A stretch of DNA of 64,000 nucleotides from Entomospira culicis (GCF_028748145.1 NZ_CP118181.1:62001-126000); one strand, 5' to 3'; counted from the stretch's first letter, positions 1 through 64,000 are shown. The notes: generated from the letters alone by a model not told the origin. Numbers and translations: made by a program.

Positions 1-904
1 TAGGATCTGGAGAATTCATGAGGTTAATGCCGAGAATAAAGGCATCGGAATCTTCATAGGAGAAGATCCAAGGACCAGCTATATGTTGATTAAATCTAGC
101 TGGATCGAGAATCTCTTTGAGCTGTGGATTATTATGGTCTGGATAGATGCTGGCCAGTTCTTGGACGACGGTATCCACAATTACGGTCTCTTCACGTTGC
201 AGTAAGGTAAAGAGATAAACCGCTCCATGGGGTACGCGTCTAAAGAATGGTACAAGGCGCGCGCTCATTTGAGGGGGTAGGCGACCGCTTTGGATAATTT
301 GCCAAACGTAGGGATACATCTCTGCATCGGCGCTATAGACATATCGTAGTGCTTCTTCGCGGATCGGGTGATACATGTCTCTATCTTCTTCTCTAATGGC
401 TTGATTGGGGGAGAGTTCCTCTTCGGGCATGGGATAGGAGAGTTGTTCGAGGATAAGTAAAAAAGTACGAGGTGAGTAGTCGCGCGAGAGCAGGCGAATA
501 ACGGCTTGAATTTCGAGGATACGCACTTGGGTTTCGCGCCGAGAGGGTGCTGGTGGCGGTGGCGAGGGTCTTCTCATGCGATTCTCATCGTACTCTTGCT
601 TGCCAAAGGAGGGGAGGTTATCGGTGTTGATAGGCTCTTGCTTTTGGCTAGCTTCTGGGTTGGGGACAAAGAACATATTGGTCTCTAGGAGATCTTGCAA
701 ACGGGTGATATCTTCGGGGCGTAGCTCGATACGGTCAATGTTGAGCCGTAAGATGCGCATTGCCTCGACCTCCCGCGCATCGAAGGAGCGATTATTATTA
801 AAGAGCGTGCCCGTCTCGCTAAGATTGACATTCTTTGTCGAGAGACAACCCCCAAAAAAGGGTATCAACAAGATAATCATAATGCGCAGGAAATAGCGAT
901 TCAT
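1..904 (-). CDS. Putative lipoprotein, 3' end outside window
   Basis: Translating the minus strand from ATG 904-902 gives an open frame of 301 codons that runs off the left edge, so the gene is partial. The N-terminus is a short basic stretch and a hydrophobic core ending in a spirochaete-style lipobox (IPFFGGC, Cys20), which predicts lipid attachment after signal peptidase II cleavage. The body is charged and mostly helical, with a proline-rich linker near residues 115-122 (PSPPPPAPS) and no catalytic motif I recognise. A TATGAT hexamer (minus, 911-916) ends only 6 nt before the start codon but has no good -35. It is divergent from the HAD gene. Function unknown; exported and lipid-anchored is the only well supported statement. 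Confidence 0.8.
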   Translation of the reverse strand, partial: MNRYFLRIMIILLIPFFGGCLSTKNVNLSETGTLFNNNRSFDAREVEAMRILRLNIDRIELRPEDITRLQDLLETNMFFVPNPEASQKQEPINTDNLPSFGKQEYDENRMRRPSPPPPAPSRRETQVRILEIQAVIRLLSRDYSPRTFLLILEQLSYPMPEEELSPNQAIREEDRDMYHPIREEALRYVYSADAEMYPYVWQIIQSGRLPPQMSARLVPFFRRVPHGAVYLFTLLQREETVIVDTVVQELASIYPDHNNPQLKEILDPARFNQHIAGPWIFSYEDSDAFILGINLMNSPDP

Positions 905-1000
905 GCTCTTATCATAGCCGAAAATCATCAAAATTAGAAGAGGCTTAGCACAAATTCGATAAGGATTATAGGAGAATGTGGGATTTTTTTTTGAGATAAC

Positions 1001-1029
1001 TTGAAGATTCCTTGAAAATAGGGTAGAAT
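1001..1029 (+). promoter_or_regulatory. Promoter of the HAD/giant coiled-coil operon
   Basis: TTGAAG (1001-1006) and TAGAAT (1024-1029) are separated by 17 nt. The predicted transcription start is about 1035-1037, leaving a leader of only a few nucleotides before ATG 1039. The only Shine-Dalgarno-like stretch (GAGAGG, 1030-1035) would then be largely upstream of the transcript. Confidence 0.5.
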
Positions 1030-1038
1030 TGAGAGGAT

Positions 1039-1725
1039 ATGAAAATTAAGGCAGTCATCTTTGATGTTGATGGGACGGTTTACCCCAATACGCTTATGCA
1101 TATAATGTCGATTCCGCTCTTTATTCGTTATGGGCGTAGACTCTTACGCTTGAATAAAGCAAGGCACTACCTTCATGCCCATCCTGATGAGGTGGCGAAG
1201 GCGGGGGTCGACTTTCTGGAATTTCAGGGGCAATTGATGTCGCAGTATAGCCACGGACGTTATGATACGGCAACTTCGCGTCGACAAATTGAGGAATTTC
1301 GCACCCGTTGGGAGCAAATTTTCCATAAGATCAAACCCTATAAGCACTGCAAAGAGAGCGTTCTCGCCCTTAAAGAGGCGGGTCTCAAAGTGGCGCTCTT
1401 TTCCGATTTTCCTATCAATCCCAAGGTGGGTTATTTGGGTTTAGATGGCATCTGGGACGGGGAACTCTGCTCCGAAGATGCCGGCGCCCTAAAGCCCGAC
1501 CCAAGAGGCTTCTTAGCCATTGCACAACAGCTAAACGTTCGCCCAGAAGAGGTGCTCTTTGTGGGTAATAGCCATAAATACGATGTAGAAGGGGCTAAAT
1601 CGGCCGGCATGTATACAGCTCATTTAAAATGGGGCAAGCCGGTAAAGAATAGTTTAGCCGATATCACATTTTATGGATATAAATCATTTGCAGATTTGGT
1701 GTTAAACTGGATTGCATCATTGTAA
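1039..1725 (+). CDS. HAD-superfamily phosphatase
   Basis: A 228-residue haloacid dehalogenase-like hydrolase, probably a cytoplasmic small-molecule phosphatase. Motif I is FDVDGT with nucleophile Asp9 and acid/base Asp11. Motif II is the Ser in ALFSDFP, motif III the Lys in KPDPRGF, and motif IV lies in VLFVGNSHKYDVEGAKSAGM, where the usual GD(S/N) acid is GNSHKYD. A helical cap lies between motifs I and II, as in the phosphoglycolate phosphatase-like subgroup. The substrate cannot be predicted. The stop codon is 15 nt before the next ATG, so it is probably cotranscribed with the giant coiled-coil gene. Confidence 0.85.
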   Translation: MKIKAVIFDVDGTVYPNTLMHIMSIPLFIRYGRRLLRLNKARHYLHAHPDEVAKAGVDFLEFQGQLMSQYSHGRYDTATSRRQIEEFRTRWEQIFHKIKPYKHCKESVLALKEAGLKVALFSDFPINPKVGYLGLDGIWDGELCSEDAGALKPDPRGFLAIAQQLNVRPEEVLFVGNSHKYDVEGAKSAGMYTAHLKWGKPVKNSLADITFYGYKSFADLVLNWIASL

Positions 1726-1740
1726 AGGTTGATAAATAAC

Positions 1741-4700
1741 ATGGATTTTTTGAGTATTGGTAGTTTGATAATATCGTTTGTCGCGATAGGCTTGGCAGTT
1801 ACGCTCAAGCGTAATGATAAAAATAGCCGTAGCATCAGCGGGGTGCAACGCTTTTTTGACAAGAAGCGTCAGGAGCTTGAGGAGTACGTGCAACAGACGA
1901 CCCAACAAGTGCACGATCTCTTTGGCGAGCTAGAGAGCCACGATAAAACGGGGCGAGAGATCCTCAAGCGGGTAGAAGAGGATGTGCGTGAGATTGTGGC
2001 ACGTGGCGAGGCACTTAACGAGGTAAAAGATCTCGTCTTGAGCTTTACCAATGAGCGTGATCAGGTCTTTGAGAGCTTGGAGAATCTCAAAAACGATGCC
2101 AAAATCCTTGACGAAACCATGAAGAAGAGCCAAAAGATCCAAGAGAAGGTCGAGAAGATCGAGGCGCATGCGAATCGTATCTTAATCGATTTAGCCGATC
2201 GCAACGATGAGGCATTGCGTAGTCAACGTGAGGCCTTTAGCCAGTTAATTGTTCAAGAAAGTGGCGATGTAAAGGAGCAGGTTGCTAAGCAGTTGGCGAT
2301 GGGTGAGTCGCTGAAGGCAGAGCTTGCCACTGTGATTGAGCAGAAAGAGCATACCCTCATGAGTAGCTTGAAAGCCTTTGCTGCCGAAATGCATCGCATT
2401 GAGGAGATCTACCAAGGGCATTTGGCGCAACTTGAAGAGCAAGCTAAGCGCATGGAGAGCGAGGGTCTCTATCAAATTAAAGAGAATATTGAGAGTCAAT
2501 TTAGTAAGCTTCAGGAGCTTACCAATACGCTCTTTCAACAGGAGTCAGCGCGCTTTGGGCAGGCTTTGGAGCATCAGGTGGAGGAGTTTAGCGCCTTTAC
2601 GCAAAAGTATCGCGACATGGAAGAGGATCTTGCCTATCGCTTTAATGAACTTGCCGATCAGGCGATGAAGATGGAGTCGGAACATCACGCCTTTGCCCAG
2701 CAGATGCACTCCCTAGAAACCTTTATGGAGCATGAATTTAGGGGACAGGCTAGTGAGCTTCAAACCTTATTAGCCCAGCGTGTAGCAGAGCTTAATGGCA
2801 CATTGCAAGGCGAGGTTGCCCAGCAGGTGGCAACGGTGAAATCACAGGCGCTTGAGCAGGTCGATTTAGTGCAGGCAATCAACGATGAGCTAGCACAGAA
2901 ACTCCGTTATATTGAGTCGACGGTCAATGAAGAGCATCAGCAGTTGACCGATCGCATGCAGGCGATGTTGGCGCAGATTGATGGCGAACGAGTGGCGCTT
3001 GCCGAGCGGATTATTGGTGATCACAATGCGCTTAATGTTGCGCTAGAGGATATGCAAGAGGAGTATAAGCGCTGGTTGCAAGACGCTGATGCGCTCTTGG
3101 ATGTAAAACAGAAAGAGATTGATACAAAGATTGCACAAGAAGAGCAACGTTGGCAGGAGTCTGCACAAGAGCTACGCGCCGAATATGAACGCTGGAAGGA
3201 ACACTTTGGGCATCAGGTTCAGCAAGATCAACAGGAACTTAGCGAACACTTCTCTCGCAATCATCAAGAGTTGCACAAACGAGCCGACGCTTTACGATCA
3301 GATATTGAAGAGCACAAATCCTTACTAGCCGAACAGTTAGAGCAATCGCTCATCGATGTGGGGCATCAGCTTGCCCAGCTTCAAGAGCAAAAATACGAGA
3401 GCATCGAGGCGAATTTAGAGGCACGCACCGAGGCGCTAGAGTCGCACTTTAGCCAGAAAATTATCCAAAGCGATGCCTTAGCGCAAACGCTTAATGAGCG
3501 CTATGAAGCCTTTAGCCAGCAACTGCAAGAGGTTGAGGCGCGCATGCAACAGGGCTATGAGGGCAACTATAATTTAGTCAACGAGCAGTTATCGCACTTG
3601 GAGAGTGTGGTGCACGCGCAATTTGAGGCTAACTTATTGCAATTACAAGAGTTGAGTCAAAGTCAACTGGGCGAACTCACCGAGCTTTTGTCTACCAAGG
3701 TTACCGATACGCATCAATTATTAGAAGAGCGTAAAGCGATGATCGATAACGAAGTAGCGGGCATTGAGCAACAGTTTCTCTCATTGGAGGAGTTTCATCA
3801 GGAGCTTAAGCAAAATCTTATCGAGCAAGAGCAGGCGAGTGTGGATAAGCTCGACGCCTTTCAGAAGAGTATCGACGCGACCTATCAAGATTTGGAAACG
3901 TTTATCACGACACAAGTGGCTGCCAGTGAGCAATCGGCCTTTGCCAAGGTGCAGATGGAGGTGTTGGAGTTACAGAGTCGTTGGCAAGAGCGTCTTAGCG
4001 ATATCGACCTAGAGATGACGCGCGAGCGTCAACAACTAAAAGATCTCTCCCACGATCTGCAGGGTGCGTGGCAAGAGGTGCAGAGCGAATACCAAGGTTT
4101 ATCAGAAAATTATGCTAAGAGCTTAGAGGAAGAGAAGGTACGATATCAGAGCCAAATTGATGTGGTGCAGGAGCAATTTAATCAAGCTATTAGTGATAAT
4201 GTTACGCGCGTTGCCGAGCAAATTCAGGGTTGGCACCAACAGCTGGTGGGGGGACAGGAGCAGGTCTCGCATCAGTTAGAAGAGCTACAAGGGCGCGCCC
4301 AGCAAGAGATTGCGCGGTTGGATGCTTGGCTTGAAGAGCGTAAGGCGAGCTTTATGGAAGAATCTGGTGAGCTACAAGCTGAACAACGTCTTACCATGGA
4401 GCAGATGCAGGAGGAGTTGGCCGCTAGTCAACAGCAATGGAGCGCCCGTGTCTCGAGTTATGAGCGCGAGTTAGGCGAACAACAGGCGATCTTCGAGGCG
4501 GAAATCGCTGACTTCCAGCTTAAAATGAACGAACAACACCAAACCTCTCTTCAAGCGGTGGAGCAGTGGTTTAGTCAATTTGATCGCTTTGGCACCGAGG
4601 CGAATGAGCGCGCCCAGACACTTTTGGATGCGGGTTTGCAGGCACTCACTAGCGAGCGTGATGAGTGGTTAGAAGCTTATCGAGCTTGGAAAGAGGAGAC

Positions 4701-7700
4701 GTTGTCGCTGATTGATGCCGAGAAGCTTGAGGTGAGCGATGTGGAGGCAGCTTTTGGTAATAAAATTATCGAGCTTGAGCAGAAATTTACTTTTCGCGTC
4801 GATCAATCGTTGGGTGAGTTGACCCATTTAGAAGCGCGCTGGCAGGAACGTTTCGCAACCTTTAGCGAGCGTTTTGCCGAGCGAGAAGCGCACTTTGATC
4901 AACAGGAACTTGCTTTTGAGCAACAATTTTTAACGCTCAATGAAGAGATCCGTCAAGATCTTGTGGGTAAGCAAGAGGTTTGGCAGGCAGAGAGTCTGGC
5001 AAGTCAAGAGGCGCTGGAAGAGACGATGCGCGGTATGCTCGATGGTCTAGCGCAAAAACAGAGCGATCTTCACACCGAGGTGCGCACCATCGAGGAGCAG
5101 TGGCGTGAGCGCTTGGCGCAGTTGCAACAGTCGATTGCGGATGAGGATGAGGCGAGCATGGCACTTGTCGAGAAGATTCGGGTGCAAGTGCAAGAGCAAT
5201 TGGTGGCGCAAGAGCAACTTCTGGACGAAAAGCGTGCCGAAGTGGCGCATCGCTGGCAGGAGCAATTTAACGATCTCTCGGTGATGTGGCAAGAGCGTGA
5301 TTTGCGTTTCTTAACGGAGATTAACCATGCGCAAGAACGTATTGAGTTGGAGCTTGCCCAGATGATGGTGCAAATGAAGGAGCGAGTGGAGGAGTCTTTA
5401 CGTTTGGAGAGCTTGAGCGCGTTGGAGCGGGTGGATGAGCTTAGACAGACAGGCGAGTTGCTTTCTGAGGAGAGCGCGGAGTTACGCGATCGCATTTCTT
5501 CGGCAAAGGAGCAGTGGCTTAGTGAGGTGGATGATGTTGCGCGACAACTTAAGGAGCAGATTGCGCAAGGATATGAGGAGAGTCAGCGGGCACAGTCTTC
5601 TCTTATTGCGTCGGTGGAGGATTTACATCAACGCATCCAAGAACGCGAGAATGAGTTTGAGCAGTTAAATGAGCGTTGGCGTACCCAGCTCCATGAGCAA
5701 CAGGAGCAACTTAGCACGTTAAATAGCGAGATCAACGGACAATTGGGTCTCTTAGAAGAGCTTCTTAAAGATGAGGTGCGTGCCAAGGAGGCGACTCTCC
5801 TTGCCGAGCAGGAGCAGGCGTTGCGCACGTGGCAAGAGAAGCAAGAGCTCTGGCATGCTAATCAACATGTGCTCTTTTTATCCTTTGAAGAGGAGCAGAA
5901 GCGTTGGCAGGATCGTTGGCAAGAGACGTTATCGAGCTGGCAGTTGGATGCCGAAGGCGAGAGTGAGCAACGCAAACAGGAGTTGAGCGAAGAGCATGCA
6001 CGCATCAAGGCGATTTACGAGGCTCAGTTTAAGACGCTTGGTGAGCAGGCGGAGTTATTAGAGGGGGCGTGGCGCGAGCGCTATGAGAGTTACACGGAGG
6101 GCTTGAGTGAGCAGTTGCGTAATAGTGAGTCGAAGATAGAAGAGGCACTAGAGGCGTGGGCGCAACGCATGCGCGAGGTGGAGGGTGAGGTTGGTCATCG
6201 CCTTGGTGATGTGAATGCGATTGCCGATGAGTTGTCGCATCGCTGGCAGAGTAATTTTGATCAATTTGAGTCGCAGATGCAGGAGAAGATCGCACAGACC
6301 CAGAGCCATCTTAGCGAACTTGAACTTGCTTGGCAAGAGCAACTTGAGCGTAATCAGGTGATTGTGCAGGAGCGCTTGCAGAGTATGGAGCATTGGAGTG
6401 GCACGTTAGAGGAGCTCTTGGCGGATAAATTTAATACATTAAAGGCGCACCTTGAAGAGCGCGCGCATGAACTTAGCGCCGAAAGTAGTGAGGGGATGGA
6501 TACTTGGCAGGCGAGCATCGCCGAGCTTAAAGCGATTTTTACGGCACAGGTGCAAGAGGCCTCCGATGCGGTGGAGCTTACAAAGTTGGAGCTACAGGCA
6601 AAAGAGAGCGAATGGGAGCATCTCTACTTAGAGCAAAAATATAAGGCAGAACACTTTTCACAAGAGCAAGAGCAAGCATGGCAACGCGAATTTCATGCCT
6701 ATCAGGAGCGAGTGCAGATAGATTTAGAGCGAACAATTGCTACTAAGATGGAGATAGAGGCGCGTTGGCAAGAGGCGTTCCAGCAGTTAGAGGAGCAAGC
6801 ATCTCGTCGTATTGACGAGGCAAGTGATAGTCAAACCAAGGTAGAGTCGCGTTGGCAAGAGGCATTTCAGCAGTTAGAGGAGCAAGCATCTCGTCGTATC
6901 GATGAGGCTGCCGATCGTAGTTTGGAGCTTCAAGAGAAGTGGGGGCGTGAACTGGAGAGCATGGATGCGCTCTTGCAGGAGCGCATTGAGGATGCTGATC
7001 GTCGTTCGCAGTTGTTATTAGAGCAGATTGATCAGAAGAGCCAGATTATTGATGGTGAGCTTAGTGAGCAGTTGCGTATTGCGTTGGAGAAGGTGCGTCT
7101 CTTTGAGGAGAGCTGGCACGAACAATGGCAGGCGTTGCAGGCGAAGATGGAGCTTAATCAGCAAGAGCAAGAGGCGCGTTTGCAAGAGGTTGCCCAGTTG
7201 AGCGAGCTTGAGCAAGAGGAGTTACGTAATCAGTGGCAGGCTAGCCTTGATGAGTTTTCGCATAAGCGTGAGGAGTTAGAGCGAGCTTGGCAGAGTCATC
7301 AGGAGCAAGAGGCGCTTGCCTTAGCTCAAATTTATGAGAAGCACGCGCAGTTAGAGCAAGAGTGGCAGGCACAGCTAGAGGATCAGCGGGCGACATTGCA
7401 AGCGAGCATGCAAGAGCAAGAGGCGGAGATTTCGCGTCAATTTAGGGAGATTGCAGAAAAGACTCTCCAGCAAAGCCAGTCTATCGAGGCGCAAATGGCG
7501 GATGAAAAAGAAGAACTTCTCATCCAACTAGAGGCAATGAAGCAACTCTTCCACGTGCAGATGGATGAATTTAAGCAGGGTAGCCACGATATCACTAGTG
7601 AGGTGGAGCGTTACTGGCAGGGCGAGAAGGTGATCTTACAGGAGCGTATCGAAGAAGAGAGTTTACGCTTGGTAGATTTAGTGGAGCAGTTACAACGGCA

Positions 7701-10700
7701 GAAGGGTGCACAAGAGGCGGAGTTTAGCGCGATGTTGGGCGAGCATCGAGGTGAGATAGCGCAACAGCTTGAGCAAGAGCGGGCGCAACTGGTGGCAAAG
7801 ATTGACGACTTACATCGGGAGCTACATGCGTTGCATCAGCAGATGGTGCAAGGTGTGGAGGAGCGTCGTAGTGAGCTTTTGTCCCACTTAGCCTCACTGG
7901 AAGAGCAAGAGGCGAACATCAGCCAAAATCTTTTAGAAAAATTAGAGCTACAAGAGCTGGCCTTTGAGCAACGTCTAGAAGAAGAGGAGAGTGCGCTACA
8001 ACAGAAGTGGCAACTTCTGCAAGAGAATATTGCAAAGTTGGATGAGCAGTGGCAGGCTGATCTTTTGGCGATGGGGGAAGAGGCGAATAAGCACGAGGGC
8101 TTGGCCAGTGAGATGCGCGCGGAAATTGAGGCGCGTTGGCGCGAACAATTTGAGACGATGCATGCGGAGATTCAATCTTGGATGGATGGTGTCGATCAAC
8201 GTAGTAGCCATCAGGCGCAGCAAGTGCAAGAGCTCTGGTCGCAACAGGTGGAAGAGTTGCGTCATGCTTTGGATAAGCGAGGCGAAGAGGCGATGCTGTA
8301 TGCCAAGAGTGTGGAGGAGAGTTGGCGCGAGCGCTTTGAGGCATTGAATCGTGCTTTGGATGCGCGGGTCAATCATGCCGAACTCGATATTGATGCTGCC
8401 ATTGAAACCACGGGATCGGTTTGGCGCGATAAGTTGGGTGATGCGGCACTCAAGATGGAAGAGCGTCGCCAAGAGTTGCTCAAGGCCTCAGAAGATCTCT
8501 TTGCACAAGTGCACGCTCAACAAGAGAAGACCCAAGAGATCGCACAAGCCATGGAGAGTGAGCATCTGGAGCAACAGGAGCGTCTCCAGCAACTCTTTAG
8601 TGAGCAAGAGCGAGCATTTAAAGAAGAGGCGATTGCCACGCGTGAGCAGTGGCGTAGTCAAATGTTGCAGGTTAGTGAGATGTTTGGTGAGAAGATTGCT
8701 CAAGCCAAAGATGATGCCTCCCAGATGGAACAGACCTGGCAACATGAGCTTAATATTATGAATGATCGCTTGGAGCACCAAAACCGCGAGCTTCTCAAAA
8801 AGAGCGTGGGTTTAGATGCGGCGCAAGAATTGATTGAGAGCCGTATTGCCAGCTTGGAGAGCAGTGCGTTTGAAGAATTTACGCAACAACGCGAAAATCT
8901 CCGCATGCAAGTTACGTTGCGCTTAGAGGAGTTAGCTCAGCAGATGCGTAATGATTGGGAGGCTAAGCTGGGTAGTTTGCGTGATAACTTTGCGCAACAG
9001 GTGCAAGAGATGGAGCTCTTTACGGCTGATTTAAAGAGCAATCAGGAGCTTGCCGAGGAGCAACAGCAACAGTTTAATCAGGAGCTTGAGCGTCTTACTG
9101 ATGAGATGCGATCGCGTTTGAGTGAGGTGGAGGAGCTTGGTAGTCAGGCGCTGGAGGCGCTCCAGCATCGCCTAGAGACGATGGGGCAAGAGACGCAAGA
9201 GCTTACCCATCTCTTTGCTAGCGAGGTGCAGGAGCATGAAGAGAAGATTGCCCAAATTCAAACGCAAGTGGATGCACAATTTGAGCAGGCTTATCAACAG
9301 ATGGCAAAGCGTACTGATGAGCTGAGCAATGAGCTTTTAAGTGAGTTGGAGGATAAGCGCAAGCTTATTGCCGATGAGGAGAGTCGATTGGATGCCCAGA
9401 TGGAGCAGTTGCAATCGAGCGTACGCCAAGAGGTGGAGAGCTTGAGTCAAACCATGCGCGAGGAGCTTTCGCTCCAAAAAGAGCAACTGGAGGAAGAGCA
9501 ACTTCACCTGCAAGAGAAGCTTCAGCGGGTACGTAGTGACATGGAAGGGACGCAAGAGCATCTCTTGTTACGCGTGGCACAGCTGGAGCAAGAGCAGGCG
9601 CAGTACCAACAAGAGCTTAAAGAGCGTTGGGAGGTCTTTGCCGAGCAGTTGGGCAACGAGGAGCGCGAGGCGGTGCTCTTAATGAAGGCGCATTTGGATG
9701 AGGCAGAAGGTGGTCTTAACGACTTTAACAAGGCGATTGAGGCGTTACAAAGTGAGTTAAAGGAGGCACATCAGGGGCATAAGAGCTGGTGGAGTGAGCA
9801 CCAAGGGCTTCTGCATACAACCTTTAGCGAAGAGGAGCAGGCACTGCAGGAGAATTTTGCGGTGTTAAAATCCAAATTAGCGCAGATGAGCGAGCTTTAT
9901 GAGGAAGATCTCTCTAGTCAAGTGCATCAGGCATTGCAAGGAGTACAGTCGGCGATGGCCACGATGGATAACGATCGTCAAGAGGCGTTGGCTAAGGCGC
10001 AAGCGCTTAGTAGCGAACTAGAGGCGATCTATCGTGCGCAACAAGAGCAAGCTAGTGCGTGGGAGCGTGAGCATCTTGAGCATTTACAAAGAGATAAAGT
10101 TGAGATTGATCAGAAAATTGCCGATGAACTGGCGCTCTTTAGCCTTGAGCTAGAGCAACGTAAAGAGCAGATCACGCAAGATATTCAGAGCCATCAGCAA
10201 GCGCTTATCGCCGAGGAGCAAGGCTTCTTAGCGACGGTGGAGCAGGCTAGAGCGAAGGTTGCGCAGAGCCTGCATGAGCTATCGCAAGAGGATGAAGCTA
10301 AGCAAGCCCAGTGGCGCGAGCTTGCCCAGACGTTGGAACTTTTTGTGGTAGAGCAAGAAGAGCTGTTGCGTGGATTAACTGCCGAGCATCAAGGGCAGTG
10401 GCAAGAGGCGAGCGAGCGTTGGACGGCGAATTTGCAAGAGGCCAGTGAAGCGATTGCCTTGGAGCGTGAGGAGTATCATGCGCGTACCCAGACATTGATC
10501 GCGTCGTTGGATAGTGAGGCGGGCGAGCAACAACATCGCCTTACGCGAGCTTTGGCGGAGCAGAAGAGTGCCTTTGAGGCAAATATCGAGCAGATGCACG
10601 CACGCATGGCGCAAGAGCAAGAGAAAATTTCTATCATCTTCTCTCGCTTAGAAGAGGCGGTGCAGGATAAAAATATGCTGTTAGATGCCGAAAGTCAGGC

Positions 10701-13700
10701 GCATATCGAGGCGTTAGAAGCACATCTGGCAAGTCTTAAAGAGCGCATGCAAAGCATCGCCAGCGAACAAGAGCTGGAGTTATTACAGCATTTTGATAAG
10801 CACGATGCGCAGATGCGTGATTTTGGTGCCGAAGCAAAGGCTAAGGAGAGCGAGTATACGGCCTTGGTAGAAGAGCGCATGGCGTATGCACAGCAGTTGT
10901 GGCAGAATCTCTCGGAGAGTTTTGAGGCGAAAGAGCAGATCTACACGACGCGTGTTACGCAAATGATGGAGGAATTTAGCGAGCAGTCGCGCCAGTTGGA
11001 GCAACACTTTAAGCATGAACAAGAGGGCTTAGAGCTTCAGTTTACGCAACGTGTGGAGCAGATTGATGCGAGTTGGCAGGCATTTAATGCGAAGATTGGT
11101 GCGAAGCAAGATGCCTTCTCGGAAGATTACAATGGGCGCATTGCCTTGGCGATGGAGTCGTTGCGTGATTTGGAAGAGCAATTGTTGCATAAGCAGAGTG
11201 ATTTTGAGAGCGACTTTAGCGAGCGTTTGCAAGAGGCGATCCGTAATCTTGGGCAGGTGCAGGCGGAATTCGATGCGAAACAGGCTGAATTTGATGAGGA
11301 GTTAGCCTCACGTATTGCGATTGCAGGCGATGCACTCTCTCGTTTGGAAGGCGAATTTGCCCATAAGCGTGAGGAGTTAGAGGCAGCACTTATTGCGCGT
11401 GTGGCGGCGGCTGGGGAGAATCTTGATGGCATCGGCGATAGCCTAGAGCAACGTTATGTGCAGTTTGAGCAAGAGCTCAAAGAGAAGCTAGCGATTGCCT
11501 TGGGCGATGCGCAAGTGGCACAAGAGGAAATTCAAGCACAGAAGGTGGCGATGCAAGCGCATTTGCGTACGCAGGTGGAGAAGGCGGAGCAAGAGCTCAA
11601 AGAGATTACCGCCGAGCTTACCCATGAGCAGATTGATCGCTATAAGGAGCTGATGAACGAGCAGGAAGCGCAGTATCGCCTAGCCATGGAGCAGACCCAA
11701 GCGCAATTTACCCAGATGCTTGAGCAGGTGAATGCACAGAAAGAGGTGGTCAGCGAGCAGTTAGATAACTTTGAGGAGAATTTTGCGCAACGCTTTGAGA
11801 AGGCTCTACACGAAAATGAAGAGTTTAAGGGTGCATTGGAGGCGCAAAAGGCCGATCTTCTTACGCAAGCGCACTTGCAAGGCGAGCGTCTACAAGAGGT
11901 TATTGATCAACTCTCTGCCGAACTGATTGAGCGTAAGGATCGGGTCTTTAGTGGTTTTCAGGAGCGTCTCACGGTGAATGAGGCGCAGATGAGCGAGCGT
12001 ATGCGTGAGCTGGAGGCTAAGGCAGAGGCGGAGCGTGCGGTGTATCAAGCGCATCAGGCGCATTTTGAGGCTGAGTCATTACGTATTGAGGAGCAACAGG
12101 AGGCTTTCTTATTACAGATTGAAGAGCAGTTGCGTCAGCGTGAGGTCTCGATGCGTCAGGTGGTGCAAGAGAGGATGGAGGCGATGGAGGGCGAGGTGGT
12201 CGCCAAGCTCGATCAGCGCATTGTTCAGCTTGAGGAGCGCGCGCGCATTATCCAAGATACGGTATTGCGTTTGGGTGCAGAGAATGATGAGCGCGTGAAG
12301 GAGTATCGTAGCAAGTTGGAGAGCCAGTTGGTAAGTATGACCAGCGAGGCCGAAGAGTCTCTTTTGGATTTAAGAGAGAAACAGCACCACTTGGAGGAGT
12401 TGCGTAATACCTTGGGCGAGCAGTTGATGAGCATCCGCGAAAATGCTCTGCGAGAGTTGTTGCGTGGACAGGAGGAGCTTCAGCAGTTGATCCGTAGCAC
12501 GGTGAAGCAGACTGGTGATGACTTGAGTTTGGATGTGATGGGTACGATCGAGGATCGCCTCAACGATTATGAGGACTCCTTAAAAATGAAGATGCATCGC
12601 CTGGAGGGTTTCATTAGCGATGTGGATCAATTGGAGCACTCTTTACGCGTGAGTTTAAGTGAGGTAAGCGATCGCATTGGGCATCAGTTGGTGGCTTTTG
12701 AGAGCGATATTCATCATAAACATGAGCGCGAGGTGGAGCGAGCTACGCTCAACTTGGAGCGCATGACGCAGAATATTGCCCAGTTGGAGAGTAATTTACA
12801 CCAGATGGTGGGCGAGGTTAATCAGCGTATTTTAACTGATCTTACTAGCCTTGAGAGCGATTTGCGTGAGCGTAATAGTCAGGAGATGGAGCGCGCCCAA
12901 TTGAGCATGCAGGCGGTGGAGCAGGCGGTTACGGCGCTGGAAAATCGCTTAGCACAGATGCGTCAAGAGACGCTTGACCAAGTCAGTGGGCGCTTGGCGC
13001 AATTTGAACAGCTCTTTAGCGAGGATGTGGTACGTCGGGAGGAGGCGCTACGCAACAAGGTGCAAGAGTGGCAGTATACTTATGAGACTAAACTTGCTAT
13101 GCTTGAGCAAGAACAGCATCAGGCGCGCATGGAGTTGGGTGAGAGTTATCAGAGTCGTTATAAAGAACAGTTTGATAGTCTAGCCGGCAAGACACAAGAG
13201 CAGCTACGTCTCTTTAAAGAAGAGAGCGAGGGACTTATCCTTGCGACGAATCAAGAGGTTAAGCAGGTGCACGAACAGGTGCAACAGCTTCAACAGAGCA
13301 TGCAGAAGCGTCTGGAAGAGATTGGTGGTCGGGCTAAGGCAGAGTTGGATACGCGCTTGATGGAGGTACAACAAGCACTTTTAGCCGATTTGGATCATCA
13401 GCGTGAACGTTTACATAAGGATTTGGCGGAGAGCCAGAGTCAAAGTCAGCAACAGTTGCGCAACTTCCAAGGCAACATGGGCGAAGAGATGCAAGAGTTT
13501 GAGCGTCATGTGGTGGTACAAGTGGCACATGTGAAGGAGCAGACGCAAGCGCAATTGCAAGGCTTGGATGCCGAGCTTAGCAGTGAGCGTAAGGAGTTGA
13601 TTCAGATGCTCGATAGCTACAAGCATGAGTTACTCCAGTGGAAGACGATGAGCGATGAGGCGGCAAAATCCCTTGAAAAAGAGTTGCAAGATAAGTATCT

Positions 13701-15003
13701 TGAGTTGCAGAGTAAGGTCAAGGAGAATGTTGCGATGTTGCAAGAGGAGTTTGCTCAAGAGCGCGATCTGGTGATTGGGCAGGGCAAAGCCGAGCGCGAG
13801 CGTATTGTGGAGCAGTTGGATGCCTTGAGCATGCAGGCGGCGCAGTTGGCAAGTTCCTTTGAGGATCAGAGCCAAAGCGCGATGGTGAGCATGAAGGAAG
13901 AGGTGAATCAGATTCAGGAGGCGGTGATTGCCCAAGCCAAGCAGTTTAAGGACGAGGTGAGCGCCCAGATGGAGCAGACCAAATCGAGTGCAACGCTCTT
14001 GGCACAAGAGGCGATGGCGATGCGCGATGAGGTCTTGGCGACTATCCATGAGCAGACCTCTGCCTTGACGGCGAAGTTGGTAGATATTGAGGAGCGTCAG
14101 CAAGCCTTTGCCCAGAGCACTCCGCTCTTTGAGGAGATTATGCGCTTTAAGGAGTCTTTGGAAGAGTCGCTTAACGATCTCAAGATGCAGAGCGCGCAAA
14201 TGGATCTTCGTCGAGAAGAGGTGCAAGAAATTCAGCTTAATCTCAATGTGGCGTTGGAGGCGAACAGTAAACTTGATGATAAGATCGCCTTGATGCAACA
14301 GGCGCGCGCGCAGTTTGAAGAGATGAGCGCCCAGATTGGACATGTGGAGCAGACCTACGAGCGGGTGGAGCGTAAGGCGAAGAATATCGCGTTGTTACAC
14401 GAACAGCTTAATGATATTCAGCAAGATTTGGTCAATTTGAAGAGTCAGGAGCAATCACTTAGCCAGCAAGCGCAGGCGATGCAGAGCGATCTTCAGTTGA
14501 TGCAAGTGCAAGAGGCCAAGCTAGAAGAGCAGGCACAACGGGCGCAACGCATGACCGAAACCATCGATCTCTCGATGCAACAGGTAGAACAGATGCATCA
14601 GCATTTAGATGAGGTGAGTAGCCAAATGAAGCTGGTCGAAGAGCAACGCATCAAGGTGGATTATCTCTTGAAATTCTTTGAGAGCTCTGAAGAGCGGGTA
14701 CATGATATGGAGCATCGGGTGGCAAAAATCGATGTGATGCGTGATTGGATTGTCGAGGCCGAAGAGCGCTTGGATAAACTCCATCGTAACGCCAAGAGCG
14801 CGCTCAAGACGATTCATACGGTAGACGAGAGCGAGGAGGATGAGCCTGCGCTTGCAAAACCGAAAAAGAATAAGGCGGTCAATAAGAAGGAGGCGATTAT
14901 CCGATTGTATGAAGAGGGCTGGTCGGTAGAGCAGATTGCCAAGCAGTTGAAAGTCCCGATTGGTCAAGTTACCCTTGAGATCGATCGGCAAACGAATCAG
15001 TAG
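1741..15003 (+). CDS. Giant membrane-anchored coiled-coil protein (SpiroCoCo-like)
   Basis: A single uninterrupted frame of 4,420 residues (about 500 kDa). I chose ATG 1741 because AAAGG (1724-1728) lies 12 nt upstream; the in-frame TTG at 1729 abuts that site. Residues about 5-22 form one transmembrane helix, followed by a basic stretch that should stay cytoplasmic. About 4,300 residues of Glu/Gln/Leu/Ala-rich coiled coil follow, with almost no proline. Tryptophans recur with exact 29-residue spacing over long stretches, for example W1444, W1473, W1502, W1531 and W1676, W1705, W1734. The last ~40 residues, after a Lys/Pro-rich linker, look like a helix-turn-helix (AIIRLYEEGWSVEQIAKQL). Architecture and host type match the spirochaete family named SpiroCoCo, whose function is not established. 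The role is probably structural (a filament, tether or scaffold), which is inference. Confidence 0.85.
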   Translation: MDFLSIGSLIISFVAIGLAVTLKRNDKNSRSISGVQRFFDKKRQELEEYVQQTTQQVHDLFGELESHDKTGREILKRVEEDVREIVARGEALNEVKDLVLSFTNERDQVFESLENLKNDAKILDETMKKSQKIQEKVEKIEAHANRILIDLADRNDEALRSQREAFSQLIVQESGDVKEQVAKQLAMGESLKAELATVIEQKEHTLMSSLKAFAAEMHRIEEIYQGHLAQLEEQAKRMESEGLYQIKENIESQFSKLQELTNTLFQQESARFGQALEHQVEEFSAFTQKYRDMEEDLAYRFNELADQAMKMESEHHAFAQQMHSLETFMEHEFRGQASELQTLLAQRVAELNGTLQGEVAQQVATVKSQALEQVDLVQAINDELAQKLRYIESTVNEEHQQLTDRMQAMLAQIDGERVALAERIIGDHNALNVALEDMQEEYKRWLQDADALLDVKQKEIDTKIAQEEQRWQESAQELRAEYERWKEHFGHQVQQDQQELSEHFSRNHQELHKRADALRSDIEEHKSLLAEQLEQSLIDVGHQLAQLQEQKYESIEANLEARTEALESHFSQKIIQSDALAQTLNERYEAFSQQLQEVEARMQQGYEGNYNLVNEQLSHLESVVHAQFEANLLQLQELSQSQLGELTELLSTKVTDTHQLLEERKAMIDNEVAGIEQQFLSLEEFHQELKQNLIEQEQASVDKLDAFQKSIDATYQDLETFITTQVAASEQSAFAKVQMEVLELQSRWQERLSDIDLEMTRERQQLKDLSHDLQGAWQEVQSEYQGLSENYAKSLEEEKVRYQSQIDVVQEQFNQAISDNVTRVAEQIQGWHQQLVGGQEQVSHQLEELQGRAQQEIARLDAWLEERKASFMEESGELQAEQRLTMEQMQEELAASQQQWSARVSSYERELGEQQAIFEAEIADFQLKMNEQHQTSLQAVEQWFSQFDRFGTEANERAQTLLDAGLQALTSERDEWLEAYRAWKEETLSLIDAEKLEVSDVEAAFGNKIIELEQKFTFRVDQSLGELTHLEARWQERFATFSERFAEREAHFDQQELAFEQQFLTLNEEIRQDLVGKQEVWQAESLASQEALEETMRGMLDGLAQKQSDLHTEVRTIEEQWRERLAQLQQSIADEDEASMALVEKIRVQVQEQLVAQEQLLDEKRAEVAHRWQEQFNDLSVMWQERDLRFLTEINHAQERIELELAQMMVQMKERVEESLRLESLSALERVDELRQTGELLSEESAELRDRISSAKEQWLSEVDDVARQLKEQIAQGYEESQRAQSSLIASVEDLHQRIQERENEFEQLNERWRTQLHEQQEQLSTLNSEINGQLGLLEELLKDEVRAKEATLLAEQEQALRTWQEKQELWHANQHVLFLSFEEEQKRWQDRWQETLSSWQLDAEGESEQRKQELSEEHARIKAIYEAQFKTLGEQAELLEGAWRERYESYTEGLSEQLRNSESKIEEALEAWAQRMREVEGEVGHRLGDVNAIADELSHRWQSNFDQFESQMQEKIAQTQSHLSELELAWQEQLERNQVIVQERLQSMEHWSGTLEELLADKFNTLKAHLEERAHELSAESSEGMDTWQASIAELKAIFTAQVQEASDAVELTKLELQAKESEWEHLYLEQKYKAEHFSQEQEQAWQREFHAYQERVQIDLERTIATKMEIEARWQEAFQQLEEQASRRIDEASDSQTKVESRWQEAFQQLEEQASRRIDEAADRSLELQEKWGRELESMDALLQERIEDADRRSQLLLEQIDQKSQIIDGELSEQLRIALEKVRLFEESWHEQWQALQAKMELNQQEQEARLQEVAQLSELEQEELRNQWQASLDEFSHKREELERAWQSHQEQEALALAQIYEKHAQLEQEWQAQLEDQRATLQASMQEQEAEISRQFREIAEKTLQQSQSIEAQMADEKEELLIQLEAMKQLFHVQMDEFKQGSHDITSEVERYWQGEKVILQERIEEESLRLVDLVEQLQRQKGAQEAEFSAMLGEHRGEIAQQLEQERAQLVAKIDDLHRELHALHQQMVQGVEERRSELLSHLASLEEQEANISQNLLEKLELQELAFEQRLEEEESALQQKWQLLQENIAKLDEQWQADLLAMGEEANKHEGLASEMRAEIEARWREQFETMHAEIQSWMDGVDQRSSHQAQQVQELWSQQVEELRHALDKRGEEAMLYAKSVEESWRERFEALNRALDARVNHAELDIDAAIETTGSVWRDKLGDAALKMEERRQELLKASEDLFAQVHAQQEKTQEIAQAMESEHLEQQERLQQLFSEQERAFKEEAIATREQWRSQMLQVSEMFGEKIAQAKDDASQMEQTWQHELNIMNDRLEHQNRELLKKSVGLDAAQELIESRIASLESSAFEEFTQQRENLRMQVTLRLEELAQQMRNDWEAKLGSLRDNFAQQVQEMELFTADLKSNQELAEEQQQQFNQELERLTDEMRSRLSEVEELGSQALEALQHRLETMGQETQELTHLFASEVQEHEEKIAQIQTQVDAQFEQAYQQMAKRTDELSNELLSELEDKRKLIADEESRLDAQMEQLQSSVRQEVESLSQTMREELSLQKEQLEEEQLHLQEKLQRVRSDMEGTQEHLLLRVAQLEQEQAQYQQELKERWEVFAEQLGNEEREAVLLMKAHLDEAEGGLNDFNKAIEALQSELKEAHQGHKSWWSEHQGLLHTTFSEEEQALQENFAVLKSKLAQMSELYEEDLSSQVHQALQGVQSAMATMDNDRQEALAKAQALSSELEAIYRAQQEQASAWEREHLEHLQRDKVEIDQKIADELALFSLELEQRKEQITQDIQSHQQALIAEEQGFLATVEQARAKVAQSLHELSQEDEAKQAQWRELAQTLELFVVEQEELLRGLTAEHQGQWQEASERWTANLQEASEAIALEREEYHARTQTLIASLDSEAGEQQHRLTRALAEQKSAFEANIEQMHARMAQEQEKISIIFSRLEEAVQDKNMLLDAESQAHIEALEAHLASLKERMQSIASEQELELLQHFDKHDAQMRDFGAEAKAKESEYTALVEERMAYAQQLWQNLSESFEAKEQIYTTRVTQMMEEFSEQSRQLEQHFKHEQEGLELQFTQRVEQIDASWQAFNAKIGAKQDAFSEDYNGRIALAMESLRDLEEQLLHKQSDFESDFSERLQEAIRNLGQVQAEFDAKQAEFDEELASRIAIAGDALSRLEGEFAHKREELEAALIARVAAAGENLDGIGDSLEQRYVQFEQELKEKLAIALGDAQVAQEEIQAQKVAMQAHLRTQVEKAEQELKEITAELTHEQIDRYKELMNEQEAQYRLAMEQTQAQFTQMLEQVNAQKEVVSEQLDNFEENFAQRFEKALHENEEFKGALEAQKADLLTQAHLQGERLQEVIDQLSAELIERKDRVFSGFQERLTVNEAQMSERMRELEAKAEAERAVYQAHQAHFEAESLRIEEQQEAFLLQIEEQLRQREVSMRQVVQERMEAMEGEVVAKLDQRIVQLEERARIIQDTVLRLGAENDERVKEYRSKLESQLVSMTSEAEESLLDLREKQHHLEELRNTLGEQLMSIRENALRELLRGQEELQQLIRSTVKQTGDDLSLDVMGTIEDRLNDYEDSLKMKMHRLEGFISDVDQLEHSLRVSLSEVSDRIGHQLVAFESDIHHKHEREVERATLNLERMTQNIAQLESNLHQMVGEVNQRILTDLTSLESDLRERNSQEMERAQLSMQAVEQAVTALENRLAQMRQETLDQVSGRLAQFEQLFSEDVVRREEALRNKVQEWQYTYETKLAMLEQEQHQARMELGESYQSRYKEQFDSLAGKTQEQLRLFKEESEGLILATNQEVKQVHEQVQQLQQSMQKRLEEIGGRAKAELDTRLMEVQQALLADLDHQRERLHKDLAESQSQSQQQLRNFQGNMGEEMQEFERHVVVQVAHVKEQTQAQLQGLDAELSSERKELIQMLDSYKHELLQWKTMSDEAAKSLEKELQDKYLELQSKVKENVAMLQEEFAQERDLVIGQGKAERERIVEQLDALSMQAAQLASSFEDQSQSAMVSMKEEVNQIQEAVIAQAKQFKDEVSAQMEQTKSSATLLAQEAMAMRDEVLATIHEQTSALTAKLVDIEERQQAFAQSTPLFEEIMRFKESLEESLNDLKMQSAQMDLRREEVQEIQLNLNVALEANSKLDDKIALMQQARAQFEEMSAQIGHVEQTYERVERKAKNIALLHEQLNDIQQDLVNLKSQEQSLSQQAQAMQSDLQLMQVQEAKLEEQAQRAQRMTETIDLSMQQVEQMHQHLDEVSSQMKLVEEQRIKVDYLLKFFESSEERVHDMEHRVAKIDVMRDWIVEAEERLDKLHRNAKSALKTIHTVDESEEDEPALAKPKKNKAVNKKEAIIRLYEEGWSVEQIAKQLKVPIGQVTLEIDRQTNQ
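6760..6919 (+). repeat. 87-bp tandem duplication inside the giant gene
   Basis: Two consecutive 87-bp units encode the same 29-residue block, starting at W1676 and W1705. The shared core begins WQEAFQQLEEQASRRIDEA. The DNA copies are nearly identical for about 60 nt and then diverge. The unit length equals the tryptophan period of the surrounding protein. Confidence 0.9.
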
Positions 15004-15011
15004 GAGCAGTT

Positions 15012-16793
15012 GTGGCGCGGGTTAATGTTCGACAATTTTTTCGTCGTACCAATCTTCTCCTGATGATCTTTTCGATTGTCTTTATCTTCCTTGCTAGTAG
15101 CGACTACGCACAGATACTCTTTCGGGTAGATTGGTTCTTGCGTTGGATGCCTAAGCTTTTGATGAGTTGGGTGGTTGCCGATGTGATTTATCAGCTAGTT
15201 AGTCGCACTGATCAGATCGGGCTGTGGCTACGACGCTTTCTCGTTATTTTACTCTGGAGTGCCGTAACCTTGAGCTATGGTTGGCTTCGTCTGCCAAACT
15301 ACCAATATAGCTTGGGGCATCAGAAGGTGTTTTATGCGTTTATCTTGATACACAGCCTCTCTTTTTATCTGCATCAAATTAATCAGGCGCAACTTAAACG
15401 CTATATCGGGATGCTTCTCCAACGGCCTGCGCATATGATGGTGTTGAGTTATACCGCATTGATTCTCTTGTTTACGGTGCTCCTTCTCCTGCCAATTTCG
15501 CAATACGGATATCAAGAGGGGGGATTGAGCGCGTTGAATGCGCTCTTTTTAACGGTATCGGCGATTTGTGTTACGGGGTTAGCGCCGGTAGATATTGCTT
15601 CGACGTTTAGTCCGTTTGGGCTGGGGGTCTTGGTTTTGGCGGTGCAACTGGGGGGAATTGGTATTGCCTTATTGGGATCGATTATGCTTTATGTGCGACG
15701 ATCGGTGGGGCTATCGGGGCGTACCTTGCTGGCCTACTCCTTTAGCGATGATGCGGTTTCGGATGTGGGCAAGGTTGCGCTACGGGTGATTTGGGCGACG
15801 CTTATCATTGAGTTGATTGGCGCGAGTTATTTTGTTTGGCACTTTTTTGTGGTACAGGAGTATCTCTTGATGCCTGCGCTGGGGCATGGGATCTTTTTTA
15901 GCATATCGGCGTTTAATAATGCAGGATTTTCGCTCTTTACGGGGGGATCGCTAGAGAGCTTGAGATTTGACTTCTCTTTTTTGTGGATGATCAATTTGCT
16001 GATTATTTTTGGGGTGGTGGGCTTTAACTTTATTTTTTATGAGTTAAATCGCATGAAGCGCGCGCTTGGTCGTTATCTTAGCAAGGGGGTAGATCATCTG
16101 AATCGCACACAGGTAACAATGAATAATAGCACACTAGTGTTACGTAGTGGCTATGGATCGATATTGTTGATGGTTGTCCTCTTCTTTCTCTTTTATGCCT
16201 TTGAGCATCCTCACTCGATTTATGTACTTAGTACGGCACAGCAGTATATTGAGAGTGCTTTTTTATCGGTAGATGCCAAGACTGCAGGCTTTATGTCGCG
16301 CGATTTTACCACGTTGCGCTTCTCTACGCAAGGGCTCTTTTTACTAGGAATGTTTATTGGTGGAGCATCTGGAGGAACGGCAGGCGGTATTAAACTCAAT
16401 ACGATACTGGTGATTTTTGCAGGATTCCGTGCCTTTATTCAACAGCGTCCTTTGGCGAAAATTGGTCAGATGAGCATTAGCTGGGAGGATGTGCGTCGTG
16501 CTAATATTCTCTTTATCAGTGCGATTTTAGTGGTGATATTGGCAACCTTTGCCTTGAGTATCACCGAGCGAGTGCAAGAGCCTTTTGCTATTTTTTGGGA
16601 GGTGGTATCGGCGTTGGGCACGGTGGGCACCTCGCTCAATTATACCAGCGATCTTACGGTATTAGGACGTATTGTGATTATGTCGGTAATGCTGATTGGT
16701 CGTTTGGGTGCGCTTACGCTCTTTAGTTTTGCCCAAGAACGCGAGGTGAAGAAAGAGCCTAGTTATCCTTTGGGCAATGTGTATATCGGATAG
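15012..16793 (+). CDS. ktrB: K+ uptake channel subunit, KtrB/TrkH family
   Basis: A 593-residue integral inner-membrane protein that forms the ion pore of a Ktr/Trk potassium uptake system. Four pore-loop repeats are visible: TVSAICVTGL, SISAFNNAGF, SVDAKTAGFM and VSALGTVGTS, each with the glycine of the selectivity filter. A gating-loop-like glycine-rich segment (GGASGGTAGGIKLN) is present. It is longer than the usual ~450 residues of KtrB because about 140 residues with extra hydrophobic helices precede the core. GTG 15012 is chosen because AGGAG (15002-15006) sits just upstream. It starts 9 nt after the giant gene and is followed by its regulatory partner. Confidence 0.93.
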   Translation: MARVNVRQFFRRTNLLLMIFSIVFIFLASSDYAQILFRVDWFLRWMPKLLMSWVVADVIYQLVSRTDQIGLWLRRFLVILLWSAVTLSYGWLRLPNYQYSLGHQKVFYAFILIHSLSFYLHQINQAQLKRYIGMLLQRPAHMMVLSYTALILLFTVLLLLPISQYGYQEGGLSALNALFLTVSAICVTGLAPVDIASTFSPFGLGVLVLAVQLGGIGIALLGSIMLYVRRSVGLSGRTLLAYSFSDDAVSDVGKVALRVIWATLIIELIGASYFVWHFFVVQEYLLMPALGHGIFFSISAFNNAGFSLFTGGSLESLRFDFSFLWMINLLIIFGVVGFNFIFYELNRMKRALGRYLSKGVDHLNRTQVTMNNSTLVLRSGYGSILLMVVLFFLFYAFEHPHSIYVLSTAQQYIESAFLSVDAKTAGFMSRDFTTLRFSTQGLFLLGMFIGGASGGTAGGIKLNTILVIFAGFRAFIQQRPLAKIGQMSISWEDVRRANILFISAILVVILATFALSITERVQEPFAIFWEVVSALGTVGTSLNYTSDLTVLGRIVIMSVMLIGRLGALTLFSFAQEREVKKEPSYPLGNVYIG

Positions 16794-16807
16794 AAAAGAG
16801 GTGGACA

Positions 16808-17503
16808 ATGGCAGAAGATAAGGATAGAGTCTTTGCGGTGATTGGTTTGGGGCAATTTGGCGTGCATCTAGCGACGGCGTTGGCAGAGAAAGGTTTTAGC
16901 GTGATTGCGATTGATAACGATCAAAATGCGCTTGACTTAGTGAAGGGGCGCGTTGCCCAAGCGTTGCTAATTGATGCGGAGGAGGAATCTTTTACGATTC
17001 GCGCGCCGTTGGATGATGTGGATGTGGCGCTGGTTGCGCTTAGTCAATTTGAGGTGGCGATTTTGGCGGTGCTGTATCTTAAACAGGTGGGCGTTCCTTA
17101 TATCGTGGCGCGTGCGGAGACGACGATTCATGCACATGCGCTCACAAAGGTTGGTGCTGATCAAATTATCAATGTGGAAGAGGAGAGTGGTAAACGTTTG
17201 GCGCATCAGTTGGCGAGTCCGCATATTTTAGATGTGATTCGTCTTAGTAATGCGGTGATGTTAGCTGAAGTTGTTGCCAATAAAGCATTGGTTGGAAAAG
17301 AGTTGCGCGAGTTAGACCTGCGCAAGCAGTATGGTATTAATATCGTGGCGATTCGGCGTATTCATCTCTTGGTGAGCGAAGAGGGATTACCCACACAAGG
17401 CGAGGAGATTCTATTGCCTGGCCCTGAAGATAAAATTGAAGCAAGCGACATTTTGATTGTGGTGGGCTCTACCAGCGCGATGGATAGGTTCAAGAATGAG
17501 TAA
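16808..17503 (+). CDS. ktrA: K+ uptake regulatory subunit KtrA (RCK)
   Basis: A 231-residue cytoplasmic gating subunit. The N-terminal RCK_N Rossmann fold shows GLGQFG (residues 13-18) and the adenosine-ribose acid in AIDND (Asp36). The C-terminal ~80 residues match a TrkA_C/RCK_C domain, which in Ktr systems can bind cyclic di-AMP. A cdaA start is seen at the right edge of the window, so c-di-AMP control of K+ uptake is plausible but not shown. It lies 14 nt after ktrB with an AAGAGGTGG-type ribosome site. Its last 8 nt overlap the next gene, which suggests translational coupling. Confidence 0.93.
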   Translation: MAEDKDRVFAVIGLGQFGVHLATALAEKGFSVIAIDNDQNALDLVKGRVAQALLIDAEEESFTIRAPLDDVDVALVALSQFEVAILAVLYLKQVGVPYIVARAETTIHAHALTKVGADQIINVEEESGKRLAHQLASPHILDVIRLSNAVMLAEVVANKALVGKELRELDLRKQYGINIVAIRRIHLLVSEEGLPTQGEEILLPGPEDKIEASDILIVVGSTSAMDRFKNE

Positions 17504-18251
17504 GTTGATTTTATTAACGAGCCGAAAATTTTTTTTCGTCTTTATGAGCACGCTGTTGATTCAATTGGTTTTTTTGCTCTATATCGACTATGTAATTTCT
17601 AGTAAATACCCCGGCATTAAATATTTGCGTGAGACACACTTGTATATGCATATTGTCTTTTTGGTTGTTTATGCTTTGATGATGCACTGGCTTTATGCGA
17701 GTTCTAAGCGGGTGGATCGAGAGTTGATGCGGATGGCAAAGCTTGCGGGCACGAGCGCCTATAATCCTCAACGTGTAGAGCGGATATTGGGGCAGTTTGG
17801 TCGCCATCTTAATGATATTTTGGCGCAAACCTTGCAGTTGAGTGAAAAGCGTCGGCTTAAGATAGGTGCGCAGAAGGTCTTATTTGATGTGATGCAGGAG
17901 ATGGTAGAGCCGTTCTTAGTGATCGTGGATGCTGGAGGCATTGTTTTAGGGCATAGTAGTGTCGCCCGCGAGCGCTTGGGCTTAGAGTTGCAGGCGGGTA
18001 AGTATTTAGGAGACATTATTAGTGATTTTGAGGTAAAGCGTTATGTAGCATACTTTTCTACTCAGAGTGATACGCTTAGTCTCGGGGATTATCGATGCTA
18101 TCCGGTGTACGATGAGTCGGGAGTTATCCATTATGTTTTTGTGATGGATGAAGGGTATAATGTACAAGAACATGTGCAGAAGAGCTTTGATCATGGGGCG
18201 CAAAAGTCTAAGATTCGGCGCACGTTTTTGTCAGAAGAGAATAGATTTTAA
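17496..18251 (+). CDS. Membrane protein with PAS-like domain
   Basis: A 251-residue protein starting at ATG 17496, inside the end of ktrA. Two hydrophobic helices (about residues 10-32 and 48-66) frame a short external loop. A basic helical linker follows, then a PAS-like sensor fold from about residue 130 (VEPFLVIVDAGGIVLGHSS and a later YPVYDESGVIHYVFVMDE). No kinase, cyclase, GGDEF or phosphatase domain follows, so it is a sensor without a recognisable output. Its coupling to ktrBA suggests a role in ion or turgor sensing, which is inference. No terminator is obvious before the next promoter. Confidence 0.7.
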   Translation: MSKLILLTSRKFFFVFMSTLLIQLVFLLYIDYVISSKYPGIKYLRETHLYMHIVFLVVYALMMHWLYASSKRVDRELMRMAKLAGTSAYNPQRVERILGQFGRHLNDILAQTLQLSEKRRLKIGAQKVLFDVMQEMVEPFLVIVDAGGIVLGHSSVARERLGLELQAGKYLGDIISDFEVKRYVAYFSTQSDTLSLGDYRCYPVYDESGVIHYVFVMDEGYNVQEHVQKSFDHGAQKSKIRRTFLSEENRF

Positions 18252-18260
18252 CAATATTAC

Positions 18261-18289
18261 TTGACAAAATCAAAAAGATTGGTTATACT
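18261..18289 (+). promoter_or_regulatory. Near-consensus promoter for the first MATE gene
   Basis: TTGACA (18261-18266) and TATACT (18284-18289) with a 17-nt spacer. The predicted start is near 18296, giving a ~75-nt leader before ATG 18371. Confidence 0.85.
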
Positions 18290-18370
18290 ATTCTGAAACC
18301 CACATTACATGAACATAAAGAGCGGGTTAATTTCACTGTAATAGCGTGATAAAAGGATTAGGTAAAAGAG

Positions 18371-19765
18371 ATGGACGCGATAGTCGATAAGTACCACACG
18401 GATCAGGAGCGGACGAGTTATAGCCGATTACTTAAGGTAGCCATACCGATGGTGATTCAGGGATTAATGTTCTCGGTGATGCTCTTGGTGGATCGTATCT
18501 TTGTGGGTAACTATGATGTAATGTATCTTGCCGCTGCGAGTACGGCGGGTGGGCTTGCAACGGCATTTGGCTTTTTTACCGGTGAAACGGTAGGGTTTGC
18601 TAACAATATTGTTGCGCAGTATTATGGGGCTAAGCGAAAAAATATGTTGGCTGCACCGGTGTGGGCGGGGCTCTTTTTGGCAAGTATTTTTGCGGTGTTA
18701 TTGGTGATCACGTTACCGCTGACCCAGAAGATTTTTGAGTTCTCTTTTTTTGGACATGAAGAGGCGTTAATCAAAGCAGAGCAGGTATACTTTCGTTATA
18801 TTATCTTGATGTATGCGGTGATGCTCTTTCAGCGGGCGCTGTTGAGCTACTTTATTGGCATTGGTCAAACCTATAAGATGATGATTGTGATGGTGGCGGG
18901 TAACTTGAGCAATATTCTCTTTGATTGGTTGTTAATTTTTGGGGTTGGGCCTTTTCCCGAAATGGGCATTGCTGGAGCAGGGCTTGCCTCCTTGATCTCT
19001 GCGGTGGTGAGCTTATTGATTGCAATTTGGTTTTTTGTGGATGCTAAACGCGTACAAGAAGATATGTTGCGCCCGCGTTTTCAACCAGAAATTATCAAGC
19101 GTCTCTTTCTGTTGGGCTTGCCTGCAGGCTTACAGGTTGGCTTAGAGATGCTAGGCTTTACGGTTATGCAGATGTTTTTAGGGAAGATTAGTACGGCAGC
19201 GTTGGCCGCTTCTGCGGTTAGCTTTGGTCTACAGAATATTGTTTATTCACCCACAACCTCGGTAGCGAACGCTGGCGCAATCTTAATTGGGCAAGAGCGT
19301 GGCGCGTTGCGTATGCATAATTTTAGATTAATTTTACGTAAAGTGATGATTATTGGATCGGTTTATAGCTTGTTGATGCTCTTTATTATGTGGCGTTTTC
19401 CAGAGCAGCTGATTACAATTTTTGATAGTGGCGATAGTGCCGATCCCGAATTATTGGCCGAGACAAAGCATATTGCGCGCTATTTCTTGTTGATTACGGG
19501 GCTTTGGCTAGTGCCTGATGTCTTCTTTAACACTTATATGCAAACGCTTAAAGCCTTAGGAGATAGCCGTTTTATCTCGATTACGATGATTATTATGGTC
19601 TTTGCATTGATTACCTTGCCTGCTGTTTTCCTTAGTGGAATCGACGCTGCGTGGCCTAAGTATGTTATCTACGGCATGACGATTATCTATGTCATTATCC
19701 TTTGGATTATTTTTGGCTTGCGCTACCGTAGTGGTAAGTGGAAGGATAATCACGTGATTGATTAA
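18371..19765 (+). CDS. MATE family efflux transporter
   Basis: A 464-residue inner-membrane exporter with about 12 hydrophobic helices in two homologous halves, as in MATE/NorM proteins. The first half begins with the family pattern IPMVIQGLMFSVMLLVDRIF, and the second-half equivalent is LGLPAGLQVGLEMLGF. MATE proteins expel drugs, toxins or metabolites in exchange for Na+ or H+; the substrate here is unknown. It has its own strong promoter and no visible terminator. It is clearly paralogous to the gene at 20284: the N-terminal region, the PEMGIAGAGLAS motif and the C-terminal RYRSGKWK are shared, so the pair arose by tandem duplication. Confidence 0.93.
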   Translation: MDAIVDKYHTDQERTSYSRLLKVAIPMVIQGLMFSVMLLVDRIFVGNYDVMYLAAASTAGGLATAFGFFTGETVGFANNIVAQYYGAKRKNMLAAPVWAGLFLASIFAVLLVITLPLTQKIFEFSFFGHEEALIKAEQVYFRYIILMYAVMLFQRALLSYFIGIGQTYKMMIVMVAGNLSNILFDWLLIFGVGPFPEMGIAGAGLASLISAVVSLLIAIWFFVDAKRVQEDMLRPRFQPEIIKRLFLLGLPAGLQVGLEMLGFTVMQMFLGKISTAALAASAVSFGLQNIVYSPTTSVANAGAILIGQERGALRMHNFRLILRKVMIIGSVYSLLMLFIMWRFPEQLITIFDSGDSADPELLAETKHIARYFLLITGLWLVPDVFFNTYMQTLKALGDSRFISITMIIMVFALITLPAVFLSGIDAAWPKYVIYGMTIIYVIILWIIFGLRYRSGKWKDNHVID

Positions 19766-19779
19766 CTTGAAAAAAGGTG

Positions 19780-19808
19780 TTGCAAAAAATTTGTAGTCAG
19801 TGTATAAT
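19780..19808 (+). promoter_or_regulatory. Promoter of the MATE2 leader
   Basis: TTGCAA (19780-19785) and the perfect TATAAT (19803-19808) with a 17-nt spacer. The predicted start at about 19815 falls at the base of a long hairpin. Confidence 0.8.
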
Positions 19809-19950
19809 GTAGAAGAAGAGATGCTCTGGATAGACGTTTGCAGAGCTCTCTTCTACAATTTTCCCACCAACCATTCAGCGTGTTGTTTTATCGGTTGTTG
19901 GTGCAGAGCAAAAAGGTGGTTGTTACCATAATTCTGGGGATAGTCCCCGC
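19809..19950 (+). ncRNA. Candidate structured leader or small RNA
   Basis: Directly after the promoter come three consecutive hairpins. The first pairs GTAGAAGA...GAG with CTCTCTTCTAC (19809-19856; inner stem CTCTG/CAGAG), followed by a weak U tract. The second pairs CACCAAC with GTTGGTG (19865-19903). The third is GGGGA-TAG-TCCCC (19936-19948). I tested by eye for T-box, 6S, SRP, tmRNA and the common riboswitch consensus strings and matched none. It could be an attenuator or riboswitch for the downstream exporter, or an independent small RNA. Confidence 0.35.
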
Positions 19951-20178
19951 ATAAAAAACGATTTAATAGAACATTCAACGACGAAATGTGCGATGCGTGC
20001 AAGGTATCTATATGTGAGTATACTTGTTTGAACTTAAATAAGTAGAAAGATGTATGTTATTTATGTATAGGGATATTTGTAAGTGTTTTTTAGAAAGTTT
20101 ATATTAAAAATAAATATATGATTTGAGTAAGGTGGTCGTAGACATGCCTAAATGCTTTATTTGTAGGAGAAAGAACCG
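19951..20178 (+). other. Rest of MATE2 leader, AT-rich
   Basis: An AT-rich stretch between the hairpins and the small ORF. A 16-codon frame at 20143 (starting MPKCFICRRKN, two CxxC-spaced cysteines) overlaps the following small ORF but has no convincing ribosome site. Nothing else was recognised. Confidence 0.3.
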
Positions 20179-20262
20179 ATGCCAAAGCAATTGATTGTGG
20201 CAACATGGAAGCAGTGGTCTTCACAGTTATCATTTCAGCAAAGCGATTATGGATTTGATTAA
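20179..20262 (+). CDS. Possible 27-residue leader peptide
   Basis: ATG 20179 is preceded by AGGAGA (20165-20170) at good spacing and opens a 27-codon frame rich in Gln, Ser and Trp (begins MPKQLIVATWKQWSS). It ends 21 nt before the MATE2 start. The Shine-Dalgarno site and position in a long leader suggest a regulatory peptide or a short gene. It may also be chance, as no homologue is known to me. Confidence 0.35.
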   Translation: MPKQLIVATWKQWSSQLSFQQSDYGFD

Positions 20263-20283
20263 TGTTATATAAGGAGTGATTTT

Positions 20284-21684
20284 ATGGGTAGTAACGCTAC
20301 TTTAAACCCGATGATAGATCAGGAGAACACGAGTTATCGTCGAATTTTACGGATTGCATTGCCGATGGTGGTGCAAGGATTAATTTTTGCGGCCATGTTG
20401 CTTACGGACAGGATTTTTGTCTCGCATTACGACTTGGTCTCCTTTGCTGCTGTAGGTACGGCAGGCGACTTGGCATTAGCCATTGGTTTCTTTTTTAATG
20501 GTACCATTGCCTTTGCTAACGATATGGTGGCGCAGTACTATGGTGCAGAGCGTAAGAATATGCTCGCCTCGCCGGTGTGGGCAGGACTCTTTTTGGCTTT
20601 AGTTTTTGGCGCATTTATGATCATTACCTTGCCGATTAGCCGAGAATTTTTTGCGCTTCCTTTTTTTGATCATTCTGAACTGTTGGTGCAAGAAGAGAAG
20701 ACCTACTTTAGTTATATGATTGTTATGCAATCGGTAGGGTTGATTCAGTTTGCCTTGGTAGCCTTCTTTATTGGGCGCGGTAAGACCCTTTTTTCGATGA
20801 TTGTCGCAGTTGTGGGCAACCTGGTCAATATCGTTATGGACTACTTCTTGATTTTTGGTAACGGCATCTTTCCGGAGATGGGTATTGCCGGTGCGGGATT
20901 AGCCTCGGTGCTGGGAGTTATCACGAGTGTTACCTTTGCGATTATCTTTTTCTTGTTCGCTTCACGCGAGTTTAAGGGGATTTTACGTCCGCGTTTCGAG
21001 CCTGACATCATTAAGCGCATGCTTAAGTTTGGTGTACCGGCTGGATTGAAGCTGGGATTAGAGGCGACAGGGTATGCCTTCTTGCTGATAGCTTTGGGTA
21101 AATTCGGCGATGCTACGGTGGCTGCCGCGGGTATTGGTTATGGGTTACAGAATTTTGTTTATATGCCGGTCGTCTCTATGGCAACGGCAGGTGCCGTGGT
21201 TGTGGCGCAAGAGCGTGGGGCAAATCGGCTACATAATCTCAATGTGATTGTACGTCGGGTATTAATTTTAACGGTGAGTTATGCCTCGATTATGCTTTTA
21301 ATCTTTGTGCTTATTCCCGATTTCTTAATCGCGCTATACGGTTCTGGTGAGGAGCACTTAGACCTAGAATTGCTGGATGAGACGAAGCGAATTGCCCGTT
21401 ATTTCTTAATGATTACCGGTTTATGGTTGATTCCAGATGCCTTTTTTAATGTCTACATGCAGGCGCTTAAGGCGTTGGGCGATGGGCGTTATCTCTCCTC
21501 ACGCATTGCTGTTACGGTATTATTCACCATGATTCTTCCTCCTCTTATCTTGATGAATTTTACTGGGGAGTGGGTGCAGTATGCCATTTATCTTACGGCA
21601 GTTGCTTATGTCGTGATTTTATGGGTACTCTTTAACGCACGCTATCGCAGTGGTAAATGGAAAGGACATAAAGTTATCGACTAG
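20284..21684 (+). CDS. MATE family efflux transporter, paralogue
   Basis: A 466-residue, 12-helix inner-membrane exporter closely related to its neighbour at 18371. Shared elements are LPMVVQGLIFAAMLLTDRIF at the start, PEMGIAGAGLAS in the middle and RYRSGKWKG at the end. AAGGAG (20271-20276) precedes ATG 20284. Unlike the first copy it sits behind a ~470-nt leader with hairpins and a small ORF, so the paralogues are probably regulated differently. Transported substrate unknown. A clear terminator follows. Confidence 0.93.
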   Translation: MGSNATLNPMIDQENTSYRRILRIALPMVVQGLIFAAMLLTDRIFVSHYDLVSFAAVGTAGDLALAIGFFFNGTIAFANDMVAQYYGAERKNMLASPVWAGLFLALVFGAFMIITLPISREFFALPFFDHSELLVQEEKTYFSYMIVMQSVGLIQFALVAFFIGRGKTLFSMIVAVVGNLVNIVMDYFLIFGNGIFPEMGIAGAGLASVLGVITSVTFAIIFFLFASREFKGILRPRFEPDIIKRMLKFGVPAGLKLGLEATGYAFLLIALGKFGDATVAAAGIGYGLQNFVYMPVVSMATAGAVVVAQERGANRLHNLNVIVRRVLILTVSYASIMLLIFVLIPDFLIALYGSGEEHLDLELLDETKRIARYFLMITGLWLIPDAFFNVYMQALKALGDGRYLSSRIAVTVLFTMILPPLILMNFTGEWVQYAIYLTAVAYVVILWVLFNARYRSGKWKGHKVID

Positions 21685-21719
21685 TATTAGCCATATTTGG
21701 ATTCTACGTAAAAGCGTTA

Positions 21720-21756
21720 AAGAAGATCTTGCTTGGTGGTGAGATCTTCTTTATCT
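21720..21756 (+). terminator. Intrinsic terminator after MATE2
   Basis: AGAAGATCT pairs with AGATCTTCT around a GC-poor loop (21721-21750) and is followed by TTATCTTT. Confidence 0.75.
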
Positions 21757-21769
21757 TTGCAGGGCGCGC

Positions 21770-21799
21770 TTGAGTTAAAAGCGATAGATATGTTATGAT
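21770..21799 (+). promoter_or_regulatory. Promoter of the DUF4097-like gene
   Basis: TTGAGT (21770-21775) and TATGAT (21794-21799), 18-nt spacer, just upstream of ATG 21817 with AGAGG between. Confidence 0.5.
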
Positions 21800-21816
21800 A
21801 AGCCTAGAGGTAGAAG

Positions 21817-22596
21817 ATGAGAGAGTGGCGATGGGTAGGAATCGTGATCGGGATAATGTGCTTGGTGAGTTTTGGCTCTGCCGAGGAGGTGGAGATCTAT
21901 CGAAGTAGAGAGCCTATCCAGAGTTTAGAGATCGATCTCTTGAAGGTGCATTTAAGAATTTCTTGGGTGGATGGTCATCAACTAGGCATGCGTCTGGTGG
22001 GTGATGGCGCGCGAGAATTTCGCCACAAGGTACGTTATCATAAAGGATCTGGTGTGTTGTCAGTGGGTGAAGAGCTTGCTTTGGGAGAGCGTGCTAGCGA
22101 TCTCTGGGAGAATCGTGAGGTGATTAAGGAGAGCCCAGCGACAAATCTTACGATGTATCTTGAGATTCCTAAAACCTTTCGCCATGTCCCTTATCGATTT
22201 AAAGTGCTGATGGGCGATATTACCCTTGAGGGGCGTGGGGTGGAGCTATTACAGAGCCTCTTTCTTGAAACATTACAAGGCGATATTGTGGTGGATAGGG
22301 TACGAGGGCGCAAGGTTTTTGCCAAGAGTGCGCATGGTGCGTTACGTCTGGAGCAGGTTGCCTTCGATTTTGTCGACCTACAAACCATTTATGGGGATAT
22401 CTCTTTATTGTGGATGACAGGTGGGCGTATCTTTTTGCGTGCCGGACAATTAGCCGGTGGTGCAACGATCAACGGCAAACGTGAGCGTCTACCCAAACAG
22501 CTGGCAAGTGTGGGATCTTGGGGGGGTGCTTCAGGACAGAGGCTTTCGGAGGTGGAGATTCGCACCGGCTATGGCAAAATTATCATTGATGTGTAA
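21817..22596 (+). CDS. Exported DUF4097-like repeat protein
   Basis: A 259-residue protein with an N-terminal signal peptide (about residues 1-23, ending FGSAEE). The rest consists of short beta-strand repeats of the type GDITLEGRGVEL, GDIVVDRVRGRK and GDISLLWMTGGR, which resemble the DUF4097 putative adhesin fold (a beta-helix). No catalytic residues were recognised. It should act in the periplasm or at the cell surface. It lies 12 nt upstream of coaE, so the two may be cotranscribed although no functional link is obvious. Confidence 0.65.
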   Translation: MREWRWVGIVIGIMCLVSFGSAEEVEIYRSREPIQSLEIDLLKVHLRISWVDGHQLGMRLVGDGAREFRHKVRYHKGSGVLSVGEELALGERASDLWENREVIKESPATNLTMYLEIPKTFRHVPYRFKVLMGDITLEGRGVELLQSLFLETLQGDIVVDRVRGRKVFAKSAHGALRLEQVAFDFVDLQTIYGDISLLWMTGGRIFLRAGQLAGGATINGKRERLPKQLASVGSWGGASGQRLSEVEIRTGYGKIIIDV

Positions 22597-22608
22597 AAGA
22601 GGTGCATT

Positions 22609-23193
22609 GTGGTTTTAGGGGTTTGTGGTAAGGCGTGCGGTGGCAAAGATGCAGTGAGTCGCCTTCTTGCTGATGATGGCTGGTTGGTGATTGATGCGGA
22701 TAAGCTAGGTCAAGAGGCGTTACAGGTAAAAGAGCGCGAGATTGTCGTGGCCTTTATGGAGGATGATATTTTTGATGATGCCGGTGGCCTTGACAGGAAG
22801 AAATTAGGACGGGTGGTCTTTAGTGATAAGAAGAAACTCGATACACTCAATCAGATTAGCCATCCCTATGTCGTGGAGAAGATCCATCAAGTGCTAGCAG
22901 AGCATGCTGGCGAACGCATCGTGATTAATGCTGCGTTATTGCCGATGGTTAAGGTAGAAGGCGTGGACGCACTTATCTATGTGCAGGCGAAATTGTGTCA
23001 ACGTATGAAGCGCGCGCTGGTGCGGGATAAACGGAGTTTAGGCTTTGTTATCCGACGAATTTGGGCGCAACGCCTCTTGAGGCCTCAACTTTTCTGGAAA
23101 AATGTCGATATATATTACATTAACAACAATGAGTCGTTGGCGGATTTGGCGCGCGAGCTTAACATTATCTTAGATAAAATAGCAGGAAAATGA
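22609..23193 (+). CDS. coaE: Dephospho-CoA kinase
   Basis: A 194-residue cytoplasmic kinase for the last step of coenzyme A synthesis (ATP plus dephospho-CoA). The N-terminal P-loop is G7-KACG-G12-K13-D14, followed by the family's acceptor-site pattern VIDADKLGQEAL (Asp-Ala-Asp) and the later INAALLPMVKVEG. Position 14, normally Ser or Thr coordinating Mg2+, is Asp here. GTG 22609 is chosen because GAGGTG lies just upstream. The ATG of the next gene overlaps its stop (ATGA). The name rests on overall pattern rather than on a search. Confidence 0.85.
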   Translation: MVLGVCGKACGGKDAVSRLLADDGWLVIDADKLGQEALQVKEREIVVAFMEDDIFDDAGGLDRKKLGRVVFSDKKKLDTLNQISHPYVVEKIHQVLAEHAGERIVINAALLPMVKVEGVDALIYVQAKLCQRMKRALVRDKRSLGFVIRRIWAQRLLRPQLFWKNVDIYYINNNESLADLARELNIILDKIAGK

Positions 23194-23816
23194 TGGTAAA
23201 AAAGGGAACAATTGTTACATTAATTCTCTCTGCCGTGGTCGTGGGTGCGAGCATTTGGGTGGGCACGCTCTTCTTTCCACGCGTGGATGAAGGCACGCTT
23301 ATTGCCGAACTTCCTGGTAAGGGTAAGGATGAGGTACCGAGTACCAATTTGGATAACCCCGACGATGCACCGATTGCGATTATTATTCCCGATGAAGATA
23401 CGCCCGCGGTTGTTCCCCCCATCACCGATACGGTAACTAATGCACCGATAAAAGATAAAGACACCAATGACGGTAAGAGCGCTAGCACGCCGAGTAGCCC
23501 TACCCCTTCGCCCCCTAGCAAGAGCTCTACCCGTGGGGAGTATTGGGTGCAGGCGGGAAGCTTTAGCAGTTTAGCGCGTGCGGTGGCGGCGGCCGAGGCG
23601 CTGCAGGAGTTAGGATTGTCTGGTACGATTGAGACGGTAACCCAAGGCGATCGGGTGCTTTATCGCTTACGCTTTGGCGCTTGGCAAAATATCGCTGAAG
23701 CCCAACGCTTTCGTGATTACTTACGTGATCAGGAGACTCTACGCCGAGCCTTTCAGTCGCGATCTCTTTTTGATCGCAGCAGTGATTTTGTCGATGCGTA
23801 TGTGGTGCGCAATTAA
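23190..23816 (+). CDS. SPOR-domain envelope protein
   Basis: A 208-residue protein with one N-terminal membrane helix (about residues 7-28), a Pro/Asp/Ser/Thr-rich linker to about residue 118, and a C-terminal SPOR domain (from EYWVQAGSFSSLARAVAAAE; contains LYRLRFGAW). SPOR domains bind glycan strands lacking stem peptides, so the protein probably spans the periplasm and marks sites of peptidoglycan remodelling. The start overlaps the coaE stop. A second SPOR protein is at 62356 in this window. Confidence 0.88.
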   Translation: MMVKKGTIVTLILSAVVVGASIWVGTLFFPRVDEGTLIAELPGKGKDEVPSTNLDNPDDAPIAIIIPDEDTPAVVPPITDTVTNAPIKDKDTNDGKSASTPSSPTPSPPSKSSTRGEYWVQAGSFSSLARAVAAAEALQELGLSGTIETVTQGDRVLYRLRFGAWQNIAEAQRFRDYLRDQETLRRAFQSRSLFDRSSDFVDAYVVRN

Positions 23817-23823
23817 AAAAGGA

Positions 23824-23852
23824 TTGTATAAATTATCAATATGGTGTATCAT
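23824..23852 (+). promoter_or_regulatory. Promoter of flgF
   Basis: TTGTAT (23824-23829) and TATCAT (23847-23852), 17-nt spacer, with AGAGGAAGAG before ATG 23874. Confidence 0.55.
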
Positions 23853-23873
23853 TAAAAGAGAAGAGGAAGAGCA

Positions 23874-24761
23874 ATGGTTAGAGGATTATATATTGGTGCC
23901 TCGGGCATGCAGGCAAATGAGCATCGTTTAGATGTGGTGGCAAACAACTTAGCCAATGTCGATTTGACGGGCTACAAAAAGGACGTATCAATCCTAAAGG
24001 CCTTTCCAGAGCTACTCATTCAACGGGTAAACGACAACGGACGGGTTACCTTGCCTATCGGTAGCTACGACAGCGCACCGATTGTGGGTAAGCTAGGCAT
24101 GGGTGTGGAGTATAACGAGACGTACACGCTTTTTGAGCAAGGCAGCTTTAAACAGACAGAGAATGCCTTTGATTTAGCGCTGGGGAATAATGAAGATACC
24201 TTGGCGATGGGCTTTTTTGTCATTGAGACACCTTATGGCGAGCGCTATACCCGCAATGGATCGTTTATGTTGGGGAAGGAAGGCTATCTGGAGACGAAGG
24301 ACGGCTATCGCGTGTTGGGCGAGAACGGCCCGATTCAGGTGAAGCTCCATAACTTTAAGGTAGACAAAGATGGCACGATTTTGCATAATAGCGCCATTGA
24401 TGGCGACCCACGTGCGGTAATTACGGCGCGCGAGAATGATTGGGCGCAGAGTGAGGTTGTAGATCGTTTACGGATTGTGCACTTCTTCGATACGATGGAT
24501 CAACCAGCCGAGCGCTACTTGAATAAAGTGGGTAATAGCATGTGGCAAGCTACCGAGCTTTCGGGTGAGGCGCGCGACTTGCAAGTAGGTGAGCGCCGTC
24601 CACAAGTGTTGCAGGGCTTTTTAGAGACCTCCTCGGTGAACGCGGTGCAAGAGATGGTAACGATGATTACCGTGAACCGTGCGTATGAGGCATCGCAAAA
24701 GAGCGTGCAAACTGCCGATACTGCAATTGAACAAGCAATCAATAAAGTATTGCGCGCATAA
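23874..24761 (+). CDS. flgF: Flagellar basal-body rod protein FlgF/FlhO
   Basis: A 295-residue rod protein of the periplasmic flagellum. It has the N-terminal family signature (MVRGLYIGASGMQ, then LDVVANNLANVDLTGYKKD), the central FlgE/F/G domain (GYLETKDGYRVLG) and the C-terminal coiled segment (NAVQEMVTMITVNRAYEASQ). The N-terminal MVRGLY form fits FlgF better than FlgG. It has its own promoter and terminator and no flgG beside it, which is unusual because flgF and flgG are normally adjacent. Exported through the flagellar type III system. Confidence 0.9.
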   Translation: MVRGLYIGASGMQANEHRLDVVANNLANVDLTGYKKDVSILKAFPELLIQRVNDNGRVTLPIGSYDSAPIVGKLGMGVEYNETYTLFEQGSFKQTENAFDLALGNNEDTLAMGFFVIETPYGERYTRNGSFMLGKEGYLETKDGYRVLGENGPIQVKLHNFKVDKDGTILHNSAIDGDPRAVITARENDWAQSEVVDRLRIVHFFDTMDQPAERYLNKVGNSMWQATELSGEARDLQVGERRPQVLQGFLETSSVNAVQEMVTMITVNRAYEASQKSVQTADTAIEQAINKVLRA

Positions 24762-24785
24762 TTAAGCAACAACGCAAGAAGAGTG

Positions 24786-24812
24786 AAGAGGATGGGAACA
24801 TCCTCTTTTTTA
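24786..24812 (+). terminator. Intrinsic terminator after flgF
   Basis: GAGGATG pairs with CATCCTC around GGAA, followed by TTTTTTA. Confidence 0.85.
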
Positions 24813-24888
24813 TTATGTGTGAGTCAAAACAATAAGATTCGGGATTATTCCCTAGCAATTTTTTTGTAGGTTTATGAAATGATAATAC

Positions 24889-24916
24889 AAAAAAGAGAGG
24901 AGCATTTGCTCCTCTC
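24889..24916 (-). terminator. Terminator of the outer-membrane barrel array
   Basis: On the minus strand GAGAGGAGCA pairs with TGCTCCTCTC around a 2-nt loop, followed by six T residues. Confidence 0.9.
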
Positions 24917-24940
24917 GGTGTTAAAAACTAAGTGATTTAA

Positions 24941-25678
24941 TTAAGCAAACTTAAACATGTACCCAACGGTAAATGCTGCAGTAAAGGGAGAAGCACCAGC
25001 AAATTTAATATCATAAGGATTAGCCATAGCCTTCATTGCTTGATTGCGGCTCATCTCTTTTGCGAATAGAGCAAAGACGTCGTAGGTAGTGCGGATACCC
25101 GTGATGAGGAAGTGGTTTTCGCTATCCATCAAGGGAAAGTAAAGACCAGTATCCATGACAATATTCATACTGATACGACTGGTTGCATTACTATTAAATT
25201 TTTCAGAAGAGCCATCGGAATCTTTAAACGTCATGGTAGGAGCAGTTGTAAAGGTCATACCGACACCTACAGCACCATACCAGTTGCCGTACATTAATTT
25301 TGCTAGGAGATCCACATCAATGGCCATAAAATTACTGCTTGCGCTACTCCACTGATTTTTATCCCAGTTTCCATCGGCATCAGTGCCGTAGGTTTTATTC
25401 ATGACACCACGGAAGAGAGAGACGTTCACACCGGGGGTGATAGCAAACCACTCGGTAAGACCAATATCTGCAAAGAGCCCTGCTTGCATCGCTGCGCCAA
25501 ATTTGACGTCTTGAGCATTACCAAAAGTCCCTTCGCTATTCTTTTCCATACGGGTGGTGAATTCATTCTCGAAACCCACACGAACACCGATACCAATTTC
25601 AACTGCATTGCTGTTTAAGGCAACACCTGCAAGGAGGAGTAGACCAAGAACGGTCTTTTTCATCGAGAAAATTTTCAT
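24941..25678 (-). CDS. Outer-membrane beta-barrel protein 1 of 6
   Basis: A 245-residue member of a six-gene tandem family. A signal peptide (about residues 1-25, cleavage after NSNA) is followed by VEIGIGVRVGFE and alternating amphipathic strands. The family core is GLFADIGLTEWFAITPGVNV and the conserved NWYGAVGVGM / MDTGLYFPL / ITGIRTTYDV blocks. The C-terminal strand ends GYMFKFA, like a BAM-dependent barrel signal. AAGGAAAG precedes the start. Predicted to sit in the outer membrane as a small porin-like or surface barrel; no specific function is recognisable. Confidence 0.8.
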   Translation of the reverse strand: MKIFSMKKTVLGLLLLAGVALNSNAVEIGIGVRVGFENEFTTRMEKNSEGTFGNAQDVKFGAAMQAGLFADIGLTEWFAITPGVNVSLFRGVMNKTYGTDADGNWDKNQWSSASSNFMAIDVDLLAKLMYGNWYGAVGVGMTFTTAPTMTFKDSDGSSEKFNSNATSRISMNIVMDTGLYFPLMDSENHFLITGIRTTYDVFALFAKEMSRNQAMKAMANPYDIKFAGASPFTAAFTVGYMFKFA

Positions 25679-25712
25679 TTATCTTTCCTTCTTTCGGATA
25701 TGATTTTCCTTA

Positions 25713-25741
25713 AAAATAACATATTTCTAAGAAAAAGTCAA
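25713..25741 (-). promoter_or_regulatory. Promoter of barrel gene 1
   Basis: Minus strand TTGACT (25741-25736) and TATTTT (25718-25713), 17-nt spacer. Barrel gene 1 can therefore be transcribed independently. Confidence 0.7.
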
Positions 25742-25839
25742 TGAATTTTTGTATATTTTAAATAAATAATGAAATTATTGTAATTTATTGTCATTTTAAA
25801 AGACAGAATAATGCTTATGCAGATATTAAATCTTCATCT

Positions 25840-25864
25840 AAGCACCTTATATGTTAAGGTGCTT
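25840..25864 (-). terminator. Symmetric hairpin between barrel genes
   Basis: AAGCACCTTA pairs perfectly with TAAGGTGCTT around a 5-nt loop, between barrel gene 2 and barrel gene 1. The minus-strand side lacks a U tract, so it may end transcription weakly or act as an RNA processing or stability element. Confidence 0.5.
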
Positions 25865-25916
25865 ATTTACTTTTTGCATGCCGAATCACTCATGCAATGG
25901 TGCTATTACCATATCC

Positions 25917-26666
25917 TTAGTTAATAAAACGGTAGACATAGCCTACGCTAAGCGCGGTACTAAAGAGCGTCATTCCGTTTGCTTTTAGGCTATAGGCGCG
26001 GTCGTCTTGCATGGCAGAGAGCATGGAGAAGTAGTGATAAAAGCTCGTTACGTCAACCGCCGTGCGCCAACCAATCATGATGTTGTGGTTATCGTAGCCA
26101 CCAAGGGGAATGTAGAAGCCGGTATCTAGGACAAAATTCATGCCGACATAAGCTTGCTTAAAGTCTCGTCCTAGATCAAAGTTGCCACCATCGGCGATAT
26201 CTTTAAAGATGGGGGCGGTGTTAATTGTAACTCCAGGTCCTACGCCTACGTACCATATTCCTAAAAAGAATTTAGCGAGTACTTCTAAGTCAAAAGAGCT
26301 GTGGCTTACCTTAATGGTTGCTTCTGCGCCATCTTCGGTATATTTTATATCCATGGTGGTGCGCCTAGCTACCGCGAAGTTAAAGCCCGGACTTATGGCG
26401 AAATTGTTGCACTCCCCAAAGCGAAAATCGGCAAAAAATCCTCCCGTAAAATTTAGGGTAAAGGGTAAGTGTTGATATTTAACGTTCCAGCCACCCTCGC
26501 CACTACCAAGCATGAATTGATCCCCGGCCCAGTGCACGTCGAATGAGGCCTCAACTCCCGCTCTCATACCAAGACCCACTTCAAAGGCGGTTACCTTACT
26601 CGTTATCCCTAATAGAGAGATCCCTACGAATAATGATGATAGTAAAAATTTACTTACACTCTTCAT
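25917..26666 (-). CDS. Outer-membrane beta-barrel protein 2 of 6
   Basis: A 249-residue paralogue with a signal peptide (cleavage near TSKVTA), FEVGLGMRAGVE at the mature start, the family blocks GGFFADFRFG, ISPGFNFAVARR, GIWYVGVGPGVTINTAP and LDTGFYIPLGG, and a C-terminal GYVYRFIN strand. Strong AAGGAG ribosome site. A TTGACA (minus, 26725-26720) lies upstream but I see no -10 at the usual spacing. Probably an outer-membrane barrel exposed to the environment; ligand or pore function unknown. Confidence 0.8.
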   Translation of the reverse strand: MKSVSKFLLSSLFVGISLLGITSKVTAFEVGLGMRAGVEASFDVHWAGDQFMLGSGEGGWNVKYQHLPFTLNFTGGFFADFRFGECNNFAISPGFNFAVARRTTMDIKYTEDGAEATIKVSHSSFDLEVLAKFFLGIWYVGVGPGVTINTAPIFKDIADGGNFDLGRDFKQAYVGMNFVLDTGFYIPLGGYDNHNIMIGWRTAVDVTSFYHYFSMLSAMQDDRAYSLKANGMTLFSTALSVGYVYRFIN

Positions 26667-26760
26667 TGTATACTCCTTTTTTTTATTCGTATACCAAAGA
26701 ACGTATAATTTTTTCTACTTGTCAATAAATTTTTTTAAAAAGATCTTCTTCATCTTATTT

Positions 26761-27501
26761 TTATCGGATATAAAAAACATATCCTAAGCTCAAGGCCATG
26801 CTTGCCCAACTGATAGCATAAATATTGGTGTTTGTATCATACGGATCGGTCTGTATCTTAACGCTATCAATAATACCTTTGACATCAAATGTAGTACGCC
26901 AACCCAACAAAATATGGTGTCGTTGAAAGTAGTCTATAGGAAAGTAGTAGCCCGTATCAAAAATAACATTAGCTCCCCAATGAGCTTTGGTATTGTCTAT
27001 TTCTGGGAAAATACGCGCACCCTCCTCTGTAGTATTATACGTTAGTGTTGGCTTCGTGTTAAGGCTTACCCCAGCACCAAAACCAAAGTACCACCATTTT
27101 GCATGATACTTCAATAAGATCTCTGCATCAAAGCTATGTGTTACCGCGGTGATGGTTTCATCCAACTGCGTTTGCTCATTCGTTTTGGTATCAATAAATA
27201 ACATACTATAGGTACTCTTACGATTGACACTTACGTTTAGGGCGGGGGTAATCGAGAACTTAGGAGTAAGACGAAAATCCATAAAGAGCCCTCCTGTTAC
27301 GGCTCCGTTAATTGGTTGTAGATAATCGAGACCAAGTTGCCCTTCTTGATATGGAATACGCAGGGGGAAGGTAACTGAAGTTAAGGCACCTTCAAAACCT
27401 ATACGCGCACCCAAACCAATCTCTACTGCCATCAGGGGTCGACTAAAGATAGTTAGCCCCAAGCTAGCCATAAGTATGAATAAATAATTTACTTTTTTCA
27501 T
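26761..27501 (-). CDS. Outer-membrane beta-barrel protein 3 of 6
   Basis: A 246-residue paralogue. Signal peptide ends near RPLMA, then VEIGLGARIGFE. Family blocks are GGLFMDFRLTPKFSITPAL, WWYFGFGAGVSLNTKP, FDTGYYFPI and LGWRTTFDV; the C-terminus is GYVFYIR. Its promoter leaves almost no leader, and only TAGG adjoining ATG resembles a ribosome site. Outer-membrane location is predicted from the signal peptide and alternating strands. Confidence 0.8.
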   Translation of the reverse strand: MKKVNYLFILMASLGLTIFSRPLMAVEIGLGARIGFEGALTSVTFPLRIPYQEGQLGLDYLQPINGAVTGGLFMDFRLTPKFSITPALNVSVNRKSTYSMLFIDTKTNEQTQLDETITAVTHSFDAEILLKYHAKWWYFGFGAGVSLNTKPTLTYNTTEEGARIFPEIDNTKAHWGANVIFDTGYYFPIDYFQRHHILLGWRTTFDVKGIIDSVKIQTDPYDTNTNIYAISWASMALSLGYVFYIR

Positions 27502-27510
27502 CCTAATAGT

Positions 27511-27539
27511 AGTGTAAACGATTTTTTCTATTGCGTCAA
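27511..27539 (-). promoter_or_regulatory. Promoter of barrel gene 3
   Basis: Minus strand TTGACG (27539-27534) and TACACT (27516-27511), 17-nt spacer. The predicted start is about 3 nt before the ATG. Confidence 0.65.
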
Positions 27540-27569
27540 GAGAAGCATACGTTTTTGGGGATCTCTTCC

Positions 27570-28274
27570 TTAGATAAATCGATAGACGTATCCTGCAGTG
27601 AGGCTGGTACTAACCGGTGTTGTAAGACTAAAGCTCTCGTTCCTGAATTCATTTGGGCTATTAACTGTGAGGGTGGTGCGCCAACCAAGAAAAATGTTAT
27701 GTCTTTTTCCGGCAAAAGGGAGGTAGAAGCCGGTATCAAGGACAACATTAAATCCAATAAATCCTCTTTTTTCAAGATTTTCAGGGGTGTAACTTACTTT
27801 TTTTCGCGCTGAATTAGAGGTGAGGGTTGGTGCACTATTCATGTTTAACCCAAGTCCCATCCCAAGATACCAATGCGCCACATGGATTTTTGCTAGTAGC
27901 TCTACATCTAAGGTATGTGTACCCAGACGCATGGGTCGGTTCATTTCTTTCTCATCATCATATAGATTTACTTTTGTTTGACGATTAAGGGAAAAGTTGA
28001 GGGCAGGGGAGAGAGAAAACCAATCAATTAAGCGAAGATCCGCGAAGAGACCTAGCGTGAAGTTACTACCACTGGGAATACGCGACCAAACCACTTTATA
28101 TTGATCTCCGTTTAAATAGAGAGCGTCGTCTGACCAGCGTTTATTGATGACCGACAGCTCATAACCAAGGCGTGTTCCTACACTAATATCAAAAGCTTGG
28201 GCTGGTTTAGCTAGACCCAAGTTTGCTATAATGAATAGGGGAATCAGTAATAAAATTTTGTATCGTTGAGACAT
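27570..28274 (-). CDS. Outer-membrane beta-barrel protein 4 of 6
   Basis: A 234-residue paralogue. Its signal peptide (MSQRYKILLLIPLF, ending KPAQA) and upstream region closely match barrel gene 5, so these two are the youngest duplicates in the array. Family blocks are GLFADLRLIDWFSLSPALNF, WYLGMGLGLNMNSAPT, LDTGFYLPF and LGWRTTLTV; the C-terminus is GYVYRFI. AGAGGG lies before the start. A CTATAC...GTATAG inverted repeat lies just upstream. Confidence 0.8.
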   Translation of the reverse strand: MSQRYKILLLIPLFIIANLGLAKPAQAFDISVGTRLGYELSVINKRWSDDALYLNGDQYKVVWSRIPSGSNFTLGLFADLRLIDWFSLSPALNFSLNRQTKVNLYDDEKEMNRPMRLGTHTLDVELLAKIHVAHWYLGMGLGLNMNSAPTLTSNSARKKVSYTPENLEKRGFIGFNVVLDTGFYLPFAGKRHNIFLGWRTTLTVNSPNEFRNESFSLTTPVSTSLTAGYVYRFI

Positions 28275-28304
28275 AATTTACCCTCTTTTAGAAAAAGCTA
28301 CCTA

Positions 28305-28326
28305 CTATACATAATATTTTGTATAG
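28305..28326 (-). promoter_or_regulatory. Inverted repeat upstream of barrel gene 4
   Basis: CTATAC (28305-28310) and GTATAG (28321-28326) form a perfect 6-bp inverted repeat with a 10-nt spacer. The proximal arm overlaps a TATAGT -10-like hexamer, a geometry typical of a dimeric regulator site. No regulator is known. Confidence 0.35.
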
Positions 28327-28362
28327 CAGGATTGAGCATAGGAACTCCTAGTTCGCGGTTAC

Positions 28363-29103
28363 CTAGATAAATCGATAGACGTACCCTACGGTGATGCTAG
28401 TGGCTACTGGGGAGATAGCAAAGGCACTGTTTCTTTCTTGTTCCTCGTCCCCGAAGAAAAGATTTGTGACATAAGAAATAGAGTTAAGTAGAATGGTGGT
28501 TCTCCATCCGATAAAGACATTGTGGTTATTGGAGACAATAGGAATGTAAAGACCTGTATCGAGAACAAGGCTAAATCCAGTGAAGCCTTTCGTTGGGATT
28601 AATCCTTCTGGATCGAAATTCTCCTTTCCATCTTCCGATATTGCCGTAAAAGTTGGGGCAGTGGTCATACTTAGACCCACTCCTGTGCCGAAGTACCACC
28701 AGCCAATATGAAATTTAGCAACAAGATCTAGATCGAAGGTATTGGCACTCATGCTTACCACCACATCCTCCACCAAGTAATCATAAACGGATAGATCCAT
28801 TGGCATTTTACGTGCCGTAGAAAAATTGAATGCTGGGCTAATGGAGAACCATGAGGCTAGACGAATGTCTGCGAAGATACCGGCAGTAAAGTTGTTACTG
28901 AGATTGAGGAAGCCCTGCCATTCTAAGCTTAGCCCATTGTTTCCAAACCATAAATCGTCGCCAGGCCAGTGCAAGTTAAGCGAGGCTTCATAGCCAAGGC
29001 GCGCGCCCACCCCGATATCGAAGGCATGAGCTGACTTTACTAATCCTACATTGGTTGCGATGAATAGCGGAATCATTAATAAAATTTTGTGTAGTTGAGA
29101 CAT
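28363..29103 (-). CDS. Outer-membrane beta-barrel protein 5 of 6
   Basis: A 246-residue paralogue with a signal peptide (MSQLHKILLMIPLF, ending KSAHA), mature start FDIGVGARLGYE, family blocks GIFADIRLASWFSISPAFNF, WWYFGTGVGLSMTTAPT, LDTGLYIPI and IGWRTTILL, and C-terminal GYVYRFI. AAGGGAG ribosome site. It has its own consensus-spaced promoter. Predicted outer-membrane barrel of unknown function. Confidence 0.8.
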   Translation of the reverse strand: MSQLHKILLMIPLFIATNVGLVKSAHAFDIGVGARLGYEASLNLHWPGDDLWFGNNGLSLEWQGFLNLSNNFTAGIFADIRLASWFSISPAFNFSTARKMPMDLSVYDYLVEDVVVSMSANTFDLDLVAKFHIGWWYFGTGVGLSMTTAPTFTAISEDGKENFDPEGLIPTKGFTGFSLVLDTGLYIPIVSNNHNVFIGWRTTILLNSISYVTNLFFGDEEQERNSAFAISPVATSITVGYVYRFI

Positions 29104-29133
29104 GATTGTACTCCCTTTTTAAATAATACATAC

Positions 29134-29162
29134 AATATATATTATTTGTAAAACGAAGTCAA
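29134..29162 (-). promoter_or_regulatory. Promoter of barrel gene 5
   Basis: Minus strand TTGACT (29162-29157) and TATATT (29139-29134), 17-nt spacer. Confidence 0.75.
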
Positions 29163-29223
29163 TATGTTATTTGGCTAAAAAAGGAAGAAAAGGAAATTTT
29201 ACGATCCTTTTCTTCCAAAGAAA

Positions 29224-29955
29224 CTAAAATTGAACGAAATAACCAAGCATCATAGAGATCGACAGTGGACTAAAGACATGAGTTTGTTGCCCCAAAATAT
29301 CAATGATATCGCTGGTAGAGGGATTTTCAGGAGCCTCTTTTATGACATTATAGATAGTCTTTATGCCCTGCACATCGAAGGTGGTACGCATGCTTAATAG
29401 CAGGTGATGGTGCTCCGATTGTGCAATTGGAATATAAAGCCCACTATCTAATACCACATTAACACCCATTTTTCGTTGCATTTTAAAGAAATCAGTCTCC
29501 AGCGTTTCACTCTCTACATTAAAGGCTACTGGTGAGTAAAAGGCAAGTCCTGCACCAATGCCCAGATACCACCATTTAGCGTGAAATTTTGCTAATAAAT
29601 CAACGTCTAAGGTATTGTAGCGCAGATGAAAATTACTGATGTCATTGGCATTAGTGTTGTTCTCCATCTGAAGGTTCGCGCGTCGCTGTAGCGCAAACTG
29701 TGCCGATGGCGAGAGCGAAAACCATGAACTAAAACGAAAATCCGCTAAGAGTCCCATAACTAGGTTCACACTAAAGAGTTGCCCGTCTTTATGGCTGTAA
29801 AGTTTAGAAATTTGCTCCATCATTGGCTGATCCCCCGGATAGGCACTATTTAAGGAGAATTCCGCCCCCACGCGCGCACCCAGTCCAATGGTCATTGCCT
29901 GCATTTGGCTTACCTGTACGAAGATCAACGTACATAATAAGAACATTTTTTTCAT
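29224..29955 (-). CDS. Outer-membrane beta-barrel protein 6 of 6
   Basis: A 243-residue paralogue, the most diverged of the six and the first in transcription order. Signal peptide MKKMFLLCTLIFVQ ending QMQA, then MTIGLGARVGAE. Family blocks are LLADFRFSSWFSLSPSAQFA, WWYLGIGAGLAFYSP, LDSGLYIPI and LLSMRTTFDV; C-terminus GYFVQF. AAGGGGGA lies before the start. TTGACG is present upstream but the -10 is unclear. Surface exposure and function are inferred only. Confidence 0.78.
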   Translation of the reverse strand: MKKMFLLCTLIFVQVSQMQAMTIGLGARVGAEFSLNSAYPGDQPMMEQISKLYSHKDGQLFSVNLVMGLLADFRFSSWFSLSPSAQFALQRRANLQMENNTNANDISNFHLRYNTLDVDLLAKFHAKWWYLGIGAGLAFYSPVAFNVESETLETDFFKMQRKMGVNVVLDSGLYIPIAQSEHHHLLLSMRTTFDVQGIKTIYNVIKEAPENPSTSDIIDILGQQTHVFSPLSISMMLGYFVQF

Positions 29956-30171
29956 CTATATATCCCCCTTTAAGATCATCAACACTGCTAGACAAAAGAT
30001 ATATCTTTGCGTCAAGTATATAATGCAAACTAACCCACATAATCACGTGTATGTGATAAGGTTAGCTTAGCCCAAAGCACGAGATAGTGTCAAGCAAAAA
30101 GAGCCGTTTTAGCGATTATTCGTAGAGGAGAAAATGCTAGATAATGAAAAAAAATCTCTCATCCAGATAAT

Positions 30172-30199
30172 AAAAAAAGCCCTCAAAGAAATGAGAGCT
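30172..30199 (-). terminator. Terminator of the Ig-like lipoprotein gene
   Basis: On the minus strand AGCTCTCA pairs with TGAGGGCT (one G-U pair), followed by seven T residues. Confidence 0.85.
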
Positions 30200-30228
30200 T
30201 TAAAAAAGTGTTGTCTATATTAAAACAA

Positions 30229-30699
30229 TTACTCAGTAACCGTTACGTTAAACGTACCCTCGTAGGTAGTATCTTTGTAAGTAACAACATAGCTAACGGT
30301 TGTAGTACCCGCTTTCTGCCCACTAATAGCACCTACAGCGCTAGTAGGACCTACGCCACCACCAGACATAAAGTTAATAATAGATGGATCTTCTACAGTA
30401 AACTCAACTGTAGAATTTTGCATTATCTCTGCAAATTTCAAATCTTGAGCAAGCTTTGGATCTTGCGCTACTTCCATCATGTCGCGACCATTGATAAGTG
30501 GCGTAACCGGAAGAGATCCCATTGTACCAATAGTAACATCTGCGTAGGAGTAGACATAGGCTAGCTTAGGTGCGGCTGGCTTAGATGCGCTGGTGGAAGA
30601 CTGGTTGCTATTATCAGCACCAGCATTGTCTTTGTTACCGCCACAGCTAACTAAGCTAAGTGCTGCGATGGAGATTAGAGCAAAAAATAATTTTTTCAT
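30229..30699 (-). CDS. Small lipoprotein with Ig-like domain
   Basis: A 156-residue lipoprotein starting at ATG 30699, chosen because GAGGG lies 4-5 nt upstream. The signal peptide MKKLFFALISIAALSLVSC has a lipobox with the cysteine at about residue 19. A low-complexity Asn/Ser/Ala linker follows, then a single BIG2-like immunoglobulin fold (GAISGQKAGTTTVSYVVTY ... GTFNVTVTE). It has its own promoter and terminator, so it is a stand-alone, probably abundant, surface or periplasmic lipoprotein. Binding partner unknown. Confidence 0.8.
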   Translation of the reverse strand: MKKLFFALISIAALSLVSCGGNKDNAGADNSNQSSTSASKPAAPKLAYVYSYADVTIGTMGSLPVTPLINGRDMMEVAQDPKLAQDLKFAEIMQNSTVEFTVEDPSIINFMSGGGVGPTSAVGAISGQKAGTTTVSYVVTYKDTTYEGTFNVTVTE

Positions 30700-30737
30700 G
30701 AAACCCTCATTCAAAATTGTAAAATATTATGCTTAAT

Positions 30738-30766
30738 ATCATACTATAAGGAAGAAATTATGTCAA
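30738..30766 (-). promoter_or_regulatory. Promoter of the Ig-like lipoprotein gene
   Basis: Minus strand TTGACA (30766-30761) and TATGAT (30743-30738), 17-nt spacer. Confidence 0.85.
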
Positions 30767-30777
30767 TGACTTTTGCA

Positions 30778-30823
30778 TAAAAAAAGAGATGATTCTCTCT
30801 TCTGTAAAATAAAAGAGAGAATC
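30778..30823 (-). terminator. Terminator after rpsG
   Basis: GATTCTCTCTT pairs with AAGAGAGAATC, followed on the minus strand by a T-rich tract. Confidence 0.85.
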
Positions 30824-30835
30824 AAAATTATTAGG

Positions 30836-31315
<480 letters not shown>

Positions 31316-31361
31316 TCAGCATAACTCCTTTAAATGGTGAGATAGGTAGGTTGACGCGTTG

Positions 31362-31736
31362 TTAGGTTTTTGGCTTCTTCGCGCCGTACTTACTGCGACC
31401 TTGTCGGCGACCATCAACACCAAGGGAGTCTTTGGCTCCACGTACAATGTGATAACGCACACCAGGAAGGTCTTTTACTAATCCACCACGAATAAGCACG
31501 ACATTGTGCTCTTGAAGGTTGTGGCCAATACCGGGGATATACGCCCAAACTTCCATCTTGTTAGATAGACGCACACGCGCAACCTTACGTTGAGCGGAGT
31601 TTGGTTTACGTGGGGTTTGCACGATAACACGCACACATACGCCACGTTTTTGGGGACAATTTTGCAAAGCAGGAGACTTTGTTTTTGTGGTTTTGCTCTT
31701 TCGTCCTTGACGAACGAGCTGATTAATTGTAGGCAT
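31362..31736 (-). CDS. rpsL: 30S ribosomal protein S12 with Arg43
   Basis: A 124-residue decoding-centre protein. [34 protein letters not shown] and [15 protein letters not shown] mark it as S12. The decoding loop is [11 protein letters not shown]: counting gives Arg at residue 43, where most bacteria have Lys. The codon is CGT, read from positions around 31608. Lys43-to-Arg is a classic streptomycin-resistance substitution, so this organism is probably naturally streptomycin resistant. AGGAGAGG precedes the start. It is the first gene of the rpsL-rpsG unit. Confidence 0.98.
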
Positions 31737-31951
31737 TGCATACCTCTCCTAAAAAAATATCATTATAACAACGTATAATGGCGTGCTACCAAGAGAGGAG
31801 ATGTGCATCAATATAATGAGACCAGCTTTAGCGCGATCGATTTTATTAGATGTCCCACTTGACTTGGCAACGGGCACTTAGCTAGGCATTAGATGGGTTA
31901 AATCTAACGGTTACCTTCGTTTTACAACGCAAGCTAACGGGTAACTAGGAA
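31737..31951. other. Intergenic region between rpsL and tRNA-Leu
   Basis: It contains a TATAAT-like hexamer for rpsL (minus, near 31768), related direct repeats of CTAACGG (near 31903 and 31933), and a 26-codon plus-strand frame at 31801 with AGAGGAG abutting its ATG. None is convincing as a gene. Confidence 0.3.
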
Positions 31952-32034
31952 TGCGACGGGGGGGACTTGAACCCCCACGGCCGAGCGGCCACTAGCACCT
32001 CAAGCTAGCATGTCTACCATTTCATCACCATCGC
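31952..32034 (-). tRNA. tRNA-Leu (anticodon GAG)
   Basis: The minus strand folds as an 83-nt class II tRNA: acceptor GCGATGG/CCGTCGC with one G-U pair, a long variable arm (TGGCCGCTCGGCCG), T loop GGTTCAAGTCC and anticodon loop TTGAGGT, giving GAG (reads CUU/CUC). The 3' CCA is not encoded. Confidence 0.95.
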
Positions 32035-32125
32035 ATGGAGTCTTCGATATTCAATCGGTCTTCATTATAGCTAATTACGCAAACTAAGTCAATATCTTTT
32101 GGCGTTATTTTCGATAAATTTATAT

Positions 32126-32158
32126 AAAAAAAGCCCCACTCAAGCGACTAAGTGGGGC
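32126..32158 (-). terminator. Terminator of the 125-residue hypothetical gene
   Basis: GCCCCACT pairs with AGTGGGGC, followed on the minus strand by seven T residues. Confidence 0.92.
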
Positions 32159-32178
32159 AAAGGACGGAAAATGTTTCT

Positions 32179-32556
32179 CTATTTGTCTTTTTGTTTGAGC
32201 GCAAAGCCCTTAGCGATTGCCCAGCCACTTTCACGCAGCAGGGTGTGGGCGGGGTCTTCCCCATCCCAAAAGAGAAATCCTTCTAAAATGGGTAGACGGG
32301 TAATTTCTTTCTTGGTATATTTTTGGGGATGCTTGCGCGATACTTGCCAGAGGGTAGAAAGCAAGAGTCGTTGGGCACCAGCGCGATGCAAATGCTCCAT
32401 TTGAAATACCTCGGCAAGCTCGCAAACCATCTGTGTGGCGCTCTGCACATCTAAAGGAATATTGACCCCAGGAATTGCCGTCGCATGATGATCCTTAATA
32501 TCTCGAATGGCGCGTTGGATAATGCGTTTACAGGTAGCCTTCTCTTTACTGGTCAT
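32179..32556 (-). CDS. Hypothetical protein, 125 residues
   Basis: Starts at ATG 32556, chosen because AGGAGAGG lies immediately upstream; an upstream in-frame extension lacks a ribosome site and would cross the promoter. The protein is soluble and mostly helical, with a basic N-terminus (MTSKEKATCKRIIQ), a Cys-containing helix and a C-terminal segment with GFLFWDGEDPAHTLLRESG. I recognise no family. It is monocistronic with a perfect promoter and a strong terminator. The promoter region is duplicated upstream. Confidence 0.7.
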   Translation of the reverse strand: MTSKEKATCKRIIQRAIRDIKDHHATAIPGVNIPLDVQSATQMVCELAEVFQMEHLHRAGAQRLLLSTLWQVSRKHPQKYTKKEITRLPILEGFLFWDGEDPAHTLLRESGWAIAKGFALKQKDK

Positions 32557-32574
32557 CAACCTCTCCTTTCTTCT

Positions 32575-32603
32575 ATTATAGAATGACTTTCTTATTTTGT
32601 CAA
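32575..32603 (-). promoter_or_regulatory. Promoter of the 125-residue gene
   Basis: Minus strand TTGACA (32603-32598) and TATAAT (32580-32575), 17-nt spacer: full consensus. Confidence 0.9.
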
Positions 32604-32800
32604 TAAAAAATAAATTATAATGCAAATATTTATTAAATATTGATATTTATGCATATAGACACTGATATGAATTATAATTTATATAAATATTAAAAAATAT
32701 CAATATTTTTTGTCTTTTGGTAATTTTCGTCTCTTTTTCCTCACTTAGTGCCGATGATTTATTAAATGATGATTTGCCAAGTATCTTTTGAGATTTTATA

Positions 32801-32829
32801 ATTATAAAATGAATTTACTCTTTTGTCAA
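32801..32829 (-). promoter_or_regulatory. Second copy of the leftward promoter
   Basis: Minus strand TTGACA (32829-32824) and TATAAT (32806-32801), 17-nt spacer. Transcription from here would reach the 125-residue gene after a ~240-nt leader. Confidence 0.75.
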
Positions 32830-32973
32830 TATAAAATGAATTATAATTTAGTAATTAAATATTTTTTTATAAATATTTATAAAAGATGTGTGTCTGTATT
32901 ATAATTTATATTAATATTAAAATATGGGATAAAATCATCTTTTTTTGTTATTTCCCTTCCGATTTTCCTCGCT

Positions 32974-33372
32974 ATGACCGATAGAATAATTATGCCAAAA
33001 GCCAAAGAGAAGTATCCTTATCAAGGCAGAGTGTTGCGCTATCTCTACGCCAATCGCCTTATCTTACGGCGCATCGTGAATATTATGATGCGTACCAGTA
33101 TGCTTGCTGTCTTTTTCTTTCTTATCGGGATGTATCAACGCTTTACGCCTAGCACCCAGTATCGTCTTTTGGATATTACGCGTTATACAGCAACTTTTTC
33201 GTTTGTCGCCACGCTCTTTATGATCATCTTACGTGTTGTGGTCAGTCGTTATCGCAAAATTCGCCTTCACCACATTCTTGGCGAGACGCTCTATATGTTT
33301 GTCATGCTCTTTTTAGCTATTATTAACAGTGTGCTGGGCGTTTGGCTAGATGGTAATGTTTTACCGATATAA
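32974..33372 (+). CDS. Small three-helix membrane protein
   Basis: An open frame of 132 codons from ATG 32974, or 126 from ATG 32992 (MPKAKEKYPY); neither has a clear ribosome site. A basic N-terminus precedes three hydrophobic segments (about residues 43-62, 72-92 and 104-125 of the longer form). It is not a family I recognise. The start lies within the second copy of the AT-rich duplication. It ends at TAA directly before a 27-codon frame (33373-33456, MRRNIDFSLAHTDV), which has no ribosome site and is probably not a gene. Confidence 0.55.
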   Translation: MTDRIIMPKAKEKYPYQGRVLRYLYANRLILRRIVNIMMRTSMLAVFFFLIGMYQRFTPSTQYRLLDITRYTATFSFVATLFMIILRVVVSRYRKIRLHHILGETLYMFVMLFLAIINSVLGVWLDGNVLPI

Positions 33373-33452
33373 ATGCGTCGCAACATTGATTTTTCCTTGG
33401 CTCATACCGATGTTCTAGGCAAGAGCATGAGGAGAAGCGGGGGAGTATCTTT

Positions 33453-34217
33453 GTGAGTTTAAAAGTTGGGCTCATTGCAACGGGTGAGCTTTATGAGGAG
33501 AGTTTGCGTCAGCGGGTGGTGGGCATTAGCCAGTCGGCGCAGTTATTGATGCAACTTTTCGATTACCTCGAGCCATTGATCGTGGTGGGTATGACTCCAT
33601 CGTATTTTAAAGCACAGGCGCAAGCGTATGCATTACAATTAGGTGTAACGTTAGCCCCAAGTCAGATCTCCTTTTGTCGTTTCGGACAGGTGCACCCTGA
33701 TCATCGTATATTTCAGGAAGAACCGTTGCAAGCTGGCGAAGCCTTTACTTTGGATATCTGGATTCTCTATCAGGGATATCATGCTGACTTGGCTAGAATT
33801 TATCACCTTCCGCCGTATCGGCGTGAAATCCTTCTGCTCAAGAAGGGCGCACTCGCGGTGCAAGAAGCTGCCGCCAAAGCCGCCAAAGCAGGGGAACGTC
33901 TCTTGAATATTGTGCAAGCCGCGCAGTTGGCCGCCATGCAAGCGGGCGTCTCGATTGTGGAGGGCGCTTGTGGGCATGGGGTGGGGTACGCGTTGCACGA
34001 GGAGCCGACAATTGCCTTTTGTTACAATGCTGGATCGCCCTTTTCTCGCTTAAAAGCCGGCAGCATTATTACCATCGAACCGCTTATTGCGCTCAAGCCC
34101 ACCACCCTCACCATTCATAACGATGGCGTGGTAACCCTGCCTGCAGAGATTCCTTTTTTCTATGCCGAGGCGATGGTTTATGTGGGCGAGCATCAGAGTG
34201 TAGTGATTGGACAATAA
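33453..34217 (+). CDS. Methionine aminopeptidase-like protein (M24 family)
   Basis: A 254-residue pita-bread metallopeptidase. All five expected metal ligands can be placed: Asp101 and Asp112 (LDIWILYQGYHAD), His175 (GHGVGYALHEEP), Glu209 (ITIEPLI) and Glu239 (YAEAMVYV). The substrate-side His found in VCHGIP of standard MetAP is not in a recognisable motif; the region reads FCRFGQVHPDHRIFQ. It is therefore probably a divergent or second MetAP, or another M24 peptidase. GTG 33453 is chosen because GGGGGAG is upstream. It converges on murP across a shared hairpin. Confidence 0.75.
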   Translation: MSLKVGLIATGELYEESLRQRVVGISQSAQLLMQLFDYLEPLIVVGMTPSYFKAQAQAYALQLGVTLAPSQISFCRFGQVHPDHRIFQEEPLQAGEAFTLDIWILYQGYHADLARIYHLPPYRREILLLKKGALAVQEAAAKAAKAGERLLNIVQAAQLAAMQAGVSIVEGACGHGVGYALHEEPTIAFCYNAGSPFSRLKAGSIITIEPLIALKPTTLTIHNDGVVTLPAEIPFFYAEAMVYVGEHQSVVIGQ

Positions 34218-34246
34218 GCGAGCGCTATACCGTGCTAGCACTCGCT
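34217..34246. terminator. Bidirectional hairpin between M24 gene and murP
   Basis: AGCGAGCGCTA pairs with TAGCACTCGCT (one mismatch) between two convergent genes. There is no strong U tract on either side. Confidence 0.5.
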
Positions 34247-34256
34247 GAGAGGTTGA

Positions 34257-35735
34257 TTATACGTTAGCAACATCCTCTTTCTTGAGGGCAATCATTGTAA
34301 TAATAAAGCCCATGAGGTAGGCGATAAGTAAGCCAATGAAGTAGTTGACGAAGGAGGATGGGTCTTTGGTTAGGGGTAGACCCACTAAGCCTGAGGGACC
34401 CCATGCCGTAGTTCCCACTTGAGTAAGCATGATCCATGCGCCACCAAAGCCTGCACCTAATCCCGCGGTGATAAAGGATTTCCCCAAGGGCAAGGTTACG
34501 CCATAGATAAGCGGTTCGCCCACCCCTAAAAATCCTGCAGGCAACGCTCCTGTGATAATCTTTTGCATACGAAAATTACGCACTTGACGTGCTTTTAGGT
34601 AAATTGCGATGGTTGCTCCCACTTGTCCAGCCCCTGCCATCGCGAGTACGGGAAAGAGCGTTACATAGCCTAACTGTTGTAACTGAATATCGTAGATCGG
34701 GATGAGCCCATGGTGGAGCCCGAGTAAAACCATCGGCAAGAAGAGGGCAGCCAGCACGTAGCCAGAGATAACATTGACAATGGTATAGGGTGAGTTGATG
34801 AGGTAGGAGAGCCCTTTAATGAGGATGTCGGAGAAGAGACCGGCAAGTGGCATGACGGCAAAGAGCATGAGGATTCCTGTGATGAGGATTGCCAAGAAGC
34901 CAGTGAGAACAAGATCGAGGACATCGGGGATAATTTTTCGTAGTCGTTTCTCGATGATGGAGAGAAGGTAAACGCCAAAAATCACCCCAATGACTCCGCC
35001 TTTTCCGCTGATTAAGAGGGATTGTAAGGGCGTTTGCGCGTTGTAGATCACGAGATCTCCAAAAACTCCGTTAAAAGAGTTCGCGATGGTATTGACCAGC
35101 GGATCAATACTCATGGCACCGATCATTCCGCCTAAAACCTCGGTAGCACCAAATTGTTTCGCGGCATTTACTCCGGTAAAGATAGCAAAGTAACTCCAAA
35201 AGGCGTTGCCAAGAAGATTCAATAACTGAACCGTAATGACGATGCTCTGGAGCGGAGTGCCGCCATTTTTCATAACCTCTGCAATGAGTAGCTGGTTGGT
35301 GAGACTAGCGATGCCCCGAAAGAGTCCGCCGGCGATGATGGCAGGAATAAGGGGAAAGAAGATATTACCAATAACCTTGAGGAAGTTACGCATTTTGGAG
35401 GGTTTTTGTCCAGCTTTGAGGGCGTTTTTGTTGGCTTGCCAATCGTTGTCTGGTTCGGTAGTGGCGGTTTGATGGGCGATCCACCCCTGCTCTTTGAGGA
35501 CGATTTCGAAGGCTTCGCGTACTTTTTGCGCTTTGCCAGGACCGATAATGATTTGGAAATTGAGATCTTCTACGATACCTAATACGCCTTCGGTTTGTTT
35601 GAGCACCCTGCTATCTACTTTACGCAGATCAACAAGGGTTAATCGTAAACGTGTCATACAGTTAGCTACAGCGATGATGTTCTCCTTACCGCCGAGCAGG
35701 GGTAAGAGGGTCTTACTAAGTTCTTCATGGGTCAT
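34257..35735 (-). CDS. murP: PTS EIIBC, probably MurNAc-specific MurP
   Basis: A 492-residue phosphotransferase transporter. The N-terminal EIIB domain carries the phosphorylated Cys26 (ANCMTRLRL). After a linker the EIIC domain has about 10 hydrophobic helices and the motifs GGLFRGIA and GFLGVGEPLIYGVTLP. No EIIA domain is fused. By architecture it belongs to the glucose/sucrose/MurNAc EIIBC group. The divergent neighbour is a DUF871/MupG homologue, which links it to uptake and phosphorylation of N-acetylmuramic acid or MurNAc-GlcNAc. Trehalose or sucrose specificity cannot be excluded from sequence alone. Confidence 0.8.
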   Translation of the reverse strand: MTHEELSKTLLPLLGGKENIIAVANCMTRLRLTLVDLRKVDSRVLKQTEGVLGIVEDLNFQIIIGPGKAQKVREAFEIVLKEQGWIAHQTATTEPDNDWQANKNALKAGQKPSKMRNFLKVIGNIFFPLIPAIIAGGLFRGIASLTNQLLIAEVMKNGGTPLQSIVITVQLLNLLGNAFWSYFAIFTGVNAAKQFGATEVLGGMIGAMSIDPLVNTIANSFNGVFGDLVIYNAQTPLQSLLISGKGGVIGVIFGVYLLSIIEKRLRKIIPDVLDLVLTGFLAILITGILMLFAVMPLAGLFSDILIKGLSYLINSPYTIVNVISGYVLAALFLPMVLLGLHHGLIPIYDIQLQQLGYVTLFPVLAMAGAGQVGATIAIYLKARQVRNFRMQKIITGALPAGFLGVGEPLIYGVTLPLGKSFITAGLGAGFGGAWIMLTQVGTTAWGPSGLVGLPLTKDPSSFVNYFIGLLIAYLMGFIITMIALKKEDVANV

Positions 35736-35814
35736 ACGACATACTCCTATTATAGATGAGAAAATTTATTCTCGTCAATATTCATCTTATCATATTATGC
35801 TAAATAAGTAAAGC

Positions 35815-35844
35815 TTGACAGCGGGTATGTAAATCTATTATAAT
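35815..35844 (+). promoter_or_regulatory. Promoter of mupG, leaderless configuration
   Basis: TTGACA (35815-35820) and TATAAT (35839-35844), 18-nt spacer. Only six nucleotides separate the -10 from ATG 35851, so the transcript should begin at or next to the start codon. Confidence 0.8.
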
Positions 35845-35850
35845 GTCGAC

Positions 35851-36897
35851 ATGTTAGGAGTGAGTCTTTTTCCTGGGTTGGATATTGCGTGGGCGGAGTA
35901 TGCGCGCTATTTAGATTCGGCGAAAGCCTTAGGGTTTGGGTTGGTCTTTAGTTCGTTGCATATCCCCGAAGCCGATGAGAGGCGTTTGGCGCGTGAGGTT
36001 GATTTGATGATCGCGCATTGCCAGAAGCTGGGGCTAAAGTTGGTGATCGATACCAGTAAAGAGTATTTTGATCGATATGATTGGGCAACGATGCCACTGC
36101 ATGCGTTACGTTTAGATTTTGGTTTTAGCGATGAGGAGATCGTGGCGCTTTCGCATCAGTTATCCTGTAAAATATCGCTTAATGCCAGCGTAATTAGCCA
36201 AGAAAATTGGCAAAATTTGGTGCGTTTAGGGCTAAATGTGGCTCATGTCGAGGTCTGTCATAACTACTATCCGCGTGAGGATACAGGCATTAGCGCAGAA
36301 TTATTAGCGCAAAGAAATCACTTTTTTCACGAGATGGGCTTCTCTACGATGGCCTTTGTTGCTTCGCATTATCGTCCACGTGCGCCTTTGTATGCGGGCT
36401 TACCCACGCTAGAGCAACATCGAAATCTCTTGCCAGCGGTAGCCATGCAACATTTGTGGCAGTTGGGCACCGAACATGTGATTATTGGCGATGCGATGGC
36501 AAGTGTAGCGGAATTAGAACAGTGTAGTTTGTTGTCGCCCCGACGATTGACGCTCTTTGTAACACCTCAAGCAGATCTCCAGCCAAGTGAGGTGGCATTA
36601 CTGCAAGCCGAGCACACGAATCGCACGGATATGGGTGAATGCGTGGTACGATCGCAGGAGTCTCGCTTGTTGATGAAGCATCTTCTGCCCATTGAGGCAC
36701 GATCTCCACAAACCCGAGCACCCTATACAGTTGCGGTGGATAATCAGGCGTATCCGCGCTATCACGGGGAGTTACAGATTGTGGCATTTTCTCGCCCTGC
36801 CGATGAGCGCGTCAATGTGATCGCCGATGCCTCTCCCAGCGCGATCTTGATTGATGGCATGCGTGGGGGAGAGCCGTTCTCTTTTGTGCGTATGTGA
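35851..36897 (+). CDS. mupG: 6-phospho-N-acetylmuramidase (DUF871/MupG)
   Basis: A 348-residue cytoplasmic hydrolase of the DUF871 family; characterised MupG cleaves MurNAc-6-phosphate-GlcNAc after PTS uptake. The N-terminal TIM-barrel domain starts MLGVSLFPG, with FSSLHIPEAD, RLDFGFS, EVCHNYYPREDTG and HYRPRAPLYAGLPTLE. The C-terminal ~120 residues form the small cyclophilin-like domain (NRTDMGECVVRSQES). The start is fixed by the family N-terminus even though no ribosome site lies upstream. It is divergent from murP. No murQ is in the window, so the next step of the pathway must be elsewhere. The stop lies 2 nt from the convergent ABC-F stop. Confidence 0.88.
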   Translation: MLGVSLFPGLDIAWAEYARYLDSAKALGFGLVFSSLHIPEADERRLAREVDLMIAHCQKLGLKLVIDTSKEYFDRYDWATMPLHALRLDFGFSDEEIVALSHQLSCKISLNASVISQENWQNLVRLGLNVAHVEVCHNYYPREDTGISAELLAQRNHFFHEMGFSTMAFVASHYRPRAPLYAGLPTLEQHRNLLPAVAMQHLWQLGTEHVIIGDAMASVAELEQCSLLSPRRLTLFVTPQADLQPSEVALLQAEHTNRTDMGECVVRSQESRLLMKHLLPIEARSPQTRAPYTVAVDNQAYPRYHGELQIVAFSRPADERVNVIADASPSAILIDGMRGGEPFSFVRM

Positions 36898-36899
36898 TG

Positions 36900-38372
36900 C
36901 TAGGTTTTTGTGATAAGATAGCTAGCTAGATCGCCTTCGTGGGTGCGTAGGTTTCCCTCATCAAAGATGATGAGTCGGGTGGCGATGCGTTGTACGAGGG
37001 CTTGGTCGTGGGAGACAAGTATCACCGTGCCCGGATAATGACTAAGCATTTGTTGTAGGGTCTCGACGGCGAGGATATCGAGGAAGTTCGTCGGCTCGTC
37101 TAAGAGGAGGAGGTTGGCCTGCGAGGCAAAGATGCTACAGAGGCTCAACTTTACGCGCTCTCCCCCAGAGAGTTGCGAAGCACGTTTGTGATAATCTACC
37201 GAGGAGAAGCCCATGCCCGCGAGCATCGCTCTGACGATGGCTGGCGGTCGCACGCTATGGAGCATCGCGTTATCGAACAAGGTTTTATCGGGTATGATAT
37301 TAGAGAGGTCTTGCTTAAAGATGCCCAGTTTCACCTGTGGTACGAGGTGGATTCCCGATGCTTGGTGAATGATCTGATTGATGAGCGTACTTTTACCGCA
37401 TCCATTTTCGCCATAGAGAGCGGTTTTTGAGCCATTGGGGATGATAAAGTGTGCATCTTGGTAGAGCGGAGCTTGATCGGGATAGGCAAAGGTGAGATTC
37501 TCCGCTTGCATAAGCCACTTGTTGGCAAGCGGATGGGTAAGGGTAAAGTCGAAGGAGAGACGCTTTTGGGGTACGCTATGTTTAACCTCTAGCGATTTTA
37601 AGCGATGCTCTAAGACGGTGGCGTGGCGATGGGCAACCTTTTGGCGACTCTTTACCTCGCCTTTGTGTAATCGCGCTTCGCTATTACCCATGCGTGAGGG
37701 CGCAGATTTAATAGCGTTGGCGCGTTGTTTGGCGCGGGTTACGCTGGCTTGCAGACGCTTTTTCTCTTTGGTGTATTGTTGATAGGCAAATTCTGCTTCG
37801 CCATTTTCTTGTTCTTTGATGGCGAGATAGTCGCTGTAGTTGCCCTGATAGGAGCGAATGATGCCATCTTCTATGGCGATGATTTTGTTGCAAATTTGAT
37901 CGAGCAGATGGCGGTCGTGGCTGACAATCAGGAGTGTTTCGCAACGCTGCAGATCGGTAAGGAGAAGATTTTTGCTGGGGGTATCGAGGTGGGTGGTAAT
38001 TTCGTCGGCAAAGATGAGCGGGGTGTGGGCTTGGATGGTCTGGGCAATCTTGATCTTGGTGGCTTCGCCGCCACTTACGCTGGGTTGATCGATTTTGTTG
38101 ATGACGTGATAGCGACGCAGTTGTTCGTCATCGGGGGGCGTGGGGAGGGGGTCGAATTGGGTAAAGTAGTTGATGTCGCAGAGACGACGAACGGTTCCGC
38201 GATCGGGTGGGAAGGTGCCAAAGAGGATGTGGAGTAGTGTCGATTTCCCCGATCCGTTGGCTCCGATGAGCCCAATTTTATCGCCAGAAAAGATTTGCAA
38301 TTGCTTACAACTAAAGAGTTCTTGATCGGTGAAGGTATGACTTAGGTTGGTGGCTTCTAAGAGGAGCGCCAT
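36900..38372 (-). CDS. ABC-F family ATPase (ribosome-acting)
   Basis: A 490-residue protein with two ABC domains and no membrane segment. Domain 1: Walker A GANGSGKS (residues 37-44), signature SVSGGEATK and Walker B region FADEITTHLD, where the usual DEPT is DEIT. A charged helical linker follows (EEFAYQQYTKEKKRLQ-like). Domain 2: Walker A GENGCGKS, signature LSGGERVK and LLLDEPTNFLD. ABC-F proteins bind the ribosomal E site; the short form with a long linker and SGGEATK resembles antibiotic-resistance members (Vga/Lsa/Msr), so resistance to PLS-type drugs is possible but unproven. ATG 38372 is chosen for GGAG nearby; an upstream ATG at 38408 is in the leader. Confidence 0.85.
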   Translation of the reverse strand: MALLLEATNLSHTFTDQELFSCKQLQIFSGDKIGLIGANGSGKSTLLHILFGTFPPDRGTVRRLCDINYFTQFDPLPTPPDDEQLRRYHVINKIDQPSVSGGEATKIKIAQTIQAHTPLIFADEITTHLDTPSKNLLLTDLQRCETLLIVSHDRHLLDQICNKIIAIEDGIIRSYQGNYSDYLAIKEQENGEAEFAYQQYTKEKKRLQASVTRAKQRANAIKSAPSRMGNSEARLHKGEVKSRQKVAHRHATVLEHRLKSLEVKHSVPQKRLSFDFTLTHPLANKWLMQAENLTFAYPDQAPLYQDAHFIIPNGSKTALYGENGCGKSTLINQIIHQASGIHLVPQVKLGIFKQDLSNIIPDKTLFDNAMLHSVRPPAIVRAMLAGMGFSSVDYHKRASQLSGGERVKLSLCSIFASQANLLLLDEPTNFLDILAVETLQQMLSHYPGTVILVSHDQALVQRIATRLIIFDEGNLRTHEGDLASYLITKT

Positions 38373-38532
38373 AGAAATTTCTCCATGATGGGATATCCAC
38401 GACCCCATGCAATCAACGACTGTTTTGGGGCTTAATTCTCTCTGGGCTAGAGAGCTACTGGGTTATGGGTGCATCACTGGATTATTCGCATGGGTGGTCG
38501 CTGTCCGTCCTTATCTTTCTTGGCGTTCTATG
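38373..38532 (-). promoter_or_regulatory. Leader of the ABC-F gene, possible attenuator
   Basis: A ~160-nt leader between the promoter and ATG 38372. It contains two tiny frames, MRIIQ and MHP, a CTCTCT...AGAGAG hairpin, and an ATGGG...CCCAT hairpin near the gene start. Resistance ABC-F genes are often controlled by short-peptide attenuation, and this layout would fit that. Confidence 0.4.
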
Positions 38533-38547
38533 TTATCATATTATAAT
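38520..38547 (+). promoter_or_regulatory. Rightward promoter overlapping the ABC-F promoter
   Basis: TTGGCG (38520-38525) and TATAAT (38542-38547), 16-nt spacer. Its -10 shares the ATTATAAT palindrome with the leftward promoter, so the two cannot be occupied together. It would serve the 29-residue ORF. Confidence 0.45.
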
Positions 38548-38568
38548 GGGGGAATGTGGTTTTGTCAA
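38540..38568 (-). promoter_or_regulatory. Promoter of the ABC-F gene
   Basis: Minus strand TTGACA (38568-38563) and TATAAT (38545-38540), 17-nt spacer: full consensus. Confidence 0.9.
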
Positions 38569-38586
38569 GGTGATAAGAGGATGATT

Positions 38587-38676
38587 ATGGATGGTCAGAG
38601 ACCAGCACTTATCTTACGCGAAGAGTTACCTATCCCCAAACCCAAGACGAAGAAAGTAAAGATATCGCAGGAATAG
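38587..38676 (+). CDS. Possible 29-residue basic protein
   Basis: ATG 38587 with AAGAGG (38575-38580) at a 6-nt spacing opens a 29-codon frame with an acidic-hydrophobic start (MDGQRPALILREELP) and a Lys/Pro-rich tail (KPKTKKVKISQE). A promoter-like sequence is upstream. It lies 62 nt before rpoZ. The longer 89-codon frame from 38407 covers the ABC-F leader and is not credible. No homologue is known to me. Confidence 0.45.
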   Translation: MDGQRPALILREELPIPKPKTKKVKISQE

Positions 38677-38738
38677 ACTTGTAATGTTATGGCATATTTG
38701 GTATAGTAAAGGCATATCAGGTGGAAGAAGGGAGAGAT

Positions 38739-38948
38739 ATGGCTTCTAAAAAATTGAATATTCCATTAAAAGAGATTGTGAATCACACTGGAAATGTCTA
38801 TGAGATGACCAACGCCGCCATCAAGCGCGCTGCGCAATTAACGGTAACGGGTAGTCCGACGGTGGAAGAGTGTGAGGGAAAATATGTCTCGGCAGCGCTA
38901 AAAGAAGTATTGTTGAAGAGAGTTGATTACCATAACGAGTCGATCTAA
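38739..38948 (+). CDS. rpoZ: RNA polymerase omega subunit
   Basis: A 69-residue protein starting at ATG 38739 after AAGGGAGAG. It contains the omega-family core (NVYEMTNAAIKRAAQLT, then GKYVSAALKEVL) that wraps the C-terminal tail of beta-prime and helps assemble RNA polymerase. An upstream in-frame ATG at 38721 lacks a site. Its last 26 nt overlap the miaA reading frame. Confidence 0.9.
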   Translation: MASKKLNIPLKEIVNHTGNVYEMTNAAIKRAAQLTVTGSPTVEECEGKYVSAALKEVLLKRVDYHNESI

Positions 38949-39852
38949 ACGACCTGTTATCCTCTTGTTGGGGGCGACCGCTGTGGGTAAGAGTACAGCG
39001 GTTTTGGCGTTGTCGCAGTTGGTAGATGCGGTGATTTATGCCGACGCTTCAGCGATGTATCGTGATTTATCGATTGGCGTGGCAAAGCCTAGCCTAGAAG
39101 AGCGCGCGATATTGCCTCATTTTATGCTCGATTTACTCAATCTTGACGAGCAGATGAATGTGGCAGATTTTGTGCAAAAAAGTGATGCGATCATAGCCGA
39201 TCTGGCGCGTGAGGATAAGGTTGCTCTATTAAGTGGCGGGACGCTCTATTACTTGCGACATTTTCTTTATGGTCTACCCACCACGCCTCCTGCTAGTGAG
39301 GCTAGTCGTGCTTATGTGGAGCAGATGGCGCGCGATATCGGGCAAGAGGCGCTCTATGCGCATCTTACATCGATTGATCCAATAAGTGCCGAGCGTCTGG
39401 CGTGGCAAGATAGCTATCGGGTGAGCCGTGCGCTAGAGGTTTATTATGACAGTGGCAAACCGCTCTCTAGCTTCCTCTTGGAGAAGGACGTATTGCGCGA
39501 TAGGTATGATTTTTGTTTAATCGAACTGGTGCGTCCGCGCGAGGAGCTTTATGCACGCATCAACGATCGGGTGGAGGCAATGTGGCAGGCGGGGTTAGTC
39601 GCAGAGGTGGAAGACCTCAAGCGTAAGGGGCTTAATGCATCCATGCCGGCAAGCAAGGCAATTGGCTATCGACAATTTTTTATGGAAGGACTATCTTTGG
39701 CAGAAATTAAGGAACGCATCAAAAAAGAGAGCCGAAATTATGCCAAACGACAATTGACATTTTTACGCTCCTTGCCTATTAATTATCGCTTGCCTGCTGA
39801 CGATATAACAAGCCTCAAGCAGTGCGTTCAATCCTTTTTATTCAGTAGATAA
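38923..39852 (+). CDS. miaA: tRNA dimethylallyltransferase
   Basis: A 309-residue enzyme that adds the isopentenyl group to A37 of tRNAs reading UNN codons. The P-loop is GATAVGKS (17-24). The DSxQVY element is DASAMYRDLSIGVAKPS, less typical than usual. SGGTLYYLRHFLYGLP, KAIGYRQF and the C-terminal RNYAKRQLTFLRS match the family. The only start that keeps the P-loop at the expected position is TTG 38923, inside rpoZ; there is no ATG or GTG nearby. Translational coupling to rpoZ is likely. Confidence 0.9.
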   Translation: MITITSRSKRPVILLLGATAVGKSTAVLALSQLVDAVIYADASAMYRDLSIGVAKPSLEERAILPHFMLDLLNLDEQMNVADFVQKSDAIIADLAREDKVALLSGGTLYYLRHFLYGLPTTPPASEASRAYVEQMARDIGQEALYAHLTSIDPISAERLAWQDSYRVSRALEVYYDSGKPLSSFLLEKDVLRDRYDFCLIELVRPREELYARINDRVEAMWQAGLVAEVEDLKRKGLNASMPASKAIGYRQFFMEGLSLAEIKERIKKESRNYAKRQLTFLRSLPINYRLPADDITSLKQCVQSFLFSR

Positions 39853-39941
39853 ATTGGGGAAAATACACAAAACTTCGCGCGCTTGATAAAGAAACCCCGT
39901 GTTAGATGACGATAGAAAAAGGTAGGAGTTAAAGAAATCGC

Positions 39942-40448
39942 ATGCAAACAATTGATACAATTATCGCCCTAAAAGCGACCATCGATCGAGAGCTTAGCTT
40001 GATCAAAGAGTTTAACGCTGGATACGATGCGTTGCGTATGGCCGTGCAGGGCAAGAAGTGGCCGGTATTACAAAATATCCTCAAGGAGTCGACCCGTCTT
40101 GCCCAAGATGTCTCCAGTGTAGAAGAGAAGCGCGATGAGCTCTGTCAATCCCTCTATCTTGCCTACACCTTGCCCAACGATCGTAGCTTCTTTGAGCTTG
40201 TCGCTTTCTTCCCCGAAGATATGCGCGAACGCATGAAGAGTAGCTATCTGCAATTACGCGCCGAGGTCTACAAAATGAAGTGCCGCCTCAAGAGCCTAGA
40301 GGCCTATAGCCGTGTGCGCATGCAACTCGTCGATGAGGTCATCAACAAGTCGCAAGTTACCCAGCAAAATAACGCCGCCCCCTACAAACGTACCGGCAAA
40401 CGCGCCCTACAAGATCCCGATTCATTCTTGTTTGACAGCATCAAATAA
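39942..40448 (+). CDS. flgN: Flagellar chaperone FlgN
   Basis: A 168-residue all-helical cytoplasmic protein starting MQTIDTIIALKATIDRELSL, with the FlgN-type coiled pattern and a basic C-terminal tail. FlgN keeps hook-associated proteins FlgK and FlgL unfolded for export. It is recognised mainly because it lies directly upstream of flgK, the usual order. AGGAG at 39923-39927 is a little far from ATG 39942. The codon use is rich in C-ending codons compared with its neighbours. Confidence 0.8.
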   Translation: MQTIDTIIALKATIDRELSLIKEFNAGYDALRMAVQGKKWPVLQNILKESTRLAQDVSSVEEKRDELCQSLYLAYTLPNDRSFFELVAFFPEDMRERMKSSYLQLRAEVYKMKCRLKSLEAYSRVRMQLVDEVINKSQVTQQNNAAPYKRTGKRALQDPDSFLFDSIK

Positions 40449-40527
40449 CGCAAAATATCATTAAGCTAATCACAAAATGGATCGATACTTAAGATAAGAT
40501 CTTTAAAAAGAGAAGAGGATAGAGTCA

Positions 40528-42444
40528 ATGCATTCAACATTCATGGGCTTAGAGATGGGCAAACGCGGTATGTTTGCGCACCAAACCGCCCTGCAAACTA
40601 CCGGTCATAACATCACCAATCTTAATACCGAGGGCTACTCTCGTCAGCGCGTGCGCATTGGCACCATCGATCCTCTCTATGATCCGGGGCTTGCTCGTGT
40701 ACACGTGCCCGGACAATTGGGGCAAGGGCCTACCACCACGCGCATCGAGCGCGTCTTTGATGTGCTCCACGAAAATCAGGTTATCTCTGCCAGCGACGAC
40801 CTTGGTTACTGGCGTACACGCGATTTTTATGTGGACAAGTTAGAGAAGATCTACAACGAGCCTAACGATGTTAGCGTGCGTACCTTTATGGATCACTTCT
40901 GGAATAGCTGGCAAGATGTCGCCGAGAATCCCGAGAGTTTGGCCGCGCGGGTGCAGGTGGTGCAAAATGGTAAGGCACTAAGCGAATCGATCAATCATCG
41001 CCATGCTATGCTTCAAGAGCAACGTCTTTTGCTCAATGATGATATTAAATTTACCGTAACTGAGATTAATCAAAAGACTGAAGCGATTGCCAAGCTCAAC
41101 GTGCAGATTGCGCGCGTACAGGCGATTGGTGATGAGCCTAACGATCTCTTAGATAAACGCGATCAGATGATCCGTGAGCTAGCGGTGCTTGTACCAGTTA
41201 GTGTTGATCATCAAGATGCTGATGAGTTTCGCGTGCATATTGGTGGGCGTATCTTAGTGCAGGGCGAGCTTGTTAACCCGCTCTCCGCCGAAGCTGATCC
41301 TAATAATGATGGTTTAGCGATGGTGCGCTGGGGCGATATTAATCCGCCTCATAACCGCGACTCCTACCACGATACGTATCGTGTAGCAGGGGGTAAGTTA
41401 GGCGCACTTATCGAATTACGCGATGTCGATGTGAAAGACGAACTACGTAAGCTCGATGCCATGACGGTGCATTTTATCGATTTAGTTAATGATGTACACG
41501 CGCAGGGTGCGGGCATGAATGGGAATAGTGGACTTGACTTTTTCCGTCAGAATAATTATATCGAAAATGCAACAGGTAGTATCGATACTACGGGTGATGG
41601 TCAGCTTGACAGCACCTATCTCTTCCGCATCTCTGGAGCAAACCAGCTTAAGGCAACGCAACAGGTGGGGCTTGCAGGGGAGATTACTCTCTCGGCAGGC
41701 AATGGCGACTTAGTAACCATCGCGTACAACCCCAATGACACGGTAGGGGATATCATCAATCGCATTAATTACTCGGGTGCTGATGTGGTGGCGCGTTTGG
41801 ATGTGAATGGGAATTTATCGCTTAAAGGATCTTTATCCTATGGCGATAATACGCCTGACTTTGTTATCCGCCACGTGGAGGATTCGGGGCAATTCTTGGT
41901 GGGTTATGCCGGTCTATTAAATGCTAGTGGCGCCGATGGTGCGTATGATTATCAAAACCCTAATGCCGCCGAGGAGCAGTTACGTGTTACGCAAGGCGTT
42001 AGTTTTCAAACCACACCATTGCAACGTCCATCGGCATGGATTGCGGTTAATGCGCAAATCGCCTCGGATGCTAACAATGTTGCAGCAGCCAAACCGCTTG
42101 CCGGTAGTGGCGAGGTGGCTATCGGTAATAACGCTTCGGCGCTCGCGATTGCTGATTTACGCCACGAAAAGGTGATGATCGATCGGCTTACGAGCTTTGA
42201 TGACTTCTTTGCGGACTCGGTTGCTTTGATTGGTGCCAAAGGCTTTGAAGCGCAAGAGACGCACGCGGCTTTCTCCACAATCAATAAAAATTTGGATGAT
42301 ATTCGCCAATCGATTAGCGGTGTCAATATTAACGAAGAGTTCGCCGACTTAGTACGTTTTCAACATGGCTTTACCGCGAGTGCACGCTTTGTTAATGTGG
42401 TGGATCAAATGCTTGATACCATCATCAATCGTTTGAAAGTTTAG
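40528..42444 (+). CDS. flgK: Flagellar hook-associated protein 1
   Basis: A 638-residue hook-filament junction protein. The N-terminal family signature (MGLEMGKRGMFAHQTALQTT and GHNITNLNTEGYSRQR) and the C-terminal FlgK/FlgE motif (NINEEFADLVRFQHGFTASARFVNVVDQMLDTI) are both present. It is longer than the ~550-residue enterobacterial form because of an expanded middle region. It follows flgN by 79 nt and is followed by a terminator, so flgL, the usual next gene, is not cotranscribed. Confidence 0.95.
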   Translation: MHSTFMGLEMGKRGMFAHQTALQTTGHNITNLNTEGYSRQRVRIGTIDPLYDPGLARVHVPGQLGQGPTTTRIERVFDVLHENQVISASDDLGYWRTRDFYVDKLEKIYNEPNDVSVRTFMDHFWNSWQDVAENPESLAARVQVVQNGKALSESINHRHAMLQEQRLLLNDDIKFTVTEINQKTEAIAKLNVQIARVQAIGDEPNDLLDKRDQMIRELAVLVPVSVDHQDADEFRVHIGGRILVQGELVNPLSAEADPNNDGLAMVRWGDINPPHNRDSYHDTYRVAGGKLGALIELRDVDVKDELRKLDAMTVHFIDLVNDVHAQGAGMNGNSGLDFFRQNNYIENATGSIDTTGDGQLDSTYLFRISGANQLKATQQVGLAGEITLSAGNGDLVTIAYNPNDTVGDIINRINYSGADVVARLDVNGNLSLKGSLSYGDNTPDFVIRHVEDSGQFLVGYAGLLNASGADGAYDYQNPNAAEEQLRVTQGVSFQTTPLQRPSAWIAVNAQIASDANNVAAAKPLAGSGEVAIGNNASALAIADLRHEKVMIDRLTSFDDFFADSVALIGAKGFEAQETHAAFSTINKNLDDIRQSISGVNINEEFADLVRFQHGFTASARFVNVVDQMLDTIINRLKV

Positions 42445-42474
42445 CGAGGTCTCTTTTGTAAAGCATGTGTCAAC

Positions 42475-42500
42475 GACCTCCTTAACTGGGGGTCTTTTTT
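42475..42500 (+). terminator. Terminator after flgK
   Basis: GACCTCC pairs with GGGGGTC (one G-U pair), followed by TTTTTT. Confidence 0.85.
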
Positions 42501-42519
42501 ATGAAAAAAGGGGAATGGG

Positions 42520-44001
42520 ATGAAGAAGATACTCTTTGTTAGCAGTGAGTTAGTGCCGTTTGCTAAGAGCGGGGGCTTGGGCGATATGGTGAGCTCTTTG
42601 GCGATTGCTTTGGCGAAGTTGGGGCATGATGTACGGGTGGTTATTCCACGATATTACCACATTTCGCGCGATGATTTGCAACGCCATCCTGCACCATTAG
42701 GTGTGCCGTTGGGCTGGTCGCAGGAGTGGTGCGCAATTTATGAGGGGCATTTACCTCGTTCATCCGTACCGGTCTATTTTCTCGATCATGAGGGGTACTT
42801 TGGGCGTAGTGGTATTTACGGGGCGACACCTTCTTCCAGTTTTGATGATAATTTTGCACGATTTTCGTTACTTAGTCGTGGCGCATTTCAGCTCTGTAAG
42901 GCACTTCAGTGGTTTCCCGATGTGATGCACGCCCACGATTGGCCCACTGCACTTGTGCCTGTCTACCTAAATACGTGGGAGCGCGAGGGTGATTTTGCCC
43001 CTACAGCTTCGGTCTTCACGATCCATAATCTTGGCTATCAGGGATGGTTTCCTAAAGCGGATCTCTTTTATGCGCAAATTGGCTGGCACGACTTTTTGAT
43101 GCAAGGGTTAGAGGCGCTAGATAGCATCAATTTGATGAAGGCGGGCATTACCGCCAGTAACTTAATCACCACGGTGAGCCCAACTTATGCGCAAGAGATT
43201 CAGTCTGATGCATACGGCGAGGGGCAAGATTGGTTGTTACGTCAGCGACACGAACAGATTTGGGGCATTTTGAATGGTATCGACGAGGAGGTATGGAATC
43301 CCCAAACTGATCGCTTTTTAGCACCACACCACTATTCCGCAGAGGATTTATCTAATAAAGCGATCCTCAAGCAGCGTCTGCAAGAGCGCATGGGTTTACC
43401 GCAAGAGAAGGAGCATCCGATTTTGGCGATGGTTTCGCGTTTGGTTTCCCAGAAAGGTGCCGAGTTACTCCTTGGCGATTGGGGCGTACTGCAACGACTG
43501 ATGCATTATCATCCTAAGGTGCAAGTGGTGATCATTGGTACGGGGGAGGCGGGCTTGGAGGATGGGCTTCGCGCCTTTGCCCAGCGCTATCCGGAACAAA
43601 TTTCGGTGCATATCACTTTTGATGAACCACTCTCTCATTTGGTAGAGGCCGGTGCAGACTTCTTTTTGATGCCCTCTCGTTACGAACCTTGTGGCCTCAA
43701 TCAGATGTATAGTTTGCGTTATGGAACACTACCCATAGTGCGTAGAACTGGTGGCCTGGCCGATACCGTAGAGGCATATCGCGTGGAGGACGGTGCGGGG
43801 ACAGGCTGGCTCTTTAATGATTATAATGTGGATGGTTTTTGGTGGGCGGTTAACTATGCGGTAGAGACCTATTATCAGCGCCCTGAGCATATCCAACAGA
43901 TGCGTAAGCGCGCGATGGCACAGGATTTTTCGTGGAAAAAGAGCGCCGAACTCTACGATCGCGCCTACGATCAAGCAATCAGTTATCGCCGAGGCAATTA
44001 A
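42520..44001 (+). CDS. glgA: Glycogen synthase (ADP-glucose)
   Basis: A 493-residue GT5 glycosyltransferase that elongates alpha-1,4-glucan from ADP-glucose. The N-terminal domain has KSGGL (residues 16-20), which binds the nucleotide sugar, and VVIPRYYH. The C-terminal domain has LMPSRYEPCGLNQMYSLRYG and VRRTGGLADTV. AAGGGG precedes ATG 42520. Storage glycogen synthesis is inferred; no other glg gene is in the window. Its TAA stop overlaps the convergent rfbB stop within a shared TTAA. Confidence 0.95.
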   Translation: MKKILFVSSELVPFAKSGGLGDMVSSLAIALAKLGHDVRVVIPRYYHISRDDLQRHPAPLGVPLGWSQEWCAIYEGHLPRSSVPVYFLDHEGYFGRSGIYGATPSSSFDDNFARFSLLSRGAFQLCKALQWFPDVMHAHDWPTALVPVYLNTWEREGDFAPTASVFTIHNLGYQGWFPKADLFYAQIGWHDFLMQGLEALDSINLMKAGITASNLITTVSPTYAQEIQSDAYGEGQDWLLRQRHEQIWGILNGIDEEVWNPQTDRFLAPHHYSAEDLSNKAILKQRLQERMGLPQEKEHPILAMVSRLVSQKGAELLLGDWGVLQRLMHYHPKVQVVIIGTGEAGLEDGLRAFAQRYPEQISVHITFDEPLSHLVEAGADFFLMPSRYEPCGLNQMYSLRYGTLPIVRRTGGLADTVEAYRVEDGAGTGWLFNDYNVDGFWWAVNYAVETYYQRPEHIQQMRKRAMAQDFSWKKSAELYDRAYDQAISYRRGN

Positions 44002-44993
44002 TGGGGATAGGTCTCGATAAACCAGCGCACGTAATTGGTTATGCCTTGTTGAAAGTTGATTTGGGCGCGCCAGCCTAGATCAACTTCTATTTTTTTTGCA
44101 TCGATGGCATAGCGATAATCATGTCCCAAGCGATCGGCTACGGGTGTGATGAGAGCGTAGAGATCCTCAACAGGAACGGTTTGTTGATTGGCTACTATCT
44201 GACACAATAAGTGAAGCAAGTCTTTATTAGAATAAGGATTATTTGCTCCGATATTGTAGCTTTCCCCAATTTTCCCCATCTGGAGAATGCACCAAATCGC
44301 CCGTACGTGATCTTCCACATGGAGCCAATCACGCAGGTGGCTACCATCGCCATAGAGCGGAAGGGATTTACGTTGAAGTAATCCTGCCAGCATGCGCGGA
44401 ATAAATTTCTCCTGATGCTGATACGCACCATAATTATTTGTCGCATGGCTCATGGTGATAGGCAAGCCATAAGTGTGACGATACGCCCAAACCAGATGAT
44501 CGCTACTGGCCTTGCTAGCGCTGTAGGGATTATTGGGGTGGTAGGGCGATTGCTCGGTGAAGGCCGGCTCATCTTCATGCAGTGAGCCAAAGACCTCGTC
44601 AGTGCTGACATGGTGGAGGTAAATGTGGGGGTTGTTCTGTCGAATTGCCTCAAGAATCGTGAATGTTCCCATCACATTGCTCTGCATAAAAGCCGACGGT
44701 GCATTGATGCTGCGATCGACATGACTCTCGGCGGCCAGATGGCAAATCGTATCGATAGAATACTCTTGAAGAATTTGTTCAACTAAGCGAAGATCACTAA
44801 TGTCGCCTTGGATAAAGTGATAGCGATCGGTCGGCATCTCCACAAGCGCGTGCGGTTGAGAGGCGTAGGTCAGTTTATCGATATTAATGATAACGCCAGT
44901 AAATCCACTTTTGGGGGAGAGTAAGTAACGAATGAGGTTGACCCCAATAAAGCCACAACCACCAGTAATCAGGAGATGTCGGATAGCGCGCAC
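43998..44993 (-). CDS. rfbB: dTDP-glucose 4,6-dehydratase
   Basis: A 331-residue short-chain dehydrogenase-type sugar nucleotide enzyme. The NAD-binding motif GGCGFIG (11-17), the substrate motif HVSTDEVFG and the catalytic YSASKASSDHL are clear, as is NNYGAYQ. It makes dTDP-4-keto-6-deoxyglucose for rhamnose or related deoxysugars. It starts 3 nt after the flhB stop, so it is the last gene of the flagellar operon, where flhA is often found. The product may feed glycosylation of flagellar or surface structures, which is inference. Confidence 0.93.
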   Translation of the reverse strand: MRAIRHLLITGGCGFIGVNLIRYLLSPKSGFTGVIINIDKLTYASQPHALVEMPTDRYHFIQGDISDLRLVEQILQEYSIDTICHLAAESHVDRSINAPSAFMQSNVMGTFTILEAIRQNNPHIYLHHVSTDEVFGSLHEDEPAFTEQSPYHPNNPYSASKASSDHLVWAYRHTYGLPITMSHATNNYGAYQHQEKFIPRMLAGLLQRKSLPLYGDGSHLRDWLHVEDHVRAIWCILQMGKIGESYNIGANNPYSNKDLLHLLCQIVANQQTVPVEDLYALITPVADRLGHDYRYAIDAKKIEVDLGWRAQINFQQGITNYVRWFIETYPH

Positions 44994-44996
44994 CGC

Positions 44997-46160
44997 TTAA
45001 TTGCCTCGCATTTTGGCTTGAATCTTGGGAAGCGAGGCGAGGATATCGGCAACAATTTTGAGGAATTCTTCGGGTACCTCATCACCAATCTCCACGGTCG
45101 CATAGAGTGCGCGCGCCAGCGGGCGATTTTCGACTAAAGGCACATCATTAGCTTGCGCAATTTCTCGAATTTTTAGAGCCATAAGATCCTCGCCTTTAGC
45201 GGTAACACGAGGAGCAGGCGCGCCCCAAGTATACTCCAGCGCGACCGAAAAGTGTGTCGGGTTGGTGATAATGACGTCGGCTTTGGGCACGTTTTGGATC
45301 ATGCTACTGCGCAAAAGCTCCATCATGCGTTGACGCATCAATGACTTGACGTGCGGGTTACCCATATCTTCTTTCATCTCGTCTTTGATCTCTTGCTTCG
45401 TCATCTTGATGGTCTCTTTAAATTGATGGCGTTGAAACATAAAGTCGATAATTGCCAGCGCCAGCATAAAGATGCTGACAATCAGCATCATAATAAAGAT
45501 ACGGGAGATCAAAAAAGTACTTATCTGCGAAATTGAACTATAGGCCGCCACCGAGAGCTTGTTAATCGAACTAGAGATCGTCAAGTAGCCGACAAACCCG
45601 ATGATGATAACCTTAAAAATTGATTTAAAAAGATTATAAATAGCTTCGATGGAGAGGAATGTTTTACTTATGTATTTTGCGAAGTTGGGTGCAATTTTTT
45701 TGAAGTCGGGCTTAATGGCTTTTGGTGCATAGACAAAGCCTACTTGTAGCGCCATGGAGACAAACGCAACGATAAAAGTCGTGGCAAAGATAGGGCCAAC
45801 GCTACGAAAGTAGTAGCTGTAAAACGCCGATCCCAAATTGCCGCTAAGATTAGGTTGTTCGATACGGCTAGGGTGATCGGTGAGCTGGGAGAAGTAGAAG
45901 TGCATCATCTCGGCAAGCAATCTTACCATGTATTTACCAAAGAAGGCTAATGTCAATAGAGCGACAAAGAGTGTAAGTGCTTGGGTAAGGTCGGCACTCT
46001 TGGCAACTTTACCTTCTTCGCGTGATTTGCGCTTTTTACGATCCGTGGGATCTTCGGTGCGTCCCTCGTCTTCGGCTTTGGCAAAGTGCTGGAGCGAAAA
46101 CCATGTCAAGGTGTCGGCAGGACGATGTAAAGATGTATATTGCTTATCTTGTTCAATCAT
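44997..46160 (-). CDS. flhB: Flagellar export switch protein FlhB
   Basis: A 387-residue inner-membrane component of the flagellar type III export gate. Four hydrophobic helices are followed by a cytoplasmic domain with the autocleavage site NPTH (residues 300-303; ITNPTHFSVALEY), which switches export from hook to filament substrates. The N-terminal region carries EDPTDRKKRKSREEGKVAKS. ATG 46160 overlaps the fliR stop by one base; the longer frame from 46199 lies inside fliR and is not needed. Confidence 0.96.
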   Translation of the reverse strand: MIEQDKQYTSLHRPADTLTWFSLQHFAKAEDEGRTEDPTDRKKRKSREEGKVAKSADLTQALTLFVALLTLAFFGKYMVRLLAEMMHFYFSQLTDHPSRIEQPNLSGNLGSAFYSYYFRSVGPIFATTFIVAFVSMALQVGFVYAPKAIKPDFKKIAPNFAKYISKTFLSIEAIYNLFKSIFKVIIIGFVGYLTISSSINKLSVAAYSSISQISTFLISRIFIMMLIVSIFMLALAIIDFMFQRHQFKETIKMTKQEIKDEMKEDMGNPHVKSLMRQRMMELLRSSMIQNVPKADVIITNPTHFSVALEYTWGAPAPRVTAKGEDLMALKIREIAQANDVPLVENRPLARALYATVEIGDEVPEEFLKIVADILASLPKIQAKMRGN

Positions 46161-46933
46161 CAACGCATCCCCAAAATAATCGATCCAATGACCTCCCACG
46201 TGCGATCAAGAATCGAGGAAAAGAGGTTGAATAGTGCTGGAATCGTGATGATGAGCATAAAGAGTCCCAAAGAGATCTGGATAGGAAAACCCACCATCAG
46301 GAGGTTCATCTGTGGGGCGGCCTTCGCCATCAAACCCATCGTTACACTAAGCATAAAGAGTGCGCCAATAATGGGCAGTGCCATCAAGAGGGCTTGCCCA
46401 AAGGTCATCGCCATGGCTTGAATCATCGTTTGGCTAAGCGATTCTGGGGAAAAGAGAAAGGTGGATGCATTAAGGTGTAAAAAGCTTCCCTCTACCCCAA
46501 TAAGGAAGAGTTTCTGGAGTCCGAAGGTCTGCAAAAAGATAAAGAATGCGCCCAAATTGAGAAATTGTCCCACTAGTGCCGACTCGCTATTGGTGAGGGG
46601 ATCGAACATCTCGGCGGCGGCAAAACCCATCTGTATGGAGAACATTTGGGCAATCAATTCAAAGAGCATAAAGATCATCACCAGATAAAACCCAATAATC
46701 AAGCCAATAATCACCTCGGCAGTAAGGAGGAGAAAGAAGTCGATGTACCCCGTGGGTACGGGATAGCCACGGCTTTGTAGAATCGGTAAAACCAATGTCG
46801 CAGTAAAGAAGGCCAAGCCCGCTCTCACCGCATAAGGAATCCCTTGCGAGGAGATGACGGGGGCGATTTGTATCATCGCAAAGACTCTTGCGAAGATCAA
46901 AAAGAGCAGGGGAAGCGTACTTTCGGAGAGCAC
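46160..46933 (-). CDS. fliR: Flagellar export protein FliR
   Basis: A 257-residue inner-membrane protein with about six hydrophobic helices, part of the export gate core with FliP and FliQ. Motifs include FARVFAMIQIAPV, VIIGLIIGFYL, GFAAAEMFDPLTNSESALVGQ and PLFMLIIT-like helices near the end. GTG 46933 is the start; GAGG lies about 10 nt upstream. It is coupled to flhB by a TGATG overlap. Confidence 0.95.
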   Translation of the reverse strand: MLSESTLPLLFLIFARVFAMIQIAPVISSQGIPYAVRAGLAFFTATLVLPILQSRGYPVPTGYIDFFLLLTAEVIIGLIIGFYLVMIFMLFELIAQMFSIQMGFAAAEMFDPLTNSESALVGQFLNLGAFFIFLQTFGLQKLFLIGVEGSFLHLNASTFLFSPESLSQTMIQAMAMTFGQALLMALPIIGALFMLSVTMGLMAKAAPQMNLLMVGFPIQISLGLFMLIITIPALFNLFSSILDRTWEVIGSIILGMR

Positions 46934-46951
46934 TTTAGTGTAACCTCATGG

Positions 46952-47221
46952 TTAAGAGAGCGTTGAGATCATCGAAAAGAGGGAGATGGTATACTCACGT
47001 AGCGTCTGCATCATCCATGGGAAGAAGAGCGCAAGCGTTAAGAAGATAGCGATAATTTTGGGAACAAAGGTTAGCGTTTGATCTTGAATGCTCGTAGTCG
47101 CCTGAAAGATGGAGAGGATGAGACCCACCACCGCGCCAATAATTAAGACAGGTGCTGCCAACATCAGCACTTGCATCACCGCTTCGCGAAAGAGCGCAAC
47201 AATGGTAACTTCTGATATCAT
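46952..47221 (-). CDS. fliQ: Flagellar export protein FliQ
   Basis: An 89-residue two-helix membrane protein of the export gate. The family pattern ALFREAVMQVLMLAAPVLI and the central GLILSIFQATTSIQDQTLTF are typical. GGAGG precedes ATG 47221. Confidence 0.95.
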   Translation of the reverse strand: MISEVTIVALFREAVMQVLMLAAPVLIIGAVVGLILSIFQATTSIQDQTLTFVPKIIAIFLTLALFFPWMMQTLREYTISLFSMISTLS

Positions 47222-47235
47222 TTAATTATACCTCC

Positions 47236-48036
47236 CTAGCCACCTGGAAAAAAGCTTCGAATCAACTGTTCGGCTAGTAAACTCCAGCCATCAACCATCA
47301 CAAAGAGAATCAGTTTAAAGGGCATCGAAATCATCACCGGCGGTAACATAATCATACCCATCGCCATTAATGCGGATGCGACGACCATATCGATAATAAT
47401 AAAGGGAATATAGATATAGATACCCATTTTAAATGCCTCGGTAAGCTCGTGGAGGATAAAGGCGGGGATAAGAATATAGGTAGGAATATCTGCCAGCGAG
47501 GTGGGTGCAGGAAGCCCTCGTAAACGCATAAAGAGTTGGATATTGGTGGGGTTTTTGCGCACTTGTTCAAACATAAAGCGACGCAAGGGAGCCTCGGCTT
47601 GCACGTACATTTGACTAGCGGTCATCTCTCCTCGCCCTGCAGGGGCGATGGCTTGGTTGTAGACCTCACTAAAGGTAGGCCACATAATGAGGATGGTCAT
47701 AAAGAGCGCTAACCCGTTAATGACCTGCGTGGGTGGCGATTGCTGGAGGCTAAGCGCGCGTTTAACAAAGTCGAGCACAATGGAGATACGTAAAAAGCTG
47801 GTCATGAGGATGATAAAAGATGGTGCAAGGCTCAAGACCGCCAAGAGGAGCATGATCTGGACACTAAAGGCCATCTCACTGCCCGATTGGGGTTGTGTAA
47901 CACTGAAACCGATATTTGGAATAGGGATTTGCCCACCCGGAACGCCATCATCGGAGAGGGGGATATCAAAGTTTTGCGCTGAAACAAGGGGCGTGAAAAA
48001 GATAAGAAAGAGGAAGAGGTGAATGAATTTATTCAT
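47236..48036 (-). CDS. fliP: Flagellar export protein FliP
   Basis: A 266-residue export-gate protein with a cleavable signal peptide (MNKFIHLFLFLIFFTPLVSA) and four further helices. Family motifs are SFLRISIVLDFVKRAL, LFMTILIMWPTF, AFILHELTEAFKMG and SALMAMGMIMLPP. It overlaps the end of fliO by 8 nt, which indicates coupled translation. Confidence 0.96.
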   Translation of the reverse strand: MNKFIHLFLFLIFFTPLVSAQNFDIPLSDDGVPGGQIPIPNIGFSVTQPQSGSEMAFSVQIMLLLAVLSLAPSFIILMTSFLRISIVLDFVKRALSLQQSPPTQVINGLALFMTILIMWPTFSEVYNQAIAPAGRGEMTASQMYVQAEAPLRRFMFEQVRKNPTNIQLFMRLRGLPAPTSLADIPTYILIPAFILHELTEAFKMGIYIYIPFIIIDMVVASALMAMGMIMLPPVMISMPFKLILFVMVDGWSLLAEQLIRSFFPGG

Positions 48037-48673
48037 GATTATTCTTCTCCTGATGAGAGGGGTTGTGCAAACGCGAGGTGTAATCCTTCAAAAAATCTTT
48101 GTTTCTCGTCGGTGATGAGGTAATTTCCTCTGGAGTATTGGCATCGTTTTTTTGGATTTTGCCTTTGAGCATCTGGAAAAAACGCTCTTGAACCGGCGCC
48201 TCTTTTTTTGCTTGTGCAAGCCTAATAAGATCGCGCTGTTCTTGATCGGTGATCTCCCCAATGGGGGTGATGTTCTCCCCGACTCCCACGATAAAGAGAC
48301 GATCGGCAATCTCAATGATGCTGATTGCATTACCAGCCTTTATGGAACGTGTCTCTAAGATTTGGATGTGCGAGCTAACTTGTGCCTCTTTTCCCGTAAG
48401 TTTACGCAAGAAGAAAATGGTAAGATAGACCAAGCCAAGGACAAAAATCAGCGCTAAAATCGCTTGCACTAACGCCATAAAGCCACTTTGTGCAAGAGGA
48501 CGCACCTCCCCTTGCGAGCCGGTTAGTGGCTCAAGCAGGAGCGTTTGCTCATTGGAAACCTCAGAAGCTTCTGGTGGAGAAGCTTCTGATTGCGCACAGA
48601 GAGGCAAGGTAACCATCAAGAGCATCGCTAGCATCAAGAATTTACGCAAGAAGAGCGAAAAAACGTTCATCAT
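48029..48673 (-). CDS. fliO: Flagellar biosynthesis protein FliO/FliZ
   Basis: A 214-residue protein with an N-terminal signal or anchor, a second helix (about residues 66-88, LILGLVYLTIFFLRKLTG-like) and a cytoplasmic domain with SIIEIADRLFIVGVGENITPIGEITD. It helps FliP assembly in the export gate. Its position between fliY and fliP and the family pattern support the call; spirochaete versions are often called FliZ. The start overlaps the fliY stop region without a separate ribosome site. Confidence 0.88.
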   Translation of the reverse strand: MMNVFSLFLRKFLMLAMLLMVTLPLCAQSEASPPEASEVSNEQTLLLEPLTGSQGEVRPLAQSGFMALVQAILALIFVLGLVYLTIFFLRKLTGKEAQVSSHIQILETRSIKAGNAISIIEIADRLFIVGVGENITPIGEITDQEQRDLIRLAQAKKEAPVQERFFQMLKGKIQKNDANTPEEITSSPTRNKDFLKDYTSRLHNPSHQEKNNHE

Positions 48674-48675
48674 GG

Positions 48676-49734
48676 CTATCGATCGGTTAATTTGTCTGCA
48701 CCCGAGAGGATTTCTGTAATACGCACACCAAAGTTTTCGTCGATAACTACAACCTCTCCCTTAGCGATACGGTTGTGGTTTACCAAGATGTCAACAGGCT
48801 CACCGGCAAGTTTATCCAGCTCGATGATAGTTCCCTCTCCAATGCTTAAGATATCTTTAATAGGCTGACGGGTACGTCCAAGTTCGACGGTAACCTCCAT
48901 CATTACGTCCATGAGTAGACCGATGTTTTTGGTCTCTTGTGGAGCACTTCCACTTACTAAGTTAGGCAAACTGACCCCCTGTACAACTGGTGTTGGTTGA
49001 TTGAGTGTTGAATAGCCAACAACATTGGCTTGTGATTGACCAGAGAGAGAAGCTCCGGTTTGTTGATGACTATTGGCAAGGTAGGCTTCTTCTTTGGGTA
49101 GCGCAGAGGCTTTGGGTTGCGAGAGTTTGTCGATGAGTTGTGGATCGATGATGGTGTAGAGGCTGATAGCCTCGCTCTCGATATTGAGGGTGTAGGAGAC
49201 GAAGATAAAGTCATCAGAAGGTAGGCGCGCTAAGCCTGCGTCCATAAATTGAACATTAACTGGCGTTGCTTCGAGCGTTTGCCCTAGCTTTTCACTGATG
49301 GCTTGTGTCGTTTGGTCGGAGAGTGCCGTGAGAAACTCTGCGAGCGCAGAAGTGGAGATAACCTCAGAGTCAACATGCTCTTTTTGACCGGTAAGCTCCT
49401 CGGTAAGTTTGGTTGCTTCATTGGCATCAAAGAGGTAGTGATGATTACACTCTAGCACGCCAGAGAAAGAGGCAACAGCATCGATGATCTTCTCATTAAA
49501 ACGTTCGAGAAAGTCGGCTTTATTGCTACTTTTTACGTCGGCAAGCGTTACGGAAATATTTTTATCCGCCATGGTTTTGAGCGTAACTTCGATATTATCC
49601 ACCAAGGGACTGAAGAGCTCTTTTATGGTGTTTAAGGTCTCTGTTGAAAAGAGCTCTTCTTGTTTGTGGTTTTCTGCAGCGCCCATGAGTAGGGCATTGA
49701 TTTCGTCTTGAGATAGAGATCCGTCTCCCATCAT
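48676..49734 (-). CDS. fliY: Flagellar motor switch protein FliY/FliN
   Basis: A 352-residue C-ring protein. The N-terminal EIDALL-like motif (LSQDEINALL) binds CheY in related proteins. The middle is a CheC/FliM-like domain, and the C-terminal ~75 residues form the SpoA/FliN domain (LLMDVMMEVTVELGRTRQPI, then FGVRITEIL). A linker of Gln/Ser/Pro-rich sequence separates the two. It is therefore FliY-type rather than the short FliN. It begins 2 nt after fliM and is coupled to it. Confidence 0.95.
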   Translation of the reverse strand: MMGDGSLSQDEINALLMGAAENHKQEELFSTETLNTIKELFSPLVDNIEVTLKTMADKNISVTLADVKSSNKADFLERFNEKIIDAVASFSGVLECNHHYLFDANEATKLTEELTGQKEHVDSEVISTSALAEFLTALSDQTTQAISEKLGQTLEATPVNVQFMDAGLARLPSDDFIFVSYTLNIESEAISLYTIIDPQLIDKLSQPKASALPKEEAYLANSHQQTGASLSGQSQANVVGYSTLNQPTPVVQGVSLPNLVSGSAPQETKNIGLLMDVMMEVTVELGRTRQPIKDILSIGEGTIIELDKLAGEPVDILVNHNRIAKGEVVVIDENFGVRITEILSGADKLTDR

Positions 49735-49736
49735 AT

Positions 49737-50783
49737 CTAATCATCCTCCCGATCTGATGCGATGAGCTCGTCGAACTCTTCGCTATGAATTTCTTCTAAT
49801 TTATGTGTAATTTGCACAGAGACACGTCGACCAACGACTCCTGGACGGCACTCGAATTTGGATCGATCGCCAATTTTAAGAATAAGCGGGCTACTGGACT
49901 TAACATGAGGTAAACGTAGGAGATCGCCGAGCTTGAGCGCCATGATGTCGCGCATAGGGATATCGACACGTCCAATTTCGGCGACAATATCCACATTAAT
50001 ACGTGAGAGCTTCTCTTTAAGAGTGGTTAAATTTTCGGTAGTAAAGCCACGCCTTACCGATGCATACCAATATTGTGCCGAGAGCTTACTAATAATAGGT
50101 TCGATGGTGAGATAGGGGATACAGAAGTTCATCATGCCCTCAATCTCTTCGATTTTGGTCTCCATCGTTACTAAAATAACCATCTCGCTAGGTGGCACGA
50201 TTTGTGCAAATTGCGGATTGGTCTCAATTTGTCCAAGGCGCGCGCGTAGCTCGATGACCTGACTCCAAGCCTCTTTCATATTACTTAGCAGGCGTGTAAC
50301 GATACCACCAAGAACTGCTACTTCAATTTCGGTGAGTTCGCGGTTGATCTTACTGCTCTCACCCGTACCACCAAAGAGGCGATCGATGATGGAGAAGGTG
50401 ATGGAGGGGTCAATCTCTAGGATAGCAGAACCTTTAAGGGGATCCATGTTGATGACCGAGAGGGCGGTAGGGTTTGGGATGGATCGCAAGAACTCCTCGT
50501 AGGTGAGCTGGTCGACAGAGGCGACGTGCACACTGACAAGGGCGCGTAGCTGTGCCGATAGGCTGGTGCTAGCTAAGCGCGAGAAAGTTTCGTGCATGAT
50601 GGAGACAGTGCGAATTTGCTCCTTGCTAAATTTATCGGGGCGCTTGAAGTCGTATATTTTTATGCTCCGATTGCGCTTTGCCTCGAGGGGGGTGCGGACA
50701 TTCTCATCCATACCAGAACTGCTACCTGCAGAAAAAGTGGTGAGTAATTGGTCTATTTCATCTTGCGAAAGAACTTCAGTCAT
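49737..50783 (-). CDS. fliM: Flagellar motor switch protein FliM
   Basis: A 348-residue C-ring protein. The N-terminal CheY-binding peptide is VLSQDEIDQLL; the middle CheC-like domain has LTEIEVAVLGGIVTRLLSNM; the C-terminal SpoA domain has VDIPMRDIMALKLGDLLRL. It sets motor rotation direction with FliG and FliY. AGGAAAA precedes the start; fliL lies 42 nt upstream in the same operon. Confidence 0.96.
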   Translation of the reverse strand: MTEVLSQDEIDQLLTTFSAGSSSGMDENVRTPLEAKRNRSIKIYDFKRPDKFSKEQIRTVSIMHETFSRLASTSLSAQLRALVSVHVASVDQLTYEEFLRSIPNPTALSVINMDPLKGSAILEIDPSITFSIIDRLFGGTGESSKINRELTEIEVAVLGGIVTRLLSNMKEAWSQVIELRARLGQIETNPQFAQIVPPSEMVILVTMETKIEEIEGMMNFCIPYLTIEPIISKLSAQYWYASVRRGFTTENLTTLKEKLSRINVDIVAEIGRVDIPMRDIMALKLGDLLRLPHVKSSSPLILKIGDRSKFECRPGVVGRRVSVQITHKLEEIHSEEFDELIASDREDD

Positions 50784-50825
50784 TTGCTCGTTTTCCTATT
50801 CTTGGTTTTTAGCGATTAATTGAAT

Positions 50826-51383
50826 TTAGCTAAAGTCGATGATCTTCTCGGTAAAGATGACATCGGTAACCTGCCCTTGACTTAAGATGTTATTGACTTG
50901 ATTACGTAGTTCAGCTTTGAGAGCATCTTCGCGCTCTGGGGTGAGGTTTTCTACTTTTTGAGAGCTGAAGAACTGGCGTAATAGGTCTTGTAGCTGTGGG
51001 GTGCGACGAGCGAGTTCGGCGATGGTCTTCTCATCTCCAGGGCGATAGCCAAGGCGAACGTCAATCATGAAGGTACGTCCTACGCGATCGGAAGTGCGGC
51101 CACGCACTTTGATAACATCAGCATATTCGTGATTACCGGGGGGATGGTAGATCTCACTAGCGTCTTGGAGTGCTTGGGTTTGCGCGCCTTTATCCATTAC
51201 GTTGTAGGTGATAACACTTACGACAACAATAAAGAGAATCGCGCCGATAATACCGGCAATAAAGGCAAGGATTTTGATAATACCGCCTGCCATCGAACCG
51301 CCAAGGCTTAAGCGCCCTTTTTTCTTTTTACCACCTGCTTCTGCAACATCGTCCATATCGTTCATGAGATTTGTATCGGACAT
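50826..51383 (-). CDS. fliL: Flagellar basal-body protein FliL
   Basis: A 185-residue single-pass inner-membrane protein with a cytoplasmic N-terminus, one helix (about residues 33-60) and a periplasmic domain with the typical FliL end (LRNQVNNILSQGQVTDVIFTEKIIDF). It supports the stator ring of the motor. AGGAGG precedes ATG 51383 and a promoter lies directly upstream, so it is the first gene of this operon; motA and motB, often just upstream, are absent here. Confidence 0.94.
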   Translation of the reverse strand: MSDTNLMNDMDDVAEAGGKKKKGRLSLGGSMAGGIIKILAFIAGIIGAILFIVVVSVITYNVMDKGAQTQALQDASEIYHPPGNHEYADVIKVRGRTSDRVGRTFMIDVRLGYRPGDEKTIAELARRTPQLQDLLRQFFSSQKVENLTPEREDALKAELRNQVNNILSQGQVTDVIFTEKIIDFS

Positions 51384-51415
51384 TTAACGCCTCCTGTATC
51401 AATTAACTAACTTCT

Positions 51416-51445
51416 ATTCTACTAAAAAAAGCTTCTCTTTGTAAA
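51416..51445 (-). promoter_or_regulatory. Promoter of the flagellar export operon
   Basis: Minus strand TTTACA (51445-51440) and TAGAAT (51421-51416), 18-nt spacer. It resembles a housekeeping promoter, not a FliA-type one. Confidence 0.6.
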
Positions 51446-51627
51446 TATCGGCTAGGTCGATAAGCTTCATGAGCATCTTTGACCAAAAAAAATAAAATCG
51501 CCAAAATTTTTCTGGTAAAAGGATAAAACCACGTAATAGGAGCGGTTTATTTATGGTAAAGCTATTTTTTATTCTCCATGAACATAAGAAATATCGCTAA
51601 TTTTTTGTGATTTTTTTTCAAAAAGCC

Positions 51628-51657
51628 TTGCATAACCACCCCAAAAAAGCGTATTAT
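51628..51657 (+). promoter_or_regulatory. Promoter of the TPR/greA pair
   Basis: TTGCAT (51628-51633) and TATTAT (51652-51657), 18-nt spacer. The ~75-nt leader ends with GGGGGAG before ATG 51742. The 240 nt between this and fliL hold only A/T-rich tracts. Confidence 0.6.
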
Positions 51658-51741
51658 TAAAATCGGGGGAGAAGGGGATAGTCTATTTACCCACCCCTAA
51701 TGGAAGAGATCCAGATAAACTGTTGTTAAGGGGGAGATACG

Positions 51742-52878
51742 ATGCGTGATCAAAAAGAAAAATTCGATTATAACCAGTCACAGCCCCTTGAAAAGACGCA
51801 TATCGATTTGAAAAAAATTGACTTTAACCACCTCCTCAACGACTCACTACTACAAAGTAGTCGTCAAGTAGCAGAAAAACCTTTACCAGAAAATCAAGAA
51901 TTTTCACCAAATATCGAGCCCTCTGCCGATGACTCTTCTCCTGATCAGCCTACCCTCAATACATTTTATGAGGAAGCATTGCGTGAGATACAACAAGGTA
52001 ATTACGCATCGGCTAGCGAGATCATGCAAAAGGCTATTTTTATCGACCTTGATAGTCGCCTGCCCTCGCTCATGGTAAAGACCTGCGATTTTTGGGATGC
52101 GCGTCTGAAAAAGCTTCGTCATCTACCCCTCTTGGAGCTCTTCCCTGCCACCTATGAGGCGTGGCTCAATTTCTATAAAAACATCGTGCGGTCCGATACC
52201 CTCGTGCTTGATCGGGTGATCCACGTGGTGCGTATGCAAGTCTTTGGCAACGTCATTGAACAGCTTAAGACACACCCGCGTTTAGAGCAAGATGCACAGT
52301 ATGCTTTTGCCTTGGCTAGAGCTTATAAATACCGGGGCGATTACGATGAAGCTATCGATATTTATGCCTTGGTTTTGGAGCTGGATGCAAAAAATCCCTC
52401 CGCCCTTGCCGAACTCGCTGATTGTTACGCCATTATCGACGAAGAGGGGCGCGCCAAAATTCTCTTTAGAGAGGCTTTTTTTCATGGTGCTGATCGGATT
52501 TTAATGGATAATTTAGAGTCGGTGATGATTAAGCAGTTGCGTCAAAAGACGCGTGAACTGCATTTACCTGAAACCTATCTTGCTGAGTGGATGGCCGTTT
52601 ACGGCGTGGTTTTCGGTCTCTTTGATACCAGTCGAGAGCTTAGCAATAGCGAGTATGCAAGGCTTAATCATAGTATCCACGCCTTGCGCGCGCAGGTGGA
52701 GGAGCATCCAGAAAAGCGTGGCTTTCTCGTGCCACGCTTGATTTATCGCCTCTTTTGGCTTATCGACTACTTCGTTGCCAATCAGGTAGATGCGCAAGTA
52801 ACGCGTCAAAATATCGAGAAAGTGCTATTTGAGATTAAATTTTTAGATGAAAGAGTTTATAAAAAATACAAGTTGTGA
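51742..52878 (+). CDS. TPR-containing hypothetical protein
   Basis: A 378-residue soluble protein with a polar disordered N-terminus (to about residue 70) and helical repeats. At least two TPR-like units are visible around residues 190-250 (AFALARAYKYRGDYDEAIDI, then ALAELADCYAIIDEEGRAK). No enzyme motif. It lies 19 nt before the TPR-greA gene and both are rich in helical repeats, so they may work together. GGGGGAG precedes the start. Function unknown. Confidence 0.7.
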   Translation: MRDQKEKFDYNQSQPLEKTHIDLKKIDFNHLLNDSLLQSSRQVAEKPLPENQEFSPNIEPSADDSSPDQPTLNTFYEEALREIQQGNYASASEIMQKAIFIDLDSRLPSLMVKTCDFWDARLKKLRHLPLLELFPATYEAWLNFYKNIVRSDTLVLDRVIHVVRMQVFGNVIEQLKTHPRLEQDAQYAFALARAYKYRGDYDEAIDIYALVLELDAKNPSALAELADCYAIIDEEGRAKILFREAFFHGADRILMDNLESVMIKQLRQKTRELHLPETYLAEWMAVYGVVFGLFDTSRELSNSEYARLNHSIHALRAQVEEHPEKRGFLVPRLIYRLFWLIDYFVANQVDAQVTRQNIEKVLFEIKFLDERVYKKYKL

Positions 52879-52897
52879 GAAAAACGTGGAGAGTGGA

Positions 52898-55612
52898 ATG
52901 ACAGACCCTTTGTTGGATCGTGTGCAGCAGTTATTGGAAGAAGAGAGTTGGACAAGCGCCTCGATAAACGACTTTACCATCAGCCGTTTTGAGAGCATTG
53001 ATGCCCTTATCGAGCAGATAACCGAGAAGGAGGCAGTTGAACAGGTGCGTGAGCACTGCGATGAGTGGTTGAAGAATCACAAGCAGAGCATTACGGCTCT
53101 TTATCTGGGTGGTCTTTTGGCGTGGCGTGAACAGTTGTTGGAAGAGGCAGACTTCTTGGAGTTGATTAGTCTCTTTTATCAAAAAGGTCGTCTGCCGGTG
53201 GTCGAGCATCTATGTCATCGCATGCTCTCTTATGGCGAGAATAAGAGTGCACTGGAGTATCTTGCCGAGCGCTATCTACAGGCGGGGCAAGAGGATGAGT
53301 ACTTTGCTGTTTTAGAGCGATTGGTTAAGGTTGATTATAATAATGCGACGGTTGCGTTTCAGCTGGCACAAATCTACGAAGGGCGCGGTGAGCTAAAGAG
53401 CGCGATTGCTCTTTATAAAAAAGCGATTTTTCGTTATATTCACCGTAAACATGTGCAGGGTATTCATGAGAGCTGGGTGAAGTTACTCGCTCTTGATCCA
53501 CGCGCTTACGATGTTTTCAATGCGATTATCCTCAAGGTGGAGAGCACGATTGATCCTTTGCGTGCCTCCGAATTTATCCGTGAGTACTATCTGCATTTGC
53601 GCAAGCAAGATCAGATCGATTTAGCGATTGTTCAGCTCAAAAAGATCCTCTCGATGAATGCGAAGGACAATATTGCCCGTCGTGATTTGGTCGATGCCTA
53701 TCGCCAGAAGTATTCCGAGCACTCTCGCTTAGAAGAGGTCTTGAAGATCTCTTGTTTGGCACAAAATTGGCGTCCTATCACCGAGGCGCTGGAGAGTTTT
53801 GATAAGCATATCAGTTTGGATAAGGGCAAGTTTGTCTACCACCGCAACTGGGGTGTGGGGCGTGTGCGGAGCATCACTGAGGACGAGGTGCTAATCGACT
53901 TTGCCAAACAGCGCGGACACAAAATGGCGCTCGATATGGCCACCACTAGCTTGATGGGGCTGGATAAGCACCATATTTGGGTGTTAAAGGCGACGATGCC
54001 CAAGGAGAAGCTGCGTGCAAAGATTAAGTCTGAGATGATCTGGGCGTTGACGATTTTGGCCGGAAGCAATGGCGGTAGGACCGACTTTAAACGCATCAAG
54101 GCCGAACTTGTCCCCTCGCTCTTTACGCAAAGTGAGTGGAGCACGTGGAGTAATGAGGCGCGTCGTTTGACCAAGACGGTGGATATTTTTGGGAACGACG
54201 GCAGTAAAGTTGACGCCTATACCCTACGCAATACCCCAATCAGCTTTGAGGAGAAAGAGTGGAATCGCTTTAAGGGTGAGGAAAATTTCTTTAAAAAGCT
54301 TGCCATCTTTGAGCAATTTATTGAAGAGTGCGACACCGAAAGTGAGTATCTGCAGGAGATGTACAAGTACTTTTACTCGTATGTACGTAGCGATGCGCAC
54401 GTCGATCTCTATACCATTATGAGCTATCTGCTTATTCAACGTATTACGAAGATGGGGCTCTCGCTGGATACCAATATTCCGTATAATTTTAAAGATTTTT
54501 TTGACACAGTTTTGGATATTGAACCGCTCTTTATGGGCATCGAGGGCGATGGCTATCGCCATGAATTCCTGATTAATGTAAAGCGCTATGTGGAGCATTG
54601 GCAAGAGGTCTACTTGGCGCTGTTACCCTTACAGCCTTCTGCGTCGATGGTGGATGACTTGCTGGCTAGCCATCGCGAAGAGGATATTAAGGCGGTGTTC
54701 CAGACGATTTTGGATCGTTATCGTAGCCATTTTGATGCCTTCTGGTCGCTGATCTCTTACCTTCAGCTCGATGAGGGGCGCTTTGAGCGCTTTGGCATCG
54801 ATCGCGAACGTGTGGTCTTTGCGATGCTCCACTTGGTCGATATTTCGGCGCGCAACGTGCAAGCTAAGAAAGATCTTATTCAGAGTAAGCGTATCTACCG
54901 TTTGACCTTCGGTTGGCTCTTCAAAGATGGTCATTTAGAGACCTTCCTCGAGGAATCTAGTGAAAAGATCGCCTCGCGTCTCTTTGCCCTCTTGCGTGAA
55001 ATGCGCGGGGTAGAAGAGAAGGATGTCGAGTTGGTTAAGACAATGATCTTGGCACGCTATCCATCGCTTGATCTTGAGGTGGTAAAGAAGAGTTCTAGTG
55101 AGAGCGAAGTGATGCACCCGCGCCGTATGGCTACTGATGTCTTGTGGGTTACGGAGAAATCTTATCACCAGAAGCAACATCGCCTTAAAGAGATTTTGGA
55201 GGTGGAAATTCCTCGCAACTCTGCTGAAATTGGCGAGGCGATTAAGAAGGGCGACCTTAAAGAGAACGCCGAGTATATCAGTGGTAAAGAGATGCAGAAT
55301 CAGCTCCAGATGGAGGTTGGACGCTTGCAAAAAGATATCGAACAGGCGCGCCTCTTCACGCCCGATCAAGTTGACGCTAGCATGATTGGCTTTGGCGTGG
55401 TGGTTACGCTGCAACCTATCGAGGGCAAGCGTAAAGAGACCTACACGATTCTTGGCCCGTGGGAGAGTAACCCCGATAAGAAGATTATCTCCTACCAAGC
55501 TCCCTTTGCCATGAAATTACTGGGCAAAAAGGTGGGCGATACCTGCGAATTCACCATCAACGACCGCCACTACCACTATGAAGTGTTGGAGATTACTCCT
55601 ACCAAATTCTAA
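52898..55612 (+). CDS. greA: TPR-GreA fusion, transcription elongation factor
   Basis: A 904-residue protein. The first ~730 residues are helical, with TPR-like repeats (VAFQLAQIYEGRGELKSAIALYKKA). The C-terminal ~150 residues are a GreA domain: a coiled coil with the acidic tip GDLKENAEY, then a FKBP-like domain ending VGDTCEFTINDRHYHYEVLEI. GreA rescues backtracked RNA polymerase by stimulating transcript cleavage; such long N-terminal fusions are known in spirochaetes. ATG 52898 is chosen for GGAG at 52888; an upstream in-frame ATG at 52847 lies inside the previous gene. Confidence 0.9.
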   Translation: MTDPLLDRVQQLLEEESWTSASINDFTISRFESIDALIEQITEKEAVEQVREHCDEWLKNHKQSITALYLGGLLAWREQLLEEADFLELISLFYQKGRLPVVEHLCHRMLSYGENKSALEYLAERYLQAGQEDEYFAVLERLVKVDYNNATVAFQLAQIYEGRGELKSAIALYKKAIFRYIHRKHVQGIHESWVKLLALDPRAYDVFNAIILKVESTIDPLRASEFIREYYLHLRKQDQIDLAIVQLKKILSMNAKDNIARRDLVDAYRQKYSEHSRLEEVLKISCLAQNWRPITEALESFDKHISLDKGKFVYHRNWGVGRVRSITEDEVLIDFAKQRGHKMALDMATTSLMGLDKHHIWVLKATMPKEKLRAKIKSEMIWALTILAGSNGGRTDFKRIKAELVPSLFTQSEWSTWSNEARRLTKTVDIFGNDGSKVDAYTLRNTPISFEEKEWNRFKGEENFFKKLAIFEQFIEECDTESEYLQEMYKYFYSYVRSDAHVDLYTIMSYLLIQRITKMGLSLDTNIPYNFKDFFDTVLDIEPLFMGIEGDGYRHEFLINVKRYVEHWQEVYLALLPLQPSASMVDDLLASHREEDIKAVFQTILDRYRSHFDAFWSLISYLQLDEGRFERFGIDRERVVFAMLHLVDISARNVQAKKDLIQSKRIYRLTFGWLFKDGHLETFLEESSEKIASRLFALLREMRGVEEKDVELVKTMILARYPSLDLEVVKKSSSESEVMHPRRMATDVLWVTEKSYHQKQHRLKEILEVEIPRNSAEIGEAIKKGDLKENAEYISGKEMQNQLQMEVGRLQKDIEQARLFTPDQVDASMIGFGVVVTLQPIEGKRKETYTILGPWESNPDKKIISYQAPFAMKLLGKKVGDTCEFTINDRHYHYEVLEITPTKF

Positions 55613-55635
55613 GAACATTCTTGGTTATATAGATG

Positions 55636-55664
55636 AAAGCTACCCATTTTGGGTAGCTTTTTTA
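55636..55664 (+). terminator. Terminator after greA
   Basis: AAAGCTACCC pairs with GGGTAGCTTT around ATTTT, followed by T residues. Confidence 0.92.
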
Positions 55665-55979
55665 TGGCTTAAAAAAGAAGAAAGGAATAGGCAAAAGAAG
55701 GATAAAGAGCAAGGCTTCGCTCAATAGGAGGGTACGGAGGATGATTATGATTGAGTTTAGATCGAAGAAGCTTTGGGTAAAAAAAGAGATAGTGAGGGTG
55801 GTGGGAAACATCCAATTAATAATAAAGCATATCGGCTGAACCAAAATTGTAAAGAGGGGAATAAGCTAGAGCCAGTGCTTTTTCGCGGGAAAGAAACAAA
55901 GGCTTATTGATGCTAAAATAGGTGCAACAAAGCTAGAGATTGTCCAGAGGTTGACTGCGAGTTCGAAATGTTCTCCTAG
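55662..55979 (-). pseudogene. Possible decayed membrane-protein gene
   Basis: On the minus strand one frame reads GEHFELAVNLWTISSFVAPI..., meets TAG at 55868-55866, then continues as LIPLFTILVQPICFI and further hydrophobic segments to TAA at 55664-55662. Both halves look like parts of one small membrane protein of about four helices. No ATG or GTG with a ribosome site is found at the left half, so decay is more likely than readthrough. It may also be chance in T-rich sequence. Confidence 0.35.
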
Positions 55980-55993
55980 CGGGGCAGGTTGTA

Positions 55994-56431
55994 TTATTCG
56001 GGGTTCGGCTTGGCTTGGGTGTTGATTTGGTTTTGGTAGAGGCGCTCGAGGTCTTGCGGGCGGACGACGGGGGTGGTGAGTTGGCGAAAGAGGGTGTCGG
56101 CGATGCCAAAGCTATGTTGCTCGGTGAGCTTTTTGCCATACTCGTCGTAGAGCATCTCCTCAAAGAGATCTTTACTCTGCCCTAGCGAGGCGGAGTCGCT
56201 TTGGGGGCGTTGGATGCTCTTGCGCATCTGGTCGGTGAGCATTTTGACAAAGATCTGCTCGATGCCACGGGTGGTTTCTTTAAGCTTATCGATTTCGGCT
56301 TGCGACATCGTGGTTAAATCGTACTCGGCTTGCGAGAGATCGGTGAGTTTTTGCAGATTTTTGGTGTATTGCTCCTCACTTTTACTCTGCTCCTCGCCTA
56401 GTGCGTTACGGGAAAAGGACTCTATCTTCAT
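55994..56431 (-). CDS. flgJ: Flagellar rod-binding protein (FlgJ N-domain)
   Basis: A 145-residue protein from ATG 56431, without the C-terminal muramidase domain of enterobacterial FlgJ. The rod-binding signature is visible as IEQIFVKMLTDQMRKSIQ and LFEEMLYDEYGKKLTEQ. It caps and assembles the periplasmic rod in other bacteria. An alternative TTG start at 56455 adds eight residues; neither has a clear ribosome site. It is alone on the minus strand between greA and cheW, away from flgF. Confidence 0.75.
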   Translation of the reverse strand: MKIESFSRNALGEEQSKSEEQYTKNLQKLTDLSQAEYDLTTMSQAEIDKLKETTRGIEQIFVKMLTDQMRKSIQRPQSDSASLGQSKDLFEEMLYDEYGKKLTEQHSFGIADTLFRQLTTPVVRPQDLERLYQNQINTQAKPNPE

Positions 56432-56532
56432 ATCGATTTTATCGGATAAAAGCAAAAAAACCTTTATAGGTAATCAATCAATTATAAAATAAGCAAAAAA
56501 GAGCACAATTTTGTCTGGCTTTAGGGCAATTA

Positions 56533-56566
56533 GCACTAGTCAAAAGGGGGCGATTTTTGGTATAAT
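56533..56566 (+). promoter_or_regulatory. Promoter of cheW
   Basis: TATAAT at 56561-56566 with a weak TAGTCA 18 nt upstream; ATG 56661 follows after a ~90-nt leader. Confidence 0.45.
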
Positions 56567-56660
56567 AGAGTCAGAGTATATTAGCAAGATAGTTACATAA
56601 CATAAATAAGGCCTTGATGATGACGTCTTAGCGTGGATGATGTTACGAAAGGAGTGGAAA

Positions 56661-57239
56661 ATGAGTTCAAATTCAAACAAAGCTAGGGGAATGAGCAATA
56701 ATAAAGCCAAGGGGATGAGCGATAAAAAACAGCTTGTTACTTTTCAGCTAGGTGAAGAGCGTTACGGCATTGACATCATGCATGTAAAGGAAATTTATTC
56801 CAATCATACCGTTCGCCCTATTCCGCACGCCCCAGCCTACATTGAGGGTGTACTCAATTTGCGTGGCGAGATTATTCCTATCATCAATTTACATCGACGC
56901 TTTGGTATCGCAAAGGCTCTGCTTAGTGAGGATGATGCGATGCTCTCGGGCTTTGTGATTATTAACTTATCTGGAATGAAGGTAGGTGTCATTATCGATA
57001 AAATCTTGAGTGTGATGGATGTTGATCGCGCTACGATTCAGCCACCACCGCAGATGATCACCAATATTGGCGCCGAGTATATCGAGGGGGTTAGCCCTCA
57101 AGATGCGGGGTATCTAGTGATTCTGGATATCGATCGCCTCTTTGATGTGAAGGAGCTTGGACGCTTGCGCATGCTTCGCTCCTTTAAGTCGGCAAGTGAA
57201 GAGGAGCTAGATCAATATCCGCAGGCGAAGTCTCGGTAG
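56661..57239 (+). CDS. cheW: Chemotaxis coupling protein CheW
   Basis: A 192-residue protein linking chemoreceptors to CheA. The CheW fold is clear: LVTFQLGEERYGIDIMHVKE, GVLNLRGEIIPIINLHRRFG, VGVIIDKILSVMDV and GYLVILDIDRLF. The C-terminal tail extends beyond the usual ~160 residues. AAAGGAGTGG precedes ATG 56661. The first 25 residues include a short internal repeat (KARGMSNN/KAKGMSDK), giving three in-frame ATGs, each just after a GGGG-type sequence. No other che gene is nearby. Confidence 0.94.
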   Translation: MSSNSNKARGMSNNKAKGMSDKKQLVTFQLGEERYGIDIMHVKEIYSNHTVRPIPHAPAYIEGVLNLRGEIIPIINLHRRFGIAKALLSEDDAMLSGFVIINLSGMKVGVIIDKILSVMDVDRATIQPPPQMITNIGAEYIEGVSPQDAGYLVILDIDRLFDVKELGRLRMLRSFKSASEEELDQYPQAKSR

Positions 57240-57252
57240 CTTGGAGTAGGTT

Positions 57253-58155
57253 GTGATTCATCCGCTGGGTGAGGCATCTTCTCGATCAACCATGCAGATA
57301 TTGCTTATTTATAATGAAAAGATGAAAGCCACGCATCTTCTTTCGGCGGTGCATACGTTTCTTTTGTCTAAAGATGCGTGTTCGATTACTGTGCTCTCGC
57401 TTAGTCAATTGAATATCTATACAGCTGAAGCTAGTGACGCTTCTTCCCTTGCAATCGTCCTTGGTGGCGACGGCACCATCTTGCGCGCGAGCCTCTGCTT
57501 GCATGCTTTGGCTATCCCGATTTTGGCGATTCATGCAGGTACGGTGGGATTTTTGGCTGAACATGGTGCGGTCTCTTGGCAAGAGGCAATTGATGATTTT
57601 TTATCGGGTAAATTGCCTTTTCTTTCTGCGCCTATGTTAGCGATGGAAGTTTATCAACAAGAGAAATTCGCGCAACGGCTTTTAGCGATTAATGAGGTGG
57701 CGATCACCTCGGTAGGACGGAAGCTCCTTGCGATGACGTTTAAGGTGGGGAGTAGCCCAACAATGCGTGTGCGTGCGGAGGGGCTGGTCTTATCGACCCC
57801 GACGGGTTCTACGGGGTATAGTTTGACGCTTGGTGCACCGATTATCTCACCTAGTGCAAAGGTTTTGCTATTGCAGGCGATTGCTCCTTTTGATCTCTCG
57901 GCACGTCCGATTATCTTTGATGAGGCGGACGTGGTTTGGGTGGAGGTGGCAAGTGAGGATGGTTTGCTTCTCTTGCGTGATGGTGAGGGGGTGGAGATTG
58001 CCTCGGGGGCGTGGGAATTTCGTCTTGGGTTGGCTAGTGAGAGAGTGTTATGGGCAGTGGGCGAGCAACGTGAGGCGCTTTTTTATCAGGCGCTACAAAA
58101 AAAATTGGGATGGTTTACTTTATACCCAGGAGCATCGGTATGTTGCAAGAGTTAA
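57253..58155 (+). CDS. nadK: NAD kinase
   Basis: A 300-residue cytoplasmic kinase that makes NADP from NAD. The hallmark GGDGT is at residues 71-75, followed by AGTVGFLAEH, the NEVAI motif (LLAINEVAITSV), STPTGSTGYSLTLGAP and RPIIFD. GTG 57253 is preferred because GGAGTAGG lies just upstream; an internal ATG at 57292 (MQILLIYN) matches the usual family N-terminus but lacks a site. The end overlaps recN. Confidence 0.93.
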   Translation: MIHPLGEASSRSTMQILLIYNEKMKATHLLSAVHTFLLSKDACSITVLSLSQLNIYTAEASDASSLAIVLGGDGTILRASLCLHALAIPILAIHAGTVGFLAEHGAVSWQEAIDDFLSGKLPFLSAPMLAMEVYQQEKFAQRLLAINEVAITSVGRKLLAMTFKVGSSPTMRVRAEGLVLSTPTGSTGYSLTLGAPIISPSAKVLLLQAIAPFDLSARPIIFDEADVVWVEVASEDGLLLLRDGEGVEIASGAWEFRLGLASERVLWAVGEQREALFYQALQKKLGWFTLYPGASVCCKS

Positions 58156-59816
58156 GGGTTAAAAATTACGCATTATTGGATCAAGTTTCCGTGATATTTG
58201 AGCATGGCTTTACCGCACTTACCGGTGAGACAGGAGCAGGTAAATCGTTGTTAGTGAATGCCTTAGGGTTATTGTTAGGGGAGAAGAGTAATACGCAGTT
58301 TATTCGCCATGGCAGTGAGGAAGCGGAGGTGATCGGCGTGGTACGATTAGGCGATCATCCCATGGTGCGCGCGCTCTTATCAGACTTAGATATTGATGTG
58401 GGTGATGATTGCTTAGAGTTGCGACGGGTGGTGCGGGTGAAGGGCAATTCCTCGATTTATGCTAATGGCGCACGTATTACGCGCGAACAGCTACAAGAGA
58501 TTTCGGCGTTGCTTTTTGATATGCACGGGCAACATGAGCATCAATCACTTTATAATCAAGAGAATCAGCGACTTTTGTTGGATCGGGTGGCGAAAATTCA
58601 AGAGGATGTGCAACTCTTTAGCCAGCAGTTTACGCTTTTACGCACCAAAAAAGAGCAACTTAAACTCATGCGCGAGCAGGCAGAGACCGACCTTGCCGAT
58701 CGTATTTATCGAGAGAAGGCATACGAGGAGATTGGCGAGCTAAAGCCTAGTCAAGAGGAGAAGGACGAACTCTTAGCACGGGCGAATCAATTGGAGAATC
58801 GCGAGCGTATTCAGCAGACACTTCAGCGTTTTCATGCCATGATGCGTGGCAATAGTGGCTTGATTTTAGGTCTCAAAGAGGCGAGGCATCTCCTTAAGCA
58901 TCTGGAAGATAGTGAGAGTCGTGAGTTGGAGAAGCGGTTAGAGGGCGCGATTTTGGAAGTGGAGGATGTCAGCGACTCCTTTTCCCTTCTACAAGATACG
59001 CTAATGGGTTCGCCTGATGAGTTGGATCGCGTGCAGGCCAAGCTCATGGAGTATCAACGGTTGGAGAAGAAGTATGGTAGCGGGCATCTGGCGGGCTTGC
59101 TTAAATACTATCAAGATATTGAGATAGAGCTTGGTGAACAGAATAATGCCGAGCATCTGCAGGTAGAGTTAGAGAGTGAAATCGAGGCGCTTGAGCAAGA
59201 ATTACGTCAAAAGACGCTGGTAATTACGCAACAGCGCGAGAGTAGTGCACGGTACTTGGAAGAAGAGATGGAGAAGCTCTTGGGCGAGGTAAGTTTGCCT
59301 CATGCGCGCTTGGTGGTATCGGTAGCTCCGCGTAAAAATCGTGCAGGCGATCGGGTGATTGGCTCGACAGGCGCGGATGAAGTTGCCTTTCTTTTTAGTG
59401 CCAACGCTGGCGAACCGCTCAAACCGCTTAAAGAGGTGGCTTCAGGCGGTGAGAGTAGCCGTATTCTCTTGATCCTCAAGAGTGTGCTGGCGAGCCAAGA
59501 AGAGGTTGACTGCCTTATTTTTGATGAGATTGATACCGGTATTGGTGGTGAGGTCGCGGTGCAAGTGGCTAAGCACATGCGTCGTTTGGCACAAAAAAAA
59601 CAGGTCATCTGTATCACCCACCTAGCCTCCATCGCTGCGGCTGCACAATCTCAGCTCAAGATCGAAAAAGAAGTGGTCGATGATCATACTAGAACGAATA
59701 TCCATACAATGACTCATGAGCAACGTGTGGAGGAGATAGCAAGAATGCTAAGCGGAAATACCGGAGACCATGCCCTTGAGCATGCCCGATCGTTGTTGAA
59801 CTCGCATGATGGATAG
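58140..59816 (+). CDS. recN: DNA repair ATPase RecN
   Basis: A 558-residue SMC-like protein for double-strand break repair. The N-terminal Walker A is GETGAGKS (29-36); the middle is coiled coil; the C-terminal half holds the ABC signature VASGGESSRILLIL and the Walker B region CLIFDEIDTGIGG, then QVICITHLASIAA. AGGAG precedes ATG 58140, which lies inside the end of nadK. The nadK-recN order is common in other bacteria. Confidence 0.96.
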   Translation: MLQELRVKNYALLDQVSVIFEHGFTALTGETGAGKSLLVNALGLLLGEKSNTQFIRHGSEEAEVIGVVRLGDHPMVRALLSDLDIDVGDDCLELRRVVRVKGNSSIYANGARITREQLQEISALLFDMHGQHEHQSLYNQENQRLLLDRVAKIQEDVQLFSQQFTLLRTKKEQLKLMREQAETDLADRIYREKAYEEIGELKPSQEEKDELLARANQLENRERIQQTLQRFHAMMRGNSGLILGLKEARHLLKHLEDSESRELEKRLEGAILEVEDVSDSFSLLQDTLMGSPDELDRVQAKLMEYQRLEKKYGSGHLAGLLKYYQDIEIELGEQNNAEHLQVELESEIEALEQELRQKTLVITQQRESSARYLEEEMEKLLGEVSLPHARLVVSVAPRKNRAGDRVIGSTGADEVAFLFSANAGEPLKPLKEVASGGESSRILLILKSVLASQEEVDCLIFDEIDTGIGGEVAVQVAKHMRRLAQKKQVICITHLASIAAAAQSQLKIEKEVVDDHTRTNIHTMTHEQRVEEIARMLSGNTGDHALEHARSLLNSHDG

Positions 59817-59825
59817 GGGAAGAGA

Positions 59826-60608
59826 ATGGAAAAAAAGAGTGTTACTAATCATAAGGTCTTTTTGAAGAAGTCGGCTGGATATCGGACTATGGTTGATCGG
59901 ATGCTTATGATTGAACGCAAATTTTTAACAGAACTTGGGCAAAAGGCAGCGCCTGAGATGGCAGACTATATGGAAGGCTTGCGCTTAAGTTTGAGTATTG
60001 CTAGTTATTACATTGTTCAAAATCAGATTTATCACGCTATTTTTACGACAAGCAATGAGACGATTTTGAAGTCGGCACGTAAGTATTTGGCGCTCTCGGT
60101 AGACTACCTTGCCAAGATTTTCTCTACTTCGCAAGACTTTCTCTACGATGAGAAGGATGTGCGTGCCAAGGCGCATGCTGAAATTGAGGAGTTTACCGGC
60201 TATAAACTGGTAGCACGTACGGGATTTTATCTTGATTACCTCGATCACTTCTTTGATGTGCAGAGTCGCTGGCACTGGAGCGTGTTAGATCTCTCCTATG
60301 AGCTTGCGTTGATTTATAAAAATGCCTTCAACTTTAAGAACCTTGTACAAAATCTCGATATTAGAGCGGAAAATGTTTACGAACGTAAGAGCTATTTGAT
60401 GCAATTGAAAACCTATCTGAGTGATGTTGCCGATGGCTTTCGCATGAAGTATGAAATTACGCGCATCAACACCGATATGGACAAGGCAATTCGGGTGTTA
60501 GAGGTACTTAAGCAGTTGCATATCGCCTTGAATGAGCAAAAAGAGCAAGAGGCACAGGTGCGTAAAATTGAGCTTTGGCGTGCAAAAGCACTCACCGATC
60601 AACGTTAG
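59826..60608 (+). CDS. Hypothetical helical protein, 260 residues
   Basis: A soluble, mostly helical protein beginning MEKKSVTNHKVFLKKSAGYR, with a central segment rich in Tyr, Phe and Leu (YKLVARTGFYLDYLDHFF, then SRWHWSVLDLSYELALIYKN) and a coiled C-terminus. No family was recognised. It lies 9 nt after recN and 25 nt before the aminotransferase gene, so it is probably cotranscribed. Function unknown. Confidence 0.65.
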   Translation: MEKKSVTNHKVFLKKSAGYRTMVDRMLMIERKFLTELGQKAAPEMADYMEGLRLSLSIASYYIVQNQIYHAIFTTSNETILKSARKYLALSVDYLAKIFSTSQDFLYDEKDVRAKAHAEIEEFTGYKLVARTGFYLDYLDHFFDVQSRWHWSVLDLSYELALIYKNAFNFKNLVQNLDIRAENVYERKSYLMQLKTYLSDVADGFRMKYEITRINTDMDKAIRVLEVLKQLHIALNEQKEQEAQVRKIELWRAKALTDQR

Positions 60609-60633
60609 TATCGATCTTAAGGAGCAACATGTG

Positions 60634-61842
60634 ATGACGAAGGTGCCTTTCTCTCCCCCAGAGATTACCGAAGAAGATATTCTTGCGGTAAGTGATGTGT
60701 TGCGGTCGGGTTGGATTACCACGGGCGCGCAGGCTAAGCAATTTGAGCGTGAGCTTTCGGACTGGATGTCAGGGGCGCGGGTGGCAGTGCTCAACTCGGC
60801 TACGGCGGGAATGGAGATTACTTTGCGTCTTTTGGGCATTGGCGCAGGCGACGAGGTGATTACCTCGGTGTATACCTACGCGGCCACGGTCAATGTGATT
60901 CGTCATGTGGGGGCAACACCCATTTTGGTGGATATCGCGCATGATGGTTATAATCTCGATATCACGGCGGTTGATCGCGCCATCACACCCAAAACCAAGG
61001 CGATTATTGCGGTGGATATTGGAGGCTATCCTTGCGACTATGATGCGCTTTATCGCGTTATCGAGGCGCATCGAGCTTCGTTTTCTGGTTTACCTAAGAG
61101 CCGTCTCTTTAACCATGCCGATCGTATCACCTTAATTGCCGATGCGGCGCACAGTTTGGGTGCGCAATATTATGGGCGTAAGAGTGGCAGTTTAGCCGAT
61201 TTTAGCGCCTTCTCGTTTCATGCGGTAAAGAATCTCACCACGGCTGAGGGTGGGGCGCTCTCTTTCCATTCGCTCTTTGGTGTGGATGCGGAAACTATCT
61301 ACCGTGAAGTGATGCTTTGGTCGTTGCATGGACAGAATAAGGATGCGCTTGCCAAGGCACAGGGCAATGGCTGGGAGTATGATATTCTCTTTTCGGGCTA
61401 TAAATGCAACATGCCTGATATCATGGCGGCCTTGGGACGCAGTCAACTTGGTCGCTACGCCCAGACCTTATCACGTCGAAAAACGCTCTATCAATCGTAT
61501 CGCCAGATGCTCCCTTCTCCTATCTCTTTACCGGCTTGGGATGAGGCGGATGAGTACCAAAGCTCCTACCACCTTGCGCTTGTTTGCCTGCCTATAAAAG
61601 ATATCCAAGAACGTAATCGCATCATCACGCAGATGGCAGAAGCAGGCATCGTTTGCAATGTTCATTTTAAACCTTTACATTTAATGACGGCATTTAACGA
61701 TTTAGGCAGAGATAATGATTTTTTACAGGCCATGCAACGCTATCAACAGGTCATGAGTCTGCCCCTCTTTAACACCATGAGCGAGGAGCAATTGAGCTAT
61801 GTGGGAGAAAATTTAGCACAAATTGTGAAAAATCTACGCTAG
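60634..61842 (+). CDS. DegT/DnrJ/EryC1 aminotransferase
   Basis: A 402-residue PLP enzyme of the sugar-aminotransferase family. Motifs: WITTGAQAKQFE, LNSATAGMEITL, GDEVITSVYTYAAT, DAAHSLGAQYYG and the PLP lysine Lys199 in SFHAVKNLTTAEGG. Members aminate keto-sugar nucleotides, for example in surface polysaccharide or flagellin glycan synthesis. The start is ATG 60634 or the adjoining GTG 60631; AAGGAG is 6 nt before the GTG. The substrate is unknown. A dTDP-glucose dehydratase is in the window but not adjacent. Confidence 0.9.
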   Translation: MTKVPFSPPEITEEDILAVSDVLRSGWITTGAQAKQFERELSDWMSGARVAVLNSATAGMEITLRLLGIGAGDEVITSVYTYAATVNVIRHVGATPILVDIAHDGYNLDITAVDRAITPKTKAIIAVDIGGYPCDYDALYRVIEAHRASFSGLPKSRLFNHADRITLIADAAHSLGAQYYGRKSGSLADFSAFSFHAVKNLTTAEGGALSFHSLFGVDAETIYREVMLWSLHGQNKDALAKAQGNGWEYDILFSGYKCNMPDIMAALGRSQLGRYAQTLSRRKTLYQSYRQMLPSPISLPAWDEADEYQSSYHLALVCLPIKDIQERNRIITQMAEAGIVCNVHFKPLHLMTAFNDLGRDNDFLQAMQRYQQVMSLPLFNTMSEEQLSYVGENLAQIVKNLR

Positions 61843-61893
61843 TATCTTGATCATTCTTTCTTGCTTGTCGATATACAAAGTGGAGTTGAGCAG

Positions 61894-62319
61894 ATGAAAC
61901 GAATTGGATGGCTATTTTTGGCGATTGTGATCTCAATGCAATCGGCTTTTGGTAAGGTCTTATTGGTGAAACAGTCTGGTAGTGGTAGTGCCAGCGCCCT
62001 CGCAAATGACATCGAACTTGCTATTTCGGAGTGGTTTTTTGAGAAAGGCATCTTGGCTTTAAGTGAGCAGAACCCTATCGATCAGGTGGGGATAGAGCTT
62101 GCGCAGTATATGGCTCAACAGATGGGTGCGAGCGCATTTATTCTCTGGAATGTAAGAAGTAATGGTGATTTTCTTTTGATGATGTATACAATTAATGGTC
62201 AGCTTATTGGTGAAGTGAAGGAGTCTCTAAATGTGCGCGATACCGCAACGTTATCTCGCTTAATGAAGAGACTTGATCCTTTTTTAACCGAGCAGACTCG
62301 TACGTTAGGCTTAGGATAG
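61894..62319 (+). CDS. Small exported protein, 141 residues
   Basis: Start at ATG 61894, with GGAG about 8 nt upstream. A signal peptide (MKRIGWLFLAIVISMQSAFG) is followed by a compact domain with KVLLVKQSGSGSASALAN, EWFFEKGILALSEQNP and LAQYMAQQMGASAFILWN. The pattern resembles domains that measure or bind in the periplasm but I cannot name it. It lies just upstream of the repeat-bearing SPOR protein. Confidence 0.6.
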   Translation: MKRIGWLFLAIVISMQSAFGKVLLVKQSGSGSASALANDIELAISEWFFEKGILALSEQNPIDQVGIELAQYMAQQMGASAFILWNVRSNGDFLLMMYTINGQLIGEVKESLNVRDTATLSRLMKRLDPFLTEQTRTLGLG

Positions 62320-62355
62320 AGAGACGAAAAATTGGCGCAAGAGTGTAAGGGTAAC

Positions 62356-63834
62356 ATGCAAATCAATGTCGAATGGGTACATATTAAACATTATCTAGCT
62401 CTCTTGGGCTTGGGTTTTCTGCTCTTTGGTGGGTTTATGGTTCTCTCGGGACAGAGCCAAGAGGAAGAGGCGAGTTTTTATCCAAGATTTGTCGTGGCGC
62501 GCCTAGCCTCTTTTGACTTTTTTGGTGAACCCGAGATTGAGGTGATTATTGAGGATGCCGAGGCGCGACCACCTGCAGGCAGTGATGAAGTTATTGACCC
62601 CAATGAGGTGATTGATGAGATTGAGGAAGAGACGAAGGATAGGACATCTGATGAAGGTAATCCTTCTACAGATGATACTATAGAGGACACTACCCCAGAT
62701 GCGGTTGATCCTCCCATAGAGAATCCCCTAACAGAGGATACTACCACACCGCCGGTTACTCCGCCTGTGGAGAATCCGCCCTTACCTGATAAGAATAACG
62801 CCGATGCGGTTGTACGAGATAATCCCCAAGAGCGCACGATGACGGGAAGTCGTTGGTTTACTGAGGGCGATCGCACGAATACCGAGGAGCGCGTGCGTAG
62901 TTGGAGCCGAAATCCAGGGCCGCGTCCGATTCCTGATGAAGGAGATGATAAGAGTGGAGATACGGGTGCAACAGATACGGAAAATTCTACGCCGACCGAT
63001 GAGCATTCGGATGATGGATCCTTGCCTTCTGCGGAAGCCAATGGTGCTCCCCAACGCTCCGATCCTAATAGTGTTGCGTTGATTACGCTAGTTCCATCGC
63101 CGGCCACAGGTGATTCTTCCGATGAGGAATGGGAGTATGATATCATTGATGGACCTCACTTAGATGGTGTAGATGGCACGGGGGAAGATCTCTTACCATC
63201 TGGTAGTGATAAGCCCAAGGACGACTGGCATCCTGTAGATGGACCTCACTTAGATGGTGTAGATGGCACGGGGGAAGATCTCTTACCATCTGGTAGTGAT
63301 AAGCCCAAGGACGACTGGCATCCTGTAGATGGGCCTCACTTAGATGGTGTAGATGGCAAGGATGAAGATCTCTTACCCTCGGGCAGTGGTAAGCCCAAGG
63401 ACGATTGGCATCCTGTAGATGGACCTCACTTGGATGGCGTAGATGGCAAGGATGAAGATATCTTACCCTCGGGCAGTGATAAGCCCAAAGATCCGATTAC
63501 CCCAGATCCTAAACCGATTCTGGATAATCCTTGGAGTACCTTGCCCCTGATTGATCAACAATTTTTAGCGCCTTATTGGCAAGCTGAACTGGAAGAGGGT
63601 TTTTATATTCAAGTCTTTGCGACGATTCAACCATTAAAGTTACGTGCCCAGATCGAGCGTCATCGCGCTAATTTACCGCTAGTGATCACCGGAACCTATG
63701 GACGACTTGGGATGATGAATCGTCTCTTAGTAGGACCCTTAAAAGCCGATGAGTTAGGAGCGGTGGAGCATCAACTGCGCTTAAATGGCGTGAGAGATTC
63801 CTTCTTAGTTTCGGTTAAGAGCCAGCGTTCTTAG
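62356..63834 (+). CDS. SPOR-domain protein with acidic 30-residue repeats
   Basis: A 492-residue envelope protein. One membrane helix lies near residues 9-30, then a ~350-residue Asp/Glu/Pro/Thr-rich disordered segment. Four tandem repeats of 30 residues (core DGPHLDGVDG..EDLLPSGS.KPKDDWHPV) follow at 63148-63495. The C-terminal ~80 residues are a SPOR-like domain (GFYIQVFATIQPLKLRAQIE, NRLLVGPLKADELG). ATG 62356 is chosen for AAGGG upstream; a TTG 24 nt earlier is an alternative. The long acidic spacer probably lets the domain reach peptidoglycan. Confidence 0.82.
   Translation: MQINVEWVHIKHYLALLGLGFLLFGGFMVLSGQSQEEEASFYPRFVVARLASFDFFGEPEIEVIIEDAEARPPAGSDEVIDPNEVIDEIEEETKDRTSDEGNPSTDDTIEDTTPDAVDPPIENPLTEDTTTPPVTPPVENPPLPDKNNADAVVRDNPQERTMTGSRWFTEGDRTNTEERVRSWSRNPGPRPIPDEGDDKSGDTGATDTENSTPTDEHSDDGSLPSAEANGAPQRSDPNSVALITLVPSPATGDSSDEEWEYDIIDGPHLDGVDGTGEDLLPSGSDKPKDDWHPVDGPHLDGVDGTGEDLLPSGSDKPKDDWHPVDGPHLDGVDGKDEDLLPSGSGKPKDDWHPVDGPHLDGVDGKDEDILPSGSDKPKDPITPDPKPILDNPWSTLPLIDQQFLAPYWQAELEEGFYIQVFATIQPLKLRAQIERHRANLPLVITGTYGRLGMMNRLLVGPLKADELGAVEHQLRLNGVRDSFLVSVKSQRS
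63148..63495 (+). repeat. Four tandem 90-bp repeats
   Basis: Units begin at 63148, 63238, 63328 and 63418. The first two are identical over all 90 bp; the third and fourth differ at scattered positions and the last is truncated at its end. Each encodes 30 residues with a conserved DGPHLDGVDG start. Confidence 0.95.
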
Positions 63835-63843
63835 GATATCCGC

Positions 63844-64000
63844 ATGGATAGTTGGCTTAATGAGACGCTCTTTTTTAGGAATTTTTTGCGTCCATTACTG
63901 GACATTGGTATCTTATCGGCAATATTTTATTACTTTTATCGATATGTTTTACGTAGCTATGGTCAATCTCTTTTTCGTGGAATTCGTGGTCCTTTGGCGA
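63844..64000 (+). CDS. cdaA: Diadenylate cyclase CdaA, N-terminal fragment
   Basis: An open frame from ATG 63844 to the window edge. The visible 52 residues (LRPLLDIGILSAIFYYFYRY, then YGQSLFRGIRGP) match the N-terminal membrane region of CdaA-type c-di-AMP synthases. The catalytic DAC domain lies outside the window. AGGAT precedes the start. Named from a short N-terminal pattern, so confidence is moderate. Confidence 0.7.
   Translation, partial: MDSWLNETLFFRNFLRPLLDIGILSAIFYYFYRYVLRSYGQSLFRGIRGPLA

What the first reader, a model, noticed from the sequence alone, without database searches (positions are those of the whole stretch)
24941..29955. Six tandem outer-membrane barrel paralogues
Six genes of 234-249 codons share the GLFADxRLxxWFSxSPA, WWYxGxGxGL, DTGxYxPL and GWRTTxDV blocks and a GYVYRF-type C-terminal strand, yet differ strongly in the loops between. 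At least three have their own consensus-spaced promoters. Genes 4 and 5 share nearly the same signal peptide and upstream DNA, so the array is still expanding. The pattern fits a lineage-specific surface family under diversifying pressure, possibly host- or niche-related.
Basis: partly seen in the sequence, partly recalled or inferred. Interest (0 to 1): 0.62.

Follow-up and report, generated by a model that had tools for sequence, protein, structure and literature searches.

The report
Tandem outer-membrane barrel genes in Entomospira
A mosquito-gut spirochaete carries six neighbouring genes for small barrel proteins predicted to sit in its outer membrane, part of a genome-wide family of about 21 that largely escapes existing family models; they look old and individually transcribed rather than freshly multiplying, and their function is untested.

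Summary
In detail: six minus-strand paralogues (234-249 aa, 32-50% identical to a reference member) with signal peptides, the named blocks and a GYxYxF-type end. AlphaFold2 gives confident 8-stranded barrels for two of them (pLDDT 83), nearest by fold to OmpA, Ail, OmpX and OmpW. Strands average 31-54% identity; the exposed loops 9-18%.

The finding is larger than reported. The genome is Entomospira culicis BR151 (replicon sizes match exactly), a mosquito-midgut spirochaete. It holds about 21 relatives: this array, one dispersed close copy, pairs and singles, and a second 4-gene array on the 98.6-kb plasmid. In 247 other Spirochaetia genomes the profile found at most 8, in one same-family genome, and those form a separate clade. 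The conserved flagellar-gene neighbourhood there has no array.

Two interpretations fail or are untestable. 'Still expanding' is contradicted: synonymous sites are saturated even for genes 4/5. Diversifying selection cannot be tested: dS is saturated and no second chromosome is held. Promoter claims hold: 5 of 6 spacers carry TTGAC (20,000 resamplings never reached 5), three with 17-bp spacing.

Best reading: a lineage-specific, separately promoted set of polar-lumen barrels displaying different loops. New member of a known kind.

The parts
24941..25678 (-). gene 1, 8-stranded barrel paralogue, 245 aa
   Evidence: ORF; PF13568 OMP_b-brl_2 28.8 bits over the 27-bit cut-off; AlphaFold2 pLDDT 82.6, eight long strands
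25917..26666 (-). gene 2, 8-stranded barrel paralogue, 249 aa
   Evidence: ORF; aligned in A1
26761..27501 (-). gene 3, 8-stranded barrel paralogue, 246 aa
   Evidence: ORF; PF13568 sub-threshold 19.8 bits
27570..28274 (-). gene 4, 8-stranded barrel paralogue, 234 aa, shortest loop 4
   Evidence: ORF; closest to gene 5, 98/96 support
28363..29103 (-). gene 5, 8-stranded barrel paralogue, 246 aa (structure modelled)
   Evidence: ORF; AlphaFold2 pLDDT 83.3, pTM 0.77, strands 29-44, 66-81, 86-106, 114-133, 136-147, 174-188, 194-205, 230-245
29224..29955 (-). gene 6, 8-stranded barrel paralogue, 243 aa, longest loop 4; pairs weakly with the dispersed copy at G000:C1:1232754
   Evidence: ORF; tree 89/66
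25713..25741 (-). promoter-like site of gene 1, TTGACT-17-TATTTT with TG before the second box
26720..26725 (-). TTGACA element 59 bp before gene 2, without a good -10 at normal spacing
27511..27539 (-). promoter-like site of gene 3, TTGACG-17-TACACT
28301..28330 (-). palindrome CTATACAAAATATTATGTATAG before gene 4 (operator or hairpin; p about 0.04, uncorrected)
29134..29162 (-). promoter-like site of gene 5, TTGACT-17-TATATT
30010..30015 (-). TTGACG element 60 bp before gene 6
24895..24916 (-). intrinsic terminator at the end of the array (9 pairs, 6 GC, then TTTTTT)

Best explanation
The six genes are a tandem part of a lineage-expanded family of about 21 single-domain, 8-stranded outer-membrane barrels in Entomospira culicis. 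Each protein is exported by its signal peptide, inserted through its C-terminal GYxYxF-type beta-signal, and forms a conserved barrel whose inside is lined by invariant charged residues, as in OmpA, OmpX and Ail. The barrel carries four variable exposed loops. Because most genes have their own promoter element, I infer that members are expressed separately, giving the cell a choice of surface loops for binding surfaces or molecules of the mosquito gut. Shown: gene set, family size, predicted fold, loop/strand contrast, promoter-like elements. Inferred: outer-membrane location, separate expression, binding function.
For: Eight-stranded models with pLDDT 82-83; top fold matches include OmpA, Ail, OmpW, OmpX, NspA. 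Strand hydropathy alternates in all eight strands; 7 of 8 invariant charged residues (R35, E39, D79, D124, K130, D182, R201) fall on the polar, lumen side. Strand identity 0.31-0.54 against 0.09-0.18 in the four loops; periplasmic turns are 2-6 residues. About 21 loci in the genome, with a second 4-gene array on the 98,591-bp plasmid. TTGAC element in 5 of 6 spacers. The clearest terminator is at the array's end.
Against: No sequence match to any solved structure, and only one of six passes a Pfam cut-off. Fold matches to 8-stranded proteins have TM-scores of about 0.3-0.66, so they show barrel type, not relationship. No expression, localisation or binding data. The polar lumen is inferred from strand parity, not measured; a narrow hydrophilic channel (CarO-like) is not excluded. 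Read-through from one gene to the next is possible, as spacers are 68-238 bp and lack clear terminators.
Confidence: 0.55

Rival explanations
1. The family members are small-molecule channels (OmpW, OprG or CarO type), and the expansion gives different substrate specificities, as proposed for the paralogous outer-membrane families of Treponema pallidum (PMC8407342).
For: OmpW and OprG are among the fold matches; T. pallidum's four 8-stranded barrels are read this way in PMC8407342.
Against: Conserved charged residues fall on the lumen side, unlike the hydrophobic channel of OmpW. Variation sits mostly in the loops. No transporter genes are tied to the array.
Confidence: 0.3
2. The array is a store for antigenic variation, with recombination or gene conversion between copies changing an expressed member.
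For: Tandem copies on one strand with conserved blocks and variable loops; 5' similarity between genes 4 and 5.
Against: Copies are too diverged (dS saturated, no long identical tracts between copies) for frequent conversion. All six are intact ORFs with starts and signal peptides, not silent cassettes. The plasmid array region is identical over 12 kb in isolates BR149 and BR151, though these are near-clonal.
Confidence: 0.07
3. Ancient duplicates kept without a distinct role for each, diverging by drift under structural constraint only.
Against: All six ORFs and the dispersed members read are intact in a small 1.77-Mb genome, with signal peptides kept, and 5 of 6 array spacers keep a promoter element; pN is well below pS for every pair.
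Confidence: 0.08

Closest known systems
OmpA transmembrane domain / OmpX / Ail (8-stranded, polar lumen, long loops)
   Same: Strand number, charged lumen-side residues, long variable exposed loops and short periplasmic turns; among the best fold matches.
   Different: No detectable sequence relationship to any solved chain; the proteins are longer, mostly in the loops; no periplasmic OmpA domain.
Pfam PF13568 OMP_b-brl_2 / PF13505 OMP_b-brl
   Same: Gene 1 passes the PF13568 cut-off; genes 3 and 6 match one of the two models below the cut-off.
   Different: Five of six members do not reach a cut-off, so the models do not capture the family.
NCBIfam NF049866, TDE1717 family outer membrane beta-barrel (spirochaetes)
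   Same: Weak matches to gene 6 and to a protein of the same-family genome G001; best 2.4e-6 among 17 E. culicis members.
   Different: 18 bits for gene 6 against a cut-off of 135 bits: distant relatives at most.
Treponema pallidum 8-stranded barrels TP0126, TP0479, TP0698, TP0733
   Same: Single-domain 8-stranded barrels in a spirochaete, loops highly variable (PMC8407342).
   Different: Four members there, about 21 here, including a six-gene and a four-gene tandem array. No direct sequence comparison was made.
Ehrlichia p28-Omp locus
   Same: Tandem array of paralogous outer-membrane proteins in an arthropod-associated bacterium; 22 genes, with member expression depending on tick or mammalian cells (PMC2694197).
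   Different: Different phylum; analogy only, and no expression data here.

Membership tests
8-stranded outer-membrane beta-barrel proteins (structural class) | eight amphipathic antiparallel strands closing a barrel | tested here: met
   AlphaFold2 models of genes 1 and 5 and strand parity; predicted, not solved
8-stranded outer-membrane beta-barrel proteins (structural class) | N-terminal signal peptide and C-terminal aromatic beta-signal | tested here: met
   hydrophobic leader ending near A-x-A in the six; GYVYRF, GYMFKF, GYVFYI, GYFVQF ends; judged by eye, no signal-peptide program was available
8-stranded outer-membrane beta-barrel proteins (structural class) | location in the outer membrane | not testable with these tools
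   needs fractionation or surface proteolysis
PF13568 OMP_b-brl_2 | score over the curated cut-off | tested here: inconclusive
   one of six over 27 bits (28.8), one at 19.8, the rest none
NF049866 TDE1717 family | score over 135 bits | tested here: not met
   18 bits for gene 6, none for the other array members
OmpW family | sequence match to OmpW models, hydrophobic channel | tested here: not met
   no OmpW model hit; lumen-side residues polar or charged
OmpA | C-terminal peptidoglycan-binding domain | tested here: not met
   proteins end at strand 8; no such Pfam hit
Tandem differentially expressed surface arrays (p28-Omp type) | member-specific expression by host condition | not tested
   only promoter-like elements seen

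The most novel reading that the evidence does not exclude
Entomospira has evolved, independently of Ehrlichia, a set of about 21 separately switched 8-stranded barrels, on chromosome and plasmid, that changes the cell surface between mosquito stages, tissues or host species.
Probability: 0.2. Interest if true: 0.55.

Novelty: new member of a known kind. Interest (0 to 1): 0.36.

Why it matters
Little is known about the surface of arthropod-gut spirochaetes outside Borrelia. A large barrel family, in a bacterium that can be cultured and has three named species with public genomes, would allow surface repertoire, host species and gene turnover to be compared directly. It also points to a family that current Pfam and NCBIfam models mostly miss, with its plasmid members annotated only as hypothetical proteins.

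Tried and rejected
Genome-collection search with gene 5 found no relative by tblastn, and the 7-row alignment had no stretch conserved enough to scan with. Plasmid collection search with gene 5 found nothing; with the plasmid-array protein it found only the E. culicis BR149 plasmid. Plasmids of the two other Entomospira species are not held under the two accessions tried. Sequence search of the PDB found nothing. Recent duplication of genes 4/5 was considered and rejected on saturated dS. Gene conversion of the 4/5 5' ends: protein-level similarity is higher there (dN 0.18 against 0.48 in the rest), but synonymous sites are still diverged (pS 0.66), so it is not recent. Array of six as a strict clade: the tree puts the dispersed copy at C1:1232754 inside, but the AU test does not reject a six-gene clade (p 0.27). 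Phase variation by simple repeats: only one 8-base homopolymer, before gene 2, which is weak. A shared operator was looked for; palindromes before genes 4, 5 and 6 have p of 0.04-0.07 before correction, so none is claimed.

Full report
What is there. Six ORFs of 234-249 codons lie head to tail on the minus strand at 24941-29955, between a flgG-like gene (23874-24761, plus strand) and a small lipoprotein gene followed by rpsG and rpsL (30229-31736, minus strand). They are 32-50% identical to gene 5, and the named sequence blocks are present with small exceptions. The finding did not state the strand; it is minus.

Whose genome. The window lies on a 1,639,587-bp contig of a 1,769,585-bp assembly with four contigs, one of 98,591 bp. 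The published plasmids of Entomospira culicis BR151 are 98,591, 28,402 and 3,005 bp (PMC11636382), and 1,639,587 + 98,591 + 28,402 + 3,005 = 1,769,585. The BR149 isolate has 3,028 bp in place of 3,005. The 12 kb of contig 2 compared is identical to the BR149 plasmid record NZ_CP118186. The organism is therefore E. culicis BR151, isolated from larval mosquito midgut.

Fold. AlphaFold2 with an alignment of 17 paralogues from the same genome gave gene 5 a mean pLDDT of 83.3 and pTM of 0.77 with eight long strands after a signal helix. Gene 1, the most diverged, gave 82.6 and 0.75 with eight long strands. Foldseek ranked OmpA, Ail, NspA, OmpX, OmpW and OprG among its best matches. TM-scores are moderate (about 0.3-0.66 for these), so this identifies the barrel class and not a relationship. 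In every strand, hydropathy alternates between neighbouring residues; seven of eight invariant charged residues fall on the more polar side, taken as the lumen. Turns on one side are 2-6 residues long and the four loops on the other 7-33, the usual periplasmic/exterior asymmetry. Strands average 31-54% identity, loops 9-18%.

Family size and distribution. The six-gene profile finds seven further loci in the genome at E < 1e-17, and three weaker ones. A wider profile gives 21, and widening again still gives 21. Nineteen of these are rows of the last profile, so their scores there are circular, but each was first found by a narrower profile. Outside the six-gene array they include a single close relative at C1:1232754, pairs at 940 kb and 965 kb, and a four-gene array on the plasmid at C2:3920-6712, annotated as four hypothetical proteins. 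In a draw of 248 Spirochaetia genomes, 14 (the window's own included) had any match, the highest other count being 8 in one same-family genome, G001. The profile was trained on one genome, so distant barrels elsewhere are undercounted.

History. In a 29-row tree, the eight G001 members separate from all 21 E. culicis members (99/97), so the two genera probably expanded separately. The six array genes plus the copy at C1:1232754 group together (92/93, not starred); a clade of the six alone is not rejected (p 0.27). Genes 4 and 5 are the closest pair (98/96), yet about 1.2 changes per column apart. Synonymous differences are saturated for every pair (pS 0.65-0.86). The array is old; the claim that it is still expanding is not supported. 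In G001 the flgG-like gene keeps its left neighbours (SPOR-domain protein, CoaE) but no barrel array lies beside it, so the array is not a fixed feature of the family. The right-hand side could not be compared, because the G001 contig ends just after rpsG.

Expression signals. Three genes have consensus-spaced promoter-like sites, although the number of such sites in the whole region (19) is not above shuffles (15.6, sd 4.1). The stronger argument is positional: TTGAC occurs 38-63 bp before the start in five of six spacers, which 20,000 resampled spacer sets did not reach. A strong terminator closes the array at 24895-24916. Separate expression is inferred, not shown.

Mechanism. The most likely reading is a set of structural barrels with closed, polar interiors that display different loops, expressed separately. 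Substrate channels are the main rival. Diversifying selection cannot be assessed: dS is saturated between paralogues and no second chromosome was available here. Published work says 97% of genes shared by all four Entomospira genomes are 50-70% identical (PMC7554043), so even between species synonymous sites may be saturated; isolates within one species would be better.

Novelty. The structural kind is well known, spirochaetes including T. pallidum have members (four in PMC8407342), and tandem arrays of outer-membrane proteins are known in Ehrlichia (PMC2694197). The two Entomospira genome papers found (PMC7554043, PMC11636382) do not describe this family in the text read. New here are the family itself, missed by most models, its size in a 1.77-Mb genome, and its plasmid array. 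I file it as a new member of a known kind.

Noticed in passing
G000:C2:3920-6712 (L029:3920-6790): Second tandem array of four related barrels on the 98.6-kb plasmid, next to cutC and a Ca2+ P-type ATPase; annotated as hypothetical; identical in BR149 and BR151.
   Followed up: yes
window 1729-15003: A single 4424-aa coiled-coil ORF with SpiroCoCo N- and C-terminal domains (NF047514, NF047515), very long for a 1.77-Mb genome.
   Followed up: partly
L023:7690-11262 and L028:2469-5298: Runs of three to four tandem lipoprotein-like genes lie beside two dispersed barrel paralogues; those in L028 share NDNGG repeats and near-identical signal peptides, so they look like more recent duplicates than the barrels.
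   Followed up: no
L027:1-4670 (G000:C1:588000-592670): Translated repeats such as SCPRVEGN and PSRGGQ suggest a long CRISPR-type repeat array beside another barrel paralogue.
   Followed up: no
L098:4835-6767 (G000:C1:289834-291766): Three tandem short proteins of 164-198 aa with signal peptides, glycine-rich, possibly another small barrel family; one region matched PF13568 weakly.
   Followed up: no
window 28301-28330, 29123-29162, 29996-30012: AT-rich palindromes overlap the probable -10 regions of genes 4, 5 and 6 (p 0.04-0.07, uncorrected).
   Followed up: partly
window 33453-34217: Methionyl-aminopeptidase-like ORF (TIGR00500 84 bits, cut-off 171), a diverged metallopeptidase.
   Followed up: no
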